DNA of 64,000 nucleotides from Auriscalpium vulgare (taxonomy: Eukaryota > Basidiomycota > Agaricomycetes > Russulales > Auriscalpiaceae), in contig JAHBBC010000025.1 of the NCBI GenBank assembly GCA_019915015.1, forward strand, positions 62,001 to 126,000, in the 5' to 3' direction. Positions 1 through 64,000 of the stretch are shown here, in pieces. Each line of letters starts with the position of its first letter. Position 1 is the stretch's first letter. The position numbers and the translations under genes are program-made. The notes under the pieces were generated by a model. The model had not been told where the DNA came from and made no database searches. It saw only the letters and a list, made by a program, of their open reading frames with translations.

Positions 1-316
1 GGTGGGAGGCGAGGGCAACATGTGGATGTATGCGCGAGACATTGCGACGTGCGCACAGAATGCTAATGGCTGGCTCAGAACGTCTTGGTGACTTGGGGGG
101 CGTGTACACATGACTTGGGGACTTGTGCAATCGTCCTGCGTGGCCTGGATGGTAGAGAATCGATGGAGACGTCAAGGAGTATAGGCCTGTGTTGCTACAA
201 GTGTGCTAGCGTCTTGGCTGGAACTGCGAGCGCGATGTGTTGCGATAGTCGATGTTGAGGCAATAGAACGTGCCAAAAATGCGAAAACAGAAGCCACCCG
301 CGCTGGGGGCGTATCA
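1..316 (-). repeat. Gypsy G1 3' LTR, partial (cut by window edge)
   Basis: Bases 1-316 repeat 7662-7977 at a constant offset of 7661, so this is the outer part of the left LTR of the minus-strand element G1. The LTR ends with TATCA on the plus strand (TGATA on the element strand), the usual TG...CA form. From the complete copy on the right, about 840 bp of this LTR lie before the window. The left target-site duplication is therefore not visible. Confidence 0.93.
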
Positions 317-353
317 CCTCCTCCTTACTGAAGATCTGACCGTCCTCGGTCAG
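317..353 (-). promoter_or_regulatory. G1 polypurine tract with upstream tetraloop hairpin
   Basis: On the element strand the LTR is directly preceded by the purine run AAGGAGGAGG (317-326), the expected plus-strand primer. Upstream of it come TTCAGT (327-332) and a perfect 7-bp hairpin, CTGACCG-AGGA-CGGTCAG (336-353). The same arrangement recurs at 1960-2000 and twice in element B. The PPT role follows from its place beside the LTR; a role for the hairpin is inferred. Confidence 0.75.
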
Positions 354-510
354 CGCGTGCGTTGAATACGGGTTGGCAAAGGAGTGCTGGGGGCTGCGGT
401 GGGTGGGAACGAAAGGATACAGAAATGGAAGAGTGAAGCATATAGCGAACTTGAATGTCCACAAGGGAAACCATGCGTAGCATGCTGGAAAGAGAAACAA
501 AACAAAGGAA

Positions 511-3500
511 TCAGGAGCCATCTGGGGGACCATCCATGTCGTCTTCCTCGGCTATTGGCATGTCTTCTAAGCTGTCATCGTCTCCTAAGGACTGGGAAGC
601 TTCTAGTTCGCGAAGTCGAGTAGTGTCAATATCAATGGCATCTAAGTCCACTTCAATTCGCTTTCGCGCGAAGAAGGGGATGACTCTGAAGGCGGCAATG
701 GGTCGATCAAAGACAGAACCATCTAGTTCTGCAACAAGGTAGGCGCCTCCGCGGTTTCGCGATACAACAACAAGGGGGCCTAGATAGCGAGGGCGCATCT
801 TGCGGTTTAGCGACTTCTCGATAGCGGTGTGGCGGATCAATACAAGGTCTCCACGCTTGAAATCAAAGTCGCGAATGGTCGCTGCGTGGTCACGCTCAAA
901 GCGCGCTGCTGCTGCTAGACGATGTGCAAAAACCTTGGAACGCAGGTGTGAAATGTGCTCGTGTCGCTTCTGGAGGGCTATGGCGCGTCGTGCAATGAGG
1001 TCTGTGGTCGAAAGAATGGACGTGGGCGGCGGCAAGAGGTACGTTGCTTCGGATATGTCAAGGGGAATGAGCGGATGACAACCTGTGACTGCAAAGTAGG
1101 GCGAGCAACCCATGCGGCGTCTTGTAGTAAGGCGCTCGGACCAAAAGACTGTGTGCGCAGACATAGACCAGCGACTCTGTTCTCCATCGCAGGCCTTGAA
1201 CAATGCTTGACGAACGTCAAAGTGTGCACGCTCAACGATGCCGTTGGCTCGCGAATTGTAACCACTGATGCGAATATGGCGAATGTTGTACTTCTTGGAC
1301 AGATAGTCAAGTGCCTTGACAAATGGGCCTCCGTTGTCTGTGACGATTTCGCTTAATGAACCCCAACGACAAAGGATATCTTCAAAGACCCAATCTGCAA
1401 TGGCCTTGGCTGTCTCACGGCGTAGGAGTCGAAACTCGGGGTACTGGGTGAGTGAACAGCGTCCTTGAACAATATAGCGAAAGCCGTTAGAGACTGGCAT
1501 ATGCATTGTGTCAACGTAGATCTTCGCGAAGAGCGCAGCGGGTGTCGCAACAACCGGGGGGATGAGAACTTGACGCTTCTGACGCTGCTGACAGATGAGA
1601 CAGCTGCGGACATACCACATGGCATCCGCTTCGGAAGCTGGCCACCAAAAACGTTCTTGAATAAGCGATCTTGTAGCAAAAACTCCGCGATGTCCAACAC
1701 GATCATGACATTCTGCAAGAACTTGAAGTCGTTGAGCTGGTTGTATCACAAGCTTGTGTGCGCCATCAAGACTGCGTCGCCAAAGTCTTGTCTTGTTGAT
1801 AAAGAAGCGCGTCGCATAGCGGACAAAGGTCGCGAACTCAGAATCTGACAAGTCTTCTGGGCGTTCTGGTTTCCTTAACCAATTGTGGACTGCTTGAATG
1901 CGAAGGTCGTGGGTTCTAGCTGAGTCGGAACGTGGCACATCGTCATAACAGAGCTTGGGCTCCTCCTCCTCCTTACTGAAGTCTTGACCGTCCTCGGTCA
2001 GGGCATAGGTCGCGAAGCAGGGAGGGTGGGTGGGCACAGCTAGGATGTGGGAACGAAACGCCGAAGGCGAAGGGTAGACAATGTGAAGGAATCCATGCAT
2101 GCTATCAAGCCAATCGTCATAACTGTCATCTTGTTCTGTCTCTGCTGGGGTATCTTCACCTTCTTGTCTATGTCGCGAAAGTCCGTCTGGTCCATGGCGA
2201 ACTCCTGGAACGTGGCGAAGCTTGAAATGGAAGATGAGGATGCCTAGAATCCATCGATTGATACTTGCACTAGGGACGAGATCCGGGTTCTTGAGCATTC
2301 CTTTGATAGCGCTAGCGTCAACTTCAACAACTAGGTTGCGAACACCAAGTAGATAGATGCGGAGTGTGCGTAGTGCACGGAAAAGGCCGTAAATCTCAAG
2401 CTTAGGCTGGGAGAAGCGTCGTTCGCGGTCGTTGAGCGTGATAGAACCAAAGCGATTGATATAGCGGAGCGTCTTCTTGGGGGTCGCGACGTCTTGCGCT
2501 AAGATATAGCCTATTGCAATGTACGAGGAGTCAACAGCTAAGACAACTGGGTCGGGTGATTCATAGTTGATGGCACGGAGCGCTGGCGAGGCGAGCAAGG
2601 CTACTTTAAGGTCTTCTTGAGCGGCAATATGTTCTGGTCCAAACTCGAATGGGACACCTTTGCGGGTAAGCTGTGTCAAGACGTGGGCACGTTTCGCGAA
2701 CGAGTCGATGAAAATGCGGCAGACTCCAATGGTACCAAGGAATGCACGAACGTCAGAGACATCTTTGCAGGGGCCCCAGTTGCGGATAACTGAGACAGTG
2801 GACTCGTCAGGACGTCGACCTTCTGGGGTGCAACGATGGCCAAGAACGGTGAACTCGCGACTGATAATGATAGACTTGGTGCCAGAGAATGTGCCACCAC
2901 AATACTTCATGCGCTGCAAGATACGGTTGACATTCTGGAAGTGCTCCCAGACAAAACGGCGGATGTTGCGATTGTTCGCGATGTGCTCGGGCTTGCCATA
3001 TTCGTCAAGATACTCGGATGCGGGACCTTTGAGTGGGACATCGTCGATGTAGGGGACTGTAATCGCTGGTATCTCAGGCTGGAGGATGTACGTGACGTCG
3101 TCATGGAAGATAGGAACTGAGTTCGTCCATCCCATGGGTAGGGTGACAAGGCGCTTGGCTCCAAAGGGCGTCTGGAACGTAGTGAGATCTCGCGAGTGTT
3201 CGTCAATGAGGCGTTCGTCATAGCCAACGTAGAGATCGAGTATTCCACCGCATGCGCGGCCTCCGAACTGTTCTGCAAGGTGCTCAGGCGTGGGTGTGAC
3301 TCCGGAATGTGCGATAGTGACGGCGTTGAGGGGCTCAAGACTGTGAACAATGCGTAGCGACTTGCCGTCTTTCTTCGCGACGCAGAACCAACGCGAACGA
3401 TACGATGAATTCGAGTCTTCATATGTGCCTGCATGAATCTTGCGACGAATGAGATCTGTGACTTCTTTGTAAAGACCTGGTGGGATCGGAATATTGCGCT

Positions 3501-4329
3501 GTACCCAAGGTGTATGCGGAACGACAGGGATTTGGACTGGAGGAAAGAACTCGCGCTTGAAACTGCCTCGCTCTGAGTCATTCCAAGCGAAAGCGTCGTT
3601 GTGAACTGAAATGACGTGGTGCAATAGGTCTCGTTCGGCTGGCTGAAGGAAATTGTAGCACTCTTGGCTATCAACAGTGTCTTTGCGTTCTTGCGTGTAG
3701 CGTCCGGTGGGTACAAAGGGCGGGGGATGCGTAGGGAGCATAGGGAGCGATGCAAGGGGATCTCCCTGTATGTTGCGAACTATGCGGAACTGTTCTGGGA
3801 CTGAGCCTAGCACAGGCTTGACTTTCTGGGCAACGGGCTTGTACTTGCGCTTCGCAAACGTTTCGCGAACTGGGGGTATCTGATTCTCTGGCAAAGGCAA
3901 TGGACGAAGGTCTGAGGCAAAGGTAGAAAAGAGTGTGGATTGCGTTGAGGCGGGATTTGGAGCGAACATTGAAGTCAAAACTGTAAAAGCTGCTGGAGCG
4001 GCGTGGTTGGGAAGCAAAGAACGAGCGTCGGAGGCGGTTAAATAAGCAAACTGGAGCGAGGATTCGTCTGAAGGGTCAAGAGGGGTATAAGCAAGTGCGC
4101 GAACACTCGCGCCGTCGCCTTCCAAGATGAGGGCGACTTCTTCACCATCTTCTAGATAATCAAGCAGCGAAAGTTGTCTCCTGTGAGACTCGAAACCGAT
4201 GATGCCCTCTAGGGAACGTAGGCACTGTGACAACAGCTGTCGAGTTGGGATTGCGAAGCGTAACAGTCTGGTCTTCGTTCTTGAAGTTGCGCACAACACT
4301 CTCTGTGATAACGTCGAAGGGGCGTCCAA
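511..4329 (-). CDS. pol: Gypsy G1 Pol (reverse transcriptase, RNase H, integrase)
   Basis: This is a Ty3/gypsy polyprotein of about 1270 codons, open throughout. The reverse transcriptase has its catalytic YIDD near residue 428. RNase H follows, with AVDSSY, KLEIYG and EVDASA around residues 590-690. The integrase has an HHCC zinc domain (H-x3-H, then C-x2-C before residue 920) and a D,D,E core (VDTMH, TDNGG, GIVERAH). No chromodomain follows, unlike A and C. The frame begins with a TTG codon, overlaps gag by 170 bp and lies in the +1 frame relative to gag, so it is probably made as a Gag-Pol fusion. A PPT-like segment is embedded in the coding region just before the integrase (1960-2000). 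The element sits in an exon of the KDZ copy 1 TET/JBP gene. It is closely related to element B. Confidence 0.9.
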   Translation of the reverse strand: MDAPSTLSQRVLCATSRTKTRLLRFAIPTRQLLSQCLRSLEGIIGFESHRRQLSLLDYLEDGEEVALILEGDGASVRALAYTPLDPSDESSLQFAYLTASDARSLLPNHAAPAAFTVLTSMFAPNPASTQSTLFSTFASDLRPLPLPENQIPPVRETFAKRKYKPVAQKVKPVLGSVPEQFRIVRNIQGDPLASLPMLPTHPPPFVPTGRYTQERKDTVDSQECYNFLQPAERDLLHHVISVHNDAFAWNDSERGSFKREFFPPVQIPVVPHTPWVQRNIPIPPGLYKEVTDLIRRKIHAGTYEDSNSSYRSRWFCVAKKDGKSLRIVHSLEPLNAVTIAHSGVTPTPEHLAEQFGGRACGGILDLYVGYDERLIDEHSRDLTTFQTPFGAKRLVTLPMGWTNSVPIFHDDVTYILQPEIPAITVPYIDDVPLKGPASEYLDEYGKPEHIANNRNIRRFVWEHFQNVNRILQRMKYCGGTFSGTKSIIISREFTVLGHRCTPEGRRPDESTVSVIRNWGPCKDVSDVRAFLGTIGVCRIFIDSFAKRAHVLTQLTRKGVPFEFGPEHIAAQEDLKVALLASPALRAINYESPDPVVLAVDSSYIAIGYILAQDVATPKKTLRYINRFGSITLNDRERRFSQPKLEIYGLFRALRTLRIYLLGVRNLVVEVDASAIKGMLKNPDLVPSASINRWILGILIFHFKLRHVPGVRHGPDGLSRHRQEGEDTPAETEQDDSYDDWLDSMHGFLHIVYPSPSAFRSHILAVPTHPPCFATYALTEDGQDFSKEEEEPKLCYDDVPRSDSARTHDLRIQAVHNWLRKPERPEDLSDSEFATFVRYATRFFINKTRLWRRSLDGAHKLVIQPAQRLQVLAECHDRVGHRGVFATRSLIQERFWWPASEADAMWYVRSCLICQQRQKRQVLIPPVVATPAALFAKIYVDTMHMPVSNGFRYIVQGRCSLTQYPEFRLLRRETAKAIADWVFEDILCRWGSLSEIVTDNGGPFVKALDYLSKKYNIRHIRISGYNSRANGIVERAHFDVRQALFKACDGEQSRWSMSAHTVFWSERLTTRRRMGCSPYFAVTGCHPLIPLDISEATYLLPPPTSILSTTDLIARRAIALQKRHEHISHLRSKVFAHRLAAAARFERDHAATIRDFDFKRGDLVLIRHTAIEKSLNRKMRPRYLGPLVVVSRNRGGAYLVAELDGSVFDRPIAAFRVIPFFARKRIEVDLDAIDIDTTRLRELEASQSLGDDDSLEDMPIAEEDDMDGPPDGS
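1960..2000 (-). repeat. Second copy of the hairpin-TTCAGT-polypurine module inside G1 pol
   Basis: On the element strand this reads TGACCG-AGGA-CGGTCA (hairpin, 1985-2000), a short spacer, TTCAGT (1975-1980), then a long AAGGAGGAG-type purine run (1960-1974). About 40 bp match the module next to the 3' LTR (317-353), with weaker similarity further upstream. It is translated in frame within pol. The position inside pol resembles a central polypurine tract, but that function is inferred. Confidence 0.7.
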
Positions 4330-6841
4330 GTAGAATGTCGTACGCGACGTTGCGAATGACGTGGATCTGCAAGTAGATGGTAATATTCGCGATCTTGACG
4401 GGGACGTTGCGAGCTAATCCAAGCGAGCTGTCATAGTGTGTGTTGGCACTCTGAACACGAATGCGGATCGAAGGGTCGTATGCAAGGCCAAGATGGTGAC
4501 AAATCTCTTCTGACATCGAGATAATCTGTGACCCGGGATCCAAAAGGCATTCAACTGTGTCTTTGTTGTCAATGATAGCGTCGATGGAGCGGAGCGCATG
4601 TGATTCGCGGGCGACAGTCAAGACTTTAGGCTCTTCTTCAGGGGCTAAGTCCATCAGGTACGTCTCATATGGATCATCAATGACTAGGACGCCGGGCGGA
4701 GGGTTATTGCGATCTGGCGCGATAACACGAGGGGCAGGGACATAGTTTGCAAACGTCTTGGCTTCAGCTTCTGCAATTGCCGCGGCGGGCGAGACTATGT
4801 CTTCTGGGACCTCTTCAACAGTGGGGAAACTGGAAATGACTTGCTCATTGACTGCACGACGAGGTGTGACAACATCGCGATACTTCGCGCGGACCTCTGG
4901 CGAGAGTGAAAGGAGTTCCTCAGGTGTGAGCGTGATCGAGTTCGCTTTCATCGAGCGAGCAAACACTGTGTCTGCTATCTCTGTCTTGTGAACTGGAGCA
5001 TTTGTCTTGTAAGCGGTGTCTCGCGCATTCGAAGGCCTGGGCGGGTCTGCAGGGACAAAGCGTGTCTGCTTGACTGGGGCGGAAGTAGCGTCACGAGCTT
5101 TGGCAAAGGGGTGCGAAGGTGTGCGAGGTGCTGATGACTGTGCTGGACTAGGAGCAGGAGCTTGCGCTGGAGCTGGAGCTTGAACTGGTGGGGCATCTTG
5201 AGTCGGCTTCACGTTCGCGGTTCGACGAGGGGGCACTTCTACGCCGTCGAAGACCAACTTGAACGAATCGCGAGCCTGTGGGCCTTTCAGTGCTGCTAGC
5301 TCAGCTTCAAGTGCGGCGATGCGATCTGTCGCGGAAAGCGTGAATGTCGAGAGCGGCTCAACTGCGAGCATCATCTGGGCTTGTGCGCGCTGGCCTGGGT
5401 TGCGTCGATGCCACTCCATCATGCGATCACGAAGGGTGTTGCCTGTAATAAAGCGAGGAACAAATCCTCCACCAGGTAGTATGACTCGTCCTTCATGGTT
5501 TCGCTTGACGTAGCCAGTGCGGATGTCTTCTTCGACTGCAGGACAGTTCGCGATGTGATGATCTGGAGCGCCATCATATAGGCAACGATTCTCCGAGCGA
5601 ATGGTGTCAACTGGAGCAGGTGTGGGCGTGGACAAGGCTGCTGGGACTGCGCTATTGCCTTGAATTGCTTGGGTGAGCGAACGAACGAGGGTGACAAGGA
5701 GTTCTTCTGTCTTGATCGCTGGGGCTGGCGTTAACGATGAGCTGGGTGCTAAAGCGGTGTCGTTGCGAAAGGAAGAGGCTGCTGTGCCATGTAGAACATA
5801 GTTCGTTGCGTCCTTGACGTCAGAAACAAGATAGGGGTCTTCTGGCTCCTGGTCTGGCAATTTGATCTGAAGGCGAGCATGGACACGCTGCCAAAGCTCA
5901 GCTGGGATGCCTCGAACGAATTCTCGTTGTTGCTGGAGGTCTGAGAGGCGCTTGTGCTTGATAAGATAGCTGGAGAGCGTCAAGAAGTCGCGATGGAATG
6001 TTGCGAACTCTTCCAGCGTCGAGATTCCGTTGGCGCGACGTTCCGCGACGAGGTGCTCAAGGTCTGCAACTGAATATGCTTTGTCTTCGCTAGCACCTGG
6101 GTAGAGCTTCGCGACAGCTTCCTTGAACTCTTTGTATGACTTGGAGGCGTCGGTGAACTCTGTCATGGCGTCGAAAAGATCGGCTACTTCGATAGGGACA
6201 TAACTCTGTGCCCAAGTCTTCTTCTCTTCATCCTTGGTGATTGAGCAACGAAGGAATAGGATTTCAAGGTCTGCAAAGAACCTGCGGATTGAACGAGGCT
6301 GTTCTGGGGTAAATATAGGGGCGGTGCGATCACCACGAGCTGGCATAAGCGTAGTCATCGCGATAAAAGGTTGGGGATTGGTGATAGGGACTTGAACGGT
6401 GTGTGTGCGACGGTTCGCGATATAAACGGCGGGCGATGGAAGACGACTGGTGATGGCTGGAGGTGTGGAAATAGGCTGGGGCGATGGCGAAGGCGGAGTG
6501 CGCGATGTGACGGGATGTAACAAGGGGCGAGGCGACGATGGGAAGCTTCCTGGAAACGGTGGAGAGTCTTCTAATGGATCTAGGAGGTTGATATCACTGA
6601 GAAGGTCGGAAGGAAGGTTGTTGTGTGTCGCAAATGGACTAGGGACTGAGGAAAAGAGTTCTCCTGGACTGGGGGGCCAAACGACAAACGATTCGCGAAG
6701 TTCTGCGGCTAGGGAGGAGACTCGAGTAGGATAGCGATGTCGATGTGTAGGGGGTGTGGAAGATGAACGAGAGTGATCTGAAGCAATCCTGGTAGTGCCC
6801 CTCGCGGTGGGCTCCACAAATGATGACCTATCTCGGCGCAC
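4160..6841 (-). CDS. gag: Gypsy G1 Gag with aspartic protease
   Basis: The ORF runs from 6841 to the TGA at 4160-4162. Capsid-like sequence lies near residues 170-350. A CCHC-like knuckle near residue 421 has Asp in place of the second Cys (C-x2-D-x4-H-x4-C). A retroviral-type aspartic protease follows, with LLDPGSQI near residue 767. The C-terminal part is strongly similar to element B Gag (LLGRPFDV is shared). Codon 1 is GTG at 6841, inside the LTR, and the ORF runs through the primer binding site. The first ATG is codon 162 (6358), so either a non-AUG start is used or the original start is lost. The ORF end overlaps pol, which is in the +1 frame. Confidence 0.85.
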   Translation of the reverse strand: MRRDRSSFVEPTARGTTRIASDHSRSSSTPPTHRHRYPTRVSSLAAELRESFVVWPPSPGELFSSVPSPFATHNNLPSDLLSDINLLDPLEDSPPFPGSFPSSPRPLLHPVTSRTPPSPSPQPISTPPAITSRLPSPAVYIANRRTHTVQVPITNPQPFIAMTTLMPARGDRTAPIFTPEQPRSIRRFFADLEILFLRCSITKDEEKKTWAQSYVPIEVADLFDAMTEFTDASKSYKEFKEAVAKLYPGASEDKAYSVADLEHLVAERRANGISTLEEFATFHRDFLTLSSYLIKHKRLSDLQQQREFVRGIPAELWQRVHARLQIKLPDQEPEDPYLVSDVKDATNYVLHGTAASSFRNDTALAPSSSLTPAPAIKTEELLVTLVRSLTQAIQGNSAVPAALSTPTPAPVDTIRSENRCLYDGAPDHHIANCPAVEEDIRTGYVKRNHEGRVILPGGGFVPRFITGNTLRDRMMEWHRRNPGQRAQAQMMLAVEPLSTFTLSATDRIAALEAELAALKGPQARDSFKLVFDGVEVPPRRTANVKPTQDAPPVQAPAPAQAPAPSPAQSSAPRTPSHPFAKARDATSAPVKQTRFVPADPPRPSNARDTAYKTNAPVHKTEIADTVFARSMKANSITLTPEELLSLSPEVRAKYRDVVTPRRAVNEQVISSFPTVEEVPEDIVSPAAAIAEAEAKTFANYVPAPRVIAPDRNNPPPGVLVIDDPYETYLMDLAPEEEPKVLTVARESHALRSIDAIIDNKDTVECLLDPGSQIISMSEEICHHLGLAYDPSIRIRVQSANTHYDSSLGLARNVPVKIANITIYLQIHVIRNVAYDILLGRPFDVITESVVRNFKNEDQTVTLRNPNSTAVVTVPTFPRGHHRFRVSQETTFAA
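6798..6816 (-). promoter_or_regulatory. G1 primer binding site
   Basis: Four bases inside the 5' LTR end, the element strand reads TGGAGCCCACCGCGAGGGG. It starts with TGG, as a tRNA-3'-CCA complement should. Element B has the identical 19-mer three bases after its 5' LTR (40219-40237), which supports both the LTR boundary and the PBS call. The tRNA could not be assigned by eye. Confidence 0.8.
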
Positions 6842-7977
6842 AGGCGGTCAGATGGCAAAACAAACCACAAAACCAACTCCTGCTGGCTCGAGCGGTGCTA
6901 GTAACAGGTTGGGGGCGCGTCCCAGGACCTACAGATGACTCGGGGAGAGGCGTGAACGCTGGGGGGAAGTCGCTAGGTGACTTGGAGGGCGATAGGACGA
7001 TGGACAAGGTGATCTGGGATGGAAGTCGACACTGCTGGTGCGGAACAGGACGTTGCGATGTGTAGCGAGCTTGAGAATACCTTGCTGGAGGGCTGAGACG
7101 ATGGGGGAACAAAGGCGAGGATGAGGGGACAAGGGGACAAGGTGATACGAAGGTCGCGACGTAACGCGATAACGCTGGACAAGGTGAAAACAATGTGCTC
7201 TGCGAAGTTGAAGGCTTGTAAACGTGGGCTCTGCGAAGGTGAAGGCTATAATCTTGGGCGCTGCGAAGTTGAAGGTCGAGGTCGATGTTGAACGCGATAA
7301 AACGATGTTGCAAAGGTTTGAGACGTTGACTCTGGAGGGGAGAAGTTGTCTGATATTCAGTGACCTAGCTACCAACAGATATACACGGGAAACATGTCTC
7401 TGTGGCTACTGTGAGTCATCTGGTAAGTATGGGGATAGTGAGACATTCTAGAAGGCGTATCCAATCAGAAACAAGCATCGCGACGTATCGGAACAGCAAG
7501 GCTGTGCTATCTCCATGTGAAACTCCGAGATATGCGGATCGCGACGTATCGGAAACCATCAAACCGGAACATTGCTCTGAGACACTGCATCTAGACCGGA
7601 CCCTGGGACCTGTGGGTGACGTGTCGAGGGGCTGCGCAACGCTAGGACGCTCTGGGAACGAGGTGGGAGGCGAGGGCAACATGTGGATGTATGCGCGAGA
7701 CATTGCGACGTGCGCACAGAATGCTAATGGCTGGCTCAGAACGTCTTGGTGACTTGGGGGGCGTGTACACATGACTTGGGGACTTGTGCAATCGTCCTGC
7801 GTGGCCTGGATGGTAGAGAATCGATGGAGACGTCAAGGAGTATAGGCCTGTGTTGCTACAAGTGTGCTAGCGTCTTGGCTGGAACTGCGAGCGCGATGTG
7901 TTGCGATAGTCGATGTTGAGGCAATAGAACGTGCCAAAAATGCGAAAACAGAAGCCACCCGCGCTGGGGGCGTATCA
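6821..7977 (-). repeat. Gypsy G1 5' LTR, complete (1157 bp)
   Basis: The inner end (6821) is set by the adjacent primer binding site. The outer end (7977) is where identity with the left LTR stops and the TET/JBP exon resumes. On the element strand it begins TGATACG and ends TCATCA. The two copies look essentially identical over the visible 316 bp, so insertion was recent. ORFs within it are spurious. Confidence 0.88.
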
Positions 7978-9055
7978 GCGGTACACTGCTCAGGGCTTTC
8001 GCTACGTGGCATGGGATGGACGGTTTGTACCGATTTTATGTTCTTTTCCGTAACGTTTGCTGACGCCGCCCGCGCAGCCGCCTCATGGGCATCATCGACC
8101 GAAAGGGCCGCATACTCGGCAGTCTCGCAGGTCGCCCAGCTGGAGATCTCACCTGGGATGACTCGGGGGTTGACGCCTACGAGGCCATGGCGCGCGCGCG
8201 GGGAAAGCTAAAGCTAGGGCAAGACCAACTTGTGCATCGGCGTGGAAGGTACCCCACCATAGCGACGGGCATATCCTACGGAGGCGGGCAAACGGTAAGT
8301 CAAAATTTCTGCCTGCAGAAAGAAAAGGCCCTGATACCCAGCGACAGAAACCCATGCAGCTCTCGCTAAAGGGAAACGAAGAGGTCATTGGCGAGTTGAA
8401 GGCACGGCCGAGCGTGCGGCGGATAGTCGGATTCATGAACAGTACGTCATCACCCGCGCCGCCCTGCCGCCGTCCTGATACGTACCTCCTAGGCACGCAC
8501 GCCTTCGGGTCGCCCAAACATTACAAAGAGTATGAGCGCAACATGCAGGACCTGCTGGACCACGACCCCTCGCTGGAACTCCCGTTCGACAACTCCATCT
8601 GGGCTGCAACCACCTTCAACTTCGGCCCCCAGGTCTGTACAGACATCCACCTCGACAGCGCTAACTACCCCTGCGGGTGGTGCAGCATCATGTCCCTCGG
8701 TGAGTACCACCCCCGGTTCAGCGGACACATTGTGCTCCACAAAGCTCGCCTCATCATTGAATTCCCTCCCCATTCCGTCATCAACATCCTCTCGGCCATC
8801 TTTCCGCACGGGAACATCAAAACCGGGGCGCACGAGACCCGTGCGTCTATCACTCAATATACCGCAGGAAGCCTCTTCCGCTACAACGCGTACGACCATC
8901 GAACGGAGGCCCAGTTTGAAGCAGAGGACCCCGCGTTGAAGGCGGCGATGGATCGCAACCGGAGGCAGAGGTGGAAGGATAGCGTGGGTTTGTTCTCGAA
9001 GTACGACGAGTTGGCCAAGGACATAGAGGAGGCTTTTAATGTGAAGAAGAAGTAG
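7978..9055 (+). CDS. TET/JBP-like 2-oxoglutarate/Fe(II) dioxygenase, KDZ copy 1 (5' part displaced by G1)
   Basis: This is the 3' part of a gene for a TET/JBP-family dioxygenase, the enzyme class that oxidises 5-methylcytosine. Exons fit at about 7978-8022, 8078-8294, 8360-8441 and 8493-9055, with GT...AG introns of 50-65 bp. The visible catalytic motif is HLD in DIHLDSAN (HxD). A later His in FPHGN and Arg in ETRASITQY are the probable third iron ligand and 2-oxoglutarate ligand. The first exon fragment (GFRYVAWDG) aligns with FRYFAWNG in the KDZ copy 2 gene, so G1 inserted inside this gene and the 5' exons lie left of the window. The stop codon is 114 bp upstream of the KDZ transposase gene on the same strand. 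The displaced 5' end makes this copy probably non-functional. Confidence 0.85.
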
Positions 9056-9169
9056 TAGATATCTACCCATAATATAGCTTGCTTTTGTGCGTCGGCACAC
9101 ACGCAGCTAGAGCCACGTGAGTTTGTTGATCAACTAGGCGCCTAACGCGTGTTATTGCCGCCCACAACC

Positions 9170-12100
9170 ATGCCCAGCGAAAGAACAAAGAAGAAGAAAA
9201 AGACAAGAGCTGCAGAAGGCTGGTTCGAAGAATCCTCTGCCTCGCACACAACATCGACGGTCCTCCAAGCCTCTGCCGATGGCCGTCGTCTGGTCAGCAG
9301 CTCAACGGCCGTGGTCCCGACGCGTCGCCTTCTCCAGCCAGTCACTCCGGCGCCCACACGCAGGCGGTCTCCATCCGTACAACCCGACCCAGGCGCGTTC
9401 AGCGGCGACTTCGACAACATTTCGGCGCAAAACGACCTCCTTGATGCTGTAGAAGGCGGGCTGTTGGGTGTGGATGACGTCGGTGAGGTCGTCCACATCT
9501 CTGCGGCGGACGTAGCGCTCGGGCGGGCGCGTCGATACCAGAACTCGGTAAGCTATCGATGGACCCGCATTAAATACAAAGCTGACCCTCCATCACAGGA
9601 CTTTCCTCTCCTGACCTGGATCCCGCTGCGCGACGAGTACTTGGACGAAGTATTGCGTCTGGAAGGACGCGGCGCACGCCCTGATGGGTGTCCGGGCTGC
9701 GGCAGCACAGCGGAGGCCACTATCCGCTGCCGCGACTGCTTTGGTGGCGGCATGACGTGTGCTTCCTGCGCCGTCAAAAGCCATGCTACGAATCCCCTGC
9801 ACCGCGTGGAGGTACGTGCATCATCAAGAGCGTCGAAGGCTTCAGCTTACAGTTCAACAGATGTGGAACGGGTCGTTCTTTGACAGGATCTCTCTGGCGT
9901 CCCTTGGCCTCCGAATTCAACTCAATCACCCGCCTGGCACGACGTGCGGCGCGCGCGAGGCGGCGCGTGCGGATTTCACAGTCATCCATACCAACGGCAT
10001 CCACAAAGTAAACCTCGACTTCTGTGGTTGCGGTCGCGCGTCTGGCATCGAGCGAAGGCAACAACTTCTTCGCGCTTCTTGGTGGCCTGCGACTACAATC
10101 GACCCGAGCACTGCGGCAACATTTGCAGCCCTGGACAAATTTCATGTACAGTCGTTGACGAGCAAACTCACGGGATACGACGCATACAAGGCACTGGAGT
10201 ACCAGACAGATAATTCGGGCCTCATGAATATCCCGGTACGTACGCAGACTATTATGCTTTGACGCTTACTCAATGCCTGAAAACTACAGGACCGCTTGCC
10301 GAGCTGGATGACGATGATACGTCAGTGGCGACACATCACGATGGTCAAGCGAGCGGGGCGCGGGCACGATGAGTCTGGAATTGGGGGGACAAAGGATGGA
10401 GAGTGCGCCGTGATCTGCCCAGCCTGTCCGCACCCCGATATCAACCTCCCGGAGGGCTGGGATACGGTGCCGACAAGGCGAAGGTGTGTTGCGCCTGCTG
10501 ATTTGATTTCATCCTCCTCTAACAACTTGCAGTTGGCTTTACCGGCTGAATCTTGCTATTGATGCCAATTTTCGACTAAAGAATCGTCTCCGCTCATCCA
10601 AAACTCTCGACCCCGGCCTCAACACAGGAAAATCGTATTTTGTCGGTGATGCGGACTACGAGCAGCACCTGTCAAAGTACGTTGATCAGGACGAGGTAAG
10701 GCTGCCCTGCCTTTCGTGATAGCTGTTTGCGTTGACTGACCGCCTTCTAGATGAGCGGCTGCTCACGCTTTGCCGCCCTCGCGGCTGCAAATCTCAAGAG
10801 CACCAAGGGGCTGCGGGTCACAGGGGTCGGAGGAGTATTTTGTGTGCGGCACGACATGTGGAGGCCCATGGGCCTAGGCGATCTACAAAAAGGAGAACGG
10901 TACGTGTCAATCCGCACTGGTAACGACGCTCGCTGATGACGCCGATCCCGTTATAGATACTGTAACATGGATTATATATTCTTTAGCACCCTCAAGGCCG
11001 TCAAGAACTCGTCACTGCTGGTATCCTACGACATCGCATGCCAGTGGTCAAAAAACTTGCTCAAGCGGATGGCCGACGTCCCGCATTGGTCCCTGCCCTT
11101 GTGGGTTCGCTACGTAGTCCCGAAATTCCACCACCCTGCGCACCGAGAAGAATGCCAGGGCCGGCTCGCCCTACCGTCCGAACCCGGTGCTGGACAAAAT
11201 GATGGCGAAGCCCCCGAACGCAGCTGGTCCAATTTGAACGGCGCCGCTGCAAGTACGAAGGAGATGGGCCCCGGTGCGCGGCACGACACATTGGACGACC
11301 ATTGCGGGCACGCCAATTGGCGTAAATGCGTGGGACTTCGTGCGTATATCAGTTTCTGTGTCTCAGGAGTTCCGCTCATGCTCTCACAGTGACCTCCCTG
11401 CCTCGTCGTCTCAAGAACGCAATCCAGGAGGCCGCAGTGCAAGGCGACGTGTTTACGGACTTCTCAACTGCCCTACAGGACGACCATCCGGAGGCGCTCG
11501 CCGAATGGAAGGAAGAGATCGCACAATGGGAGGCTACAGAGGAGGGCCCGAGTCCATATCGCAAACCGTCGACTGGTGAGTTCACTGCGCTCTGCTGTAT
11601 CAACATGGCCGACCTTACTGACCCATAGTTGCAGATGTCACGGTCGCAGATGTACGGCTAGAGCTTGCGGAAGAAGATAACGAGGCCGTTGTAGCTGATG
11701 CGTTGACGACGTCGCAGCCCGCAGCGAACGCGTTCATTCTGATGGGCTTGCGGATTCAAGGCATGCAGTAAGTGTTCTCTGTTTTGCTTGAGTGCGTCTT
11801 GCATACTAATCGACGGCTGCAGGCTTCGACTGCGTCTCGATAAGCGTCCCATGGCGGTCGGGGACACATCAAACCAGCTTGCTCGGGTACAGGAGTCACG
11901 CACGGCCCTCCTCCGACTCATTCACCGATTCCGCGCCGATCAAGAAATCCACATGCCTCGGGTGGCCACCGTCATCGACCACGATGAGTCGACACAGTCG
12001 CACACCACTATGCAGCCTGAAAACATCAAACTCTATCTCCCATCGGACATCGACGACGGCCAGCGCCACGCGCTGTGCGACCCCTCCCTTGTCGACATCG

Positions 12101-12936
12101 AATCGAAGCTACGATTGGCGGCAACGAATGAAGCCCTGGACGGCGTGCGGCATCAGCTGCGCTTCCGAACGTACGTGAATAAATTCAAGATTACGAACGT
12201 CACGGGTCAGAGGAAAAACACCCGGGCGCGTGCGCTGCAAGCGCGTATTGAAGTCGGTGTCAAGCGCGACGCCGAGACGTATCGCATGCATCGTGCTGCG
12301 CACCTGCGACTTGTTGGACATGGCGATTGGGAGAAGAAGCTGCAAGTCCTCGATGACAGCCATCTCGTCGGCCTCGGTGCCCGGCTCATCGATGCAATAG
12401 ATCAAGCAGACCAAGACCGGGTCGTGGAGTTCTTGCGAAGTCGGAGGGGTGGCGAAGCCAGCGGTGAAAGCCGCTATAAGCTCCCCTGGATCTGGTACAC
12501 CGAGGCGTCGGGTGAGGATGGGGACGATGGGGATCTCTCAAGAGGTACGTCGCAACGTTTTGGCCGTCGAGCTCTGCTAACTGCTGCCATTGCAGACCTG
12601 AAAATCGAGTGGTTCAAGGCTCGTGCACGCTCCACGCGGTGGCTCGAAGAGGTGCTGCAAGTCCAAGAAGATATGCGAAGGGTTGAAGCCACCTACCTTT
12701 GGCACTCTCGGACCTGGACCGGACGCGGCACAGCCCGCTCGAACACGGGCCCAGCACTCGCCGAAGGCCTCCTGGCATATGCGTCCAAGCAAGCGGCAAT
12801 GTTTCAAGGGCTGGCAAATCGATGCACCAACCGCTGGGCCGACGTTCGAGTTGAGGCTGTGCGGTTCCTCGAGAGTCGGGAGGATGACGGTTTTCGAATC
12901 GGCGGTCCAGAGGGCGAGGCGATGGATGTGGATTGA
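9170..12936 (+). CDS. KDZ transposase with CxC2-like cysteine cluster (copy 1)
   Basis: The gene starts at ATG 9170, has about ten exons separated by 45-65-bp introns, and stops at 12936. The N-terminal CxC2-like cluster has C-x2-C and C-x2-C pairs (CPGCGS, CRDC, CASC) before HRVE, typical of basidiomycete KDZ-associated proteins. A further Cys/His region (CGCG, CPACPH) follows. The RNase-H-like transposase core has three family blocks: AIDANFRLK near 10560, YDIACQW near 11030, and GEAPERSW followed by HDTLDDHCGHANW near 11210-11320; these probably carry the D, D and E catalytic residues. The helical C-terminus is rich in R, E and K. All exons keep frame and no lesion was seen, so the protein could be intact. 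The copy 2 protein is clearly homologous but diverged. Confidence 0.87.
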
Positions 12937-13445
12937 ATGGTGCGTCCTCATCCTTTTTGTTTTCTCTTTCAAATGCTAATCATAGGGTGAAACTACAATT
13001 CTCCAGGTCTCTTTCATGCTTCTCGAGCCCATGTCAAATATATCCATCCACCCCTCTTCATTCCCAGCCCCCGGTATTATTTGCAGCATTTATGACGGTT
13101 GTCGGACATTGTTTTCGCAGGTTTTCCCATGCTTTTCCGGTCCCCTACCCCCATCCCAATATATTAGATTTGCTCATTCATATATCTCGCCCCCACCCCC
13201 ATTTCCTGCCCCCGTTTTATTTTTGGGATTTATTACGGTTTCATTTTGCTTTTTTCGACGATTTTCCGATGTATTCCCGCTCCCCCACCCCTACCCCGCT
13301 ACCCTAGAATATATTCTGTATTTTATATGATATTTCCCGTAGTTTCCGAGCATGAATAATAATATATATGCTTATCGGTCTTGAATTGTAATGCGTGGAC
13401 CGATAGGCATCGGTATGTATTACTATTAAGCTACAGGGACGCCTG
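12937..13445 (+). repeat. KDZ copy 1 non-coding 3' end with degenerate tandem repeats
   Basis: There is no gene here. The stretch is pyrimidine-rich with runs of CCCC. Two blocks near 13085 and 13232 are similar at a spacing of about 150 bp (TTTAT-ACGGTT...TTTTCC...CCCC...AATATATT). Near the end, ATCGGT and ACCGATA motifs occur in both orientations (13378-13413), then the terminal CTACAGGGACGCCTG. Copy 2 has the same motif order, so these are candidate transposase-binding subterminal repeats. Confidence 0.6.
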
Positions 13446-14542
13446 GAGGGTTTGGACGCGGCGGGACCGACGAGGGACTTGGCTCGCAGCCAAGCGATGA
13501 GGTCACCTTCGGCGGCGAGCATCAAGTCCTTTACCTCCGGGCCAGTTCGTGGCGCGAAGGTTGCCCATCCGGTGATGGGCGGTCCTCGGCGGTTAGGGTG
13601 CCCGGGAATGGGCTGCCGGCCTGCGGACGTGGGCGGCGGAGGGTGTACGTGCGGGAACGGTGACGGTGCTCCAGCCTGCACGGTGGAGGTGGAGGCAGCC
13701 GGCGCTGCCGCGCGCTTCCGCTTTTTGGTGGGCGGCGGTCCGCTCGCGCTCGCGGCGCGGGCAGACTCCTCGACGGCTGCTGCCCAGTCTTCGAGGTACT
13801 CCTCTTCCTCGTCAGAGAGTGGAGGGCCCTGCGGTCCCTGAGGCGCGGGCTTTTGCTTGGCCTTCATCTCGTCATGGACGATGGTCAAGTTGTGCAGCTT
13901 GCGCTGCACCGTCTCTAGCTCCGCCTCGAGCGTAGAGACGCGTTCTCTCGCCGTATTCCGTTCGAGACGGAGGTGCTCCTCGGTCTGGCGCGCTCGGTCG
14001 CGCGAGCCGAGGGCGTCATCGAGCTTGTCTTGCAGCTCGTGACGTGCCTCTGCCTCCGTGCGGCGGACTCGGTCAACCGATTCCGCTGCGAAGGCGAGGC
14101 CGCGGTCGATACCGTCTTCGACGAGGTTGTTGCGGGCGCGTTCGTACGCGTTTTCCGCGTGCTCCCAGCTGGAAGACCCGTCGTTGAGGTGGAGCGCATA
14201 GGAGGTACAGACCAGGCAGTTGTGGGAATGCCTGAACTGGAACCTCTCCCTATCGAAGGTCCAATGGGGTCCCCCGACGTTGGGGATGCGGACTCGCACT
14301 GGCACGTCGGGGGTCGGGTCGCTTGGCACTCCTGGGAGAGCCGGACCCGTAGCTGCGAACAGCGGCGGCGCATCAGGTTCGGTGTTCATTGCGTCGGCGG
14401 GCAAGCCCGTGCGCGGCGCAGTGTTCACCGGCTCCAGTCCCGTAGGGGCTGGAGGCCCTGCTGCTTGCGCAGCAGGGTTGGAGGGAGCAGTGGACGAGGC
14501 GGGGACGATTGGGGTGGTGTTGCGGGACGACTGGGATGACAT
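13446..14542 (-). CDS. Element C ORF3, 3'-truncated by KDZ copy 1
   Basis: This is a third sense-strand ORF downstream of pol in element C, starting at ATG 14542. The N-terminal 95 residues are rich in Ala, Pro and Thr. A segment HWTFD...RHSHNCLVC follows, then about 120 residues of heptad-like R/E/A-rich coiled coil, an acidic patch (DEEEEYLEDW) and a basic KKRKR cluster that may be a nuclear signal. The authentic frame is cut at 13445/13446 by KDZ copy 1; about 47 further codons are read from KDZ sequence. Element A has an ORF3 with the same order (W-x-Y-D, RH-x3-C-x-C, coiled coil, KKKKRKKKK). It is not a recognisable envelope gene, and function is unknown. Confidence 0.75.
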
Positions 14543-14617
14543 GGTGGTGGTAGCAGAAAGTGCTGAAGTCGCCGTTGGCGCACTTCAGATCCTTTTAGGG
14601 ATCCACGCGCCTAGATG

Positions 14618-14677
14618 AAGATCTCACTTGGTGAGATCTCCTCAGGGCGCCTGTCGCTATCTGACAACCGGGCGTCA
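14618..14677. other. Two perfect hairpins between C pol and ORF3
   Basis: AGATCTCAC and GTGAGATCT form a 9-bp stem with a TTG loop (about 14618-14638). ATCTGAC and GTCAGAT form a 7-bp stem just after it. They lie in the 160-bp gap between ORF3 and pol, where internal initiation or RNA structure might help express ORF3. That role is conjecture. Confidence 0.5.
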
Positions 14678-14702
14678 GATTTGCCGCAGATTCCATCGGG
14701 AT

Positions 14703-17700
14703 CTAGCGGCGGTTCCGAGGAGACACCGCCTTACGCGCGGCGATCTTCCTTGGCAACTGCCTCCACTCCGCTACTCCTTGTAGCGCGAGATACTGGTCGA
14801 GGGCCTCCACCTCGTCCAGATTTTCGATGGGCTCCCAGGTGTAGTCACCTAAAGCCCATCGAACCTGGAAGAGGATAGTCTTCCCCTTCCAGTCGTGTCC
14901 CACGATCGCGTCGACGACCCACTCCTCGTCGTCGGCGCGCCCAAAGTCGTAAAAGGCTTTGGGCTCCCGTCCCGGGAACAGTGCGTCGTCGTTGGCTTCG
15001 TGCTTCCTCAGCAGTGAGGAGTGGAACGTCGGGTGTATCCGGCGTTTCCGTAACTCCTCAGGGAGATCCAACTTGTAGTTGGATGTCTCGGGTCGTGCCT
15101 CGATCACCGAGAAGGGCCCGATGTACTTCGGCAATAGCTTGAACGCCCTCCCCTTGGGGAGGTTTAGGTTAAGCGTGCTGAGGTACACCAGGTCACCGAC
15201 CTGGTACTCGTCGCCCTCGCTTCGGCGACGGTTCGCGTGGAGCGTCTGCTTCACGCGGGACTCTATGATGGAGTCGTGCGCACGCTCGAGACTCTCCCGT
15301 GCGTGCCTGGCGTATTCTCGTACGCCAGGGTACGGGGTACTTGCCACGGGGAACTTTATGATCCGTGGCATATACCCGTACGTCAACTCAAACGGGGCGT
15401 ATCCGGTGGATGCGCTCACGCTGGAGTTGATGGCAAACTCAGCGAGCGGCAGATGGCGCACCCAGTCCGATTGGTCCGGGCGTACCATGCTCCGCAAAAT
15501 CTGAGACACTGTGCGTATCGCGCGCTCAGATGCACCGTCGGTCTGCGGGTGAAACGATGTCGACATCGTTAATTTCGTGCCCGTGATCCGGTGCAGTTCA
15601 CGCCAAAATATTGACGTGAACTTCGCGTCCCTATCGGATACGATGGAATCTGGGATTCCATGAAGCCGTACCACCTCGCGCATGTACAGTGTTGCGAGCT
15701 CGGTGGTCTTGGTGCGCGTGGTAATCGGCACCAAGTGGATTAACGACGTGAACCGGTCTATGACCAGCCACACGTAGTCATATCCGTCAGACGGAGGGAA
15801 CGGGCCGAAGAAGTCCATTCCAATGGATGACCACGGCTGCTCGGGCGTTGGCAGACTTTTCAAAAGTCCGGCCGGCGCTTTGTTCAGCGTTTTGGTGGTC
15901 TGGCAGGTTCCGCATGACAAGCAGAACTTGTCTACATGCTTGCCTAGCCCTGGCCACCAGAACCATCGGCGCACATACTCGGCGGTTCGCTGACCCCCGA
16001 GATGCCCAATGATATTGTGGGCCGCGCTCACAATCATCTCGCGCAACTTGCGCTTCCCGACCATCGCGTCAGGCACGCAGACACGGTACTCGCCACCTGT
16101 CGTCTTCACCCAGATTAGTTCATCACGCGTTTCAAACGCTGCGTGTCTATCTGGGTGTTCGCGAATGTCGGCAAAGAATGTGTCATGTGCGTACGTGGAG
16201 CGAGCTAGTCCGGCCCAATCCACGTCTGCGCTGATCATCTCATGTAATGAGGGCCCTCCTTGTAGGGCGCTGTCCACGGCCTGATCTCCATCGGAGTTCT
16301 GTCCAGTGGCCAGCCCCGCTGATTGTTGCGCATGCTGTGCCAACTCAGCGGCCTCGATATCTCGAGTTGCAACCAGCTCTTTGACAGAGATTGCTGCTAG
16401 TTCGAGGACGCGTTCCGGAGACAGGTCATCATGATCTGGATCCAGTACTTCGTCCATTCGAACGTACTCAGTGCCTGGCGGATCGGGGCCGGTGCCGCTG
16501 AATATCCTCGAGAATCCATCGGCTACTATATTGTACGCGCCTGAGACGTATACAATTTCCTTGCCGAATGTGGCAAGGAACTCCCACCACCGCGCTTGCC
16601 GTGGTGAGAGGTTGGCGCGAGTCTCGAAGAATTCGAGGGCCTTGTGGTCGGTGACGACTGTGAAGTGTCTTCCTCGCAGCTTATCCGACCATTTGGCCAG
16701 TGCTTCTAGCACCGCCAATGTCTCCTGCTCGTACGTGAAGTAATTCTTCTGTGCGTTGGAGAACTTCTTCGACATGAATCCTGCAGGATGACATGTCTGC
16801 CATTCATCGCCTTGGCCATATACGGCGCCAACTCCGTAGGTGGAGGCGTCGCATATTACCCATATGGGCACTCCTGTCCTCGGGTCTATTGGCCTGAGGA
16901 TAGGAGTTTTGCAGGCTAGATCGCGTATGCTCTCAAAGCATCGCTGCTGCAAGGGGCCCCAGATGAATGGCCGCCCATGTCCCATAATCCCCGAGAGGGG
17001 TGTTGTGTACGCGGTGACATCTGGCATAAAATGTGCCAGATACTGTACCAGCCCCAGGAATCTACGGACATCGTCCTGGTTTCTAGGGACGGGCCAGTTA
17101 CGGACGCGCGCCATCTTGTCAGAGTCAGCGTGTAGTCCGTCCTTGTCCACAATATGGCCAAGACAATCCATTTTCATGGAATATATGTCGCACTTTTCCT
17201 GGCTCAGGAATAAGTGGTTCGTCCTTAGTCGGTCGAACACCACCCCCAGGTGGGATTCGTGTTCCTCGATAGAGTCGGAGAATACGAATATATCGTCAAG
17301 ATATACATGAACGTAAATTCCAATGAGGTCTTGGAATATTACAGTCATGAGTCTTTGAAATGTAGCAGGGGCATTGCAGTCCCCTTGCTGCATGACAAGA
17401 CTTACGAACGTCCCATAGATCGTGGCGAACGTTGTCTTCCAGACATCGTCCGACTCGATACGGATCTGTTCGTATGCATCGCTCATGTCGATCTTCGTAC
17501 GGAACTTTGCGCGAGCGACGTCCATACGGATTTGATCCTGGTCAGGGAAGGGTGTTACATCCTTCTCTGTGTTGTCGTTGCGTAACCTTGCATCGACAAC
17601 AGTCCTGAGCTTCCCTGATTTCTTGGGGATGCACAGGAGTGGGGCTGCCTCGCGTGCAACGCGGCGTTCCCACCATCCAGCCGCTTCATAGCGCTGGATC

Positions 17701-17978
17701 TTCTCAGCGAGTTGTGGCTTGAGAGCATCCGGGCATCGTGGGAGGCGAAAGTTGATTTTCAACTTCTCGTCTATCAGCGATATCCGGTGATTGACTAGTC
17801 TAAACGGCGGTAGTTCGAGCGGTACGGGGCACATCACGTCCCGTGTACGCTCGTACCATGCCTGCCTCAACTTGTCGATTTCCGTATCTTCCCCTACATC
17901 CGGAGGCTCTGGCTCCGGGCGCCGAGGAGGCGCCTCGGTGGTGGCAGGTTCTACTCTCATAGAGCCTGCCGACACACT
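14703..17978 (-). CDS. pol: Element C Pol: RT, RNase H, integrase, chromodomain
   Basis: About 1090 codons are open, in the same frame as gag and separated from it by one UGA. The RT catalytic motif is YLDDIFVFS near residue 229. RNase H has ICDAST, YEQET and VTDHKAL. The integrase zinc domain is H-x4-H...C-x2-C (HNIIGH, CGTCQ), and its core is GMDFFGPF, SDRDAKF and GASERA. A C-terminal chromodomain (EWVVDAIVGH...VRWALGDYTWEP) places it among the chromoviruses, which often target chromatin marks. No ATG lies directly after the stop; the first codon in the frame after the UGA is AGT, which fits readthrough or a fusion. No frameshift was seen. Confidence 0.93.
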   Translation of the reverse strand, partial: SVSAGSMRVEPATTEAPPRRPEPEPPDVGEDTEIDKLRQAWYERTRDVMCPVPLELPPFRLVNHRISLIDEKLKINFRLPRCPDALKPQLAEKIQRYEAAGWWERRVAREAAPLLCIPKKSGKLRTVVDARLRNDNTEKDVTPFPDQDQIRMDVARAKFRTKIDMSDAYEQIRIESDDVWKTTFATIYGTFVSLVMQQGDCNAPATFQRLMTVIFQDLIGIYVHVYLDDIFVFSDSIEEHESHLGVVFDRLRTNHLFLSQEKCDIYSMKMDCLGHIVDKDGLHADSDKMARVRNWPVPRNQDDVRRFLGLVQYLAHFMPDVTAYTTPLSGIMGHGRPFIWGPLQQRCFESIRDLACKTPILRPIDPRTGVPIWVICDASTYGVGAVYGQGDEWQTCHPAGFMSKKFSNAQKNYFTYEQETLAVLEALAKWSDKLRGRHFTVVTDHKALEFFETRANLSPRQARWWEFLATFGKEIVYVSGAYNIVADGFSRIFSGTGPDPPGTEYVRMDEVLDPDHDDLSPERVLELAAISVKELVATRDIEAAELAQHAQQSAGLATGQNSDGDQAVDSALQGGPSLHEMISADVDWAGLARSTYAHDTFFADIREHPDRHAAFETRDELIWVKTTGGEYRVCVPDAMVGKRKLREMIVSAAHNIIGHLGGQRTAEYVRRWFWWPGLGKHVDKFCLSCGTCQTTKTLNKAPAGLLKSLPTPEQPWSSIGMDFFGPFPPSDGYDYVWLVIDRFTSLIHLVPITTRTKTTELATLYMREVVRLHGIPDSIVSDRDAKFTSIFWRELHRITGTKLTMSTSFHPQTDGASERAIRTVSQILRSMVRPDQSDWVRHLPLAEFAINSSVSASTGYAPFELTYGYMPRIIKFPVASTPYPGVREYARHARESLERAHDSIIESRVKQTLHANRRRSEGDEYQVGDLVYLSTLNLNLPKGRAFKLLPKYIGPFSVIEARPETSNYKLDLPEELRKRRIHPTFHSSLLRKHEANDDALFPGREPKAFYDFGRADDEEWVVDAIVGHDWKGKTILFQVRWALGDYTWEPIENLDEVEALDQYLALQGVAEWRQLPRKIAARKAVSPRNRR

Positions 17979-17981
17979 TCA
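17979..17981 (-). other. In-frame UGA between gag and pol of C (candidate readthrough)
   Basis: Gag and Pol share one frame and are divided only by this UGA (GAA-TGA-AGT). Element A has a UGA at the homologous place, also after GAA, and the following codons align (GTA-GA-CCT-GCC-ACC in both). Two elements keeping the same single stop suggests programmed readthrough rather than chance mutation. Confidence 0.6.
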
Positions 17982-20900
17982 TTCGTCATCATCTTTCGGT
18001 GCTTGACGTGCGGCTTGCACTCGAGGGTGTGCCGCTCGCGCACGTCCTGTGGACTTGCGCTGCTGTGCGCGTACGCGCTCGGCGTCAAGGGCCACTGCGG
18101 GGATCGATTTGCTTCCGATTTTCACAGTGTGGTCCTCGAAATCGAGCTTGACCTTATTGGCACTCATGAATGGGGTGCCCAATATTACGTCGTAGTGCTC
18201 GATATTCGCCACGTCGAGGTATACGGGCGCCTCATGCTGTCCGACCGTGACAGTAGAGTTAGTGCCGTAGTTAATACGGCACTTGCTCCCTATGACACCC
18301 AATTGTAGTGTCATAGGAGCGTGAAGTTCGAATACGTCGAGCTTCGCGACATGGGCAGCATCCATGCTGATCCCATTCGTTGTACTGCCGCTGTCAAACA
18401 GTGCGTACATTGGCGTATTGCCTACGTTGATAATTGCTCCGAGCACTTGGTGCTTCACATTATCACGTACCGGCTGCTCTTCTGGTGAGGAGTTGCGCCG
18501 GATGTTCGCTGAGTACACCCACTGTGTGGGTTTCGGCGGGCTAACTAGGTTAGCCTGCTGAATCTTCGCGCGCATTGCGAAGAGCCGCAGTTCCTTTTGC
18601 GTGTCCACACGCGCTAGCTGCCTGCGCGGCATAGCGTGCGTCCCCTCCCCCTGAACATCTGGGGCAAGGTCCGCGCTAGGATTTTCCCTTGCGGGCTCGT
18701 CTGCTAGTGGCGGCGGCTCGGAGTCTGAGTCGTCGCTCTCAGGTCCAGCTGATGATGCTGCGGCCTGAGTTGTGGGTTTCATTACACGATACCTTTTTAT
18801 AGGTATCGTGTGCACCGCGCGCTCTGCGTCGTGGTACCCTTTTACCCAGTCGTTGGACATGGTGTGTGAAGGGCGGAAGATCTTAAGTTCGGACCATACG
18901 GCTGACAACGCGGTGTTGTAGCCTAGGTTAAACTGATCTTCTATTGCGTCCTCGTAATATTTGCGAGCGCGTAGAAGATCTGCGTCTCCACGGTCCTCGG
19001 CCCGTCGGATATGTGTCGCGTATGTGAAACATGACGCGCACATCGTCTGATGTGAGCAGGCGTGTCCTGGGTTGACCACCAGGTGCCGCGGGTCCAAAGG
19101 CTGGTACCCAGCGGCGGCCGTTGCTTCGGCTTGCAGGGCTTCATGCTGATCGCGCAATTCGCGGGGCAGCTGAAACCAAGCTTCCAATTCACGGCGACGG
19201 TCACTATGCCTGACCTGCGCGTCTAATTCAGACGCTCGGCCGAAGCCCGGGGTGTCCCCAGGCTGGTATGCTGAAACAGCTTCAGCATACGTCATACCGA
19301 AGTCGCCTTCGGCAGACGGACCGTAGTACGTTCCCCCTAGGTCTTCTCCTGGGGGTATCAGCGTATCATCGGGGTACTCGATGATTGCGTCTGGTCCCGC
19401 CCCGAGTGGCGCCTCCTCGTCCGAGTCGTTTACGACTTCTTCGAGAGCGGGAGGTTCATCCAGCGGTATAAGCGCTGGTAACTCATCCTGCGGGACGAGT
19501 TGCATGAAATGCATGCAGATGGGGCTGCCATCCGCATCCGATTCATCATCGGATGCCTGGTTCTCCAGGTTCTCTGCGTACTCATCCGCAGATTCGTACT
19601 GACTTCCGTACGGATCGTCACGTTCGGAGTCGTCGCTCTGGGCGCCAGGGTCATCCTCGCGCCCAGGACTGTTCTGGTCGTCACTATCGTGTTCAACTCG
19701 AGCAGCGTGCATCCGTGGGCCCCCTTTCTTGGGGCACACCGCATCGCCCATGTAGTGGCCTGGCTGCCCGCATGCGAAACACATGCCAGGCTTCGTTCCT
19801 GGCTTCCCTTTGTCTCTAAAGGTTTTCACCTCGGGACGGGGTCCCTCGTAACGCCTTCCGGCGGCGGGGAGAGGAGCCTTTGGCCGCTCCTTATACTCCT
19901 TGCGCTCTGGGCGCCGGGAGTCTCGCTTACGGTTGTGAGTCTTTGACGACTGACCGCGCGAGTCCTTTTCCTTTTCCTTCGCAAATGCGGGCTGGCCCAT
20001 AGTGGGCCTCTCCATTGAAGGACGGAAATCTCGGGCGTGTTCACGCGCGAGTTTAATGCTATACTCGGACTTCAGGGCAAAGTCGAGCATCTGGGCGGAC
20101 GTATGTTCGTCCAGATTTGCACTATGCGTCTTGAACATCAGGTCAACGATCTCCGTGGGGAGACCGCTCATGAACTGTTGTCGGAACGTATAGTCGTCTG
20201 GCATTTCTACCAGACGGCCGGAGTTGCTGCGTAACTCATTAAAGTAGCCAGCAACTCCCTTCTTGCGCGAGTAGCGAGTGCCGTAGAACGCACGGACCGC
20301 GTCTTGTGTCCCCGAGCTCATGATGAATCGGCTGTGAAGTCCGATTATCACTTGCTCGAAGGTCCAGTTACGCTTCTGGCGTCCCTCGGACTCGACCTCG
20401 TCGTGAAACCAGGTGGCGGCTGGTCCGCTCAGGTTTTGCCCGACAAAGTCGACACGGTAGGCGTCATACTCCTCGCCGTTTATTCCGCTCAGCCGCATTA
20501 CGCGGAGGAGCGACGATACCCACTCCTCCATCTTGGGGTGATTATCCTCTCCATCAAATGGAGTGGGTGGGTTCTGCTTTATGGTTTTTACACCAGGAGG
20601 CAGTGCGTATGCTTCGGTGGTTCGCTTGCGGACCATTTCTACTATACGCTGCAGGGGCCGCAGCTGAGACGTGGCTCCTATGGGCACGCTCATGCGGTTC
20701 CCTGTAGGGTTGAGTTCGTTCACTCCCCGTAGTGTCATTTTATGCGGGCCGATGCTCGCATATGCGGGTAGCCTTGGGCCTGCCGCATACGACATATGGG
20801 ATACGAACCCATCGTCGACTTCTGTGTAATCAGAGGTGTCCCCGTCGGGACGATCATCGCCGGCGTCATAGGCCGACATGATCTCGCGTATCGAGGGCGC

Positions 20901-21815
20901 TGCCGAGACGCGGTCGCGACTCGGCTTCAGCCCTGCAATTGCAGCGGCGCGCCGCTCGGCGCGTGCGTTCTGCTCGCTTGCGATCTTGCGGAACCCGCTG
21001 CGCGGCGCAGGAATGCTGGCGTTGCTTCTCATAGCCGCCGGAGGCTTCGACTCGTCGTCGCTATCCTTATTCGACACCTGCACGGGCGCCGAATTGTCAT
21101 TTGTCATGCTGACAATGCTCTGTCTATTGTGCGGAGCGTCCATACTGTTATTTACGACATTACGTTCATTGCCAGTCTCGGCAATAGCCTTCTCGACAGG
21201 CTGGAGGAGGTTGATCTCTGCCTCCTCCTCCTTGATCGTCTGCCTAAAGCCATATTGGCTGGCCAGGCGGTCAAGGCCTTGTGTCACTATACGCGAGAAT
21301 TCCTTGGCTTTGGCCACGGACTCCATCGACTGCTGAGCAGTGCGATGCGCCTCTTCGATCTGCGAGTCATGCAGACCGAGCTGGACGAACATGTCGTCCA
21401 GCGCATCCCTCAGGATGTTGCTCCCCAGATTGGTTGGCACCACTGGGGGGCTGTTCGTCTTGTTGTCGAACGCTACCCCTTTTCCTTTGCGGGAAGCGGG
21501 GATGCGCGGAGGAGTGGGCAACTGTCCGTCGCTCTGCTCTCCACGGTTCAGTTCTGCCTCGACGTCGACAGATGAGTGTGAGGACACGCCCCGATTTGAG
21601 GGGCCCTCAGGCGGTTGCTCCGGAGGAGCGTTGCCGCTGTCGGTGACGATGGGGCCGTTGTCAGGCGCCATTGTATCGACGCTCTGTCCAGACTCCTGAG
21701 TCTGTCCAGAGTCCACGGGAGGTGTGGACGTCCCGTCCTTGTTGGAGGCGAGCCGCTCAGAGGTACGAGGGCCGCCACCGCGGGCGGGATTGCTGGTTTT
21801 CTTTCCACTCGGCAT
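17979..21815 (-). CDS. gag: Element C Gag with aspartic protease
   Basis: ATG at 21815, 1278 codons. The N-terminus is long and low in complexity. The capsid-like region (about residues 400-600) contains the conserved YSRKKGVAGYFNEL and LVEMPDDYTFRQQF stretches. A zinc knuckle near residue 675 is CFACGQPGHYMGDAVC, i.e. C-x2-C-x4-H-x6-C. A Cys-containing segment near residue 917 (HACSHQTMCASC) precedes a helical stretch. The protease has ALFDSGSTTNGIS near residue 1137. It ends at UGA 17981-17979. Parts of the coding sequence form strikingly many perfect hairpins. Related to the Gag proteins of A and D. Confidence 0.92.
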   Translation of the reverse strand: MPSGKKTSNPARGGGPRTSERLASNKDGTSTPPVDSGQTQESGQSVDTMAPDNGPIVTDSGNAPPEQPPEGPSNRGVSSHSSVDVEAELNRGEQSDGQLPTPPRIPASRKGKGVAFDNKTNSPPVVPTNLGSNILRDALDDMFVQLGLHDSQIEEAHRTAQQSMESVAKAKEFSRIVTQGLDRLASQYGFRQTIKEEEAEINLLQPVEKAIAETGNERNVVNNSMDAPHNRQSIVSMTNDNSAPVQVSNKDSDDESKPPAAMRSNASIPAPRSGFRKIASEQNARAERRAAAIAGLKPSRDRVSAAPSIREIMSAYDAGDDRPDGDTSDYTEVDDGFVSHMSYAAGPRLPAYASIGPHKMTLRGVNELNPTGNRMSVPIGATSQLRPLQRIVEMVRKRTTEAYALPPGVKTIKQNPPTPFDGEDNHPKMEEWVSSLLRVMRLSGINGEEYDAYRVDFVGQNLSGPAATWFHDEVESEGRQKRNWTFEQVIIGLHSRFIMSSGTQDAVRAFYGTRYSRKKGVAGYFNELRSNSGRLVEMPDDYTFRQQFMSGLPTEIVDLMFKTHSANLDEHTSAQMLDFALKSEYSIKLAREHARDFRPSMERPTMGQPAFAKEKEKDSRGQSSKTHNRKRDSRRPERKEYKERPKAPLPAAGRRYEGPRPEVKTFRDKGKPGTKPGMCFACGQPGHYMGDAVCPKKGGPRMHAARVEHDSDDQNSPGREDDPGAQSDDSERDDPYGSQYESADEYAENLENQASDDESDADGSPICMHFMQLVPQDELPALIPLDEPPALEEVVNDSDEEAPLGAGPDAIIEYPDDTLIPPGEDLGGTYYGPSAEGDFGMTYAEAVSAYQPGDTPGFGRASELDAQVRHSDRRRELEAWFQLPRELRDQHEALQAEATAAAGYQPLDPRHLVVNPGHACSHQTMCASCFTYATHIRRAEDRGDADLLRARKYYEDAIEDQFNLGYNTALSAVWSELKIFRPSHTMSNDWVKGYHDAERAVHTIPIKRYRVMKPTTQAAASSAGPESDDSDSEPPPLADEPARENPSADLAPDVQGEGTHAMPRRQLARVDTQKELRLFAMRAKIQQANLVSPPKPTQWVYSANIRRNSSPEEQPVRDNVKHQVLGAIINVGNTPMYALFDSGSTTNGISMDAAHVAKLDVFELHAPMTLQLGVIGSKCRINYGTNSTVTVGQHEAPVYLDVANIEHYDVILGTPFMSANKVKLDFEDHTVKIGSKSIPAVALDAERVRAQQRKSTGRARAAHPRVQAARQAPKDDDE

Positions 21816-21865
21816 ACTGTACTTGTCGTAGTTAGTTTACCAAATAAAACGATTTGCTCACTTGT

Positions 21866-21883
21866 TGTGGGCGTTCAAAAAAG
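21866..21883 (-). promoter_or_regulatory. C sequence after the 5' LTR (candidate primer binding region)
   Basis: On the element strand the LTR ends ATTACA and is followed by CTTTTTTGAACGCCCA. Element A has GTTACA then CTTTTTTGAATCCCA at the same place (31536). Conservation at this position suggests a priming site, but there is no leading TGG, so a normal tRNA-CCA match is not evident and self-priming is possible. Confidence 0.5.
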
Positions 21884-22080
21884 TGTAATAGCTTGATGAT
21901 AGACTTAACAATCCCTCGGGATGAACGCGACCCGTGTGCTCGTATTGGCAACGATGGATGCGTACAAAAGTGAGTGGATGTAGTTGTGCCTCCTCGAGAG
22001 CGAGGAGGCGCGGCCTAATGCCTACAGCCTAACAGATACAAACAATCTGTTAGGCTCTTGTGCCAGCCTAGTTGGCCACA
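21884..22080 (-). repeat. Element C 5' LTR (197 bp)
   Basis: The inner boundary is set by homology with element A (ATTACA/CTTTTTTGAA). The outer boundary (22080, ...CCACA on the plus strand) is where the D gag frame begins. Two strong hairpins lie inside: GCCTCCTCG-AGAG-CGAGGAGGC (21988-22009), and a perfect 12-bp stem AGCCTAACAGAT / ATCTGTTAGGCT with a 7-nt loop (22026-22056). No second LTR copy is visible in the window to confirm the ends. Confidence 0.65.
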
Positions 22081-23793
22081 GGGAACCGACGTGCTGGCTC
22101 CACGCGTCGGTAGCCTCGTGTTGCGCTTCTCAAGCGCTGCACGAGCGCGTTGCGCGCCCACACGCGTTCGCCCCTCTTACAGTCACCCCAGGTTACTTCT
22201 GCACCTGGATTTCCCCAAGCAGCAGGTGACCCCTCCCCCCATATAGTTCTGGTGGGTTCGGTGGGTTCACCGGAGGGCCAGCCGTCCTCGGGCGTTGTAC
22301 CGGCCGGGGAGTGAGAGCCTGCGGCGCCATTGGTGTGTATGGCAATTGGCGCCGACGGCGGGGCTGCGATCGGGTCGATGGCGTCTGCGTCATCGCCTGC
22401 TTCGTCATCCAGTGGTCGCAGCCGCATGGCTGCGATCCTCATCGTGGCCAGTCTCATGGGGGGCCCAATGTCCTCGTCGTCCACATCAGAATCACTTGCC
22501 TCGTAGTCCTCGGCGAATTCTTCCGCCGATTCGTACTGAGCACCTAGCGGGCCGTCGTCCGTGTCCTCCGACGACTGGTCGCCGGTCGCTTCAGCGTTCT
22601 CCGGCTGTGCAGTCTCATGTACTCCGGGCGGTGCCTCGGGAGAATCGTCGTCGCCCTCAATCATACGTGCGGCGTACACTCGTGTTTGGCCGGTTTTAGG
22701 GCATTCTGCATCGCCCGCATAATGACCAGCGCCGCCACATGCGAAGCAGATGACCGACTGCTTGTCCTTATTGGGTCGGGCCTCCGAACGGTCACGCCCA
22801 GTGCGCTGCTCGTTCCGATCACTGCGGTTTCTGCCACGGTACGCATCATTCCGTCCCGTGCTTGGCCTAGTAGCGTCGTTGGCCGTGGGGCGAGGAGACC
22901 GAGCCGCGCTGCGTGTCGGGCGAATGTCCGGGTCTGGGGTGCGACTCGCCTTATTGCTGGTGGGCGAAGTCGACGATAGTGCGGTGGCGCTCGTTACACG
23001 AGGGCGACCCAAGCTTTCCAGCATCTGCCGGTAGGCTCGTGTACCCGATTCGGCCTCCAGTGCCGCAGCCAGTAATTCAGTGGTGGTGCCCTCCTCGGCG
23101 ACTACTCCTTTATGTTTGTACATAATCTCGAGTATGTCGGCGGGCAGTCCACTCACGAATAACTTGCGGAATGTATAGTCATTTGGCAGTTCAACCAGCC
23201 GTGTGGAACGGGTGCGTAATTCATTATAGAATTCGGCGACGCCGCCCTTACGGGAGAATCTAGTCGCCATAAAGCGTTCTAGCGCTGTCTGATCGCTCTT
23301 GCCCACGACAAATCGGCGGAACAGGGCCAAAATTGCGTCAAGGAACGTCCAATCAACTTGTGATCGGGATGGTGACTCTATTTCATCATTGTACCATTTA
23401 GCTGCGCGGTCGGTCAAGCATTGTCCTAGTGCGTCGAGTCGGAGACTATCGTACTGCGGACCGACGGCTTGACTCAATCGGAGCCAGCGAAGTAAAGCAC
23501 CCAACCACACTTCGAAGGTGATCAGGTCGTCTTTTCCGTCATACGATTCGGGCATGGTAAACTTCAGTCCCTTAATCTGGAATCCGGCGCTGACCGCTTC
23601 ATTAACGCGAGATAGTACCATCTCACGTATGCGTTCCGCAGGGTCGAGCACGCCCAGCGCCCCGGACTTGGGGATAGCCTGGGCCGGCATTGGCTGGACG
23701 CGCAGTTTCGCTGACATCACGCTGTATGGCGATACACTCGTGTATGGCTCCGCAATACGAACGTGTCTTTCATTCATTGCGTCCACGTCACGG
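22081..23793 (-). pseudogene. gag: Element D gag fragment, cut at both ends
   Basis: An open frame of about 570 codons homologous to the middle of C Gag. The capsid-like part has FSRKGGVAEFYNELRTRS and LVELPNDYTFRKLF, and the zinc knuckle is CFACGGAGHYAGDAEC (C-x2-C-x4-H-x6-C). The 5' end is lost at 23794, where a B-type LTR begins. The 3' end is lost at 22081, where the C LTR begins, adding three LTR-encoded residues before a stop. The protease and all of pol are missing here; they may lie beyond the nested elements. Codons are still open, so decay is limited. Confidence 0.88.
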
Positions 23794-24236
23794 TGATAGG
23801 TTCAGGCCGCGGGCAAGCGTGTAGCGAGACGTCGCGAGACGGGGAAGCAGCATGCGAGGCGCAGGGTCGCGGGAGCGGGGGTGATGGGAACGTGGTCCGG
23901 CGACCCAGGAGCAACCGGGACTGGCAACGGAACGGATCACCGGAACGGGCTAGATCGGGAGGGCTTAGCGACGTAGGTAGAGCCACTACTTAGGGAGCTG
24001 CGCGAGACGTAGCAACCCAATCAACCTGTGGGCGGCGCAAGCCACCCACACCCTTTACCTCACAGAAACTGTAGCCTGAGGCGCTACCAGACTTAGGAAG
24101 GCAGGACCCCACCGATGTGGGAACAGGTAGGCAGGCGGACAGGCAAGAGGGGGTGCGACGGCCCATAGGCGGACGCTTCGCACACGGGTGCGAAGCACTC
24201 GGAGGAGGATCCTGTAGAGGGGATCCCCAGGCAGGT
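23794..24236 (+). repeat. Partial LTR of the element B family
   Basis: Starts TGATAGG and matches the first 443 bp of the B LTR (39559-40001) without indels by eye and with a few substitutions. It stops abruptly at 24236, where the KDZ copy 2 terminus begins. The remaining ~214 bp are not found beyond KDZ copy 2. It lies within D gag. ORFs in it are spurious. Confidence 0.9.
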
Positions 24237-24889
24237 CAGGCGTCCCTGTAGGGTAATAAAAAATAACACCGATAGTTATCGGTGTGTTAGTTTCGAAGAT
24301 TGACCGATAGCGATACCATTTAAAATGATTCCCCCTGCAGCTGCTGGGAAAATCCCCAATAATGCGAATATATCACCAGCATACGGGGGGACCGGGATAC
24401 GCACGTGACCATCCGAAATGGGCGCACGCGCGGTCAAAAATGTGCCAAAAAGCTGTAAATCGATCAAAATCAATATATATCCGGCGAAAACAGCCCGGGC
24501 TGCTGGGGGAAAAATCCACAAAATCCCGTAAATATCACCAGCGTACAGGGGGACCACCACGCACACGTGACGGTCCGAAAGAAGCGCACGCCCGGTCAAA
24601 TGCGCGACCAAAACGCTGTAAATCGGTATAATTAATATATACCCGGCGAAAAACAGCCCGGGCTACCGCAGGAAAATTCGATAGAAATGGGAGAATATCA
24701 CCAGAATGTCACACTCATATGTGGCCCTTCGAATGTAGCGCGCGCGCGGTGATAAACCTGCCTAAATCGTGATATTCACCCGAAAATCGATTAAATGATT
24801 ATATACAATAGGGGAAATTGCGCCTTTGACCTAGAACCGCAAATGTCAGCCAATGGGGAGTACGAGATAAGGGGAAAACTTACAGCACA
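24237..24889 (-). repeat. KDZ copy 2 non-coding 3' end with ~160-bp tandem repeats
   Basis: There is no gene here. The terminus reads CAGGCGTCCCTGTAG on the plus strand, followed by ACCGATAGTTATCGGT (palindromic) and more GACCGATAGCGATA. Three degenerate repeat units start near 24333, 24498 and 24660. Each runs GGCTG..GGG.AAAAT..., AATATCACCAG, ...GTGAC..TCCGAA, GCGCACGC..GGTCAAA, then AATATATA.CCGGCGAAAA. The period is about 163 bp. Confidence 0.7.
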
Positions 24890-27800
24890 TTAGTCTACAG
24901 CCATAGATACCGGGGATGCATCCTCTACCTCTGTGCCATCGTCTGCACGCGTCGCTAGGAACCTCGCCGCCGTTGCCTGAATATCCTCCCACTGGTCCGA
25001 AAAACGTTCTCGGAGGCTGTCGTACATCGTGGAGTTCTTGCGCGCGTAGGCTGCGAGTCCTTCTCGAAGATCGTCGGAAACGTCGGGGCGGCCGGACTTC
25101 CTCTGGTGCCATTCCCCAGCCCAGTGCTTGAAGGTCTCTGGCACCCGTCGCATCTCCTCGAGGAGATGCAACACCTCCTCCATCCACCGTGTCGACCGGG
25201 CCCTTGTCTTGAACCACTCAACCTTGAGATCTGTACAACGGTGAGCTCAAAGAACAGATCGCACAACGGCAGCCGCTTACCGTCACCAATCTCGCCATCG
25301 TCGTCCTCATTTCCGCTGCCTGCTGTGTACCAGATCCATGGCAATGTGTACCGGCTCTCACCAGTGGACGAGGGGCCCCGTCGGCTTCGGAGGTACTCCT
25401 TAACTCACTCGATGTCGGCCAGATCGATCTGGTCGAGCAGCCGCTCACCAAGCCCAACGAGATGCTCATCGAGCAGCTCTCGAAGTCGGTTCTCCCATGC
25501 ACCAGGGCCGACGAGCCGCAGGTACGCGGCACGATGGAGCCTATATGTTGCGGCTGCGCGTTTCACGGCGTCGTCGATCCGAGACTGGAAGGTGCGCGCC
25601 CTCGTGTTCTTCCTCTGCCCCACGACGTTGTTGACTTTGAATCGCTTGACGTAGGTTCGAAATCGAAGTTGATGCCGGGTGTCATCGAGGGCTTGACATG
25701 CGCCCGCATACCGAAGCTTCGCCTCGATCTCCGACAAGGCGGGATCGCACCTGGTGCCGCGTTCTAGGGGGCTGAGATCGGACGGCAGGTATAGCTTTAT
25801 GTTCTCGGGTCGCAGTGTATTGTGCGACTGTGTTGACTCGTCGACTTCGATCATGCTGGCGGTATGGGGCATGTGAAGCTCCTGGTCGGCGCGAAAGCGG
25901 TGGAGGAGGCGGAGGAGGGATGTGCGGGACTCTTGGAGGCGCGCTGCCTGGTTTGATGTTCCGTCGTGGTCGGCTGTCTTATCAAGTCGAAGCTTCAGTC
26001 TGTAGATAGCATTTGCATCAGCAGGAATGATCATAATTTGCATGCACTCACTGCATGACCTCGAGGCGGAATCCGGACAGAACGAATGCGCTTGCGGCGG
26101 GGAGCAACGCCAGAGAGCTGTCCGACTGAACAGCGTGGTGGTCGTCCTCTGCCAACTCCAAGCGAACCTCGGCGATTGTGATATCTGAATGGTCTAGGTT
26201 GAGCCTCAAGCAAGACGCAATCCCAGCGAAGTACGCACCTGGCACCGGTTTGCGGTACGGATTTACGCCGCCACCATGCACCTCCCACTCCTGAATCTCC
26301 TCCCTCCATTCCAACAACTTCTCGGGGTGGTCGAGCGCGAGGGATTTTGTGAACTCCGTGTAAATGTCGCCCTGCTCGGTGGCCTGTACGAGCGCCGCCT
26401 TCAATCTTCGGAGGAGAGAAACACCTGTGGAGGCATCAGCTAGTGCTGGTGTGAATAACAACAAAGTTGCTTACCAAGCCCCACAGTCTTTCGCCAGTTC
26501 GAATGCCCGCAGTGGTCGTCCACTGTATCATGTCGACCTCCCGGCCCCATCTCCTTCGTGCTCGAGGCGGCGCCGTTCACTTGCGACCACCCGCGTTCGG
26601 GACCTTCCCCATCCGTCTGGCCTGCGCCTCGCATCTTCGAGAGGTCAAAGTCTTCCTGGCAAATCTCCTGGTGCGCGGCTATGTGAAACTTCGGAACCAC
26701 GTAGTTGATGTCGTCGGGGAGGTTCCAGTCAGGGTTTGATGCGGCGCGCCTCGGCAGGTTCTTGTGCCACTGGCATGCAATATCGTAGGAAACAAGTAGC
26801 GACGACGTCTTGAATCGATTGATTGCGCTAAAAAACATATAATCCATGTTGCAGTAACTTGAAGGCGAACGAGCATTAGTTAGGACATCCGCTGAGTAGC
26901 AAAGGACCGGAATACGCACCGTTCTCCCTTTTGAAGGTCGCCGAGGCCGTTGGGCAACCAGTACTCGTGCCTCGCATCAAAAATTCCGCCCACGCCCGTC
27001 ACCCTGAGGCCATTCGTGCTCTTCAAATTGGCGGCAGTGAGTGCTGCAAATCTGGAGCAGCCGCTCATCTACGATATGTTTGTTAGTGTGCAATATCATA
27101 GGCGATACTCGCAAACCTACCTCGTCCTGATCAATATTAGCCGCCACATATTCATCGTACTTGTCGTCGCTGACAAAGTAAGCCTTGCCAGTGTGCAGCC
27201 CGGGGTCCTTCGTCTTGGACGACCGCAAGCGGTTCTTCATGCGGAAGTTCGCATCCATGGCAACAATCGGGCGATATAGCCAGCTGCAATAGAAGAGTCA
27301 GTGCTCGCTCAAAACATAAGTAGCATGAGGAATGCTTACGAACGATTGGATGGCACCGCATCCCAATTCTCTGGCAGATTGATGCCAGGCAGCGGGCATG
27401 CCGGGCACTGCACAGCGAGCTCTCCGTCCGCTGTTCCCCCAACTCCTGACGCGTCATGACCCCGCCCGCCCCGTTTCATCATAGCGATGTGGCGCCACTC
27501 CCGCATCATGACCATCCAAGACGGGAGGCGATCCTACAACGAAGTTAGTACAGGCTGTAACTGAGCTCGAAAGGAAATAGCACGCAAACGTACCGGAAGG
27601 TTACAGCACCCCGAGTTATCGGTCTCCAACTCAAGGCTTCTCCAGGCGTCGTAGCCAGTTAATTTTCCCGTGAGCGACAAAAGGTGATATTTCTTGAGGA
27701 CCGCGAACGTTGCTGCGGTATTGGGATCGATCGTCGTAGCGGGCCACAGGGAAAGGCGGAGCAGCTGCTGACGGCGGTGGAGGCCCGCCGCACGTCCACA

Positions 27801-28637
27801 GCCACAAAAGTCGAGGTTGACGGTATGGACGCCATTTGTGTGAATGACAATAAAGTCAGATCGAGCCGGTTCTCGATGGCCGCAGAGGGTGCCTGGGGCA
27901 TGGTTGAGTTGAATCCGTAAGCCCAACGCCGCTAAGGACGTCCGCTCGAAGAGGGAGCCATTCCACCTCTGTATACATTCAGTCCCATCCTGCGCAGACA
28001 TTGGGGTACTACGCACCTCGACACGGTGCAGAGGATTGCGCGAATGGTGCTTGACAACGCACCGCTCGCAAAGTAACTCGCCACCAATGCAGTCACAGCA
28101 CCGGATGCTTGGTTCTTTGCCCGTGTCGCACATAGGGCAGGCAACCGCAGTTGCGTACGAGCCCCTGCCTTCTAGACGAAGAACTTCATCGAGATATTGA
28201 TCTCGGAGCGCAATCCATGAGAGTAGAGGGAAGTCCTGAAGTTCCATTAGAGGCGAGTAAGAAGTATTTTGAAGTCAACACACCGAGTTTTGATATCTCT
28301 TCGCCCGTCCTAGAGCGACGTCTGCCTCTGTCACCTGTACAACCTCGCCACTGTCGTCCACACCCAGGATGCCGTCGTCGTACGGAACGCTCGAGCTGCT
28401 TCCATCAAACTCGCCGTCCAAAACGGCCACGGAATTTTGCGGTGATTCATCTGGCTGCGACGTTGGGGTTGCGGCACGCACCGTCTGCGTGTAAACGCGC
28501 GAGGGAAGGACGGTAACGGACGGGTGCAGACGACGACCGTCCGAGGAGGCCTGGAGAATGGTCTTGCGCGTGCCACCACCAGAGGATTCAAAGAAGCCAT
28601 AAGGCTTGGAGGGTTTGTGGGTTTTTTTCGGTGGCAT
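24890..28637 (-). CDS. KDZ transposase with CxC2-like cysteine cluster (copy 2, one premature stop)
   Basis: Starts at ATG 28637 and ends with TAA at 24890-24892, with about eleven exons and introns placed as in copy 1. The CxC2-like cluster is CPMCD, CCDC and CERC before HRVE. The core blocks are IDANFRMK (near 27250), YDIACQW (near 26790) and DGEGPERGW followed by HDTVDDHCGHSNW (near 26500-26580). The C-terminal helical domain aligns with copy 1. An in-frame TGA at 25405-25407 replaces the CGG seen at the same place in copy 1, a C-to-T change, about 115 codons before the true end. It falls inside a GTGAGT sequence, so an altered splice could remove it. The catalytic part is intact. Confidence 0.82.
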
Positions 28638-28792
28638 CGGGTAGGGGTGCGGCCGGTGCGGGGATGTGTGATAGAGGAGTGTATAGGGAGCTCTCGGTCT
28701 CGTGACCGTGCCGACCGTGGGCGATCAACGCGACTGTGCGTCGCGATTCACGTGCAGGCAGAACAAAGGGTTCAATATTCAATGGCTATGAA

Positions 28793-30341
28793 CTAATCGA
28801 CAGGCTGTACTACTACTGGAGCAACGTCGAACGCGTGCTCGATGTCACTGGCCAGCTCCTCATACTTCGAGAAAACACCCATCCACTCCTTCCAGCGCTG
28901 ACGCTTACCGGCATCCATAGCCGCCTTCCCCTCAGGGTCCTCCTCCTCGAACTCGTCCTCAGTACGATGTCCATACGCCACCCGTCGAAATAGAGAACCC
29001 GCCGTGTATTGAGTTATGGAGGCACGCGTCTCGTTCTCGCCAATTTCAATATTGCCGTGGGGAAAGGAGGCGGACAGGATGTGTATGACCGAGTGAGGAG
29101 GAAACTCGATGACAAGTTTCGCGTGGTACAGGATGATGTGCCCGCCTGTCTTCGGATTATACTCGCCCAAGGAGGCGATGCTGCACCACCCACTTGGAAG
29201 GTTGGCAGAATCGAGGTGGATGTTGGTCACGACGTTGGGTCCGAAGTTGAAAGTCGTTGCAGCGTGGATGGAGTTGTCGTAGGGAAGCTGCAGATCGGGA
29301 TGGCGGTCCAGAATGGATTGCATGTTGCCCTCGTAGACCTTGTACATTTTCGGAGACCCGACCGCGAATGTGGCTTCGCACCGACCGGTGAGAAATGTAG
29401 GAGAAACTAAGACGCTGCATGAGGGCTCACCGTTCATGAATCCAGATATGCGGCGAACGCCACGTCCGCGTCGGAGCTTCTTGCCTATGGGCTTATTGTG
29501 TTCGCTGAGAAGCAGCTCGGCGGGCTCCTGCACCCACTAAGATTAGGCCTTTAGCTATAGAAAGAAGATGATCACGCACCGTTTGGCCTCCTCCGTACGA
29601 TATTCCCATTGATAACGCAGGGTAATTGCCCCGGCGATGGTATCGTTGATCGGGGGTGAGCTTGAGTTCTTCCAGGCCGTCGGTCAATTCCTTGTATGCG
29701 CCGACGCAGTCGTCGTCCCAAGTGTCGTCGCCAGCAGGTCGCCCCGCCAGGCTACCGATGATTCGCCCCTTATGATCCACAATTGCATGGTGGGTCCTGG
29801 GCCTCGGAATCAGTTTAAATTGCATACGTGAGATGCCAGCGAGCGAGACGCACCTTCCGTTCCACGCAAAATAACGAAACCTCAGCCTGCTCAACCTCGC
29901 CAACGTCACCTTGGTAACCAGGGGAATACCGTGATCCCGGATGCCTACCCAGCCCCCTCGAGCGTGCGGAAGCCTCTCCGCAAGAAGGCGGACGGTAATC
30001 TTCTTCGGCTTGGAGTACTTTGCCACCAGTTTCGTTCGGACTTTGTACACCACCATGCGGCTGGATATCCTCGACTGCTGTCGGAGACGGTTGCGCCGAA
30101 CGATGGTGTGCCGTTGACGTGCTGATAGCACCTCCGCCTCCAGCGCCTTCTGTTCGTCGCTGACATGGGGCACATCCGGCGTGTCGACACGCTGATGGCT
30201 AGAGGCCGACACGTCATCGGAGGTGAGCGCCGCGGCTTCGGGGCCGGACTCGGCCTCCGCGTCGGCGCTATCGGCTCGTTCGAACGCGGCGAACACCAGC
30301 GCGTCCATATCGCAGTCGTCGTCCACTGCAAGGACAGCCAT
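28793..30341 (-). CDS. TET/JBP-like 2-oxoglutarate/Fe(II) dioxygenase (KDZ copy 2)
   Basis: This is the complete version of the gene that is broken at 7978. The first ATG in frame is 30341, though the frame is open to 30383 and an upstream exon is possible. The N-terminal 80 residues are acidic and probably disordered, followed by a basic stretch (RQRHTIVRRNRLRQQ, KYSKPKK). Three introns follow, each at the same place as in copy 1. The catalytic domain has NIHLDSAN (HxD), SFPHGN (probable third Fe ligand) and ETRASITQYTAGSLFR (probable 2-oxoglutarate Arg). The predicted activity is oxidation of 5-methylcytosine in DNA. It stops 155 bp before the KDZ transposase start, on the same strand. Linkage of TET/JBP genes to KDZ elements in fungi is published; what this copy does is inferred. 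Confidence 0.85.
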
Positions 30342-30383
30342 GGGCAACAGGGAGGTGGCGTCGATTTCATAGGGAGAGAACAC

Positions 30384-31231
30384 GCGTTTAGAACGCGTCT
30401 TTCGTGCCGTTAGTGACTGCGATGGTCCGGGGTGTAGTTGCTGGACACACCGTTCGTGACATTGGTACAGGTTTGAGCCTGACGCGCTTCTAGGGCGTTG
30501 TGACGCGTCAAATGCCTGGTAGGACTAAACAAAAAATAGAGGGTCAGTTTAAGTTGAAAATGTTAAGGAAAAGGTGCAAAGAAGTGGCCCGGCGCACGCG
30601 CCCCGACGCGTCAAGCGGTCCCTGTCGGGCTCTCGTCAAGAGTTGCCAAGGAGGTTGGTGCGCAGGGTAATATTTCGACGACTAGCGACCGCGGACGCGG
30701 CAAGAGGACCCGGTAGGGTACACTGGCGAGCTTTGTCCGGGATTTGTAGACGCGATGGCAAAGTAGGTGTATGTAGAAATAATAAACTTGCTGGGAGTGG
30801 GCCGGTGCGTAGCACGGCGGTACGATTCCACTCCCAATTCTGGGTTGGACTGGGATTTTTTTTACATAATCAGATATATCTATTATAAGTACATAAAATA
30901 ATAATACTGTGGTACTATAGGAGACTATGTGCCACTGCAACATGACTGAGCAACCCTGGGGGGTACTGAGCGATGGTGGGCAATGCTGCGCAGTGTTAGG
31001 CAGCACCAGTGGAGGACACTGAATATGCAGTTGCAAGCGGTTGCTACATGACACCTGGGATTGAGAGCAATCACCGCGTTTTAGGTCCGGATGACGAGGG
31101 GTCGGTGACCTGTGGAGAGTGCAGCTGACAAAGGCGTACGAACGTTGTGGGATCAGTCCGCGTCGTACCTCGGGCGATGCGTCGGAATATATAAATATTC
31201 GAAGCTGTCCGAACTGTCGATACTCCATAAA
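30384..31231. other. No gene seen; KDZ copy 2 5' flank and target of element A
   Basis: No convincing coding sequence. A long minus-strand ORF here reads into the LTR of A and has no recognisable features. The segment GCGGTCCCTGTCGGG (30607-30621) resembles the KDZ 3' terminus but in direct, not inverted, orientation. An AT-rich patch lies at 30850-30910. The right end is the sequence into which A inserted. Confidence 0.5.
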
Positions 31232-31236
31232 GTTAC

Positions 31237-31535
31237 TGTAGTGTACTCGGACCGGTCGTCCTACTTGGACGACCAGCATGTGCGGAACCGCGGGTTCCAG
31301 ACAACGCTCGGAGCTGGGCTGAGGTGAAGGGGCTGTTCCTGGGGAACAGCCTCGGATCATTGATGGGATGGGATTACATAAGGGTAGCATATATATATCC
31401 GTCCTCTCCTTGGGAGAGGACATCTTTTGTACTTTCACTACTCGCGCCCCATCGAATCATACTCAGCCCACGTCGATATACGTGGGTACGATTCTACAGG
31501 CGTGATCACCTAAGTACAAGGGCATCGACGTTACA
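31237..31535 (+). repeat. Element A 5' LTR (299 bp)
   Basis: Matches 59499-59797 over its whole length, starting TGTAGTG and ending CGTTACA. It is flanked by the 5-bp duplication GTTAC (31232-31236 and 59798-59802). A TATA-like CATATATATATCC lies near 31388-31400. Four perfect hairpins occur: GGTCGTCC/GGACGACC, GGCTGTTCC/GGAACAGCC, GTCCTCTCC/GGAGAGGAC and CCCACGT/ACGTGGG. Confidence 0.97.
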
Positions 31536-31585
31536 CTTTTTTGAATCCCACCGGATTTAAAAGCGAATATATCGACCCTTCGAAC

Positions 31586-34500
31586 ATGGGACCCAAGAAA
31601 CCCACACCCACTGGAGAACCTCGCCGCTCGTCTCGAGTGGCAAGGGTCTCCGGTACCTCTACCTCGCATACCGAGGGAAGGGGAAGTCGGTCTGGAGGCC
31701 CCGCTACGAGCAGCTCTGCGCCTGTGGCGACGAACAACTCGGTGCCAATGGCGACGAGTGGCTCTGCCCCCGCGGTACTGCCCGAGGCGATACCTCCGGA
31801 TGCACTCCCTGATCCCGCGGATCACCGTGATCCCCGGGAGGAATCCGAGACATCGCCACGTCCGCCTGATAAAGGCAAAGGACGTGCGATTACCCCCGAA
31901 AATGAATCTGAGGATTCAGGGCAGGCTGAGGAGGAGGAATTCGACGTCGCCCCATTCGACGACGATATCCTCCGGGCCACCCGCAATTCGCTGAATGACT
32001 TCAGCAACCCATACGCGCGGTTGGGCAGTCCCTCGCGAGCGAGAGGACCGGCCGGGCCAACACCATCAGGCGGATCAGTGACCCGCTCCGAGCGGGAAGT
32101 CGAGGACACGATCCGCCCGGTCCGCGCGGACATCCCGTATACATTCGAGATGGACAGGCTCATGGGCAACGTACGCGACCAGCTGCAGGGCAGTGAGATG
32201 TTCGTGAAACAGATGGAGGAACTCTGGCAAGCGACCCGTGGGGTCATGCAGGAGACATCCACCAGCATCAGTAACGCATACAGGTCGCTCGCCGCTATCG
32301 AGTCAAAAATGCAGGGCACTACTCCTGAGGAGAAGCCCCCCACTGCCAATCGAGGCGCGGGATTGAAGTACGACACTACGGCGGACGACGCGGAAATGCC
32401 ATCCAGTGGATGGACCAGGCCGGTCCGTGAGGACGGCGAGACGGCGGTCGACTTCGACATGCGCACTCGCGCGGCCGCCCGCCTTAATCGACACCGCCAG
32501 AGAGTGCACGAGCACTTCCTACCGCAATTGCGGAAAGACACCCCTCGTCGGCGTATACAATTCGCAGACCGCCATTCTCCTGAGGAGGATGACAGCGATG
32601 ACCATGATTCTCACTATGGAGACGGTCCATCATACACGCGCGACGAACCAATCAGCGCAATGACTGCACAGTCCACGCGCTACGCGAGCTTAGAGCCGCA
32701 GAGTGTTCGCAGCGACCACATTGCGCGACGCGTAGGACACCACAGTCACGGCGCCGCGGATCTGCGTCCTAAGGACACTGCCACTAGCCGTGTTGAAGCT
32801 CCACGGCTCCGTAATGCCACTGTGTATACACTAGAGCGTTTGGCTGCACTCATACGTGAACAAGTGGGCGAGCCGACTTCCGCTCTACTAGCACAAGTGG
32901 CCAAAGCTTACAAACTACCCATGCCCGGTTCGTACAACGGCGTCGATGACATCGACACGTTGGAGCTCTGGCTTGGGAAAGTATTGCGGTGGATGAGACT
33001 GTACCACGTCACAGGGCCAGACCGTGATGCAGAACGCGTAGCTCTGCTCGGGTCCTTCCTTGACGGGGAAGCGGCCCGATGGTACACCCAAGAGGTGGAA
33101 GCCCCCACCCGAGCACACCGTGCCTGGACATTCGAGGACATCATCGCTGCGATGTACTCCCGATTCATCCACCGTGCCTCAGCACAGACGGCCGCGTCCC
33201 GGTTCATGGCGTCGCGCTTTTCCCGAAGCAAAGGAATTGCGGGATTCTTCAGTGAACTGAAGGAGCGAGCCTCACGCATGGTGGAACAGCCGGATGAATA
33301 TACGTTCAAACGACTGTTCCTCAGCGGGCTCCCGGAGGAGTACAACGATGTACTGCTGCGAGTACGCGGTCTGTCGGCCGAATACTCTGATATGAACGCG
33401 CTCCTTGAAGCCTCACTCGAAATCGAGGAAGGCAGCAAGATTATGAGCAAGTTCCGCGACTCGCGACAGAGCATGGCGCCCGCGCGCACCACTGATAAAT
33501 CAGTGGACCACACCCGGAAGTCGACCGCGACCTCGAGTGCGACTGCGCGGCGGGTAAGACCGTCCCGAGGACAGACTCAGACCGCCCGAGTCAACCAAAC
33601 CTCGCCTCAGACACGCACGGGAAGTGGCATGGATAGACCACGCCCCGATAGTACCCCTCGCCCGCAGAAGCTACAGGGCCGTCCTGGTGGACAGCCCCGT
33701 ACCGCGGTAGGAAAAGATGGTAAATCCATCACGTGCTTCGGATGCGGACAGACGGGGCACTATTCAAGTGACCCTACTTGCCCGCAATTCGGCAAGCCCC
33801 GCATGTTTGCCTCTCGAGTAGTCAATGACAACTCGGAGGACGATCAAGCGGGAGAGCCTGAAGCGCAGAACGACGAGTCATCCCCTGGGGACGACGAGCG
33901 CGCTGACGACGACAAAGAAGCCCCTGAGGAGCGCTGGGCGTCGTCAGATGATTACGTCGAAGATATGGAATACCTAGACACCCCATCCGACGACGATGAG
34001 GGGCCCCCACTTCGACTCGCCAGCATGCGTATGTTCTCCATGAGAATTACGCCCGCTAGCGACGAAGAAGACAATGTGTCGTTAGGCTCCGAATCTGACG
34101 ACATGCCTGGGCTAGTCGAACTGGGCCCAGCCCCCTCGCAGCAAGCTGTCGATCTGGGACGGCTACTAGGGGAGGATGCGGTCCAATACTTGCAGCAGAG
34201 AATCCCGATGGGATTACCTGGCCCCGCATACCCTGGACCGAGCTTTTCACGCCCAGTGCCAGGGCCTTCTCGCGTGAGCAGAGTTGCGCCCCCAGGGCCA
34301 TACTCCCCGCCTAACTCCCCGGGAACTGGGATTGAGAACATGATTCGCGCCGCGCTCTCACTTGGTCGCGCCTCGAGCCCAACCTCCCGTGGTATGGCGC
34401 CAGGAGCCGTCGGTAGCGACGAATTCGCCCAATACCCTCGGGAGTACGGATTCACGTACGCACAGCACCAAGCGGACGGTTTACGAAGGTGGCGAGGCAC

Positions 34501-35821
34501 CGGACACGCGCTGCGTCCTGGGATACCTCACCCCATCACAAATGATGGGCACTTCCCCGCTCGCCTCATGTTTGACGAGGAATTCGCAGACAGCGTCCCT
34601 ACGGACACTTATCTGCTGCGCGACTTCGAGCTCGGCTCCATCGAGACCGTGAACGTGCACGCCGTCGTGTGGTGGTACAACCAGACGGACGAGACACGGC
34701 GACGCTACGTGGAGGACCGCGTGAGCGCGGCCCTGTTTCTCGGGGTACCGATTGAGCTCGAGCATACATGGATGTTCGACCCCGTGTACGGCCCCATACA
34801 CGCAGCTGAATGCTTCATCTGCCTCGTATTCGTGAATCACCGGCGAAACGCGCGACGCAGTGATGGATCACTCGACGCAGCGGAGGAACTCGGTCAATCC
34901 ATGCGGAATGACCGATACGACGCCGGCTACAACGCTGGGTTGGCCACCGCCGCACGAGCCATCATGCACTTCTCGCGATCCGAGCAGGCAGAGGCTCGTC
35001 AGGAAGTAGCGTACAACGCGGGCATGCGCAACGCATTCAACATCGTCGCCGCCCTTGAGCGCCGTCGGCCCCGTGGACCAACGTTCCCCGCCGGCGACGA
35101 CGCAGACAATGCATGGCCACGTCATGCAGGGGGAGGGGACGCAAATGCGGATGTAACACCACCGGCGCCGTCATACGTAGCACCCCCAGCGTACATAGAC
35201 GAATTATCACGACGCACTACGGGCATGATGCTATTCGCCATGCGCGCAATGCGCTCGCACCTGCCAGCAGTGACACCTGAAGTACCCCGCTGGGTATACA
35301 GTGCCAACTTGCGTCGTAACGTTCCAAATGAGGAACAGCCCGATCGCAACGCGACACGACATATAGTCCTCGCCGCCGATGTTAACATCAACGGCGAGAC
35401 ACTATTTGCGCTGTTCGACAGCGGAAGCACCACCAATGGCATAAGCCCGGAGGCAGCCACGGTATCCCGGGTAGGGATATTTGAACTTGTAGACCCAATG
35501 ACGCTCCAACTGGGCGTCGTAGGATCCAAGTCAAAGATCAACTACGGGACCAGGTGCCGGATCAAAGTGAGCGGGCAAGAAGTCCCATGCTATCTCGACG
35601 TGGCCAATATAGACCACTACGACATCATACTGGGCACCCCGTTCCTCCATGGCAACAAAGTCGCTCTCGACTTTGGCGACCTGTCGATCACGATCAATGG
35701 CCAACGCATCGTTGCACTGACTCCTCAGGAGGAAGCCCAACGATCGCGACGGCACTGGAAACGTGACCGTGCTCCGATGGCGACTGCGCGTGTAAACGCG
35801 GCGCGCCCGATACTGGAATGA
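31586..35821 (+). CDS. gag: Element A Gag with aspartic protease
   Basis: ATG at 31586, 50 bp after the LTR; 1411 codons to UGA 35819-35821. The Ser/Pro-rich N-terminus is followed by a capsid-like region (FSRSKGIAGFFSELKERA, MVEQPDEYTFKRLF near 33210-33320). The zinc knuckle CFGCGQTGHYSSDPTC near residue 717 has x6 rather than x4 before the last Cys. Near residue 1060 a segment HTWMFDPVYG...HAAECFIC resembles the start of ORF3. The protease ALFDSGSTTNGIS is near residue 1276. Homologous to Gag of C and D. Confidence 0.92.
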   Translation: MGPKKPTPTGEPRRSSRVARVSGTSTSHTEGRGSRSGGPATSSSAPVATNNSVPMATSGSAPAVLPEAIPPDALPDPADHRDPREESETSPRPPDKGKGRAITPENESEDSGQAEEEEFDVAPFDDDILRATRNSLNDFSNPYARLGSPSRARGPAGPTPSGGSVTRSEREVEDTIRPVRADIPYTFEMDRLMGNVRDQLQGSEMFVKQMEELWQATRGVMQETSTSISNAYRSLAAIESKMQGTTPEEKPPTANRGAGLKYDTTADDAEMPSSGWTRPVREDGETAVDFDMRTRAAARLNRHRQRVHEHFLPQLRKDTPRRRIQFADRHSPEEDDSDDHDSHYGDGPSYTRDEPISAMTAQSTRYASLEPQSVRSDHIARRVGHHSHGAADLRPKDTATSRVEAPRLRNATVYTLERLAALIREQVGEPTSALLAQVAKAYKLPMPGSYNGVDDIDTLELWLGKVLRWMRLYHVTGPDRDAERVALLGSFLDGEAARWYTQEVEAPTRAHRAWTFEDIIAAMYSRFIHRASAQTAASRFMASRFSRSKGIAGFFSELKERASRMVEQPDEYTFKRLFLSGLPEEYNDVLLRVRGLSAEYSDMNALLEASLEIEEGSKIMSKFRDSRQSMAPARTTDKSVDHTRKSTATSSATARRVRPSRGQTQTARVNQTSPQTRTGSGMDRPRPDSTPRPQKLQGRPGGQPRTAVGKDGKSITCFGCGQTGHYSSDPTCPQFGKPRMFASRVVNDNSEDDQAGEPEAQNDESSPGDDERADDDKEAPEERWASSDDYVEDMEYLDTPSDDDEGPPLRLASMRMFSMRITPASDEEDNVSLGSESDDMPGLVELGPAPSQQAVDLGRLLGEDAVQYLQQRIPMGLPGPAYPGPSFSRPVPGPSRVSRVAPPGPYSPPNSPGTGIENMIRAALSLGRASSPTSRGMAPGAVGSDEFAQYPREYGFTYAQHQADGLRRWRGTGHALRPGIPHPITNDGHFPARLMFDEEFADSVPTDTYLLRDFELGSIETVNVHAVVWWYNQTDETRRRYVEDRVSAALFLGVPIELEHTWMFDPVYGPIHAAECFICLVFVNHRRNARRSDGSLDAAEELGQSMRNDRYDAGYNAGLATAARAIMHFSRSEQAEARQEVAYNAGMRNAFNIVAALERRRPRGPTFPAGDDADNAWPRHAGGGDANADVTPPAPSYVAPPAYIDELSRRTTGMMLFAMRAMRSHLPAVTPEVPRWVYSANLRRNVPNEEQPDRNATRHIVLAADVNINGETLFALFDSGSTTNGISPEAATVSRVGIFELVDPMTLQLGVVGSKSKINYGTRCRIKVSGQEVPCYLDVANIDHYDIILGTPFLHGNKVALDFGDLSITINGQRIVALTPQEEAQRSRRHWKRDRAPMATARVNAARPILE
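35819..35821 (+). other. In-frame UGA between gag and pol of A (candidate readthrough)
   Basis: After GAA-TGA the same frame stays open through 14 codons (GGG-TAC...) into pol. The arrangement and flanking codons match element C (17979-17981). No ATG precedes the conserved start of pol at short distance, which favours readthrough. Confidence 0.6.
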
Positions 35822-38800
35822 GGGTACGCGGCGGGATCTACAAAAGTAGAGCCTGCCACCTCGGTGGCCCCTCCCATGCGGGAGAACCACACCAAGCACC
35901 GCGCACGGATGAAGATAGGAGAAGCGGAGGAAGCCCAAAAGGGACTCCCAGTGCCCGAGGATCCTGAGGATCCCCTGGCGCCACTCCGGAAACGATGGAT
36001 GGAATCGGAGGCGGACCTGATGTGCCCAGTGCCCCCAGAGCTCCCTCCGTTCCGAGAAGTTAATCATCGCATTAATTTAATCGATGAGAAATTACGCAGC
36101 TTGTACCACCTCCCCCGATGCCCTGACTCGCTTAAACCACAACTTATGTTGAAGATAAAGCGATACGTTGAGGCGGGATGGTGGGAAATGCGCACAGCCC
36201 CACAAGCCGCCCCGTTACTTTGTATACCAAAGAAATCGGGGAAACTGAGGACTGTGGTGGATGCGCGCAAGCGTAACGACAACACCCATAAGGATGTTAC
36301 GCCTTTCCCTGACCAGGATCAGATCCGAATGGACGTCGCACGCGCGAAGTTCCGGTCCAAGATTGACATGAGCGACGCGTACGAACAAATACGCATCGAA
36401 CCCGATGATATTTGGAAGACAGCGTTCGCTACAATCTACGGCACGTTCGTGAGCCATGTTATGCAGCAGGGAGACTGTAATGCGCCCGCCACATTCCAAC
36501 GGCTTATGACGGTGATCTTCCGAGATCACATCGGCATTTGCGTGCACGTATATCTCGACGATATATTCATATTCTCAGACTCGATCGAGGATCATGAAGA
36601 GCACTTGCGCGCCGTGTTCCATATCCTAAGAAAAAACCACCTATTCCTCAGCAAGGAGAAATGTGATTTATATTCGAAGGACATGGAATGCCTTGGACAT
36701 CGCATCGATGACCAAGGGCTGCACGCCGACATGGACAAGATGTCCAAGGTACGCAACTGGCCCAGGCCAACGAACACCAATGAGGTGCTTCAATTCCTTG
36801 GGCTAGTGCAGTACCTAGCGCAATTCATGCCTGATGTGTCCGCATACACCTCGGTGCTATCGAGCATGACGAAGAATGGACGCGCTTTCCAGTGGAGAGC
36901 GATCCATACATCCTGCTTCGAGACCATCAAGGCAATTGCCTGCAAGGTGCCCATATTGAAACCCATCGATCCTCGCACGGGAGAAATGATATGGGTCATA
37001 TGCGACGCCTCCACTTGGGGAGTCGGCGCTATGTACGGGCAGGGCAAAGTCTGGGAGACTTGCCGTCCGGCAGGACTGATGTCTAAGCGGTTTACGGATG
37101 CTCAACGCAACTACCGTACGTTCGAGCACGAGACGATTGCGATCCTTGAGGCCCTCGCCAAATGGTCGGACAAGTTAATCGGTCGCCGATTTACTGTCGT
37201 CACCGATCATAAGGCGCTGGAATTCTTCCACCAGCAGAAAAACCTGTCGCCGCGACAGTCTCGCTGGGCAGAATTCCTTGCCAAGTACGACATGCAAATC
37301 AAGTACATTGAAGGCAGAGTGAACAAAGTAGCGGACGCTATGTCGCGCTACTATGCCTCCGTCCCGCCGGACATGCCTGGTACTGAGCTAGTCACCATCG
37401 ACGTCCAATTGGACCCCGACATGGATGATCTATCTCCTGAGCGTGTACTAGAGCTGCGTGCAATGACTATGCGAAACCGAGACTCGGAAAGGGATCGCGC
37501 GGCCAGGGAGTTGAGGCAGTACGCTGCCCCGATCACCAAACCGCCAGCGAAGCCCTCTAAGACTCGCGCACCGCCACCGCGTCGCGTCGACCAGACAGCG
37601 AGCACGCTACCGACGTCGCCAATCACAGTGGAAACGCCACGCGAATCGGCCACGTTGGTGAGCAGCGGCGCAGAAAAGTTGCCTGTAACACTTGCACCTG
37701 AGGTGCAGGTGAAGGACGCGCTCACGGATGGACCCTCGCTGCCGAGACAACTGGAGGCGTCTCCAGGCTGGGAATCCGTCATGCAGGAAGCATACCACAC
37801 CGATCCGTTCTTCGCGAAGATAGTAAAGTCCCCCGGGGAATTCACTACGTTCACGATGAAGGACGACAAGTGGTACTCCACGTCGCGGATGGGCCACGTA
37901 GTGCTATGCGTGCCCGATGCACTATTGCGACAACGTAAAATCCGTGAACTGATCACGGATACCGCGCACCGCACCCTCGGCCACTTAGGAGCCCATAAGA
38001 CTGCCGAGTATATCAGGCGCTGGTTCTGGTGGCCCCGCATGGGTATTGAGATCGAGCAGTTCTGCAAGTCCTGCGGGACTTGTCAGATGTCGAAGCCGGG
38101 TAATCAGGCGCCCGCTGGGCTGCTGCATACCCTCCCCATTCCTGCACAACCTTGGGAATCAATTGGAATGGACTTTACTGGCCCATTCCCCGAGCAGGAC
38201 GGCTATGACTACCTATGGGTAGTCATCTGTCGCCTCACGTCGATGGTGCACCTAGTCCCTATGCGCACCACTACGACAGCCGCCCAGCTCGCCGACTTAT
38301 ATCTCAAGGAGATAGTGCGGCTGCATGGGGTCCCCGCGTCCATCGTGTCGGATCGAGATGTGAAGTTCACATCGGCGTTCTGGCGCGAACTGCACCGACT
38401 ACTGGGTACCAAGCTACTGATGTCCACTGCATTCCATCCCCAGACGGATGGAGTAACAGAGCGGGCCATCCGTACGGTCGGCCAGATGCTCAGGAGCATG
38501 GTCGCGCCCGACCAACGCGACTGGCGGGAAAAATTGCCCTTGGTTGAGTTCGCGCTGAACTCGAGCGCGAGCGCCACCACTGGGTGCGCACCGTTCGAGC
38601 TCAACTACGGCTACATGCCCCGTATATTTGGGCCCACGATACCGCAGACCACGTTCTCAGGTGTCCGGGACTTCGCCGCGAAGGCCCAGTCGCACCTGGA
38701 ACAGGCACACGACGCGATCATCGAGCGCAGGGTCTTGCAGACCGCGCAGGCGAATAAGCATCGACGTGTGGACGAAGAGGTGAAGGTTGGAGACTTGGTG

Positions 38801-39289
38801 TATCTCAGCACCAAGAACCTCAACCTCCCCAAAGGCCGGGCTCACAAACTGCTCCCGAAGTATGTGGGACCATACAAGGTCATAGCCGCGAACCCGGACA
38901 AGTCGGTGTACACGATCGAGCTGCCCACGGAGTTGCGTGTGCGTCGTATCCACCCGACGTTCCACGCATCATTGCTGCGACGACACCACCCTAGCGACGA
39001 TCGGCTGTTCCCAAACCGAGAATCGAGGCGATTCTACGACTTCGGACAGCCCGACGACGACGAGTGGTTCGTAGACGAGATCACCGGCCATCGATGGGTC
39101 GGTGATAGGCTCGAGCTCCAAGTCAAGTGGTCTCTTGGAGAGCACACTTGGGAGGCACTCGCAACCTGCGACGAGCTGGAGGCACTAGACGAGTACCTCC
39201 GGCTACGCGGGGTCAGCGACCCTGGGTCGCTGCCACGCAGGCAGAGTGGCGGGAAGCAAAGAGGTGATCCTCGGGATCGCCAGGAATAG
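35822..39289 (+). CDS. pol: Element A Pol: RT, RNase H, integrase, chromodomain
   Basis: An open frame of about 1155 codons, in frame with gag. RT has CIPKKSGKLRTVVDAR and YLDDIFIFS. RNase H has ICDAST, FEHET and VTDHKAL. The integrase has HRTLGH...CGTCQ and GMDFTGPF, SDRDVKF and GVTERA. The chromodomain (EWFVDEITGH...VKWSLGEHTWEA) is followed by a short basic tail. It is collinear with C Pol throughout, including the TELRVRRIHPTFHASLLR block that precedes the chromodomain. No lesion was seen. Confidence 0.94.
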   Translation, partial: GYAAGSTKVEPATSVAPPMRENHTKHRARMKIGEAEEAQKGLPVPEDPEDPLAPLRKRWMESEADLMCPVPPELPPFREVNHRINLIDEKLRSLYHLPRCPDSLKPQLMLKIKRYVEAGWWEMRTAPQAAPLLCIPKKSGKLRTVVDARKRNDNTHKDVTPFPDQDQIRMDVARAKFRSKIDMSDAYEQIRIEPDDIWKTAFATIYGTFVSHVMQQGDCNAPATFQRLMTVIFRDHIGICVHVYLDDIFIFSDSIEDHEEHLRAVFHILRKNHLFLSKEKCDLYSKDMECLGHRIDDQGLHADMDKMSKVRNWPRPTNTNEVLQFLGLVQYLAQFMPDVSAYTSVLSSMTKNGRAFQWRAIHTSCFETIKAIACKVPILKPIDPRTGEMIWVICDASTWGVGAMYGQGKVWETCRPAGLMSKRFTDAQRNYRTFEHETIAILEALAKWSDKLIGRRFTVVTDHKALEFFHQQKNLSPRQSRWAEFLAKYDMQIKYIEGRVNKVADAMSRYYASVPPDMPGTELVTIDVQLDPDMDDLSPERVLELRAMTMRNRDSERDRAARELRQYAAPITKPPAKPSKTRAPPPRRVDQTASTLPTSPITVETPRESATLVSSGAEKLPVTLAPEVQVKDALTDGPSLPRQLEASPGWESVMQEAYHTDPFFAKIVKSPGEFTTFTMKDDKWYSTSRMGHVVLCVPDALLRQRKIRELITDTAHRTLGHLGAHKTAEYIRRWFWWPRMGIEIEQFCKSCGTCQMSKPGNQAPAGLLHTLPIPAQPWESIGMDFTGPFPEQDGYDYLWVVICRLTSMVHLVPMRTTTTAAQLADLYLKEIVRLHGVPASIVSDRDVKFTSAFWRELHRLLGTKLLMSTAFHPQTDGVTERAIRTVGQMLRSMVAPDQRDWREKLPLVEFALNSSASATTGCAPFELNYGYMPRIFGPTIPQTTFSGVRDFAAKAQSHLEQAHDAIIERRVLQTAQANKHRRVDEEVKVGDLVYLSTKNLNLPKGRAHKLLPKYVGPYKVIAANPDKSVYTIELPTELRVRRIHPTFHASLLRRHHPSDDRLFPNRESRRFYDFGQPDDDEWFVDEITGHRWVGDRLELQVKWSLGEHTWEALATCDELEALDEYLRLRGVSDPGSLPRRQSGGKQRGDPRDRQE

Positions 39290-39433
39290 GATAGAGTAGC
39301 AAGGTACCATCAGGGATCATAGATCGCGATCCCGATGGACTGCCATATCAGATGAGATAAGCAGGGCGAGAAAAGCTTAAAGACGCCTACGGGCGCCTTC
39401 GACTTCTCCGTCCCTCGCCCATCTCAATCCAAT

Positions 39434-39558
39434 ATGACACGCACACCGCGCCGCAACAGCGATCCCCCCGCCTACCACCACCACACTCCTTCCCCCCCTC
39501 CGCCTCTGGATCGCGGGCCGTCACCTATGGTGACAGACCCGCCGCCCACCGCCGCCGC
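39434..39558 (+). CDS. Element A ORF3, 5' piece (interrupted by element B)
   Basis: ATG at 39434 opens a frame of 41 codons plus two bases, rich in Pro, His and Thr. It continues in frame at 56902 on the far side of B. The 144 bp between pol and this ATG hold short inverted repeats (e.g. GATCC/GGATC around the pol end, GGGATC/GATCCC near 39313-39335). Confidence 0.8.
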
Positions 39559-40215
39559 TGATAGGTTCAGGCCGCGGGCAAGCGTGTAGCGAGACGTCGC
39601 GAGACGGGGAAGCAGCATGCGAGGCGCAGGGTCGCGGGAGCGGGGGTGATGGGAACGTGGTCCGGCGACCCAGGAGCAACCGGGACTGGCGACGGAACGG
39701 ATCACCGGAACGGGCTAGATCGGGAGGGCTTAGCGACGTAGGTAGAGCCACTACTTAGGGAGCTGCGCGAGACGTAGCAACCCAATCAACCTGTGGGCGG
39801 CGCAAGCCACCCACACCCTTTACCTCACAGAAACTGTAGCCTGAGGCGCTACCAGACTTAGGAAGGAAGGACCCCACCGATGTGGGAACAGGTAGGCAGG
39901 CGGACAGGCAAGAGGGGGTGCGACGGCCCATAGGCGGACGCTTCGCACACGGGTGCGAAGCACTCGGAGGAGGATCCCGTAGAGGGCATCCCCAGGCAGG
40001 TGAGTGTTTAGTTTGGTGTTTAGGCGGTAGGAGGTGGCCCCGCACGACCGCGGGGAGGGCACGAAGCGCGACAGCGACACGAACACCTTCCCCCCTCGGC
40101 AAGACTAGTCACCCGGACTGGATCGCGACGTATAGGAGGCAGTGTTGGTGGTTGTTGTCCTGTGAGGCACTCGCCGCACGCCCCGCTAGGGTCCGTCCCG
40201 GGTGATAGCGTATCA
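39559..40215 (+). repeat. Element B 5' LTR (657 bp)
   Basis: Begins TGATAGG, ends GCGTATCA, and matches 56241-56897 over its full length with no difference noticed by eye. It is flanked outside by CCGC (39555-39558). It contains GCTTCGCAC-ACGG-GTGCGAAGC, a 9-bp stem with a tetraloop (39940-39961). ORFs within it occur identically in both LTRs and are not genes. Confidence 0.97.
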
Positions 40216-40218
40216 TTT

Positions 40219-40237
40219 TGGAGCCCACCGCGAGGGG
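40219..40237 (+). promoter_or_regulatory. Element B primer binding site
   Basis: TGGAGCCCACCGCGAGGGG, three bases after the LTR and identical to the G1 site (6798-6816). This supports tRNA priming by the same tRNA in both elements. Confidence 0.82.
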
Positions 40238-40305
40238 TATGGTGATGACGATCGTGTTCGAGCTTTAAAATCAGCCTCGTAGACGGCACCCGGTCGCTGA
40301 TCAAC

Positions 40306-43300
40306 ATGGCGCCGAAACCCAAGATAGCCCACCTCCCAACGCGAACACAGCCGCAGAGGACCACGAGGGCGGACGCTCGCAATACGTCGCGACAGGCGGC
40401 CATAGAGGCAGAAATCGAGGAACCACAAGACGAACAGGGGGAAGTCTCATCGCTATCAAGCCTGCCATCAGAAGAAGAGGATCCGCATGGACCGACCCTC
40501 AGTAGGGAGATCCGACGCGCCGGAGAGGACCCTAGGTCCCTGATCACAGGAGGGGATCGCGTCACGATCGAGGGACTAGAAGGTTTGCTTCTGAATTCTG
40601 ATGGTGGCGATAGCGACCATCACACACGGCATGATCCGGAAGGGGAATGCTCGAGGAACGAACGGGTCAGTCCGGGATGGGGACGGGCCGTTTCCTTACA
40701 AGATAGGACTTCGCGAAACGTCGCGGAAGCTAGCAACAATCCCCAAGAAGCTCCATCAAGCCGTTCGAACCCCAGCAACCCAAAGTCGCCAACACAGTCA
40801 GGAATGAGTACACAGCAACAAGGAACAGGAACGGGTGGAGGAGGCGGCGGCGGAGGCGGAGGCGGTGGAGGAGGGGGAGGCGGCGGACAACAGGCAATAC
40901 CGCCTCAGCCCAACGTCGCGCCAGTCGCAATGCCTACCCGCGGGGACCGCAACGCACCGTCTTTCAATCAGAAGGCCCGCGAGTTACCGCGTTACTTCGA
41001 CGAGCTGAACCATCTCTTTGCCCGGGCTCAACTAGCGGATGATACGGCGAAGAAGGGCCATGCAGTGCGTTACCTAGACGTCGCGACGGCTGAGGAGTGG
41101 GAAGCGAGGCCGGAGTTTAAGGATCCCACCAAGACCTACCAAGACTTTCAGGACGCCATTGTTAAACTGTACCCGGGAGCCGATGAGGACCGCAAGTATA
41201 CCATCGCGGACATGGACGCGCTCGTAGGCAGTCGGTACCGTCTGGGCATTGCGTCCGGCGGCGAGCTCAGCGAATTCTATCGGCAGTTCTTCGCGATCAC
41301 CGACTTCCTGGTTAAGAAAAGCAGGATCTCGACCCGTGAGCGCGATATCGCGTTCCTTCGCGCTTTCCAGGACAGCCTCATGAACAGGGTGGCGACGAGA
41401 CTGCAGATCAAATTGCCGGACCACGATAAAGAAACACCGTACCCCATGGCCGACGTGCTAGAGGCAGGAGAGTACGAGCTGAGGGGCACTCCCTCAATCG
41501 TACCAGCGGTCAGCGCAGGACCGGCAGTGGCGGTTGCAACGACGGAGCCTGTAATCAAAATAGAACAGTTTCAAGAAGCAATCAAAGCCGCGGTTGCCGA
41601 ACAGTTCGCGCGGATGCTCGTCAACCAGGGGAACGGCGGAGGTCAGAGGGGTTATGGGGGTACCTCGGGAACTCAACAGCCGCGCGCCACGCAAGGAAAT
41701 CAAGGCGGACAGGGAGGGCCGTCAGGATGCCTTTTCTGCGGCCAAACGGGGCACTTCGTCAGGGAATGTATGGTGGTCCAGGACTACATCGCGACGGGTC
41801 GCGTATCTAGGGACCACAACAACCGGGTCGTTCTGAAGGGTGGAGGGCTTATCCCGCTAGGAGAAGGCCCGCTGAAGCAGCGTGTGGATGCGTACTACGC
41901 CGGGAATCAACACGGACAGTCAGAAGCCATGATGCTGACGACGATGGACTACGAGCCAGTGCCGGCCAAAGTGCAGACGGTCGCCGGCCTAATCCAACTG
42001 ACGCCGCAATTGACCGACGAAGACAGAATGACGGAGCTCCAGCAGGAGATGGCAGTGCTCCTGACGGCCCGAGCGGAAAGGCAAGCTCAGAAGGAACGCC
42101 GGCAGGCCGCACTGGACGCGGGCGAGTTTCCCCAGGCAATAGGGCTGCTGCCTGGCGAGCGCGAAAGATCGCGACGAGTTCCAGAGGTGGTCATTCCGAA
42201 GAGGAAGCCGTTTACGCAAGCCAAGAAGCAGGTTTCCTTCGAGCCGGAGGCCGTCGACCGACCAGGGGAGACTGGGGATAGCGCAGACAAACCAAGGCAG
42301 GCCGACGAAGACACCACAGCGGGTGAGGAGCCGTTAACACCTCCGATCCACCCTTTCGCGAAGGTGCCCGACGCGACGTACATAGGGCCGGCAAGTTACC
42401 AACGAAGCGCGGGGCAGCGCAAGGCGGACCCAGCATACAATAAGGTCGCCCCGGTCCGCGACCCCGTAATAGCAAGTAAGGTTTATGAGAGGGCCATGAA
42501 TGCGGAGGTCACCTTGACACAGAGGGAGCTCATGTCCATTGCCCCGGAAGTACGCGCTCAAGTTCGCAACGTGGTGACCCCTAAGCGGGTCCCAAACGAG
42601 GCAAGAGTACCAGTAGTCCAGGCGATGGTGGAAAGCGAACCAGAGCTCTTTCCGTTCGACTTTGACCAGGACGAAGGGGAAGGAGAGGACGAGAAGGTGG
42701 TGAGGGGATTCGCGGACCATATGCCCGAAACCTTTCTGCAAGCCCTGGGACACCAGCCAACGGAGTTGCCCGAGGGGACGCGTGTAGGAGAAGTCATTGT
42801 GGAGGTTCTGATGGGAGATCTAGGAGAAGCAGGAGAAGGGGAACCAGACCCTGAGCCGTTGGAAGTCGCCAAGGAATCGCTGGCCCTCCGTTCGATCTTG
42901 CCACTAGTCGACAACCAAGCGCACATCGAGGCAGTCGTGGATCCCGGGTCGCAGATTATTTCCATGTCCGAGGACGTATGCCATTACCTCGGGCTGCATT
43001 ACGATCCGAACGTTCGCCTGGATATGATATCGGCCAACAAAAGTCGCGATAGGTCGCTAGGCCTGGCTAGAAACGTCCCGATGAAGATTGGGGGTATAAC
43101 GCTATACGTACAGGTGCATATCATCCGCAACCCGGCGTACGACATGCTCCTGGGGAGGCCCTTTGACGTTCTCACGGGAAGTACCGTGCAAAACTTTGCA
43201 GACGAGAGGCAGACAATCACGATCACGGACCCAAACACGGGAGTCATGGCGTCAATCCCCACTATTCCACGCGGCCGCAAGCGCATCTCGCGAACCCAGA

Positions 43301-43329
43301 AGCAGGGGGTGGAGGGTTTTCGCGACTAG
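40306..43329 (+). CDS. gag: Element B Gag with aspartic protease
   Basis: ATG 40306, 1007 codons. The charged N-terminus is followed by a run of about 20 Gly (40832-40886) from a GGA/GGC/GGG repeat. The capsid-like region follows (RGDRNAPSF onward, residues 205-380). The zinc knuckle CLFCGQTGHFVREC near residue 475 has canonical C-x2-C-x4-H-x4-C spacing. The protease has VVDPGSQIISMS near residue 878, with LLGRPFDV further on. It ends TAG 43327-43329, just after a -1 slippery heptamer. Collinear with G1 Gag. Confidence 0.92.
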   Translation: MAPKPKIAHLPTRTQPQRTTRADARNTSRQAAIEAEIEEPQDEQGEVSSLSSLPSEEEDPHGPTLSREIRRAGEDPRSLITGGDRVTIEGLEGLLLNSDGGDSDHHTRHDPEGECSRNERVSPGWGRAVSLQDRTSRNVAEASNNPQEAPSSRSNPSNPKSPTQSGMSTQQQGTGTGGGGGGGGGGGGGGGGGGQQAIPPQPNVAPVAMPTRGDRNAPSFNQKARELPRYFDELNHLFARAQLADDTAKKGHAVRYLDVATAEEWEARPEFKDPTKTYQDFQDAIVKLYPGADEDRKYTIADMDALVGSRYRLGIASGGELSEFYRQFFAITDFLVKKSRISTRERDIAFLRAFQDSLMNRVATRLQIKLPDHDKETPYPMADVLEAGEYELRGTPSIVPAVSAGPAVAVATTEPVIKIEQFQEAIKAAVAEQFARMLVNQGNGGGQRGYGGTSGTQQPRATQGNQGGQGGPSGCLFCGQTGHFVRECMVVQDYIATGRVSRDHNNRVVLKGGGLIPLGEGPLKQRVDAYYAGNQHGQSEAMMLTTMDYEPVPAKVQTVAGLIQLTPQLTDEDRMTELQQEMAVLLTARAERQAQKERRQAALDAGEFPQAIGLLPGERERSRRVPEVVIPKRKPFTQAKKQVSFEPEAVDRPGETGDSADKPRQADEDTTAGEEPLTPPIHPFAKVPDATYIGPASYQRSAGQRKADPAYNKVAPVRDPVIASKVYERAMNAEVTLTQRELMSIAPEVRAQVRNVVTPKRVPNEARVPVVQAMVESEPELFPFDFDQDEGEGEDEKVVRGFADHMPETFLQALGHQPTELPEGTRVGEVIVEVLMGDLGEAGEGEPDPEPLEVAKESLALRSILPLVDNQAHIEAVVDPGSQIISMSEDVCHYLGLHYDPNVRLDMISANKSRDRSLGLARNVPMKIGGITLYVQVHIIRNPAYDMLLGRPFDVLTGSTVQNFADERQTITITDPNTGVMASIPTIPRGRKRISRTQKQGVEGFRD
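40829..40889 (+). repeat. Poly-glycine-coding GGN microsatellite in B gag
   Basis: About 20 consecutive GGN codons with no other residue, between a Ser/Thr/Gln-rich stretch and the capsid-like part. It is probably a flexible linker and a likely site of length variation. Confidence 0.8.
43314..43320 (+). other. -1 frameshift heptamer GGGTTTT at B gag-pol junction
   Basis: In gag frame the sequence is G-GGT-TTT, which fits the X-XXY-YYZ rule for -1 slippage, six bases before the TAG. A shift here enters a frame that runs TCG-CGA-CTA-GAG without a stop into pol, reaching LLEDQEEVGL, which aligns with LLDYLEDGEEV of G1 Pol. No attempt was made to fold a downstream pseudoknot. Confidence 0.7.
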
Positions 43330-46300
43330 AGGATTTGTTGGAGGACCAGGAGGAGGTAGGGCTGGTCGTGGGGTTCGAGCCCGATAAGCCTGATACTCTT
43401 AGAATGGAATCCCTGGTGTACCTCGAATCCTCGCCTACAATCGAAGATGTGCAGTCAGCTTATTTGTCAGTGTGCGACCTACCGGAGGAATACGCGGGAG
43501 TGTTCGCGAAGCGAGCGGAAGAAGGAGAGGAAGAGGAGGAACGAGCAAGAGCAGGGACGTTTATTTGGACGGCGGCAGACTGGGGAGACGGCGAGAGTGG
43601 GAGAGAAAGAGAGGAGGAAACGGACAGAGGTGAGCTACAGCCGACCGCGATGCAGCGCGAAGTCTTTGCGGCCACGAAGAAGCGTTACAAGCCAGCACAC
43701 CTCAAGGTAAAGCCCATTCGTACGGACCTGCCGGAGCACTTCCGGATCCTCAGAGAGATCAGAGGGGACCCCCTGGCGGATATGCCGCCGCTCCCAGAGA
43801 AGCCACCGGACTTCGTACCCACGGGGAGGTACACCGCGGAACGTCGCGAACAATTTGACCGAGTCCACGACGGAGATTTCCTATGGCCGGAAGAAAGGAA
43901 GCTCATGCATGCGTTTATGTGCGCACAAAACGAGGCATTTGCCTGGGACGACTCGGAGCGGGGGCGCTTCCGAGAAGACTTCTTCCCCCCCGTCACAATA
44001 CCAGTAGTTCCGCATCGGCCGTGGGTTCAGCGAAATATTCCGATTCCGCCAGGGATATACGACAAGGTCATGGCGCTCATCAAGACCAAGATCGCCGCGG
44101 GAGTCTACGAGGACTCAAACTCGTCGTACCGCTCTAGGTGGTTCTGTGTGGTTAAGAAGGACGGGACCAGCCTCCGTATAGTCCATAGTCTGGAACCCCT
44201 GAATGCGGTGACCATCGCGCACTCAGGAGTACCCCCTTCCCAGATCATTTGGCGGAGCAGTTTGCGGGGCGGCCGTGCGGGGGAATTCTGGACCTCTACG
44301 TGGGCTATGACGAAAGGAGACTAGATGAAGCCTCAAGGGACCTCACGACTTTCCAGACGCCGTACGGCGCAAAACGGCTGGTGACCCTGCCTATGGGGTG
44401 GACGAATTCCGTCCCGATCTTCCACGACGACGTGACCTTTATTCTCCAACCAGAAATCCCGCATATTACGGTGCCTTTTATAGACGACGTCCCCCTGAAG
44501 GGGCCGGACTCGGACTACAGGACGGAAGGCGGAGGATACGAAACGATCCCCGGCAACAACGGCATAAGGCGGTTCGTATGGGAACACTTTAACAACGTTA
44601 ACAGGGTAGTCCAACGAATGCGCTACTGTCATGGCACGTTCTCAGGATGGAAATCACAGCTGTGCGTACCAGAATTCTACGTGGTAGGGCATCGCTGCAC
44701 ACCGCAAGGAAGGATGGCAGACGAAGAAAAGGTCGCGAAGATTCGCAATTGGGGGCCGTGCACGGACCTCTCAGACGTACGGGCTTTCTTGGGGACAGTC
44801 GGAGTCCTGCGCATCTTTATCCGTAACTTTGCGCACCGAGCCCATGCCTTGACACACCTGACGAGGAAGGACGTCCCGTTCGAATGGGGACCCGAACAGT
44901 CGCGAGCTATGGAGGACCTCAAGGAGGCAGTCCTCGCATCACCAGCGCTCCTACCGATTGATTACACGTCGGAGGCCCCCGTGATCCTAGCGGTAGACAC
45001 CTCGTACATCGCGGTGGGTTTCCTATTGAGTCAGGCGGACCCCAACGTTCCCCAAGACAGGAAGAGACGCCGATATTCTCGATTTGGTAGCATCGCGCTA
45101 AACGATCGCGAAGCGCGGTTCTCGCAGCCCAAGCTGGAGCTCTATGGTCTTTTTCGAGCCCTGCGGGCCCTTAAAGTCTACCTGATAGGGGTGAGGAACC
45201 TGACCATTGAGGTCGACGCCAGGTATATCAAAGGCATGCTGGAAAATCCTGACCTCGAGCCATCGGCCAGTATGAACAGGTGGATTATAGGCATCCTGAT
45301 GTTCCATTTTGAGCTGGTGCACGTGCCGGGACTCTTCCACGGGCCCGACGGCCTATCCAGGAGGCGTAGGCAACCAGGAGACGCTCTGGAACAGGAAGAC
45401 GACTTCGACGACTGGGTTGATGCGGTGTATGGTTTCGCACATATCGTAAACATGGTAGTCCCGAAGACAGCGCAAGAGAGAGCCTCGCGACGGCAAGATG
45501 GATGGACGGGGCCAGGAAGCATACCAGACGAACATGGGGCTGGTTCAAGCCAGGACGCGATACGTCGCGAGGAGGCCCGGCGCTCCCACGATGAACCGGC
45601 CGACGTCTGGGCAACTACGGTCCAAATGCAACCCGCACCAGTACAGGACGCGACGTATCGCGATGTTCCCAGATCAGACAAGGCTCACGAAGCTGACAAG
45701 CGGCTGGAACTAGTCAGGGACTGGTTAGGGACCCTGGCGCGGCCGGCGGACTTGACCGACGAACAGTTCGCTCGTTTCGCTCGATACGCGCTCCAGTTCT
45801 TCAAGGATGGGGACCGCCTTTTCAAAAGGCACCACCAAGGCAGGCACCAACTCGTGCTGGGAGGAGATCGACGTATCGCGGTCCTCAAAGCAGCTCATGA
45901 CGATGTCGGACACAAAGGCGTCTACGCGACGCGGATGATGCTGTTGGAGCGTTTCTGGTGGCCATACGTGGACGCAGACGTGGCCTGGTGGGTGAGAACG
46001 TGCCATATTTGCGAAACCCGACTAGTTCGCCACAGCCTGATACCGCCAACGGTGGCAACGCCGGCGAACCTTTTCGCAAAGATGTATGCAGACACCATGC
46101 ATATGCCAGCAAGCGGCGGATTCAAATACATCGTGCAAGGACGCTGCTCCGTAACCCACTATCCAGAGTGGAGAATGCTAAGGGCGGAGACGGCGGACGC
46201 CATCGCGAAATGGATTTTCGAAGACGTCTTGTGCCGGTGGGGCGCCCTGCGAGAAGTGGTCACGGACAACGGCGCACCGTTCGTGTCGGCCTTGGAATCC

Positions 46301-47104
46301 CTGTCGCATAAGTATGGAGTCCGGCACATTCGAATATCGGGATATAATTCGCGAGCCAACGGAATAGTCGAGCGGTCTCACTTCGACGTACGTCAAGCGC
46401 TCTACAAGGCAGCCGATGGAAATGCTGCAAAATGGTCATCGGTCGCGTACTCGGTATTCTGGTCGGACAGGATAACGATCAGGCGGAGGATGGGCTGCTC
46501 GCCATACTTCGCGGTAACAGGAACGCAGCCGCTAATGCCGCTGGATATCATCGAGGCTTCATACTTGATGCCTCCGCCCGAGTCTCTACTGTCTTCCACA
46601 GACCTCATAGCGCGCAGGGCAATGGCCCTACAAAAGAGAAAAGCCCAGTTAAGGACCATCCACGACAAAGTCTTTGAAGCGCGACGTATCGCGGCGGTAA
46701 AATTTGAACGTGACCACGAAGCGACGATTCGCGACTACAATTTCAAGAGAGGCGACTTGGTCCTCCTACGGTTCACGCGGTACGAGAAGTCTTTGGATCG
46801 AAAAATGCTTCCGCGCTACGATGGACCGTTCGTGGTAATTGGCCGACGGAAAGGAGGACCTTACGTGCTTGCGGACCTCCACGGTGCGCTCTTCGACCGA
46901 CCGGTCGCGGAGTTTCGCGTCCTGCCTTACTTCGCGCGAACGAACATTGCGCTGCCAGAGTTGCCCGAATTTCTGGACGTCCCACAGTCCAGGGTGGACG
47001 AGCTACTTCATGAAGATAGGCAGGATCACGATGTCATTCATGAAGAGGAAGCAGACGACCCCACCCGGGAAGACGATGACAAGGACGACGAGATCACCGT
47101 CTAA
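43321..47104 (+). pseudogene. pol: Element B Pol: RT, RNase H, integrase, with a one-base frameshift
   Basis: The first part is open to 44324. The second part opens at about 44249 and runs to 47104. The break falls near 44232-44243, where one C seems missing from a C-rich run compared with the G1 reading (HSGV-P-P then HLAEQF). After the break all domains are present: YIDD-like IDDVPLKG of RT, RNase H (AVDTSYIAVG, EVDARY), the integrase zinc domain (HDDVGH...CHIC) and the core (TDNGAPF, GIVERSH). There is no chromodomain. The C-terminus is strongly acidic. Either this copy is dead or the base is a sequence error. Confidence 0.85.
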
Positions 47105-47126
47105 AAAGTACCGCCCAGCACTACGG

Positions 47127-47163
47127 CGACTGAGGACAGTCGATATTTCAGTTGGGGGGAGGA
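47127..47163 (+). promoter_or_regulatory. Element B hairpin-TTCAGT-polypurine module, internal copy
   Basis: CGACTG-AGGA-CAGTCG (perfect 6-bp stem, 47127-47142), then TTCAGT (47147-47152), then TGGGGGGAGGA. It lies 23 bp after the pol stop and matches the copy just before the 3' LTR (56202-56240). In a cargo-less ancestor this would have been the 3' PPT. Confidence 0.75.
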
Positions 47164-47576
47164 TTAGACGGTGGTATTTAGGACTGAACAGCTGGAAGTA
47201 CGGATGGAGAGGAGTCAGGACGATAAGTCGAGGTCGCGAGCGCTAGCGAAGCTCGGACTGGGCAGGCACCGACTAAGGCTTCAAGGGTCTGGAACAAGGC
47301 TGAGGTCGCGCCGGAAACGCGATAGGACACGCTCACACTGTGACACAAGCAATGGACTCTATTCACAACATAGCAGGATAGCGAATTCTATGTACACAGC
47401 AAAGAGGTAGCGACGGATAGCGAACAACTACGAACAGACCGATAACGAGCGGACAACACGACAGCGAGACGCCGAAACCCCCACCTAGGACACGAGGAAC
47501 GCCCCCCGCATCGAAGCACCAAGGCCCTCTGCTGTTGAAGCAGGGGCGACTCCTTTTGAAGAAGGCTCGCAAGCGG
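47164..47576. other. No gene seen; spacer between B pol module and cargo gene B1
   Basis: Short ORFs only. The sequence contains several AGGTCGCGA/GCGATAG-type words and probably holds the 3' end of the antisense gene B1. No repeat ends or inverted termini were seen that would mark the cargo as a separate insertion. Confidence 0.5.
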
Positions 47577-49276
47577 CTAAGCGGCGGGCGCGGGGTCAGC
47601 GGGACCATCAGCCGCGGCGGAGGGCGGCGTGCCGACATCCTCGAAGGAGGAAGCGGCGGCGGTAGGCATGGTAGGGCCGGGGGCAGGGTCCGACGCGGGA
47701 GGAGCGGCAGCGGCGAGCGGCGAGAAGGGCGCAGCGGGAGCAACCGGAGGCGCGGGGGAAGGAAGGCGAGAGGCGCGACCGACGAGAGGCACGACGGCGG
47801 CGCCGGGCAGCGGGAGGGAAGAGGCGATGAGAGCCGACGAGGGTGGCGCAAGGAGGAGGCGCGAGGCAGGCCTGGCCGGCGCGGGAGAAGCGGCGCGCGA
47901 CGCGGGGGGAGCAGGGAGAGGGAGGCGGCGCGGCGGATCGAAGGGGCCAACCTGCGGCGAGATGTGGCCCCCGGCAGGCGCAGGGAACGCGGGGTCGCCG
48001 AGCTGCTGCAGGGTCCGCCAGACCCAGTTCCGCTCAGCGACGATGCCGCGGGCCCGGGCGTCGAGCGTCGCGTAGTTGACGCTGATGGTGTTGAGCTCCT
48101 CCGTGAGCGCGTTGTAGGTCCGGAAAAGCTGCGGCGGGGAGTCGTAGCGGAGGATGGGGACGGCGCCGGCAGGGTCGGGGTGGTCGGCCCAGTCGAAGGC
48201 GGAGGACCGGGGACGGACATGGATGCCGGCAGGGTCGACATCCTGCGAGACTCCGTTGCTGCCCACCACGTAGAAGTGCGTCCCGCGGACACCGTCGTCG
48301 CACTTGTGGTGGCCCACGAAGCAGCGATGGCACTGGCGGCCGCTGACGTCCGTGAAGAAGCACGTGGGGTGGGAGTCCATCGTGGCGCAGCGGTAGCAGG
48401 GGGCGGAAGCCTGAGGGTCGGAGTGTGAGCGGCGCAACACGACGGACAAGAAAAGGGCGACGTACCTGAAGGCGGCGGCCCGGGAAGGTGTCAGCGACGG
48501 GGATCTTGGCGCCCTTGACGGAGGTGGAAGGGTCGGCGGCGGGCGCGGGGGAGCCGGCCTCGGAAGAGGGGACAGTGGCGGCGGGCGGAGGCACGAGGGA
48601 GCCGGAGGGGACGTTGGCAGGGCGCTTGGAACTGCGGACGGCTTTGCCCTTGCCCTTCGACATGGCGGCGGCGGGGACTGATCGGGGGGCGGGGAGTTTG
48701 GTGGCGCCGCGGGTGCGCTGCGCGACGGGCTCCTGCGGGTCCCCCGCCTCATCTAGCTCGTCGACCTCGGCCTCGGCGTCAGCCTCGGAGGGGGCGGACT
48801 CGCGGTTGCGCTTGGTGGGCGGCGGGGAAGCGCGGGCGGCGGCGCGGTGAGGCGTGGAGGAGACCGGGGGGCGGACAGAAGGCGCGGGGAGGGCACTGTC
48901 GGCGCGGGCCCGCTTGCCAGCCTGACGGGAGAGGGGAGCGGCGACGGGAGTGGAGTAGGGGATGGCGGGTGAGGACGGCGTGGGGGAGGGGCCGGAGGAC
49001 GGCCAGGCGTCGACAACGGCGGACACGGCCCCGATCCTGTCCAGCACCTCGGACGGCGGGGGGTCCTCCCCAACACCTCAGCATAAGCGGACTGGACACA
49101 AGGGAGGGTCAGCAGAGCGTCGGGAGCGAGAGGCCGTGGGCACTCACCGTGGCCGACTCCCAGTTCGCGGCGAACTCGCCGTAGTGGGCGGAGTCGACTG
49201 TGGGGAGGGAGGCGACGAGCGCTTCTACGGCGGACAGCCGTTTCCTGAGGTTGATGGGGCGGGAGAACGCAGACAT
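47577..49276 (-). CDS. Cargo gene B1: Cys/His-cluster protein, antisense in element B
   Basis: Not a recognised family. Three exons fit: 49276-49148, 49065-48466 and 48410-47577, with phase-0 joins and GTGAGT and GTACGT donors, giving about 520 residues. The first 43 residues look helical (RKRLSAVEALVASLP). The middle is Pro/Ala/Ser-rich with KGKGKA-type basic patches. The third exon opens with a dense cluster: C-x2-C, then C-x8-C-x2-C, then GHHKC. This resembles a zinc-binding module. A helical segment follows (YNALTEELNTISVNYATLDARA), then a long Pro/Ala tail. It is antisense to gag-pol, so its introns would survive retrotransposition of the sense RNA. Role unknown. Confidence 0.7.
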
Positions 49277-49555
49277 GGCCAGGGAAGGGGGGAGATAGGG
49301 AGAGGTGAGGGGAGGAAAGAGAGAGACGGAGAGGTCGAGGCGCAACGCGTCGCGTTAAGACGGGGCGCCGCGCCAGCGTGTGGGTTTTTGCTTCCGACGT
49401 GGAAGCAGAGCGGGCCCGCCGGGCCGCGACAGGTGCGGCGCTTACCTTCACACGGCTTAGCGAGCGTTCGCGCGCGAGTCAAGAAGAAGGGATAGGGAAC
49501 GGAATGGCATTACTGGGCCCTAAGGGCGCCTTGGGCAAATTACAGGAATCGCTCG

Positions 49556-50737
49556 CTACGCGGGCGCACCGGACCCGGACGCACCATTGGGCGCGGGAGT
49601 CCGGGCGCGGTTACCCCCATTCCTACGACCAGCCCGTCGACTCAGGGCATCAGGAGGCCTCGGGCCCACGACCTCAACAAGGTTGGGGACCCCCCACGAG
49701 AACGCGATAGAGCCGCGGCGGATGACTCGGTGAGTAAGCGGCGGGAAGGGAAGGGCGGTAAGCATACGGCGCATAGGACCGGCACCGGCGAGGTGGTCGA
49801 GGACCGCGGCAACTTCGCAGGCATCGTACAGCAGCTTTCCCGCGGTGCCTTCGAGGCGAGTGACGGCGTGGCGCAGGTGGCTGGCGTTCAATTGGTCCGC
49901 CCAAACGAAGTCGCGAAGCTCCGCGACCAACTTGAGGCCGGGAACGAGATAGTCGGCGGCTTCACGGACGTTCGCACGATGGGCAGCCTGCAACGAGGGA
50001 CTCGCGGCCGCAAGGAAGTCGAGGACGCCAATGTCGCGGGGGTGGGTCATTCCGATCACGGCGCGGTTCAAGGGGAGCATGAGGGCCCCAACCAGCCCGT
50101 CGGCGTGGTCGAGGTCGTCACTCAAACGATCGAGGTCGCGAAGGAATAACTCGGCAACACGGGTGGCAAGGCCGTCGGGACGGGGGGCAAACTCGGGGCC
50201 GAACAGCGCTGCCAAGTTGACCTCGAAAGTTGCCCGGCCGTGAAGTTGGTGACGGTACAGCAACCAAACGGAGCGCTCCACCAGGTGGGCCAAGGAGTCC
50301 ACATGGACCACGTGAGGAAGCAGAGCGACGCTGGGTGGCTGCCCCGGGGCGTTGTCCCCTCCGAACGGAATATTTCCTACGATATTCGCGCGAATGGGGG
50401 CGGTTTGTTCGAACGTTTCGGGAAAGCGCTCCGCTAGGTAGGAGAGCGTCGAGACGACGGTCATGGACGCGAGGGCCGGTAGGGTAAAATGCGACGTCTC
50501 GCGATGGTCCTGCTGAAAAGGGGGGAAGAAGCGAAGACAACGTCAGTACGAGGCCGGGATGAGGGAAAAGAGGGCCGCGGGACGACGCACCAATAGGTCG
50601 GAGATCTCCTGAAGCCAGGCAACGGCGGCCGCGGGAAATGAGGAAGCGTCGGCACCAGGCAAGGGCACCTCAACCGGATGTATCAACAGCTGGTACAGCC
50701 GGAAACGCGAAAACGCGCGGAGTAGGACGGCCTGCAT
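49556..50737 (-). CDS. Cargo gene B2: unknown protein, paralogue of B3
   Basis: Two exons, 50737-50591 and 50512-49556, joined in phase 0 with a GTGCGT donor, give about 367 residues. No known domain. The segment HFTLPAL...YLAERF after the intron aligns with HFTSPIL...PLAQRF in B3, and SVWLLYRHQ aligns with GLWTVYYFG. The intron sits at the same place and phase in both genes. Mostly helical, with no signal peptide or membrane segment. The C-terminus is basic and low in complexity (RRAGRRNGGNRART). Confidence 0.7.
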
Positions 50738-51076
50738 GTGGAGGAGGTAGTCGGACGGACTGGGGCGTTGAGGGTGTTTTTGGAAAAGGCCATCGTCGCA
50801 GCCCCCTCATATAGGCGGCGCGAGTAGGGAAAGAGGCACACCATCGCGGCGTCGCGATACAGCGCGAAGACCAAAACACGAGGGTCTCGCCGGAGTTTCG
50901 GCCAACGTGGGTTATCGCGACAGATCGCGACCCAGACGGAGCCTCCGGCATGGGCCCAGGAGCTTATCGCAAGGCATCGCGAAACGTGGCACAGGGACAG
51001 GGGGAAGCCGCACATGGCTCCTGGTTCCATTTCAATAGCTATGGAACATTCTACAGACATTGGCCCGGGAATATAC
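50738..51076. other. Intergenic, B2 upstream region
   Basis: Between the B3 stop (51077) and the B2 start (50737). Short ORFs only. It includes several AATATCGCGA/TCGCGA-type words and probably holds the B2 promoter and B3 3' end. Confidence 0.4.
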
Positions 51077-52100
51077 CTATTCCTCGCGCTCCATCAGAAG
51101 CTCGATCACCTCCCCCTCCTCGACTTCTTCCGAGATGGCGATGGGCGGCGGTATCTCCCCGGCGTAGGTAGGAGACGCGGAGGGGGCCGTCGGCGCTGGT
51201 ACCGTGGGGTGCGCGGGGAAGGGAAGAGGGCCCGGCTGGTCCGAGGGATGGACTATGGCATCGAAGCCTAGGGGTATCTCAGCTATGGCTTGGGAGGAGG
51301 AGATGTGCGAGAGGCGCGCAGAACTGATCTGCTCGATGGCGCGAATCGAGGCCACGCTGATATCCTGGACCAGGAAGTCTGCGGGCTGGAGGTTGGCCAG
51401 GAGACGGGACCCTAATCCCCATGCGTCCAGCATCCCGCCCATACAGGTTGCCATCGCGGCCCAGCGCATGTCGAGGCGATCCAACACCAGTGGCCAGTCC
51501 GCCCAAATATCGCGAAACGTGTCGAAGGCCTCGGAAATGGTGGTAAAGTCCCGTAACATATCCACCGAGTCCTCCGCGAGGCCCCCCAATAGGTAGTACA
51601 CCACGCCCGTGGTGAGGCGGCCCGCGTAGGCACGAGAGTGGGGGGAGCTGGAGGCACCACGGACGTTACGATTACTCTTAATCGTTCTTTTCTCTAACCA
51701 GTCAGGCCAAAAAATGTGTGTTTGGATCGTTACCAAAGGAAATTATATCCCACGGTCAAGTCGCGTCGTCCCACCTGCCTAATTGAGTAATTCTTACCTA
51801 AGTAGCTTCTGCCCAATGCTTTTTCACACCTTTGCATCTCAAAAGACACTCGTGTCTGTGAGTATTTTGTGTTTTTCAAGCTAAATAGCACAGATATGCA
51901 TATGATTCGAATTGTTCTGTGATGAGAATAGGAGGCCCCACAGTTTCCGTTTTTGGTAAAAAGTTCCCACGCATGGTGCAGAGAAAGATGACGTAGTTTT
52001 CGAGGGCAAACTGCCAATTGATCCGGTTTACTATGTCATTTTTCTCTACTCCGGCTACTACAATACCCGGGCCCAACTGTTTCAGTACTAAAAATCCACA

Positions 52101-52187
52101 CACAGTAGGAATTGAACCCACAGCACATGATTCATAGCTTTCATAATATAGGCTAAGAGCGTTAACCACTAGACTACAAGGCTGCAT
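52101..52187 (-). ncRNA. tRNA-like sequence (SINE head or tRNA pseudogene)
   Basis: On the minus strand TAGTCTAGTGGTTAACGC fits an A box with D-loop, and GTGGGTTCAATTCCTAC fits a T-arm and B box with a paired stem. The acceptor ends do not pair and the anticodon stem is poor, so this is not a working tRNA. It is more likely the head of a tRNA-derived SINE, or a decayed tRNA with an insert. The SINE tail was not delimited. Confidence 0.5.
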
Positions 52188-52199
52188 ATCTATAATAGT

Positions 52200-55100
52200 T
52201 GTGTATAGCTTGTATCAACCTTCTACCTCCTCGTGCCTTACAACACATTTTGCTCTTTCTATCAGATTCTTGCCTTTTCCCTGATACAATGCACACATAT
52301 TATATATCGTCGGAAAGCTACAACCAATGCACACACAATGGTCATGGTGCTGGAGTCTGAAGGACTTGTGATGTATTAGCTAGTGCGTATTTACCACCTG
52401 TGTGTAGACCCAGGTCTACCAAGCGCACGCATGTGTAAGCCTACAGCTTACTACATACATTTTTCCTTTCTCTTTTCTCTCTCATCGGACTCGTACATAG
52501 CATATATTCTCGTCCCCGTACTTACGCACCAGCGCGCCCCGGCAATCACCGTGCCGCTGCCACGTCACAGTCGCGTTGCGTTGATACGCCTGCCCAGCCG
52601 TCTAGCAGAGAAACCCCCGACTTCTGGCATTTTCGGCATCTTCCGAAATCACGTGACCTCAGCCCGCCGGCCTCGGTCCGCACCATCAGGTTTCACTACC
52701 ACCCCGCAGCGTCTATCGAAAGCGCCCCAAACGCACTTGAAATAGCCTACACGCCCCACCAAGCGCCCCGAGCCACACACCACAATCCTACGGCCCCGCA
52801 CAACAGTCACACAGTGGCTATCTGACTCGGAGCCACACGCCACAATCCTTCCCCGCCGTGATGCGCCACTGTCAATCACACTTCCCTTCTGCGTCCCCCG
52901 ATTCCTCGATATTCCCCACATCTTGATCCACGATACGGTCCCGCCTATGTTAATCCACAGCCGTCCGAGATAGGCAGGAGCGCTACACAGCGAGCCAAGA
53001 CCGCCTGTCGTACGTCCCTCCCTTCAGTTTACACTTAGAATACATGGGATACCCCGCTCGACTTTACGATACACCACCAGCGCCTTACGACCTGAGCGCT
53101 AGCCGCGCTTTACGCACTTCGCCCCCTAGCGGCGATCGTAAGTCAGAACTAAACCTAAACCATCCTTAATTCAATGATCCTCTCTTGCCACATCCCTCGT
53201 ATAATTACTCCCCCGCGTGCACTTCGTACACCCCGTGATATCTGACCCATGTCTCCCGCGTTTTAGATCGTATTTGTCTTCACTATGTCAACGTCCGTAC
53301 GATATGGATTTCTGACTCGCTTGGCGTACAAATAGTTCTGAGTTGCTAGAAGACGGATGAACAAGTTACTATTCCCCCTCGTACTCAGGATCTCGAAAGA
53401 GCTTCTGAAGTGGTCTGACTTCACCACAACCCGTCGCTCTAGCTCTTAAACGCACGAAACTTCGACACCAATACCACACCGCAATATCAATACGAATACC
53501 AATACCACGACCCTCAACAAATCCCCTCTCGCCCTTCGAAATCTCCCTACGCCTCACTACTCTCTCCCTTGACACCCCGCACCTTCAACGCAGAGATCAG
53601 GCCTATATACGCCCCTCTGTTCCTTCGTCACCACCTCGTACTTCTTCCCTCTCGTCCTTGATATATTCCCCCGACCATTGCCACCGCTGCGTAATTCCCC
53701 TTCAACTTGCGAAATAGTCCTCACGTCCCCTCCAACATTCCTAGCTTCTGTGACACATTCTTGGGAGCTCGCCCGTCGCGTCTCCAGCACTGCATCATTT
53801 CGGTGATCCGTGCTGTGTCTAGCTCGCACCCTATTGTCCTCTCCCCCAGCCTCTCGCGCCCTCCGATCCAAGTCCTAGTCACCGTGTCCCACTCGTACAC
53901 CGAGCAGGATTTGCCGTGCGTAGTCTCGGGACCCTGACTGCACTCCCTCAAATTGATACGTTCACTACTGCGCTCTGAGGATTGGACATCAATATATATC
54001 CGCCTCACTACCAGTTGGACACCCATCAGTGTTCGCTCTGCTCTCTCTCTCCTCATCTACAACTGCCTCTCCTGTACCCACACCTCCTCTGCTTCCTAGC
54101 AATCCCGACTTGGTTCCTTTCTGCGTCGCCCGATTATCGTCTTTGAGTGTTTCCGCCGCATGGCGGTCTCCAGCATGTGGCCAATGATAAGCCTCACTCC
54201 GCGCTCCGATGCATTTCTTCACCAATTTTCGCACTTTTGACAAGTTAACAGTCATGCAATTCTGGAGGTTGGAGAGTCACACACATGAGCTCCAACCACC
54301 CGATATAGTCTCTCTGAATGCTTGCAAGATTGAAGCCAGAGTTCTGACCGTTAGTGTCTCGCAGGGCATTTGCACGATCGGAATCATACCTTGGACACCA
54401 CACTCAGACCATCAACTGAGTCGCACACCCCACACGCAGTCATCCGACCACTCGCACATTGTTTCAACCACATCCACGTGACCTTGAGCATAGCATCCTC
54501 TCACAGCTGTTACAACTTGGCGGGATTTCGTATGACATTTTGATTGTCGAGATTGTTGTTAGAACATGTGCGCCACACTGCTTCAATAACTCTGTGACTG
54601 CCGGGTACCTCCATAGTTGCGCCATTATCCTCCATCCATTGTCCAGCTTAGCTCTTGAGCTCACACCACATTTCTCTGATCCAGATTGTTCTGTGATTGC
54701 GCCAGTGCTCCAATTATTGCTCCTCTGCTCTGACCGTTGCACACGCCATTCCAGTACATTCCTCTGAACAATTGCAGTGTTCCAACATTGCAGCACTTGC
54801 TAACGACCCATCCTATATCGGAGCGCATTCTATTGCTCGCTGTGTCTCCATTGTGTTCAATTATATTCATATTGTCTTGTCCACACTGTAGGACACCTTT
54901 CCCACACTTCTTGACAGTGCAGACCATTCCCCATGTGCTTGCACTGCCCCTCACTCGTCTCTTCATCTTCAATGGTCATACACACAGTGTCTGATCACTC
55001 ACAGTCACTTGCACCATGTGTTCTTACATCTGGACTCCCATTGATAATTCTCCAAACGCTTGCACATTCCAATCATCACCTCCAATCACACACCCCACAC

Positions 55101-55300
55101 ATATATGAAACACTCTGTTCGTCTTTGGGACCCTGACACTTGCTCACACACATTACAATATCCTCTTTAGTGCTCTAGTAGGGATCTGGTTTTGGACACA
55201 TGTGACATTACCACCCTACTACATGTGGGTACCCAACACCGCAACTTTGTCCTGACATCCCAATACATCACAGAGTCACTTTCCTGCAAGCAGAGCCAGA
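52200..55300. other. No gene seen inside the TIR element
   Basis: Long low-GC to moderate-GC non-coding stretch with pyrimidine-rich runs (CTCTCTCTCCTC near 54030) and CACAC-rich patches (54400-55100). The ORFs are short and overlap on both strands without any familiar motif. Confidence 0.5.
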
Positions 55301-56201
55301 GCCATTAACCCCAAGTATTATATCTGCAACATATTCAAAACAATATAACTATACCAGGCAGTCAGTTGTATGTTGGATGGCCAAGCCCCCCTCCCCCCTA
55401 AATGATTAAGAGTAATTGTACTGCCATGCGTGCATTGGCCCATTAACCCCAAGTGGTAGGCCAGGGCGCGGCACACGGCGTCTTCGCGGGTAATAACAAA
55501 CATCCCATGGACGGCCCGGGCGTCGAAATCACGTAGGAGCCAGCTCTGCATCCCCTGAGGACGCAGGGTGGGGAAGGCGCCATGCAACTCCGTGATTTCA
55601 TGGAGGTAGGATTCGACAGAACCGTCTCCGAAGTAGTACACGGTCCAGAGCCCAGCCTCCACGATGGTGATCAAGACGTGGAGTTCCGCGTCGGTAGCGT
55701 CGGCAGGGAAAGGGGAGAACATCTGGGACCACCGCGGGCTGGCGCGCGCTGAGTCGGGGAGGGTACGCATGAGGGTGCCCTCGAAGCGCTGGGCGAGAGG
55801 GGCGGACGCTGGAACGAGCTTCACCATGAACTCGAGGATCGGCGAGGTGAAGTGGAAGGCAAGATCGCGCAGGCTGCGGGACGCGCGGATTGAAGAAAGG
55901 GTCTGGAATTGAGTTCATCATCAGCCAAGCCGGGAAAAGACGCGGTCGGGGACCAGCACGCACCACGAGCTGGTTGACCTTGTCGGCCCACCCTAGACGT
56001 AGCGCAACCTCCCGTTCGGCATCCCCAAGGTCAAAACCAGCGAAGGGGGCCTGCGTCAGCAGGCGGAGGAGGTCGAGGTTGTCGGCGGTGGCAGACGCTG
56101 CGGGGAGGGACATCGCGGGACAGAAATCGGCAAAGGGATGCTACAAGCGACGTATCGCGAAAGGTCGCGAGCCCTTATATGCCGCTTCCGCACGGTTCCT
56201 G

Positions 56202-56240
56202 GCAACTGGGGACAGTTGCAGTTTCAGTTGGGGGGAGAAA
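56202..56240 (+). promoter_or_regulatory. Element B 3' polypurine tract with tetraloop hairpin
   Basis: GCAACTG-GGGA-CAGTTGC (perfect 7-bp stem, 56202-56219), TTCAGT (56223-56228), then TGGGGGGAGAAA directly against the 3' LTR at 56241. Relative to the internal copy, one stem pair changes from G-C to A-T on both sides, keeping the pairing. Confidence 0.82.
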
Positions 56241-56897
56241 TGATAGGTTCAGGCCGCGGGCAAGCGTGTAGCGAGACGTCGCGAGACGGGGAAGCAGCAT
56301 GCGAGGCGCAGGGTCGCGGGAGCGGGGGTGATGGGAACGTGGTCCGGCGACCCAGGAGCAACCGGGACTGGCGACGGAACGGATCACCGGAACGGGCTAG
56401 ATCGGGAGGGCTTAGCGACGTAGGTAGAGCCACTACTTAGGGAGCTGCGCGAGACGTAGCAACCCAATCAACCTGTGGGCGGCGCAAGCCACCCACACCC
56501 TTTACCTCACAGAAACTGTAGCCTGAGGCGCTACCAGACTTAGGAAGGAAGGACCCCACCGATGTGGGAACAGGTAGGCAGGCGGACAGGCAAGAGGGGG
56601 TGCGACGGCCCATAGGCGGACGCTTCGCACACGGGTGCGAAGCACTCGGAGGAGGATCCCGTAGAGGGCATCCCCAGGCAGGTGAGTGTTTAGTTTGGTG
56701 TTTAGGCGGTAGGAGGTGGCCCCGCACGACCGCGGGGAGGGCACGAAGCGCGACAGCGACACGAACACCTTCCCCCCTCGGCAAGACTAGTCACCCGGAC
56801 TGGATCGCGACGTATAGGAGGCAGTGTTGGTGGTTGTTGTCCTGTGAGGCACTCGCCGCACGCCCCGCTAGGGTCCGTCCCGGGTGATAGCGTATCA
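56241..56897 (+). repeat. Element B 3' LTR (657 bp)
   Basis: Same length and apparently the same sequence as 39559-40215. Followed by CCGC (56898-56901), the second copy of the target-site duplication, after which A ORF3 resumes. Confidence 0.97.
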
Positions 56898-56901
56898 CCG
56901 C

Positions 56902-59383
56902 GACGCAGCCCGCCGCAGCAACGGAGGGCCAACCCCCTGCCACTCCATCCGCGAGAGGCTTCTTTTCTGGTGCCAGCTGGGCATACGACCCGGTTACGCG
57001 TATGGTGCGTCACCGTCCTTGCGACTGTGATACACTGTACGGCCAGCACTACGACGCCGCATTCGCGGCCGACCAGGAGGACCTGATGCGCGCCTTAGAC
57101 GCGGCCAGGGCATACGAGGAGGTTCGACTGCGCGAGGCCGAGCTCGCTATCGAGCGCTGGCAGACCGAGTCTGACCGACTTCGTCGCGAGCGCAACGAGT
57201 CGCGCAACGAGGCTCGGGAGCTCCGCCGTCAACTCGACGAGCGCCCCGCCGCGCCGCAAGAACCCCGTCCCCCGGTAGCGCCCGCCGCCCGTACATCCCC
57301 CGCGTCGCATACGACGCCGGCAATAGTACCGGTCAGCGTGCCGCCTCCCGCACCACCCGTCGCACAGTCGCAGCCGACTACCGCTCCGTCAACGAGTGCG
57401 CCCGTCGGACAGAAGCGTGCTCGCAGCGTGCACGCATACGACGACGACGACTACTCGGATGACGAGGACGAGGAAGACATCCGCGAGCGCGAGAAGAAGG
57501 CTGCGGACAGGGAGTACACCCTGAAGCTCCGCAAGGAGAAGAAGGCCCGCGAGCGCGAGAAGAAGACCAATACGCGCGCGCCGCCCTCCTCGTCTCCGTC
57601 CTCTTCCTCGCAGCCCGCCTCGACGACGGGAAGCTGGGGACAACCTGGACCGTCCCAATGGACCCGGTCTGCTGTGTCCCAGCCCACCGCGCCGTCGAAC
57701 AATTGGGGACCGGGAACCGTGGCAACCCAACCCGCCGCGACGTCGGAGAGCTGGGGACCGCCCCAGGCATGGGGTAGCTCCTGGTCCACTGCGGGAGCGG
57801 GTGTAGGGCTGACACTCCCAGTACCGCCAGCCGAGCGCCCGTACGACCCGTTCACGGGTATACTGGTCTCGCAAGGACAGGAGCAAGCCCGCGCACAGGT
57901 CGACGAGCAGTTCAACCGCGGCATCGCAGACGATGACGCGGCGGAGACGATACGCGACTGGCTGCGCGTCATCAACGATGCCAACCCCGCCAACCGCACG
58001 CCGCTCGCGCGGTACGTGCTGCAGCAGTACTCGCAACGTCACTACTTCCTCCGCCCGCCGCGCACGTTCACCGCCACGCAACACAACTTGGCGCGGTTCG
58101 GACCCCAACACGCGCCAAGGGGGAGGGGTGCACCAAACAGGCCTACCGTTGTCCCGAGGACAACACACGCAGGCCCACCGACAAGAGGCACGGCCATGGG
58201 ATGGTCGAGCGCGAACACCACGGTCCCGAGGACCGCGAGCACGAACGCGCCCCCCAGCAACAACGCACAGTGGCCAGCCAGAACGATGGCCCCGAATGCT
58301 ACAGTCCCGGGGACTGGACGCACGGGACAACCACCAGCACGCGGAGGCGCAGCGACCGGCACGGGACAGCGTAGTGGCGCCCCCGCACCGACGACTCAAC
58401 TCGACGCAGACGTCGAGATGAGCGAGAAGAAGAAGAAGCGTAAGAAGAAAAAGGCGCGTCGCGCTGACAACGCGGAAGAATCCGTCCCATTGGACGGATT
58501 CGCTAGCGTGCACGATCTGGTCCCCGACGACCTGAGCGCCTCCATATACCCGCCGCCGATTCCACAACGTGTCGGTCCGCCTCAACTTGAGGAACCCGCC
58601 GCGCGATGGATGGCGTTCTGGAGGGCCCACCCCACTCAGACTCCTTCTGGAGTCGAACCACACGAGCAGCCCGCACTGTTTTACGTGCAGGCGTACCTGG
58701 ACTTCAGGCGGCTTGCTCCCTTAGGGAACTCGGAGGACCAGCGCGTCGCACGGTTGCGATTCATGCACGCCGCAACGCAGATGCTGTCGATCCCGCACCT
58801 CACCGAGCACCTCATCCATGACCTGGGGTCTACGGTTGAATTCTCGGGACCTGGCGGCACTGGGGTCGCCTTCACGGGCGATACCCACAACCTGACGTTC
58901 GAGGACATCGCGGCCCACATTGCCAACGCTGGATACTCTGTCCAGCAGATCCGCGCAATGGAGCGCTTCGCTCGTGCGAAGCGCAACCGTGCCAGCGAGC
59001 GCGATCCGTCGGATGAGTCCGAGTGGGCCGACTATCCCACCGTAGGTGAGATGGTCGCCCGCCACGGCACGCTATACCGATTCCCGTCTCCTGCTCGGGC
59101 GACTCCATCCAGTCAGGTGAATCTGGACATTGCACCTCTGCCGGCGGGAGGTACTGCGCCGGTGGACGTCGCCACCACCCCATCCTCCGCCGTCCCATCC
59201 ACGAACAACCCCGCTCCCATGGACGTCGTCAACGACATACCAGAGGGTGCGGAATCGGCCCCCGCCAGTGTTGAACACACTGCAGGGATGATGCCAGCGT
59301 CCACCAGCAATGTAGACGACATTGCGGTCGATGCTGTGCAGCCCGATTCCCCCTCACCCATGGGCGAACCCAAGGGGGAGTGA
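56902..59383 (+). CDS. Element A ORF3, 3' piece
   Basis: Continues the frame begun at 39434; the split codon is completed by base 56902. Total length is about 868 residues. After a Pro/Ala-rich start come SWAYDPVTRMVRHRPCDC (W-x-Y-D, RH-x3-C-x-C), a coiled coil of about 90 residues rich in R/E/A, an acidic run (DDDDYSDDEDEED), another K/E-rich helix, a long Gly/Pro/Thr-rich linker, a basic KKKKRKKKKARR cluster likely to be nuclear, and a mostly helical C-terminal domain (ARWMAFWRAH onward). ORF3 of C shares the first three parts. No envelope-like membrane segments. Possible roles are nucleic-acid or chromatin binding; unproven. Confidence 0.78.
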
Positions 59384-59470
59384 GTGTGGGATCGGGACAG
59401 GGGGAGGGACACGGCGGTCGTCTACAAAAATTATCATCACCACGCAGTGTCGGGATCATCACCAGCTGGA

Positions 59471-59498
59471 GGATCGCCATCGATCCCCAGGGGGAGGG
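59471..59498 (+). promoter_or_regulatory. Element A polypurine tract with tetraloop hairpin
   Basis: GGATCG-CCAT-CGATCC (perfect 6-bp stem, 59471-59486) is followed after four bases by the purine run GGGGAGGG, which abuts the 3' LTR at 59499. It has the same layout as in B and G1 but a different loop and no TTCAGT. Confidence 0.7.
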
Positions 59499-59797
59499 TG
59501 TAGTGTACTCGGACCGGTCGTCCTACTTGGACGACCAGCATGTGCGGAACCGCGGGTTCCAGACAACGCTCGGAGCTGGGCTGAGGTGAAGGGGCTGTTC
59601 CTGGGGAACAGCCTCGGATCATTGATGGGATGGGATTACATAAGGGTAGCATATATATATCCGTCCTCTCCTTGGGAGAGGACATCTTTTGTACTTTCAC
59701 TACTCGCGCCCCATCGAATCATACTCAGCCCACGTCGATATACGTGGGTACGATTCTACAGGCGTGATCACCTAAGTACAAGGGCATCGACGTTACA
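59499..59797 (+). repeat. Element A 3' LTR (299 bp)
   Basis: Full-length match to 31237-31535, with the second GTTAC duplication at 59798-59802. TATA-like CATATATATATCC near 59650. Confidence 0.97.
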
Positions 59798-59802
59798 GTT
59801 AC

Positions 59803-60508
59803 ATGCTGTGTAGAGCCCTGAATATCGAGGTTATCCGAGGCTCAACCGAGCCCCGACTAGATTACCTGGTCAGGTACATAACAGGTGTGTGTAGGGCTGC
59901 TGGGAAAGCTGGCCCAATGCCGCACTATATCATCTGCACAGGACTACACACCCTCGTGGTATACAACCTGGCCTATGATCCTCGAACATCTCTGTTGGCT
60001 CGCACAGGTTGTATTGTCTCATCTCATCCAAGGCACGGACAGGACAATATATTTACCGGTGGCACTATGACTAGCACTAGCACTAGCACTACATCAGTAA
60101 AAAGACAAATTTACTTGCCCGGACTTATGGTTACTTGTTGGTACTGGCAGGCTCCATAAGGACGGCAAGTACATAAGTACCGGCTCTCTTGAGCAGTCAT
60201 GTCCCTTTTTAACAGTCGAGAAAGTGTGCAACAGTTCCGCAGTAGCAATGTACTTGCTGCACTTATCAGCAGTCCACAGAACCGCGAGCAGGCAGTAGCA
60301 GTCTGGCCAGCATACTGGATTGTACTTGCAGATCAGGCCATTTACGCAAAAAGTGGCCGCGCGGCGCTCAATTGGACGGAAAACATCTCTAGGTAGTGTA
60401 TCTCAACTACTGTCGAAGGAAGGGCGAGGGAGACGTAGTGCTTAGTCTGAATTAACGAAAGGAATATGATAGTATGCAACGAGACACCAGGTGCACGCCG
60501 GCGAGAAC
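59803..60508. other. No gene seen; right flank of element A
   Basis: Non-coding by eye. It contains a CTAGCA hexamer microsatellite (about 60070-60091) and several GTACTTGC-like words around 60110-60330. It is the other half of the target into which A inserted, continuous with 31231 and leftward. Confidence 0.5.
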
Positions 60509-63247
60509 TCAGCCGCTCTCGATCTCCGTGAAACCTGACCCTTCCTCGACCAGACCGGCATCGCCTTCCTCGAGACTAGCATAGCCGTCTTCGACGCTGT
60601 CGCCAGAACCGTCCGACGAGCCACCCGCATCGGAACCTGAGTACTCAGAGCTGTCCCTGCTCCTGTCGCGATTGTCATTACTATCGGCGCCGTTGTTGCT
60701 ACCGCTGGTACTGTTCTTCGTGCCGCTGGGGTGATTGTCACCGCCGCCGAGGCCGTAGTTGCTGCCCTCCTCTCTGCTGTTGGCACCTTTCCTCTCGATG
60801 CCGCCAGACTCGGTGCCACTCTCGGAGCTGATCTCATCCTGGGACAAACACATCAGTACTCAAGACGCGTCAAGGTACGACCATGCGACACACCTTTTCA
60901 GCTGATATCCTTGCCCCGCGGAACTCGGGACTTGATGGCAAGCGACCAGACCGGAGCCTGTGCGCTGCGTACGCTATTCCGAAGTCATTGTGATCTCGCT
61001 CACCCCTGCTGCAATCGGATCCCACGCCATCATCTCCTAACTCACTGGAGGAATCGGCATCGAAGCAAATAGCCCGTCCTTGGAGGCTATGTCGAGGAGG
61101 GGATGCCTCTTGATCTATATCCTCTTCGGCCGCGCCGCCCGTTCCCGCAGCCAGCATATGAGCCATGATGCGGCCGGTGGCCCGTAGCGATGCCGACTCG
61201 AGGGACTTGAGATACATATCCGACTTCCTCCGAAACATCGGCGCAGAAAAGTATTCCGCTGCTATCGCTTTGGGCTTGACATATTCACCTGTTGACCAGC
61301 GCAGGAAGGCATATTCGGACTGAGATAGAGCGGGTCAGCTGTGAACCGAAAAGTAAGAACTCAATCACGCACCGCCGAAGCTGCCATTGTGAGAGCACCA
61401 AATGGCTCCCCTTGCCGACGAGAGGCAGAAGGGATATCTTGTATGAGTCGGGAGTGGGTCAGGTATGCTTCGGTTATCACGTAGGCTTCGAACGGTCGCT
61501 TCCGGTTCTAACAGATGGTGAGCGGTCATAAGATGTAGTGTGTAGCTACAGGACTCACTTTGCTATCGAAATCCGCAAATATATGCTTGGCAGGTGCGGA
61601 CGGTGCACTCCCAAGGTGCGGAACGGCGTCTCGGACATATGCGCGTTTTTCAGCTGGCGTCGAGTACTGGGGGTTGTTCTCCCAGAAGGTGGGGACCGCG
61701 TCACGAGCAGCCTCAGCGAAGCCGCGCCTCCATTCACATGTTCGCTGCTGGATCTGTGAATGAACACTATCAGGAGCAGACGGCGCGCACTCATACGAGA
61801 AGCTCACCAGGCCGAATATCGGATCACCAGATGCTGCGAGGACAGCTGGGACACCCGGGAAGACTTTGTCCCAGAGAAGCTGTGCTGCATCAACAGCGTT
61901 GCCCGTGCACCAAGGGTCTTCATGGTGGCCAACCCAATCCAGCCACATGGGCATGAAGACCGATCGCCAGTCCTCCAGACACCCGTCAGGAAGCTTTGAG
62001 TTGCTGTGGATGATGCGCGGCTTGCGTCCCTTTTTGGCGGATGGCACTGACGGGCTATCCTGAATGTCGCCTTGCATCCGGGACACGGCAACAGATGACT
62101 GAGAAAGGAGTGAGGCTCTCAGGCTGGCTACATATGGTCAAATACAAGCACGCACCTTTAGGCTGGCCTCTATGATCTCTGCGATCTTCTCGTCCGAGAG
62201 GCCATGCCCATATCTAGGCAACCCATCGTCACCCAGGATAGGCGCAGCGTACAACGTACCCGATGGCTTGGATGTACGCGCAATGTCAGCTTCCTGGCCA
62301 TCTTTGTCGTCGTCACCGAAAGGACCGTGCTCGAAGTCTTCACTCTGGCTGTCATCGTGCGTGGGAATCGTGCCCTCCGATTGCTGAGGCCGACTCGACG
62401 GGTGGGAGATCCTTGACACACTGTAGGTGGACAGTAAGATATAAAGAAAAGGCAAGTAGACGGGTGGATCACCTTGCAGACGAAACGACAGCTGACTTTG
62501 ATGAGGTTTGCTTCAGCGTCTTTTCCACTGTGGACTTGCGGGCCGGTGTCGGTGCCGTCTCACGCCAGTTCGGCAGCAAGCCCGATGGCTGCCGTTCCTC
62601 TTGTGCACGCTTCCTCCTCTTCCTGCAAATGCGAATACATGTTGGTAAGCACCAGGGACATCAACGAGCTGATGGACGTAACTGATTCTTCGGCTCTGAT
62701 TCACCAGCCTTGCGTTTGGCAGGCTCAGCACGCGCACCTTCAAGACGCTGGGAATTGATGGCGTCGCGCACGTTTGAACTTTTCTTCTTCTTGTTTTCTC
62801 CACCATGTCCGCCGTCAGCCTTCCTTTTCTCCGTGTTAGCTCGCTGGCCATTGGCTTCAGACCAAGTGAGAAACATGGTCAGTATAGGATTAAAGATGAG
62901 TCGTCAGAGTTCATACCTGGAGTGCTCGACTTGCTAACGATCGCGACAGTATTGGTACTGCCGGTACTACCGGTGCTAGTCGCCGCCGGTACGCGCCTCG
63001 CCTTGACAACAGCAGGCCCAGCCTGGTGAGCACCATGCCTTGAGGCCAGTACTGCGTCAGACTGATGTTGAGAGTCTTCGAACCGGGCAACAGTAGCAAT
63101 CTTGGTCTGTGCTGCAGCTGCAGCTGCCGCTTTCTTTTTTATAGCCTTAGCATCGTCGGCCTTCCGCTCTGCGGGAGTGCGCTTCTGTGAGGGCATGTCG
63201 GGTGCTCCTGGGTGAGTGCTTTTATTTGCTGCGCGTGTCTTTACCAT
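60509..63247 (-). CDS. Unrecognised multi-exon protein (possible DUF6532-like)
   Basis: ATG at 63247, stop at 60509-60511, about eight exons with short GT...AG introns whose phases agree. The first exon is Lys/Ala-rich (KKKAAAAAAA). Exons 2-3 are basic and low in complexity with KKKKSS and KRRKR clusters. The folded part spans exons 4-7: LSDEKIAEIIEASLK, DWRSVFMPMWLDWVGHHEDPW, WDKVFPG, RPFEAYVITEAYLTHSRLIQD, and PFGALTMAASA continuing to FLRWSTGEY. The last exon is a Ser/Gly/Asp/Glu-rich acidic tail. The PFGALTMAASA...WSTG pattern recalls the C-terminal part of DUF6532, common in agaric fungi, but this is a weak resemblance. It is divergent from the Plavaka-like gene with 229 bp between the starts. 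Confidence 0.65.
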
Positions 63248-63476
63248 ATTAAAGAGGGAGAAGTTGTAGGCGGACGGGGAGATAGGGAGAGAAAAGACAC
63301 GAGTCTCAAGCGCTCGTTGTGCTGGCAACCTTTCAGACTCCCATTCAGCCTAGTCTCAATTGCGCGTGCTCGCAACTCCAGTGGGCCCAGTTCAGCTATT
63401 TTGTGTGATGTCACAATGGTATCCCTGTCACCTCGCGTATACTATATTACTGGTGCACCTCTTCACCTGCTCCTCT
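63248..63476. promoter_or_regulatory. Shared intergenic region between divergent genes
   Basis: The starts of the minus-strand gene (63247) and the Plavaka-like gene (63477) face away from each other across 229 bp. No TATA box is clear; TACTATATTAC lies at 63440-63450. Its promoter role is inferred from position. Confidence 0.35.
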
Positions 63477-64000
63477 ATGCCCCGTCGCAACTTCGCATCA
63501 AGAAGCTTCAAATGCTTGACTCCTACGACAGCAATCTGTTGGAAAGGGTTTATCAGCCTTGGGGGCCTGACTCGTCATCGCAACGCAAATCACCCAACCA
63601 ACCATCCTTTTGCCCCAGTTCTTCCGAACGATCCCCTTCCTTTTTACGACGATTTTGTATTTGAGGACCATGATGGGGCCGCCCATGAAGCGGCTGAAGC
63701 AGTTGCCGGCGCATATGAGCAGTGTCACCCGGTCTTGGATGGTACGCAAATCCTTTGCCACTCTCCCTTCTCCACAGCTGAATGGTGGCATCACGCGTTC
63801 CTCTCAGGTACTCCCGTTGATCGAAATGGCGATGATCTTCCTCCTGACACCCCACCCGCTCCCACTGAACGACTTGCCGATATCACGGACTGGTCGCCTT
63901 TCGAAAATCGGACGCAATTCAATGTGGCGGACTTACTCTATCGTCGCATGCAAGCATCTGCGTCTCATGTCGATGAACTACTCGATATCTGGGCAACATC
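63477..64000 (+). CDS. Plavaka-like transposase, N-terminal part (runs off the window)
   Basis: ATG 63477 opens a frame that stays open to the window end (174 codons). A degenerate C2H2 finger is visible: CWKGFISLGGLTRHRNANH keeps F-x5-L-x2-H-x4-H after a displaced Cys pair. Then PFYDDFVFED and an acidic/Pro segment (DLPPDTPPAP) lead to WSPFENRTQFNVADLLYRR and HVDELLDIWA, which match the N-terminal layout of Plavaka (CMC/CACTA-like) transposases in agaric fungi. The catalytic part lies right of the window. Confidence 0.72.
   Translation, partial: MPRRNFASRSFKCLTPTTAICWKGFISLGGLTRHRNANHPTNHPFAPVLPNDPLPFYDDFVFEDHDGAAHEAAEAVAGAYEQCHPVLDGTQILCHSPFSTAEWWHHAFLSGTPVDRNGDDLPPDTPPAPTERLADITDWSPFENRTQFNVADLLYRRMQASASHVDELLDIWAT

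Follow-up and report, generated by a model that had tools for sequence, protein, structure and literature searches.

Architecture of element B

The window, the whole 64,000-nucleotide stretch of Auriscalpium vulgare DNA that was analysed, contains element B, a Gypsy LTR retrotransposon at 39559–56897. The element is framed by target-site duplications and made up of the following parts:

39555–39558: left target-site duplication, CCGC
39559–40215, forward strand: 5′ LTR, 657 bp, with ends TGATA..TATCA
40249–43329, forward strand: gag-protease ORF, with a weak zinc knuckle and an aspartyl protease (Pfam)
43167–47104, forward strand: pol, with RT, RNase H and integrase; two frames around 44189–44324 in the window copy
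56241–56897, forward strand: 3′ LTR, 657 bp
56898–56901: right target-site duplication, CCGC

The two LTRs (39559–40215 and 56241–56897) are identical over 657 bp and CCGC stands on both sides, which bears out the matching LTRs and the CCGC duplication described in the initial annotation. At least 40 genome copies of the 5′ LTR were scored, out of 160 candidates. Between the LTRs, the Pfam domains run in the order gag-protease and then RT-RNase H-integrase, as in Gypsy (Ty3) elements, and the TG..CA LTRs, the short target-site duplication and a PPT ahead of the 3′ LTR are likewise those of a Gypsy element. The RT match is weak in the window copy (Pfam E 0.036), where the frame is split. More specifically, pol shifts frame in the RT region (ORFs 43167–44324 and 44189–47104), and two other copies (L043 and L044) have one uninterrupted frame over this stretch. 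ARAGORN on the window, Rfam on 47000–57000 and a search of phage records with B pol gave nothing useful.

Antisense genes between pol and the 3′ LTR

The pol frame stops at 47104, and an antisense block lies between this stop and the 3′ LTR. It contains three genes, one of which is interrupted:

47577–49276, reverse strand: B1; exons 49276–49148, 49091–48466 and 48410–47577 (end of exon 3 taken from the ORF list), introns of 56 and 55 nt
49556–50737, reverse strand: B2, 367 aa; exons 50737–50591 and 50512–49556, intron of 78 nt, TATATGAGG upstream; the start codon is a chosen ATG, with a further ATG upstream
51077–56113, reverse strand: B3; exon 1 56113–55964, intron of 61 nt, exon 2 55902–55455 plus the remainder 51666–51077, TATAAGGG upstream
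51667–55454: separate 3.8-kb insertion in B3, with a 2-bp duplication (GT) and a 20-nt inverted repeat (51667–51686 and 55401–55420)

The initial annotation had placed three antisense spliced genes in about 9 kb. The reading frames with their GT-AG introns are there, but the size had to be revised: the whole 9 kb was rejected as a single block, since the 3.8 kb at 51667–55454 is a separate insertion, and the block itself measures about 5.35 kb. This insertion is missing from 23 other matched copies of the block, and further copies of it were found on C19 and C92. In the window copy B2 is the sole intact antisense gene (367 aa), and the initial annotation was wrong on the state of the other two. 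Exon 2 of B1 has 626 nt there instead of 627, a 1-nt deletion whose frameshift leaves 155 aa rather than 529 aa, and B3 is broken by the insertion (244 aa, against 395 aa in 4/4 other copies). Copies L039–L042 encode all three genes, with equal lengths of 529 (B1), 367 (B2) and 395 (B3) aa in all four. Exon 2 of B3 is of non-standard length in 6 of 21 distinct loci. TATA-like boxes, candidate promoter elements, lie ahead of B2 and B3.

The B1 protein has a cysteine-rich motif and basic stretches. None of B1–B3 matched Pfam at an E limit of 10, a search in which the TRP28 domain (PF04195), the criterion for the Retand lineage, was likewise absent. A PDB sequence search with B3 gave no convincing match (best E 0.22), and single-sequence AlphaFold models were poor (pLDDT 44 and 41). 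One outside relative was found for B3 and none for B2 and B1, by a search that would miss distant homologues. This relative, a predicted Auriscalpium vulgare protein from another genome, matches B3 residues 1–170 at 88%, unbroken across the B3 exon join; residues 313–392 are kept at 66% in another genome. Searches of the element's own genome for host homologues, which would also miss distant ones, gave close matches only, and those retrieved lie in B-family elements; no host counterpart turned up that would mark B1–B3 as captured genes.

Mobility of the block and retention of its introns

The antisense block belongs to element B. At least 23 other copies hold the block of the window copy at 99–100% DNA identity (27 of 591 candidates scored), and genome copies gave 55 exact pol-block junctions against 4 junctions that lack the block, so that most B copies carry an antisense ORF between pol and the 3′ LTR. 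The 4-bp target-site duplications match in 12/12 block-bearing copies retrieved with both LTRs, and they differ between loci (CCGC, GCGG, CCGG, GCGT, ACGC). Since the block recurs at unrelated loci with differing, matching duplications, it travelled with B; the initial annotation had proposed this and had named the check that now supports it. It had also named B copies lacking the cargo as the observation that would speak against it. Some do exist, but they are the minority (4 versus 55 junctions) and look derived. The three 'diverged' B3 copies that were retrieved (C19, C1, C2) proved to be internally deleted derivatives, and the idea that such copies form a second cargo family was rejected. 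In L043 and L044 the B3 frame continues into the tail of B1, and L045 holds a B3 remnant only.

Genes that pass through spliced RNA lose their introns. Apart from the reference L041, 22/22 distinct loci scored for B3 have the GT-AG intron, as do 10/10 for B2 and 9/9 for each of the two introns of B1; no locus has lost one. Copies from many loci therefore show antisense placement keeping four introns intact, as had been suggested for this orientation at the outset.

Selection on the block genes

Judged by the pattern of substitutions, B2 and B3 are under purifying selection, which for changes found at more than one locus comes near the level of pol. For B3, 38 of 82 changes are synonymous where 25.0 are expected (P 0.0018), rising to 17 of 23 among changes common to at least two loci (P 1.4e-5, omega ~0.15). 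The corresponding counts for B2 are 26/56 against 17.2 expected (P 0.0098) and 9/11 (P 6e-4, omega ~0.10). A pol fragment has an omega of ~0.29, and ~0.19 for shared changes; the overall omega of B2 and B3, ~0.51, means weaker constraint than this. Stop-making changes in B2 and B3 number 0, versus 1.2 and 2.5 expected. The frame on the opposite strand with the same third positions shows a similar excess for B3 (41/82, P 0.0003); for B2 its excess is weaker (24/56, P 0.03), and it has 7 stops in each gene. B1 shows no significant constraint (36/107 synonymous versus 33.1 expected, P 0.31; shared changes 11/28, P 0.25), and in its GC-rich region the other frames are nearly open (2 and 3 stops). 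B2 and B3, at least, do not look like mere passengers.

Hairpin-PPT modules and block-less copies

The antisense block sits between two 37-bp modules with 31 of 37 bases alike (84%):

47125–47161, forward strand: left hairpin-PPT module (PPT1), with the stem CGACTG/CAGTCG followed by TTTCAGTTGGGGGGAG
56201–56237, forward strand: right hairpin-PPT module (PPT2), with the stem GCAACTG/CAGTTGC, separated from the 3′ LTR by 3 bases

Block-less copies carry a hybrid repeat in which the PPT1 flank is combined with PPT2 letters, and they are of two types with different switch points. In the tree with midpoint root both types fall inside block-bearing clades: L022 groups with L058 (support 0.85), and L038/L068/L069 (0.99) belong to a clade of 0.92. 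Since they are hybrids with two breakpoints and are nested among block-bearing copies, the block-less copies look like derived losses. In the related element G1 (window 1–7977, reverse strand), pol shares 61% identity with that of B and lies ~200 bp from the LTR; G1 is therefore without the block, in agreement with the initial annotation.

Interpretation

We consider it quite probable that B represents a Gypsy lineage with a standing antisense accessory-gene module between pol and the 3′ LTR, whose proteins most likely serve the element. B1–B3 would be transcribed from their own antisense promoters, the TATA-like boxes before B2 and B3 being candidates, and then spliced and translated. The genomic RNA would be the other strand, on which the introns would have no splice sites, so that the genes would be reverse-transcribed unspliced. 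By analogy with the antisense accessory ORFs of plant elements, the proteins most likely aid the element's own replication or regulation; since block-less copies exist, this help may be optional or supplied in trans. The block would be lost through a jump between the hairpin-PPT repeats. A more detailed reading, which we offer tentatively, has a three-gene spliced module kept by its orientation through each RNA cycle, two functional hairpin-PPT modules of which the inner would act as a second plus-strand primer, and B2 and B3 as selected replication helpers.

The block might instead have been DNA caught once between pol and the LTR, hitch-hiking since, with open frames left over from the donor. 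The four block-less junctions, the near-neutral B1 and the lack of known domains in B1–B3 would suit such a passenger, but it is an unlikely one given the deficit of amino-acid changes in B2 and B3, clearest among changes shared between loci, the absence of stop-making changes in both, and the conservation of B3 in another genome. Less likely again is that the RNA itself matters, with antisense transcripts forming double-stranded RNA or interfering with the sense strand and the proteins incidental. The consulted portions of PMC7264820 and PMC12786077 consider control by antisense RNA in plant elements and in Ty1; the codon-level constraint and the conserved frame-joining splicing nevertheless point to protein.

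The direct repeat bounding the block could suggest an independent mobile element that inserted once into B and now moves with it. We regard this as highly improbable: the repeat is B's own hairpin-PPT module, 37 bp long, and not a short target-site duplication, and among the minority of hits whose surroundings were examined, none was recognised as a block lying outside a B-family element. Least probable of all is that block-less copies are ancestral B and that the block was gained recently, perhaps repeatedly. The block-less G1 would place a gain or loss deeper, but the hybrid repeats of both types, with their different switch points, and the nesting in block-bearing clades led us to reject an ancestral state. 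Under the favoured reading of a standing accessory module, B offers a natural system for studying the role of accessory genes in LTR retrotransposons and the way such blocks vanish through repeats at the PPT.

Comparison with known systems

Captured extra genes are reported for the LTR elements of bdelloid rotifers and for Terminons; extra genes are common to these and B, whereas antisense spliced genes are not described in the portions consulted of PMC5408684 and PMC6431247. Parts of PMC11963269 and PMC7264820 describe plant Gypsy elements (Grande gene23, RIRE2, Retand; aORF-3R) in which most family copies have accessory ORFs in antisense, placed after pol and before the 3′ LTR, with an own promoter reported for the Grande ORF and a nuclear or regulatory role proposed for plant antisense ORFs. 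B shares their place, orientation and presence in most copies, but differs in its three genes, spliceosomal introns, fungal host, lack of a TRP28 or other Pfam match and duplicated hairpin-PPT boundary. Words starting with 'intron' are absent from the main text of both plant papers.

Boty-like elements of Botrytis cinerea carry the antisense gene brtn between pol and the 3′ LTR, according to parts of PMC7264820 and PMC8365987. Compared by description only, these and B are both fungal LTR elements with an antisense gene in this position, and Boty-like elements differ in having one named gene and an ascomycete host. The source study for brtn is reportedly that of Zhao et al. 2011. As far as our searches of the literature reach (titles and the starts of abstracts), three spliced genes in an antisense block of an LTR retrotransposon, with introns kept across loci, are new, and no report of antisense genes with introns within an LTR retrotransposon was recognised. 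The retroviral case is HTLV-1 HBZ, where an LTR retroelement carries a protein gene that is antisense and spliced (PMC1459196, in part). HBZ is a single retroviral gene with its first exon inside the 3′ LTR, whereas the genes of B are internal and separate, each with an upstream region of its own.

The antisense gene block is part of element B

Element B, whose gag-protease and pol ORFs contain Gypsy domains, sits nested inside a second LTR element. The matching LTRs and CCGC target-site duplication (TSD) described in the initial annotation were confirmed, and the relevant features of the window are:

31237-59797, element hosting B; 299-bp LTRs (at 31237 and 59499), TSD GTTAC, pol at 35822-39289
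39559-56897, plus strand, element B; two identical 657-bp LTRs, TSD CCGC
51667-55454, separate 3.8-kb insertion; 2-bp duplication GT, 20-nt inverted repeat, pyrimidine-rich

In the hosting element, pol is followed by a sense-strand ORF (about 830 aa, to 59383) for which no Pfam match was found. A truncated B LTR lies elsewhere in the window, at 23791-24236 (446 bp, 99%).

The genome (51.6 Mb, 96 contigs; window at C25:62001-126000) was searched with 47105-56240 as the query, and 27 of 591 candidates were scored. The left 4.56 kb of the query is present in the window and at least 23 further copies at 99-100% identity, and the right 0.79 kb adjoins it directly in the 23 other copies (complete in 22, partial in one). 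The sequence at 51667-55454 is missing from all 23 other block copies matched and stands alone on contigs C19 (C19:154786 and C19:199228) and C92, which identifies it as an insertion of its own; the cargo is therefore not the full 9 kb originally assigned to it. The C92 copy of this insertion is arranged in tandem.

Junctions were counted with exact anchors, so that copies with altered anchors are missed. Copies of B without the cargo, which had been named as evidence against its being part of the element, do occur, with at least 4 exact-anchor matches to a block-less junction (control 0), yet the junction running from pol through PPT1, the left repeat flanking the block, into the block itself has at least 55, of which 29 are forward and 26 reverse, against 0 for the reversed pattern used as a control. 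Among 30 LTR loci fetched, 26 form 13 pairs, and the other four had no usable partner among those fetched (two in a C18 tandem, one on C69, one on C88). The 4-bp TSDs match in 12/12 block-bearing pairs, as they do in the sole block-less pair. LTR lengths are equal in 11 of the 13 pairs (nine with no mismatch, two with one) and differ by one base in the remaining two, indicating that B copies moved recently. The antisense block is part of element B and moved with it, as had been proposed.

All 13 examined TSDs of B copies (CCGC, GCGG, CCGG, GCGT, ACGC; loci L010-L037, window 39555-39558) have CG in the middle, versus about 9% of 4-mers, and B seems to integrate at CpG. C18:297527-327085 contains three B LTRs, the middle one bordered on both sides by internal sequence, an arrangement like that of two tandem elements with one LTR in common. 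At C2:1232920-1260029, one B copy lies inside another in reverse orientation, with matching TSDs for both.

Introns persist in the antisense genes

In four other copies (L039-L042), B1 encodes 529 aa in three exons (introns of 56 and 55 nt), B2 367 aa in two exons (78 nt) and B3 395 aa in two exons (61 nt), all four introns being GT-AG. The three antisense spliced genes of the initial annotation hold as models in these copies; in the window copy, B2 is the only whole gene. At distinct loci besides the reference copy, GT-AG is kept in 22/22 cases for B3, 10/10 for B2 and 9/9 for each B1 intron, and no intron loss was found at any scored locus (alignments of at least 90% identity), in line with the suggestion that antisense introns survive passage.

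Outside the window, 15 of 21 distinct loci retain the B3 exon-2 frame at its complete length of 345 codons, and in the other six it is shortened, extended or fused; the original tally was 19 of 26 rows, from which the window row and four duplicates were removed by hand, and L050, which spans B3 without the exact start motif, was excluded. Three loci (L043, L044, L045) are B derivatives deleted in pol and block, and in L043 and L044 the B3 frame continues into the B1 tail.

Synonymous excess in B2 and B3

A single copy served as the reference for counting changes, expected numbers took the mutation types into account, and L043-L045 were left out. Synonymous changes are in excess in B3 (38/82 versus 25.0 expected, P 0.0018, 20 loci) and B2 (26/56 versus 17.2, P 0.0098, 10 loci), with no significant excess in B1 (36/107 versus 33.1, P 0.31, 10 loci). 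For changes present in at least two loci, the synonymous fractions are 17/23 in B3 (P 1.4e-5), 9/11 in B2 (P 6e-4) and 11/28 in B1 (not significant, P 0.25). A 494-codon pol fragment gave an omega of about 0.29, or about 0.19 for shared changes. Counting against selection on B2 and B3, the opposite-strand frame with common third positions shows a like excess in B3 (41/82 versus 25.7 expected) and a weaker one in B2 (24/56 versus 16.8), but this frame contains 7 stops in each gene. Seven distinct indels occur in B1, five in B3 and zero in B2. Their lengths are never a multiple of 3, a pattern more consistent with decay after insertion than with constraint.

Flanking repeats and loss of the block

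The block is flanked on both sides by a 37-bp module, PPT1 on the left and PPT2 on the right, in which a short hairpin is followed by the tract TTTCAGTTGGGGGGAG, with 31/37 bases identical. One base pair of the stem is G-C in PPT1 and A-T in PPT2, which also has one extra pair, and a similar hairpin precedes the LTR of G1, the related element in the window; with three sequences compared, stem covariation is suggestive only.

Of the six differing places, the first four read as PPT1 and the last two as PPT2 in the C18 block-less copy. In the block-less junctions on C87 (two) and on C88, all six match PPT2, directly after the PPT1-side flank. In a midpoint-rooted FastTree phylogeny of 23 pol pieces (1.0-1.46 kb; 4 of 26 fetched matches, below 1 kb, were dropped), the C18 copy groups with a block-bearing copy (support 0.85), while the three from C87 and C88 cluster together (0.99) inside a block-bearing clade (0.92), some other nodes being weakly supported (0.24-0.42). 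Two independent losses explain both the hybrid repeats and these nested positions; each would have occurred via a jump between the two repeats, most likely during reverse transcription.

Relatives, possible role and known systems

Protein searches, which require shared 5-residue words, returned a sole relative, an Auriscalpium vulgare (Russulales) hypothetical protein matching B3, and none for B1 or B2. No identical piece of this protein was found among the listed part of its 152 matches in the genome, where exon-1 pieces reach 92%, middle pieces are mostly 79-83% (best 87%) and C-terminal pieces 60-67%, which makes it very likely that the protein stems from another genome. No host homologue of B1-B3 was found in these searches or among the listed own-genome matches, which are close ones and, where fetched, lie in B-family elements. 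B1, for which no domain match was found, has basic stretches and a cysteine-rich motif that look like nuclear-entry and zinc-binding features. Our best guess is that B1-B3 assist the element's cycle as accessory proteins, probably in the nucleus.

Antisense ORFs between pol and the 3' LTR are established in plant Gypsy elements (PMC11963269, PMC7264820), Boty brtn has been cited as a single case from fungi (PMC7264820, PMC8365987), and among retroviruses the HTLV-1 gene HBZ is antisense and spliced (PMC1459196). Given these precedents, what is new in B, within the literature searched, is the presence of three spliced genes, intron persistence across loci, and a block bounded by PPT repeats with observed losses.
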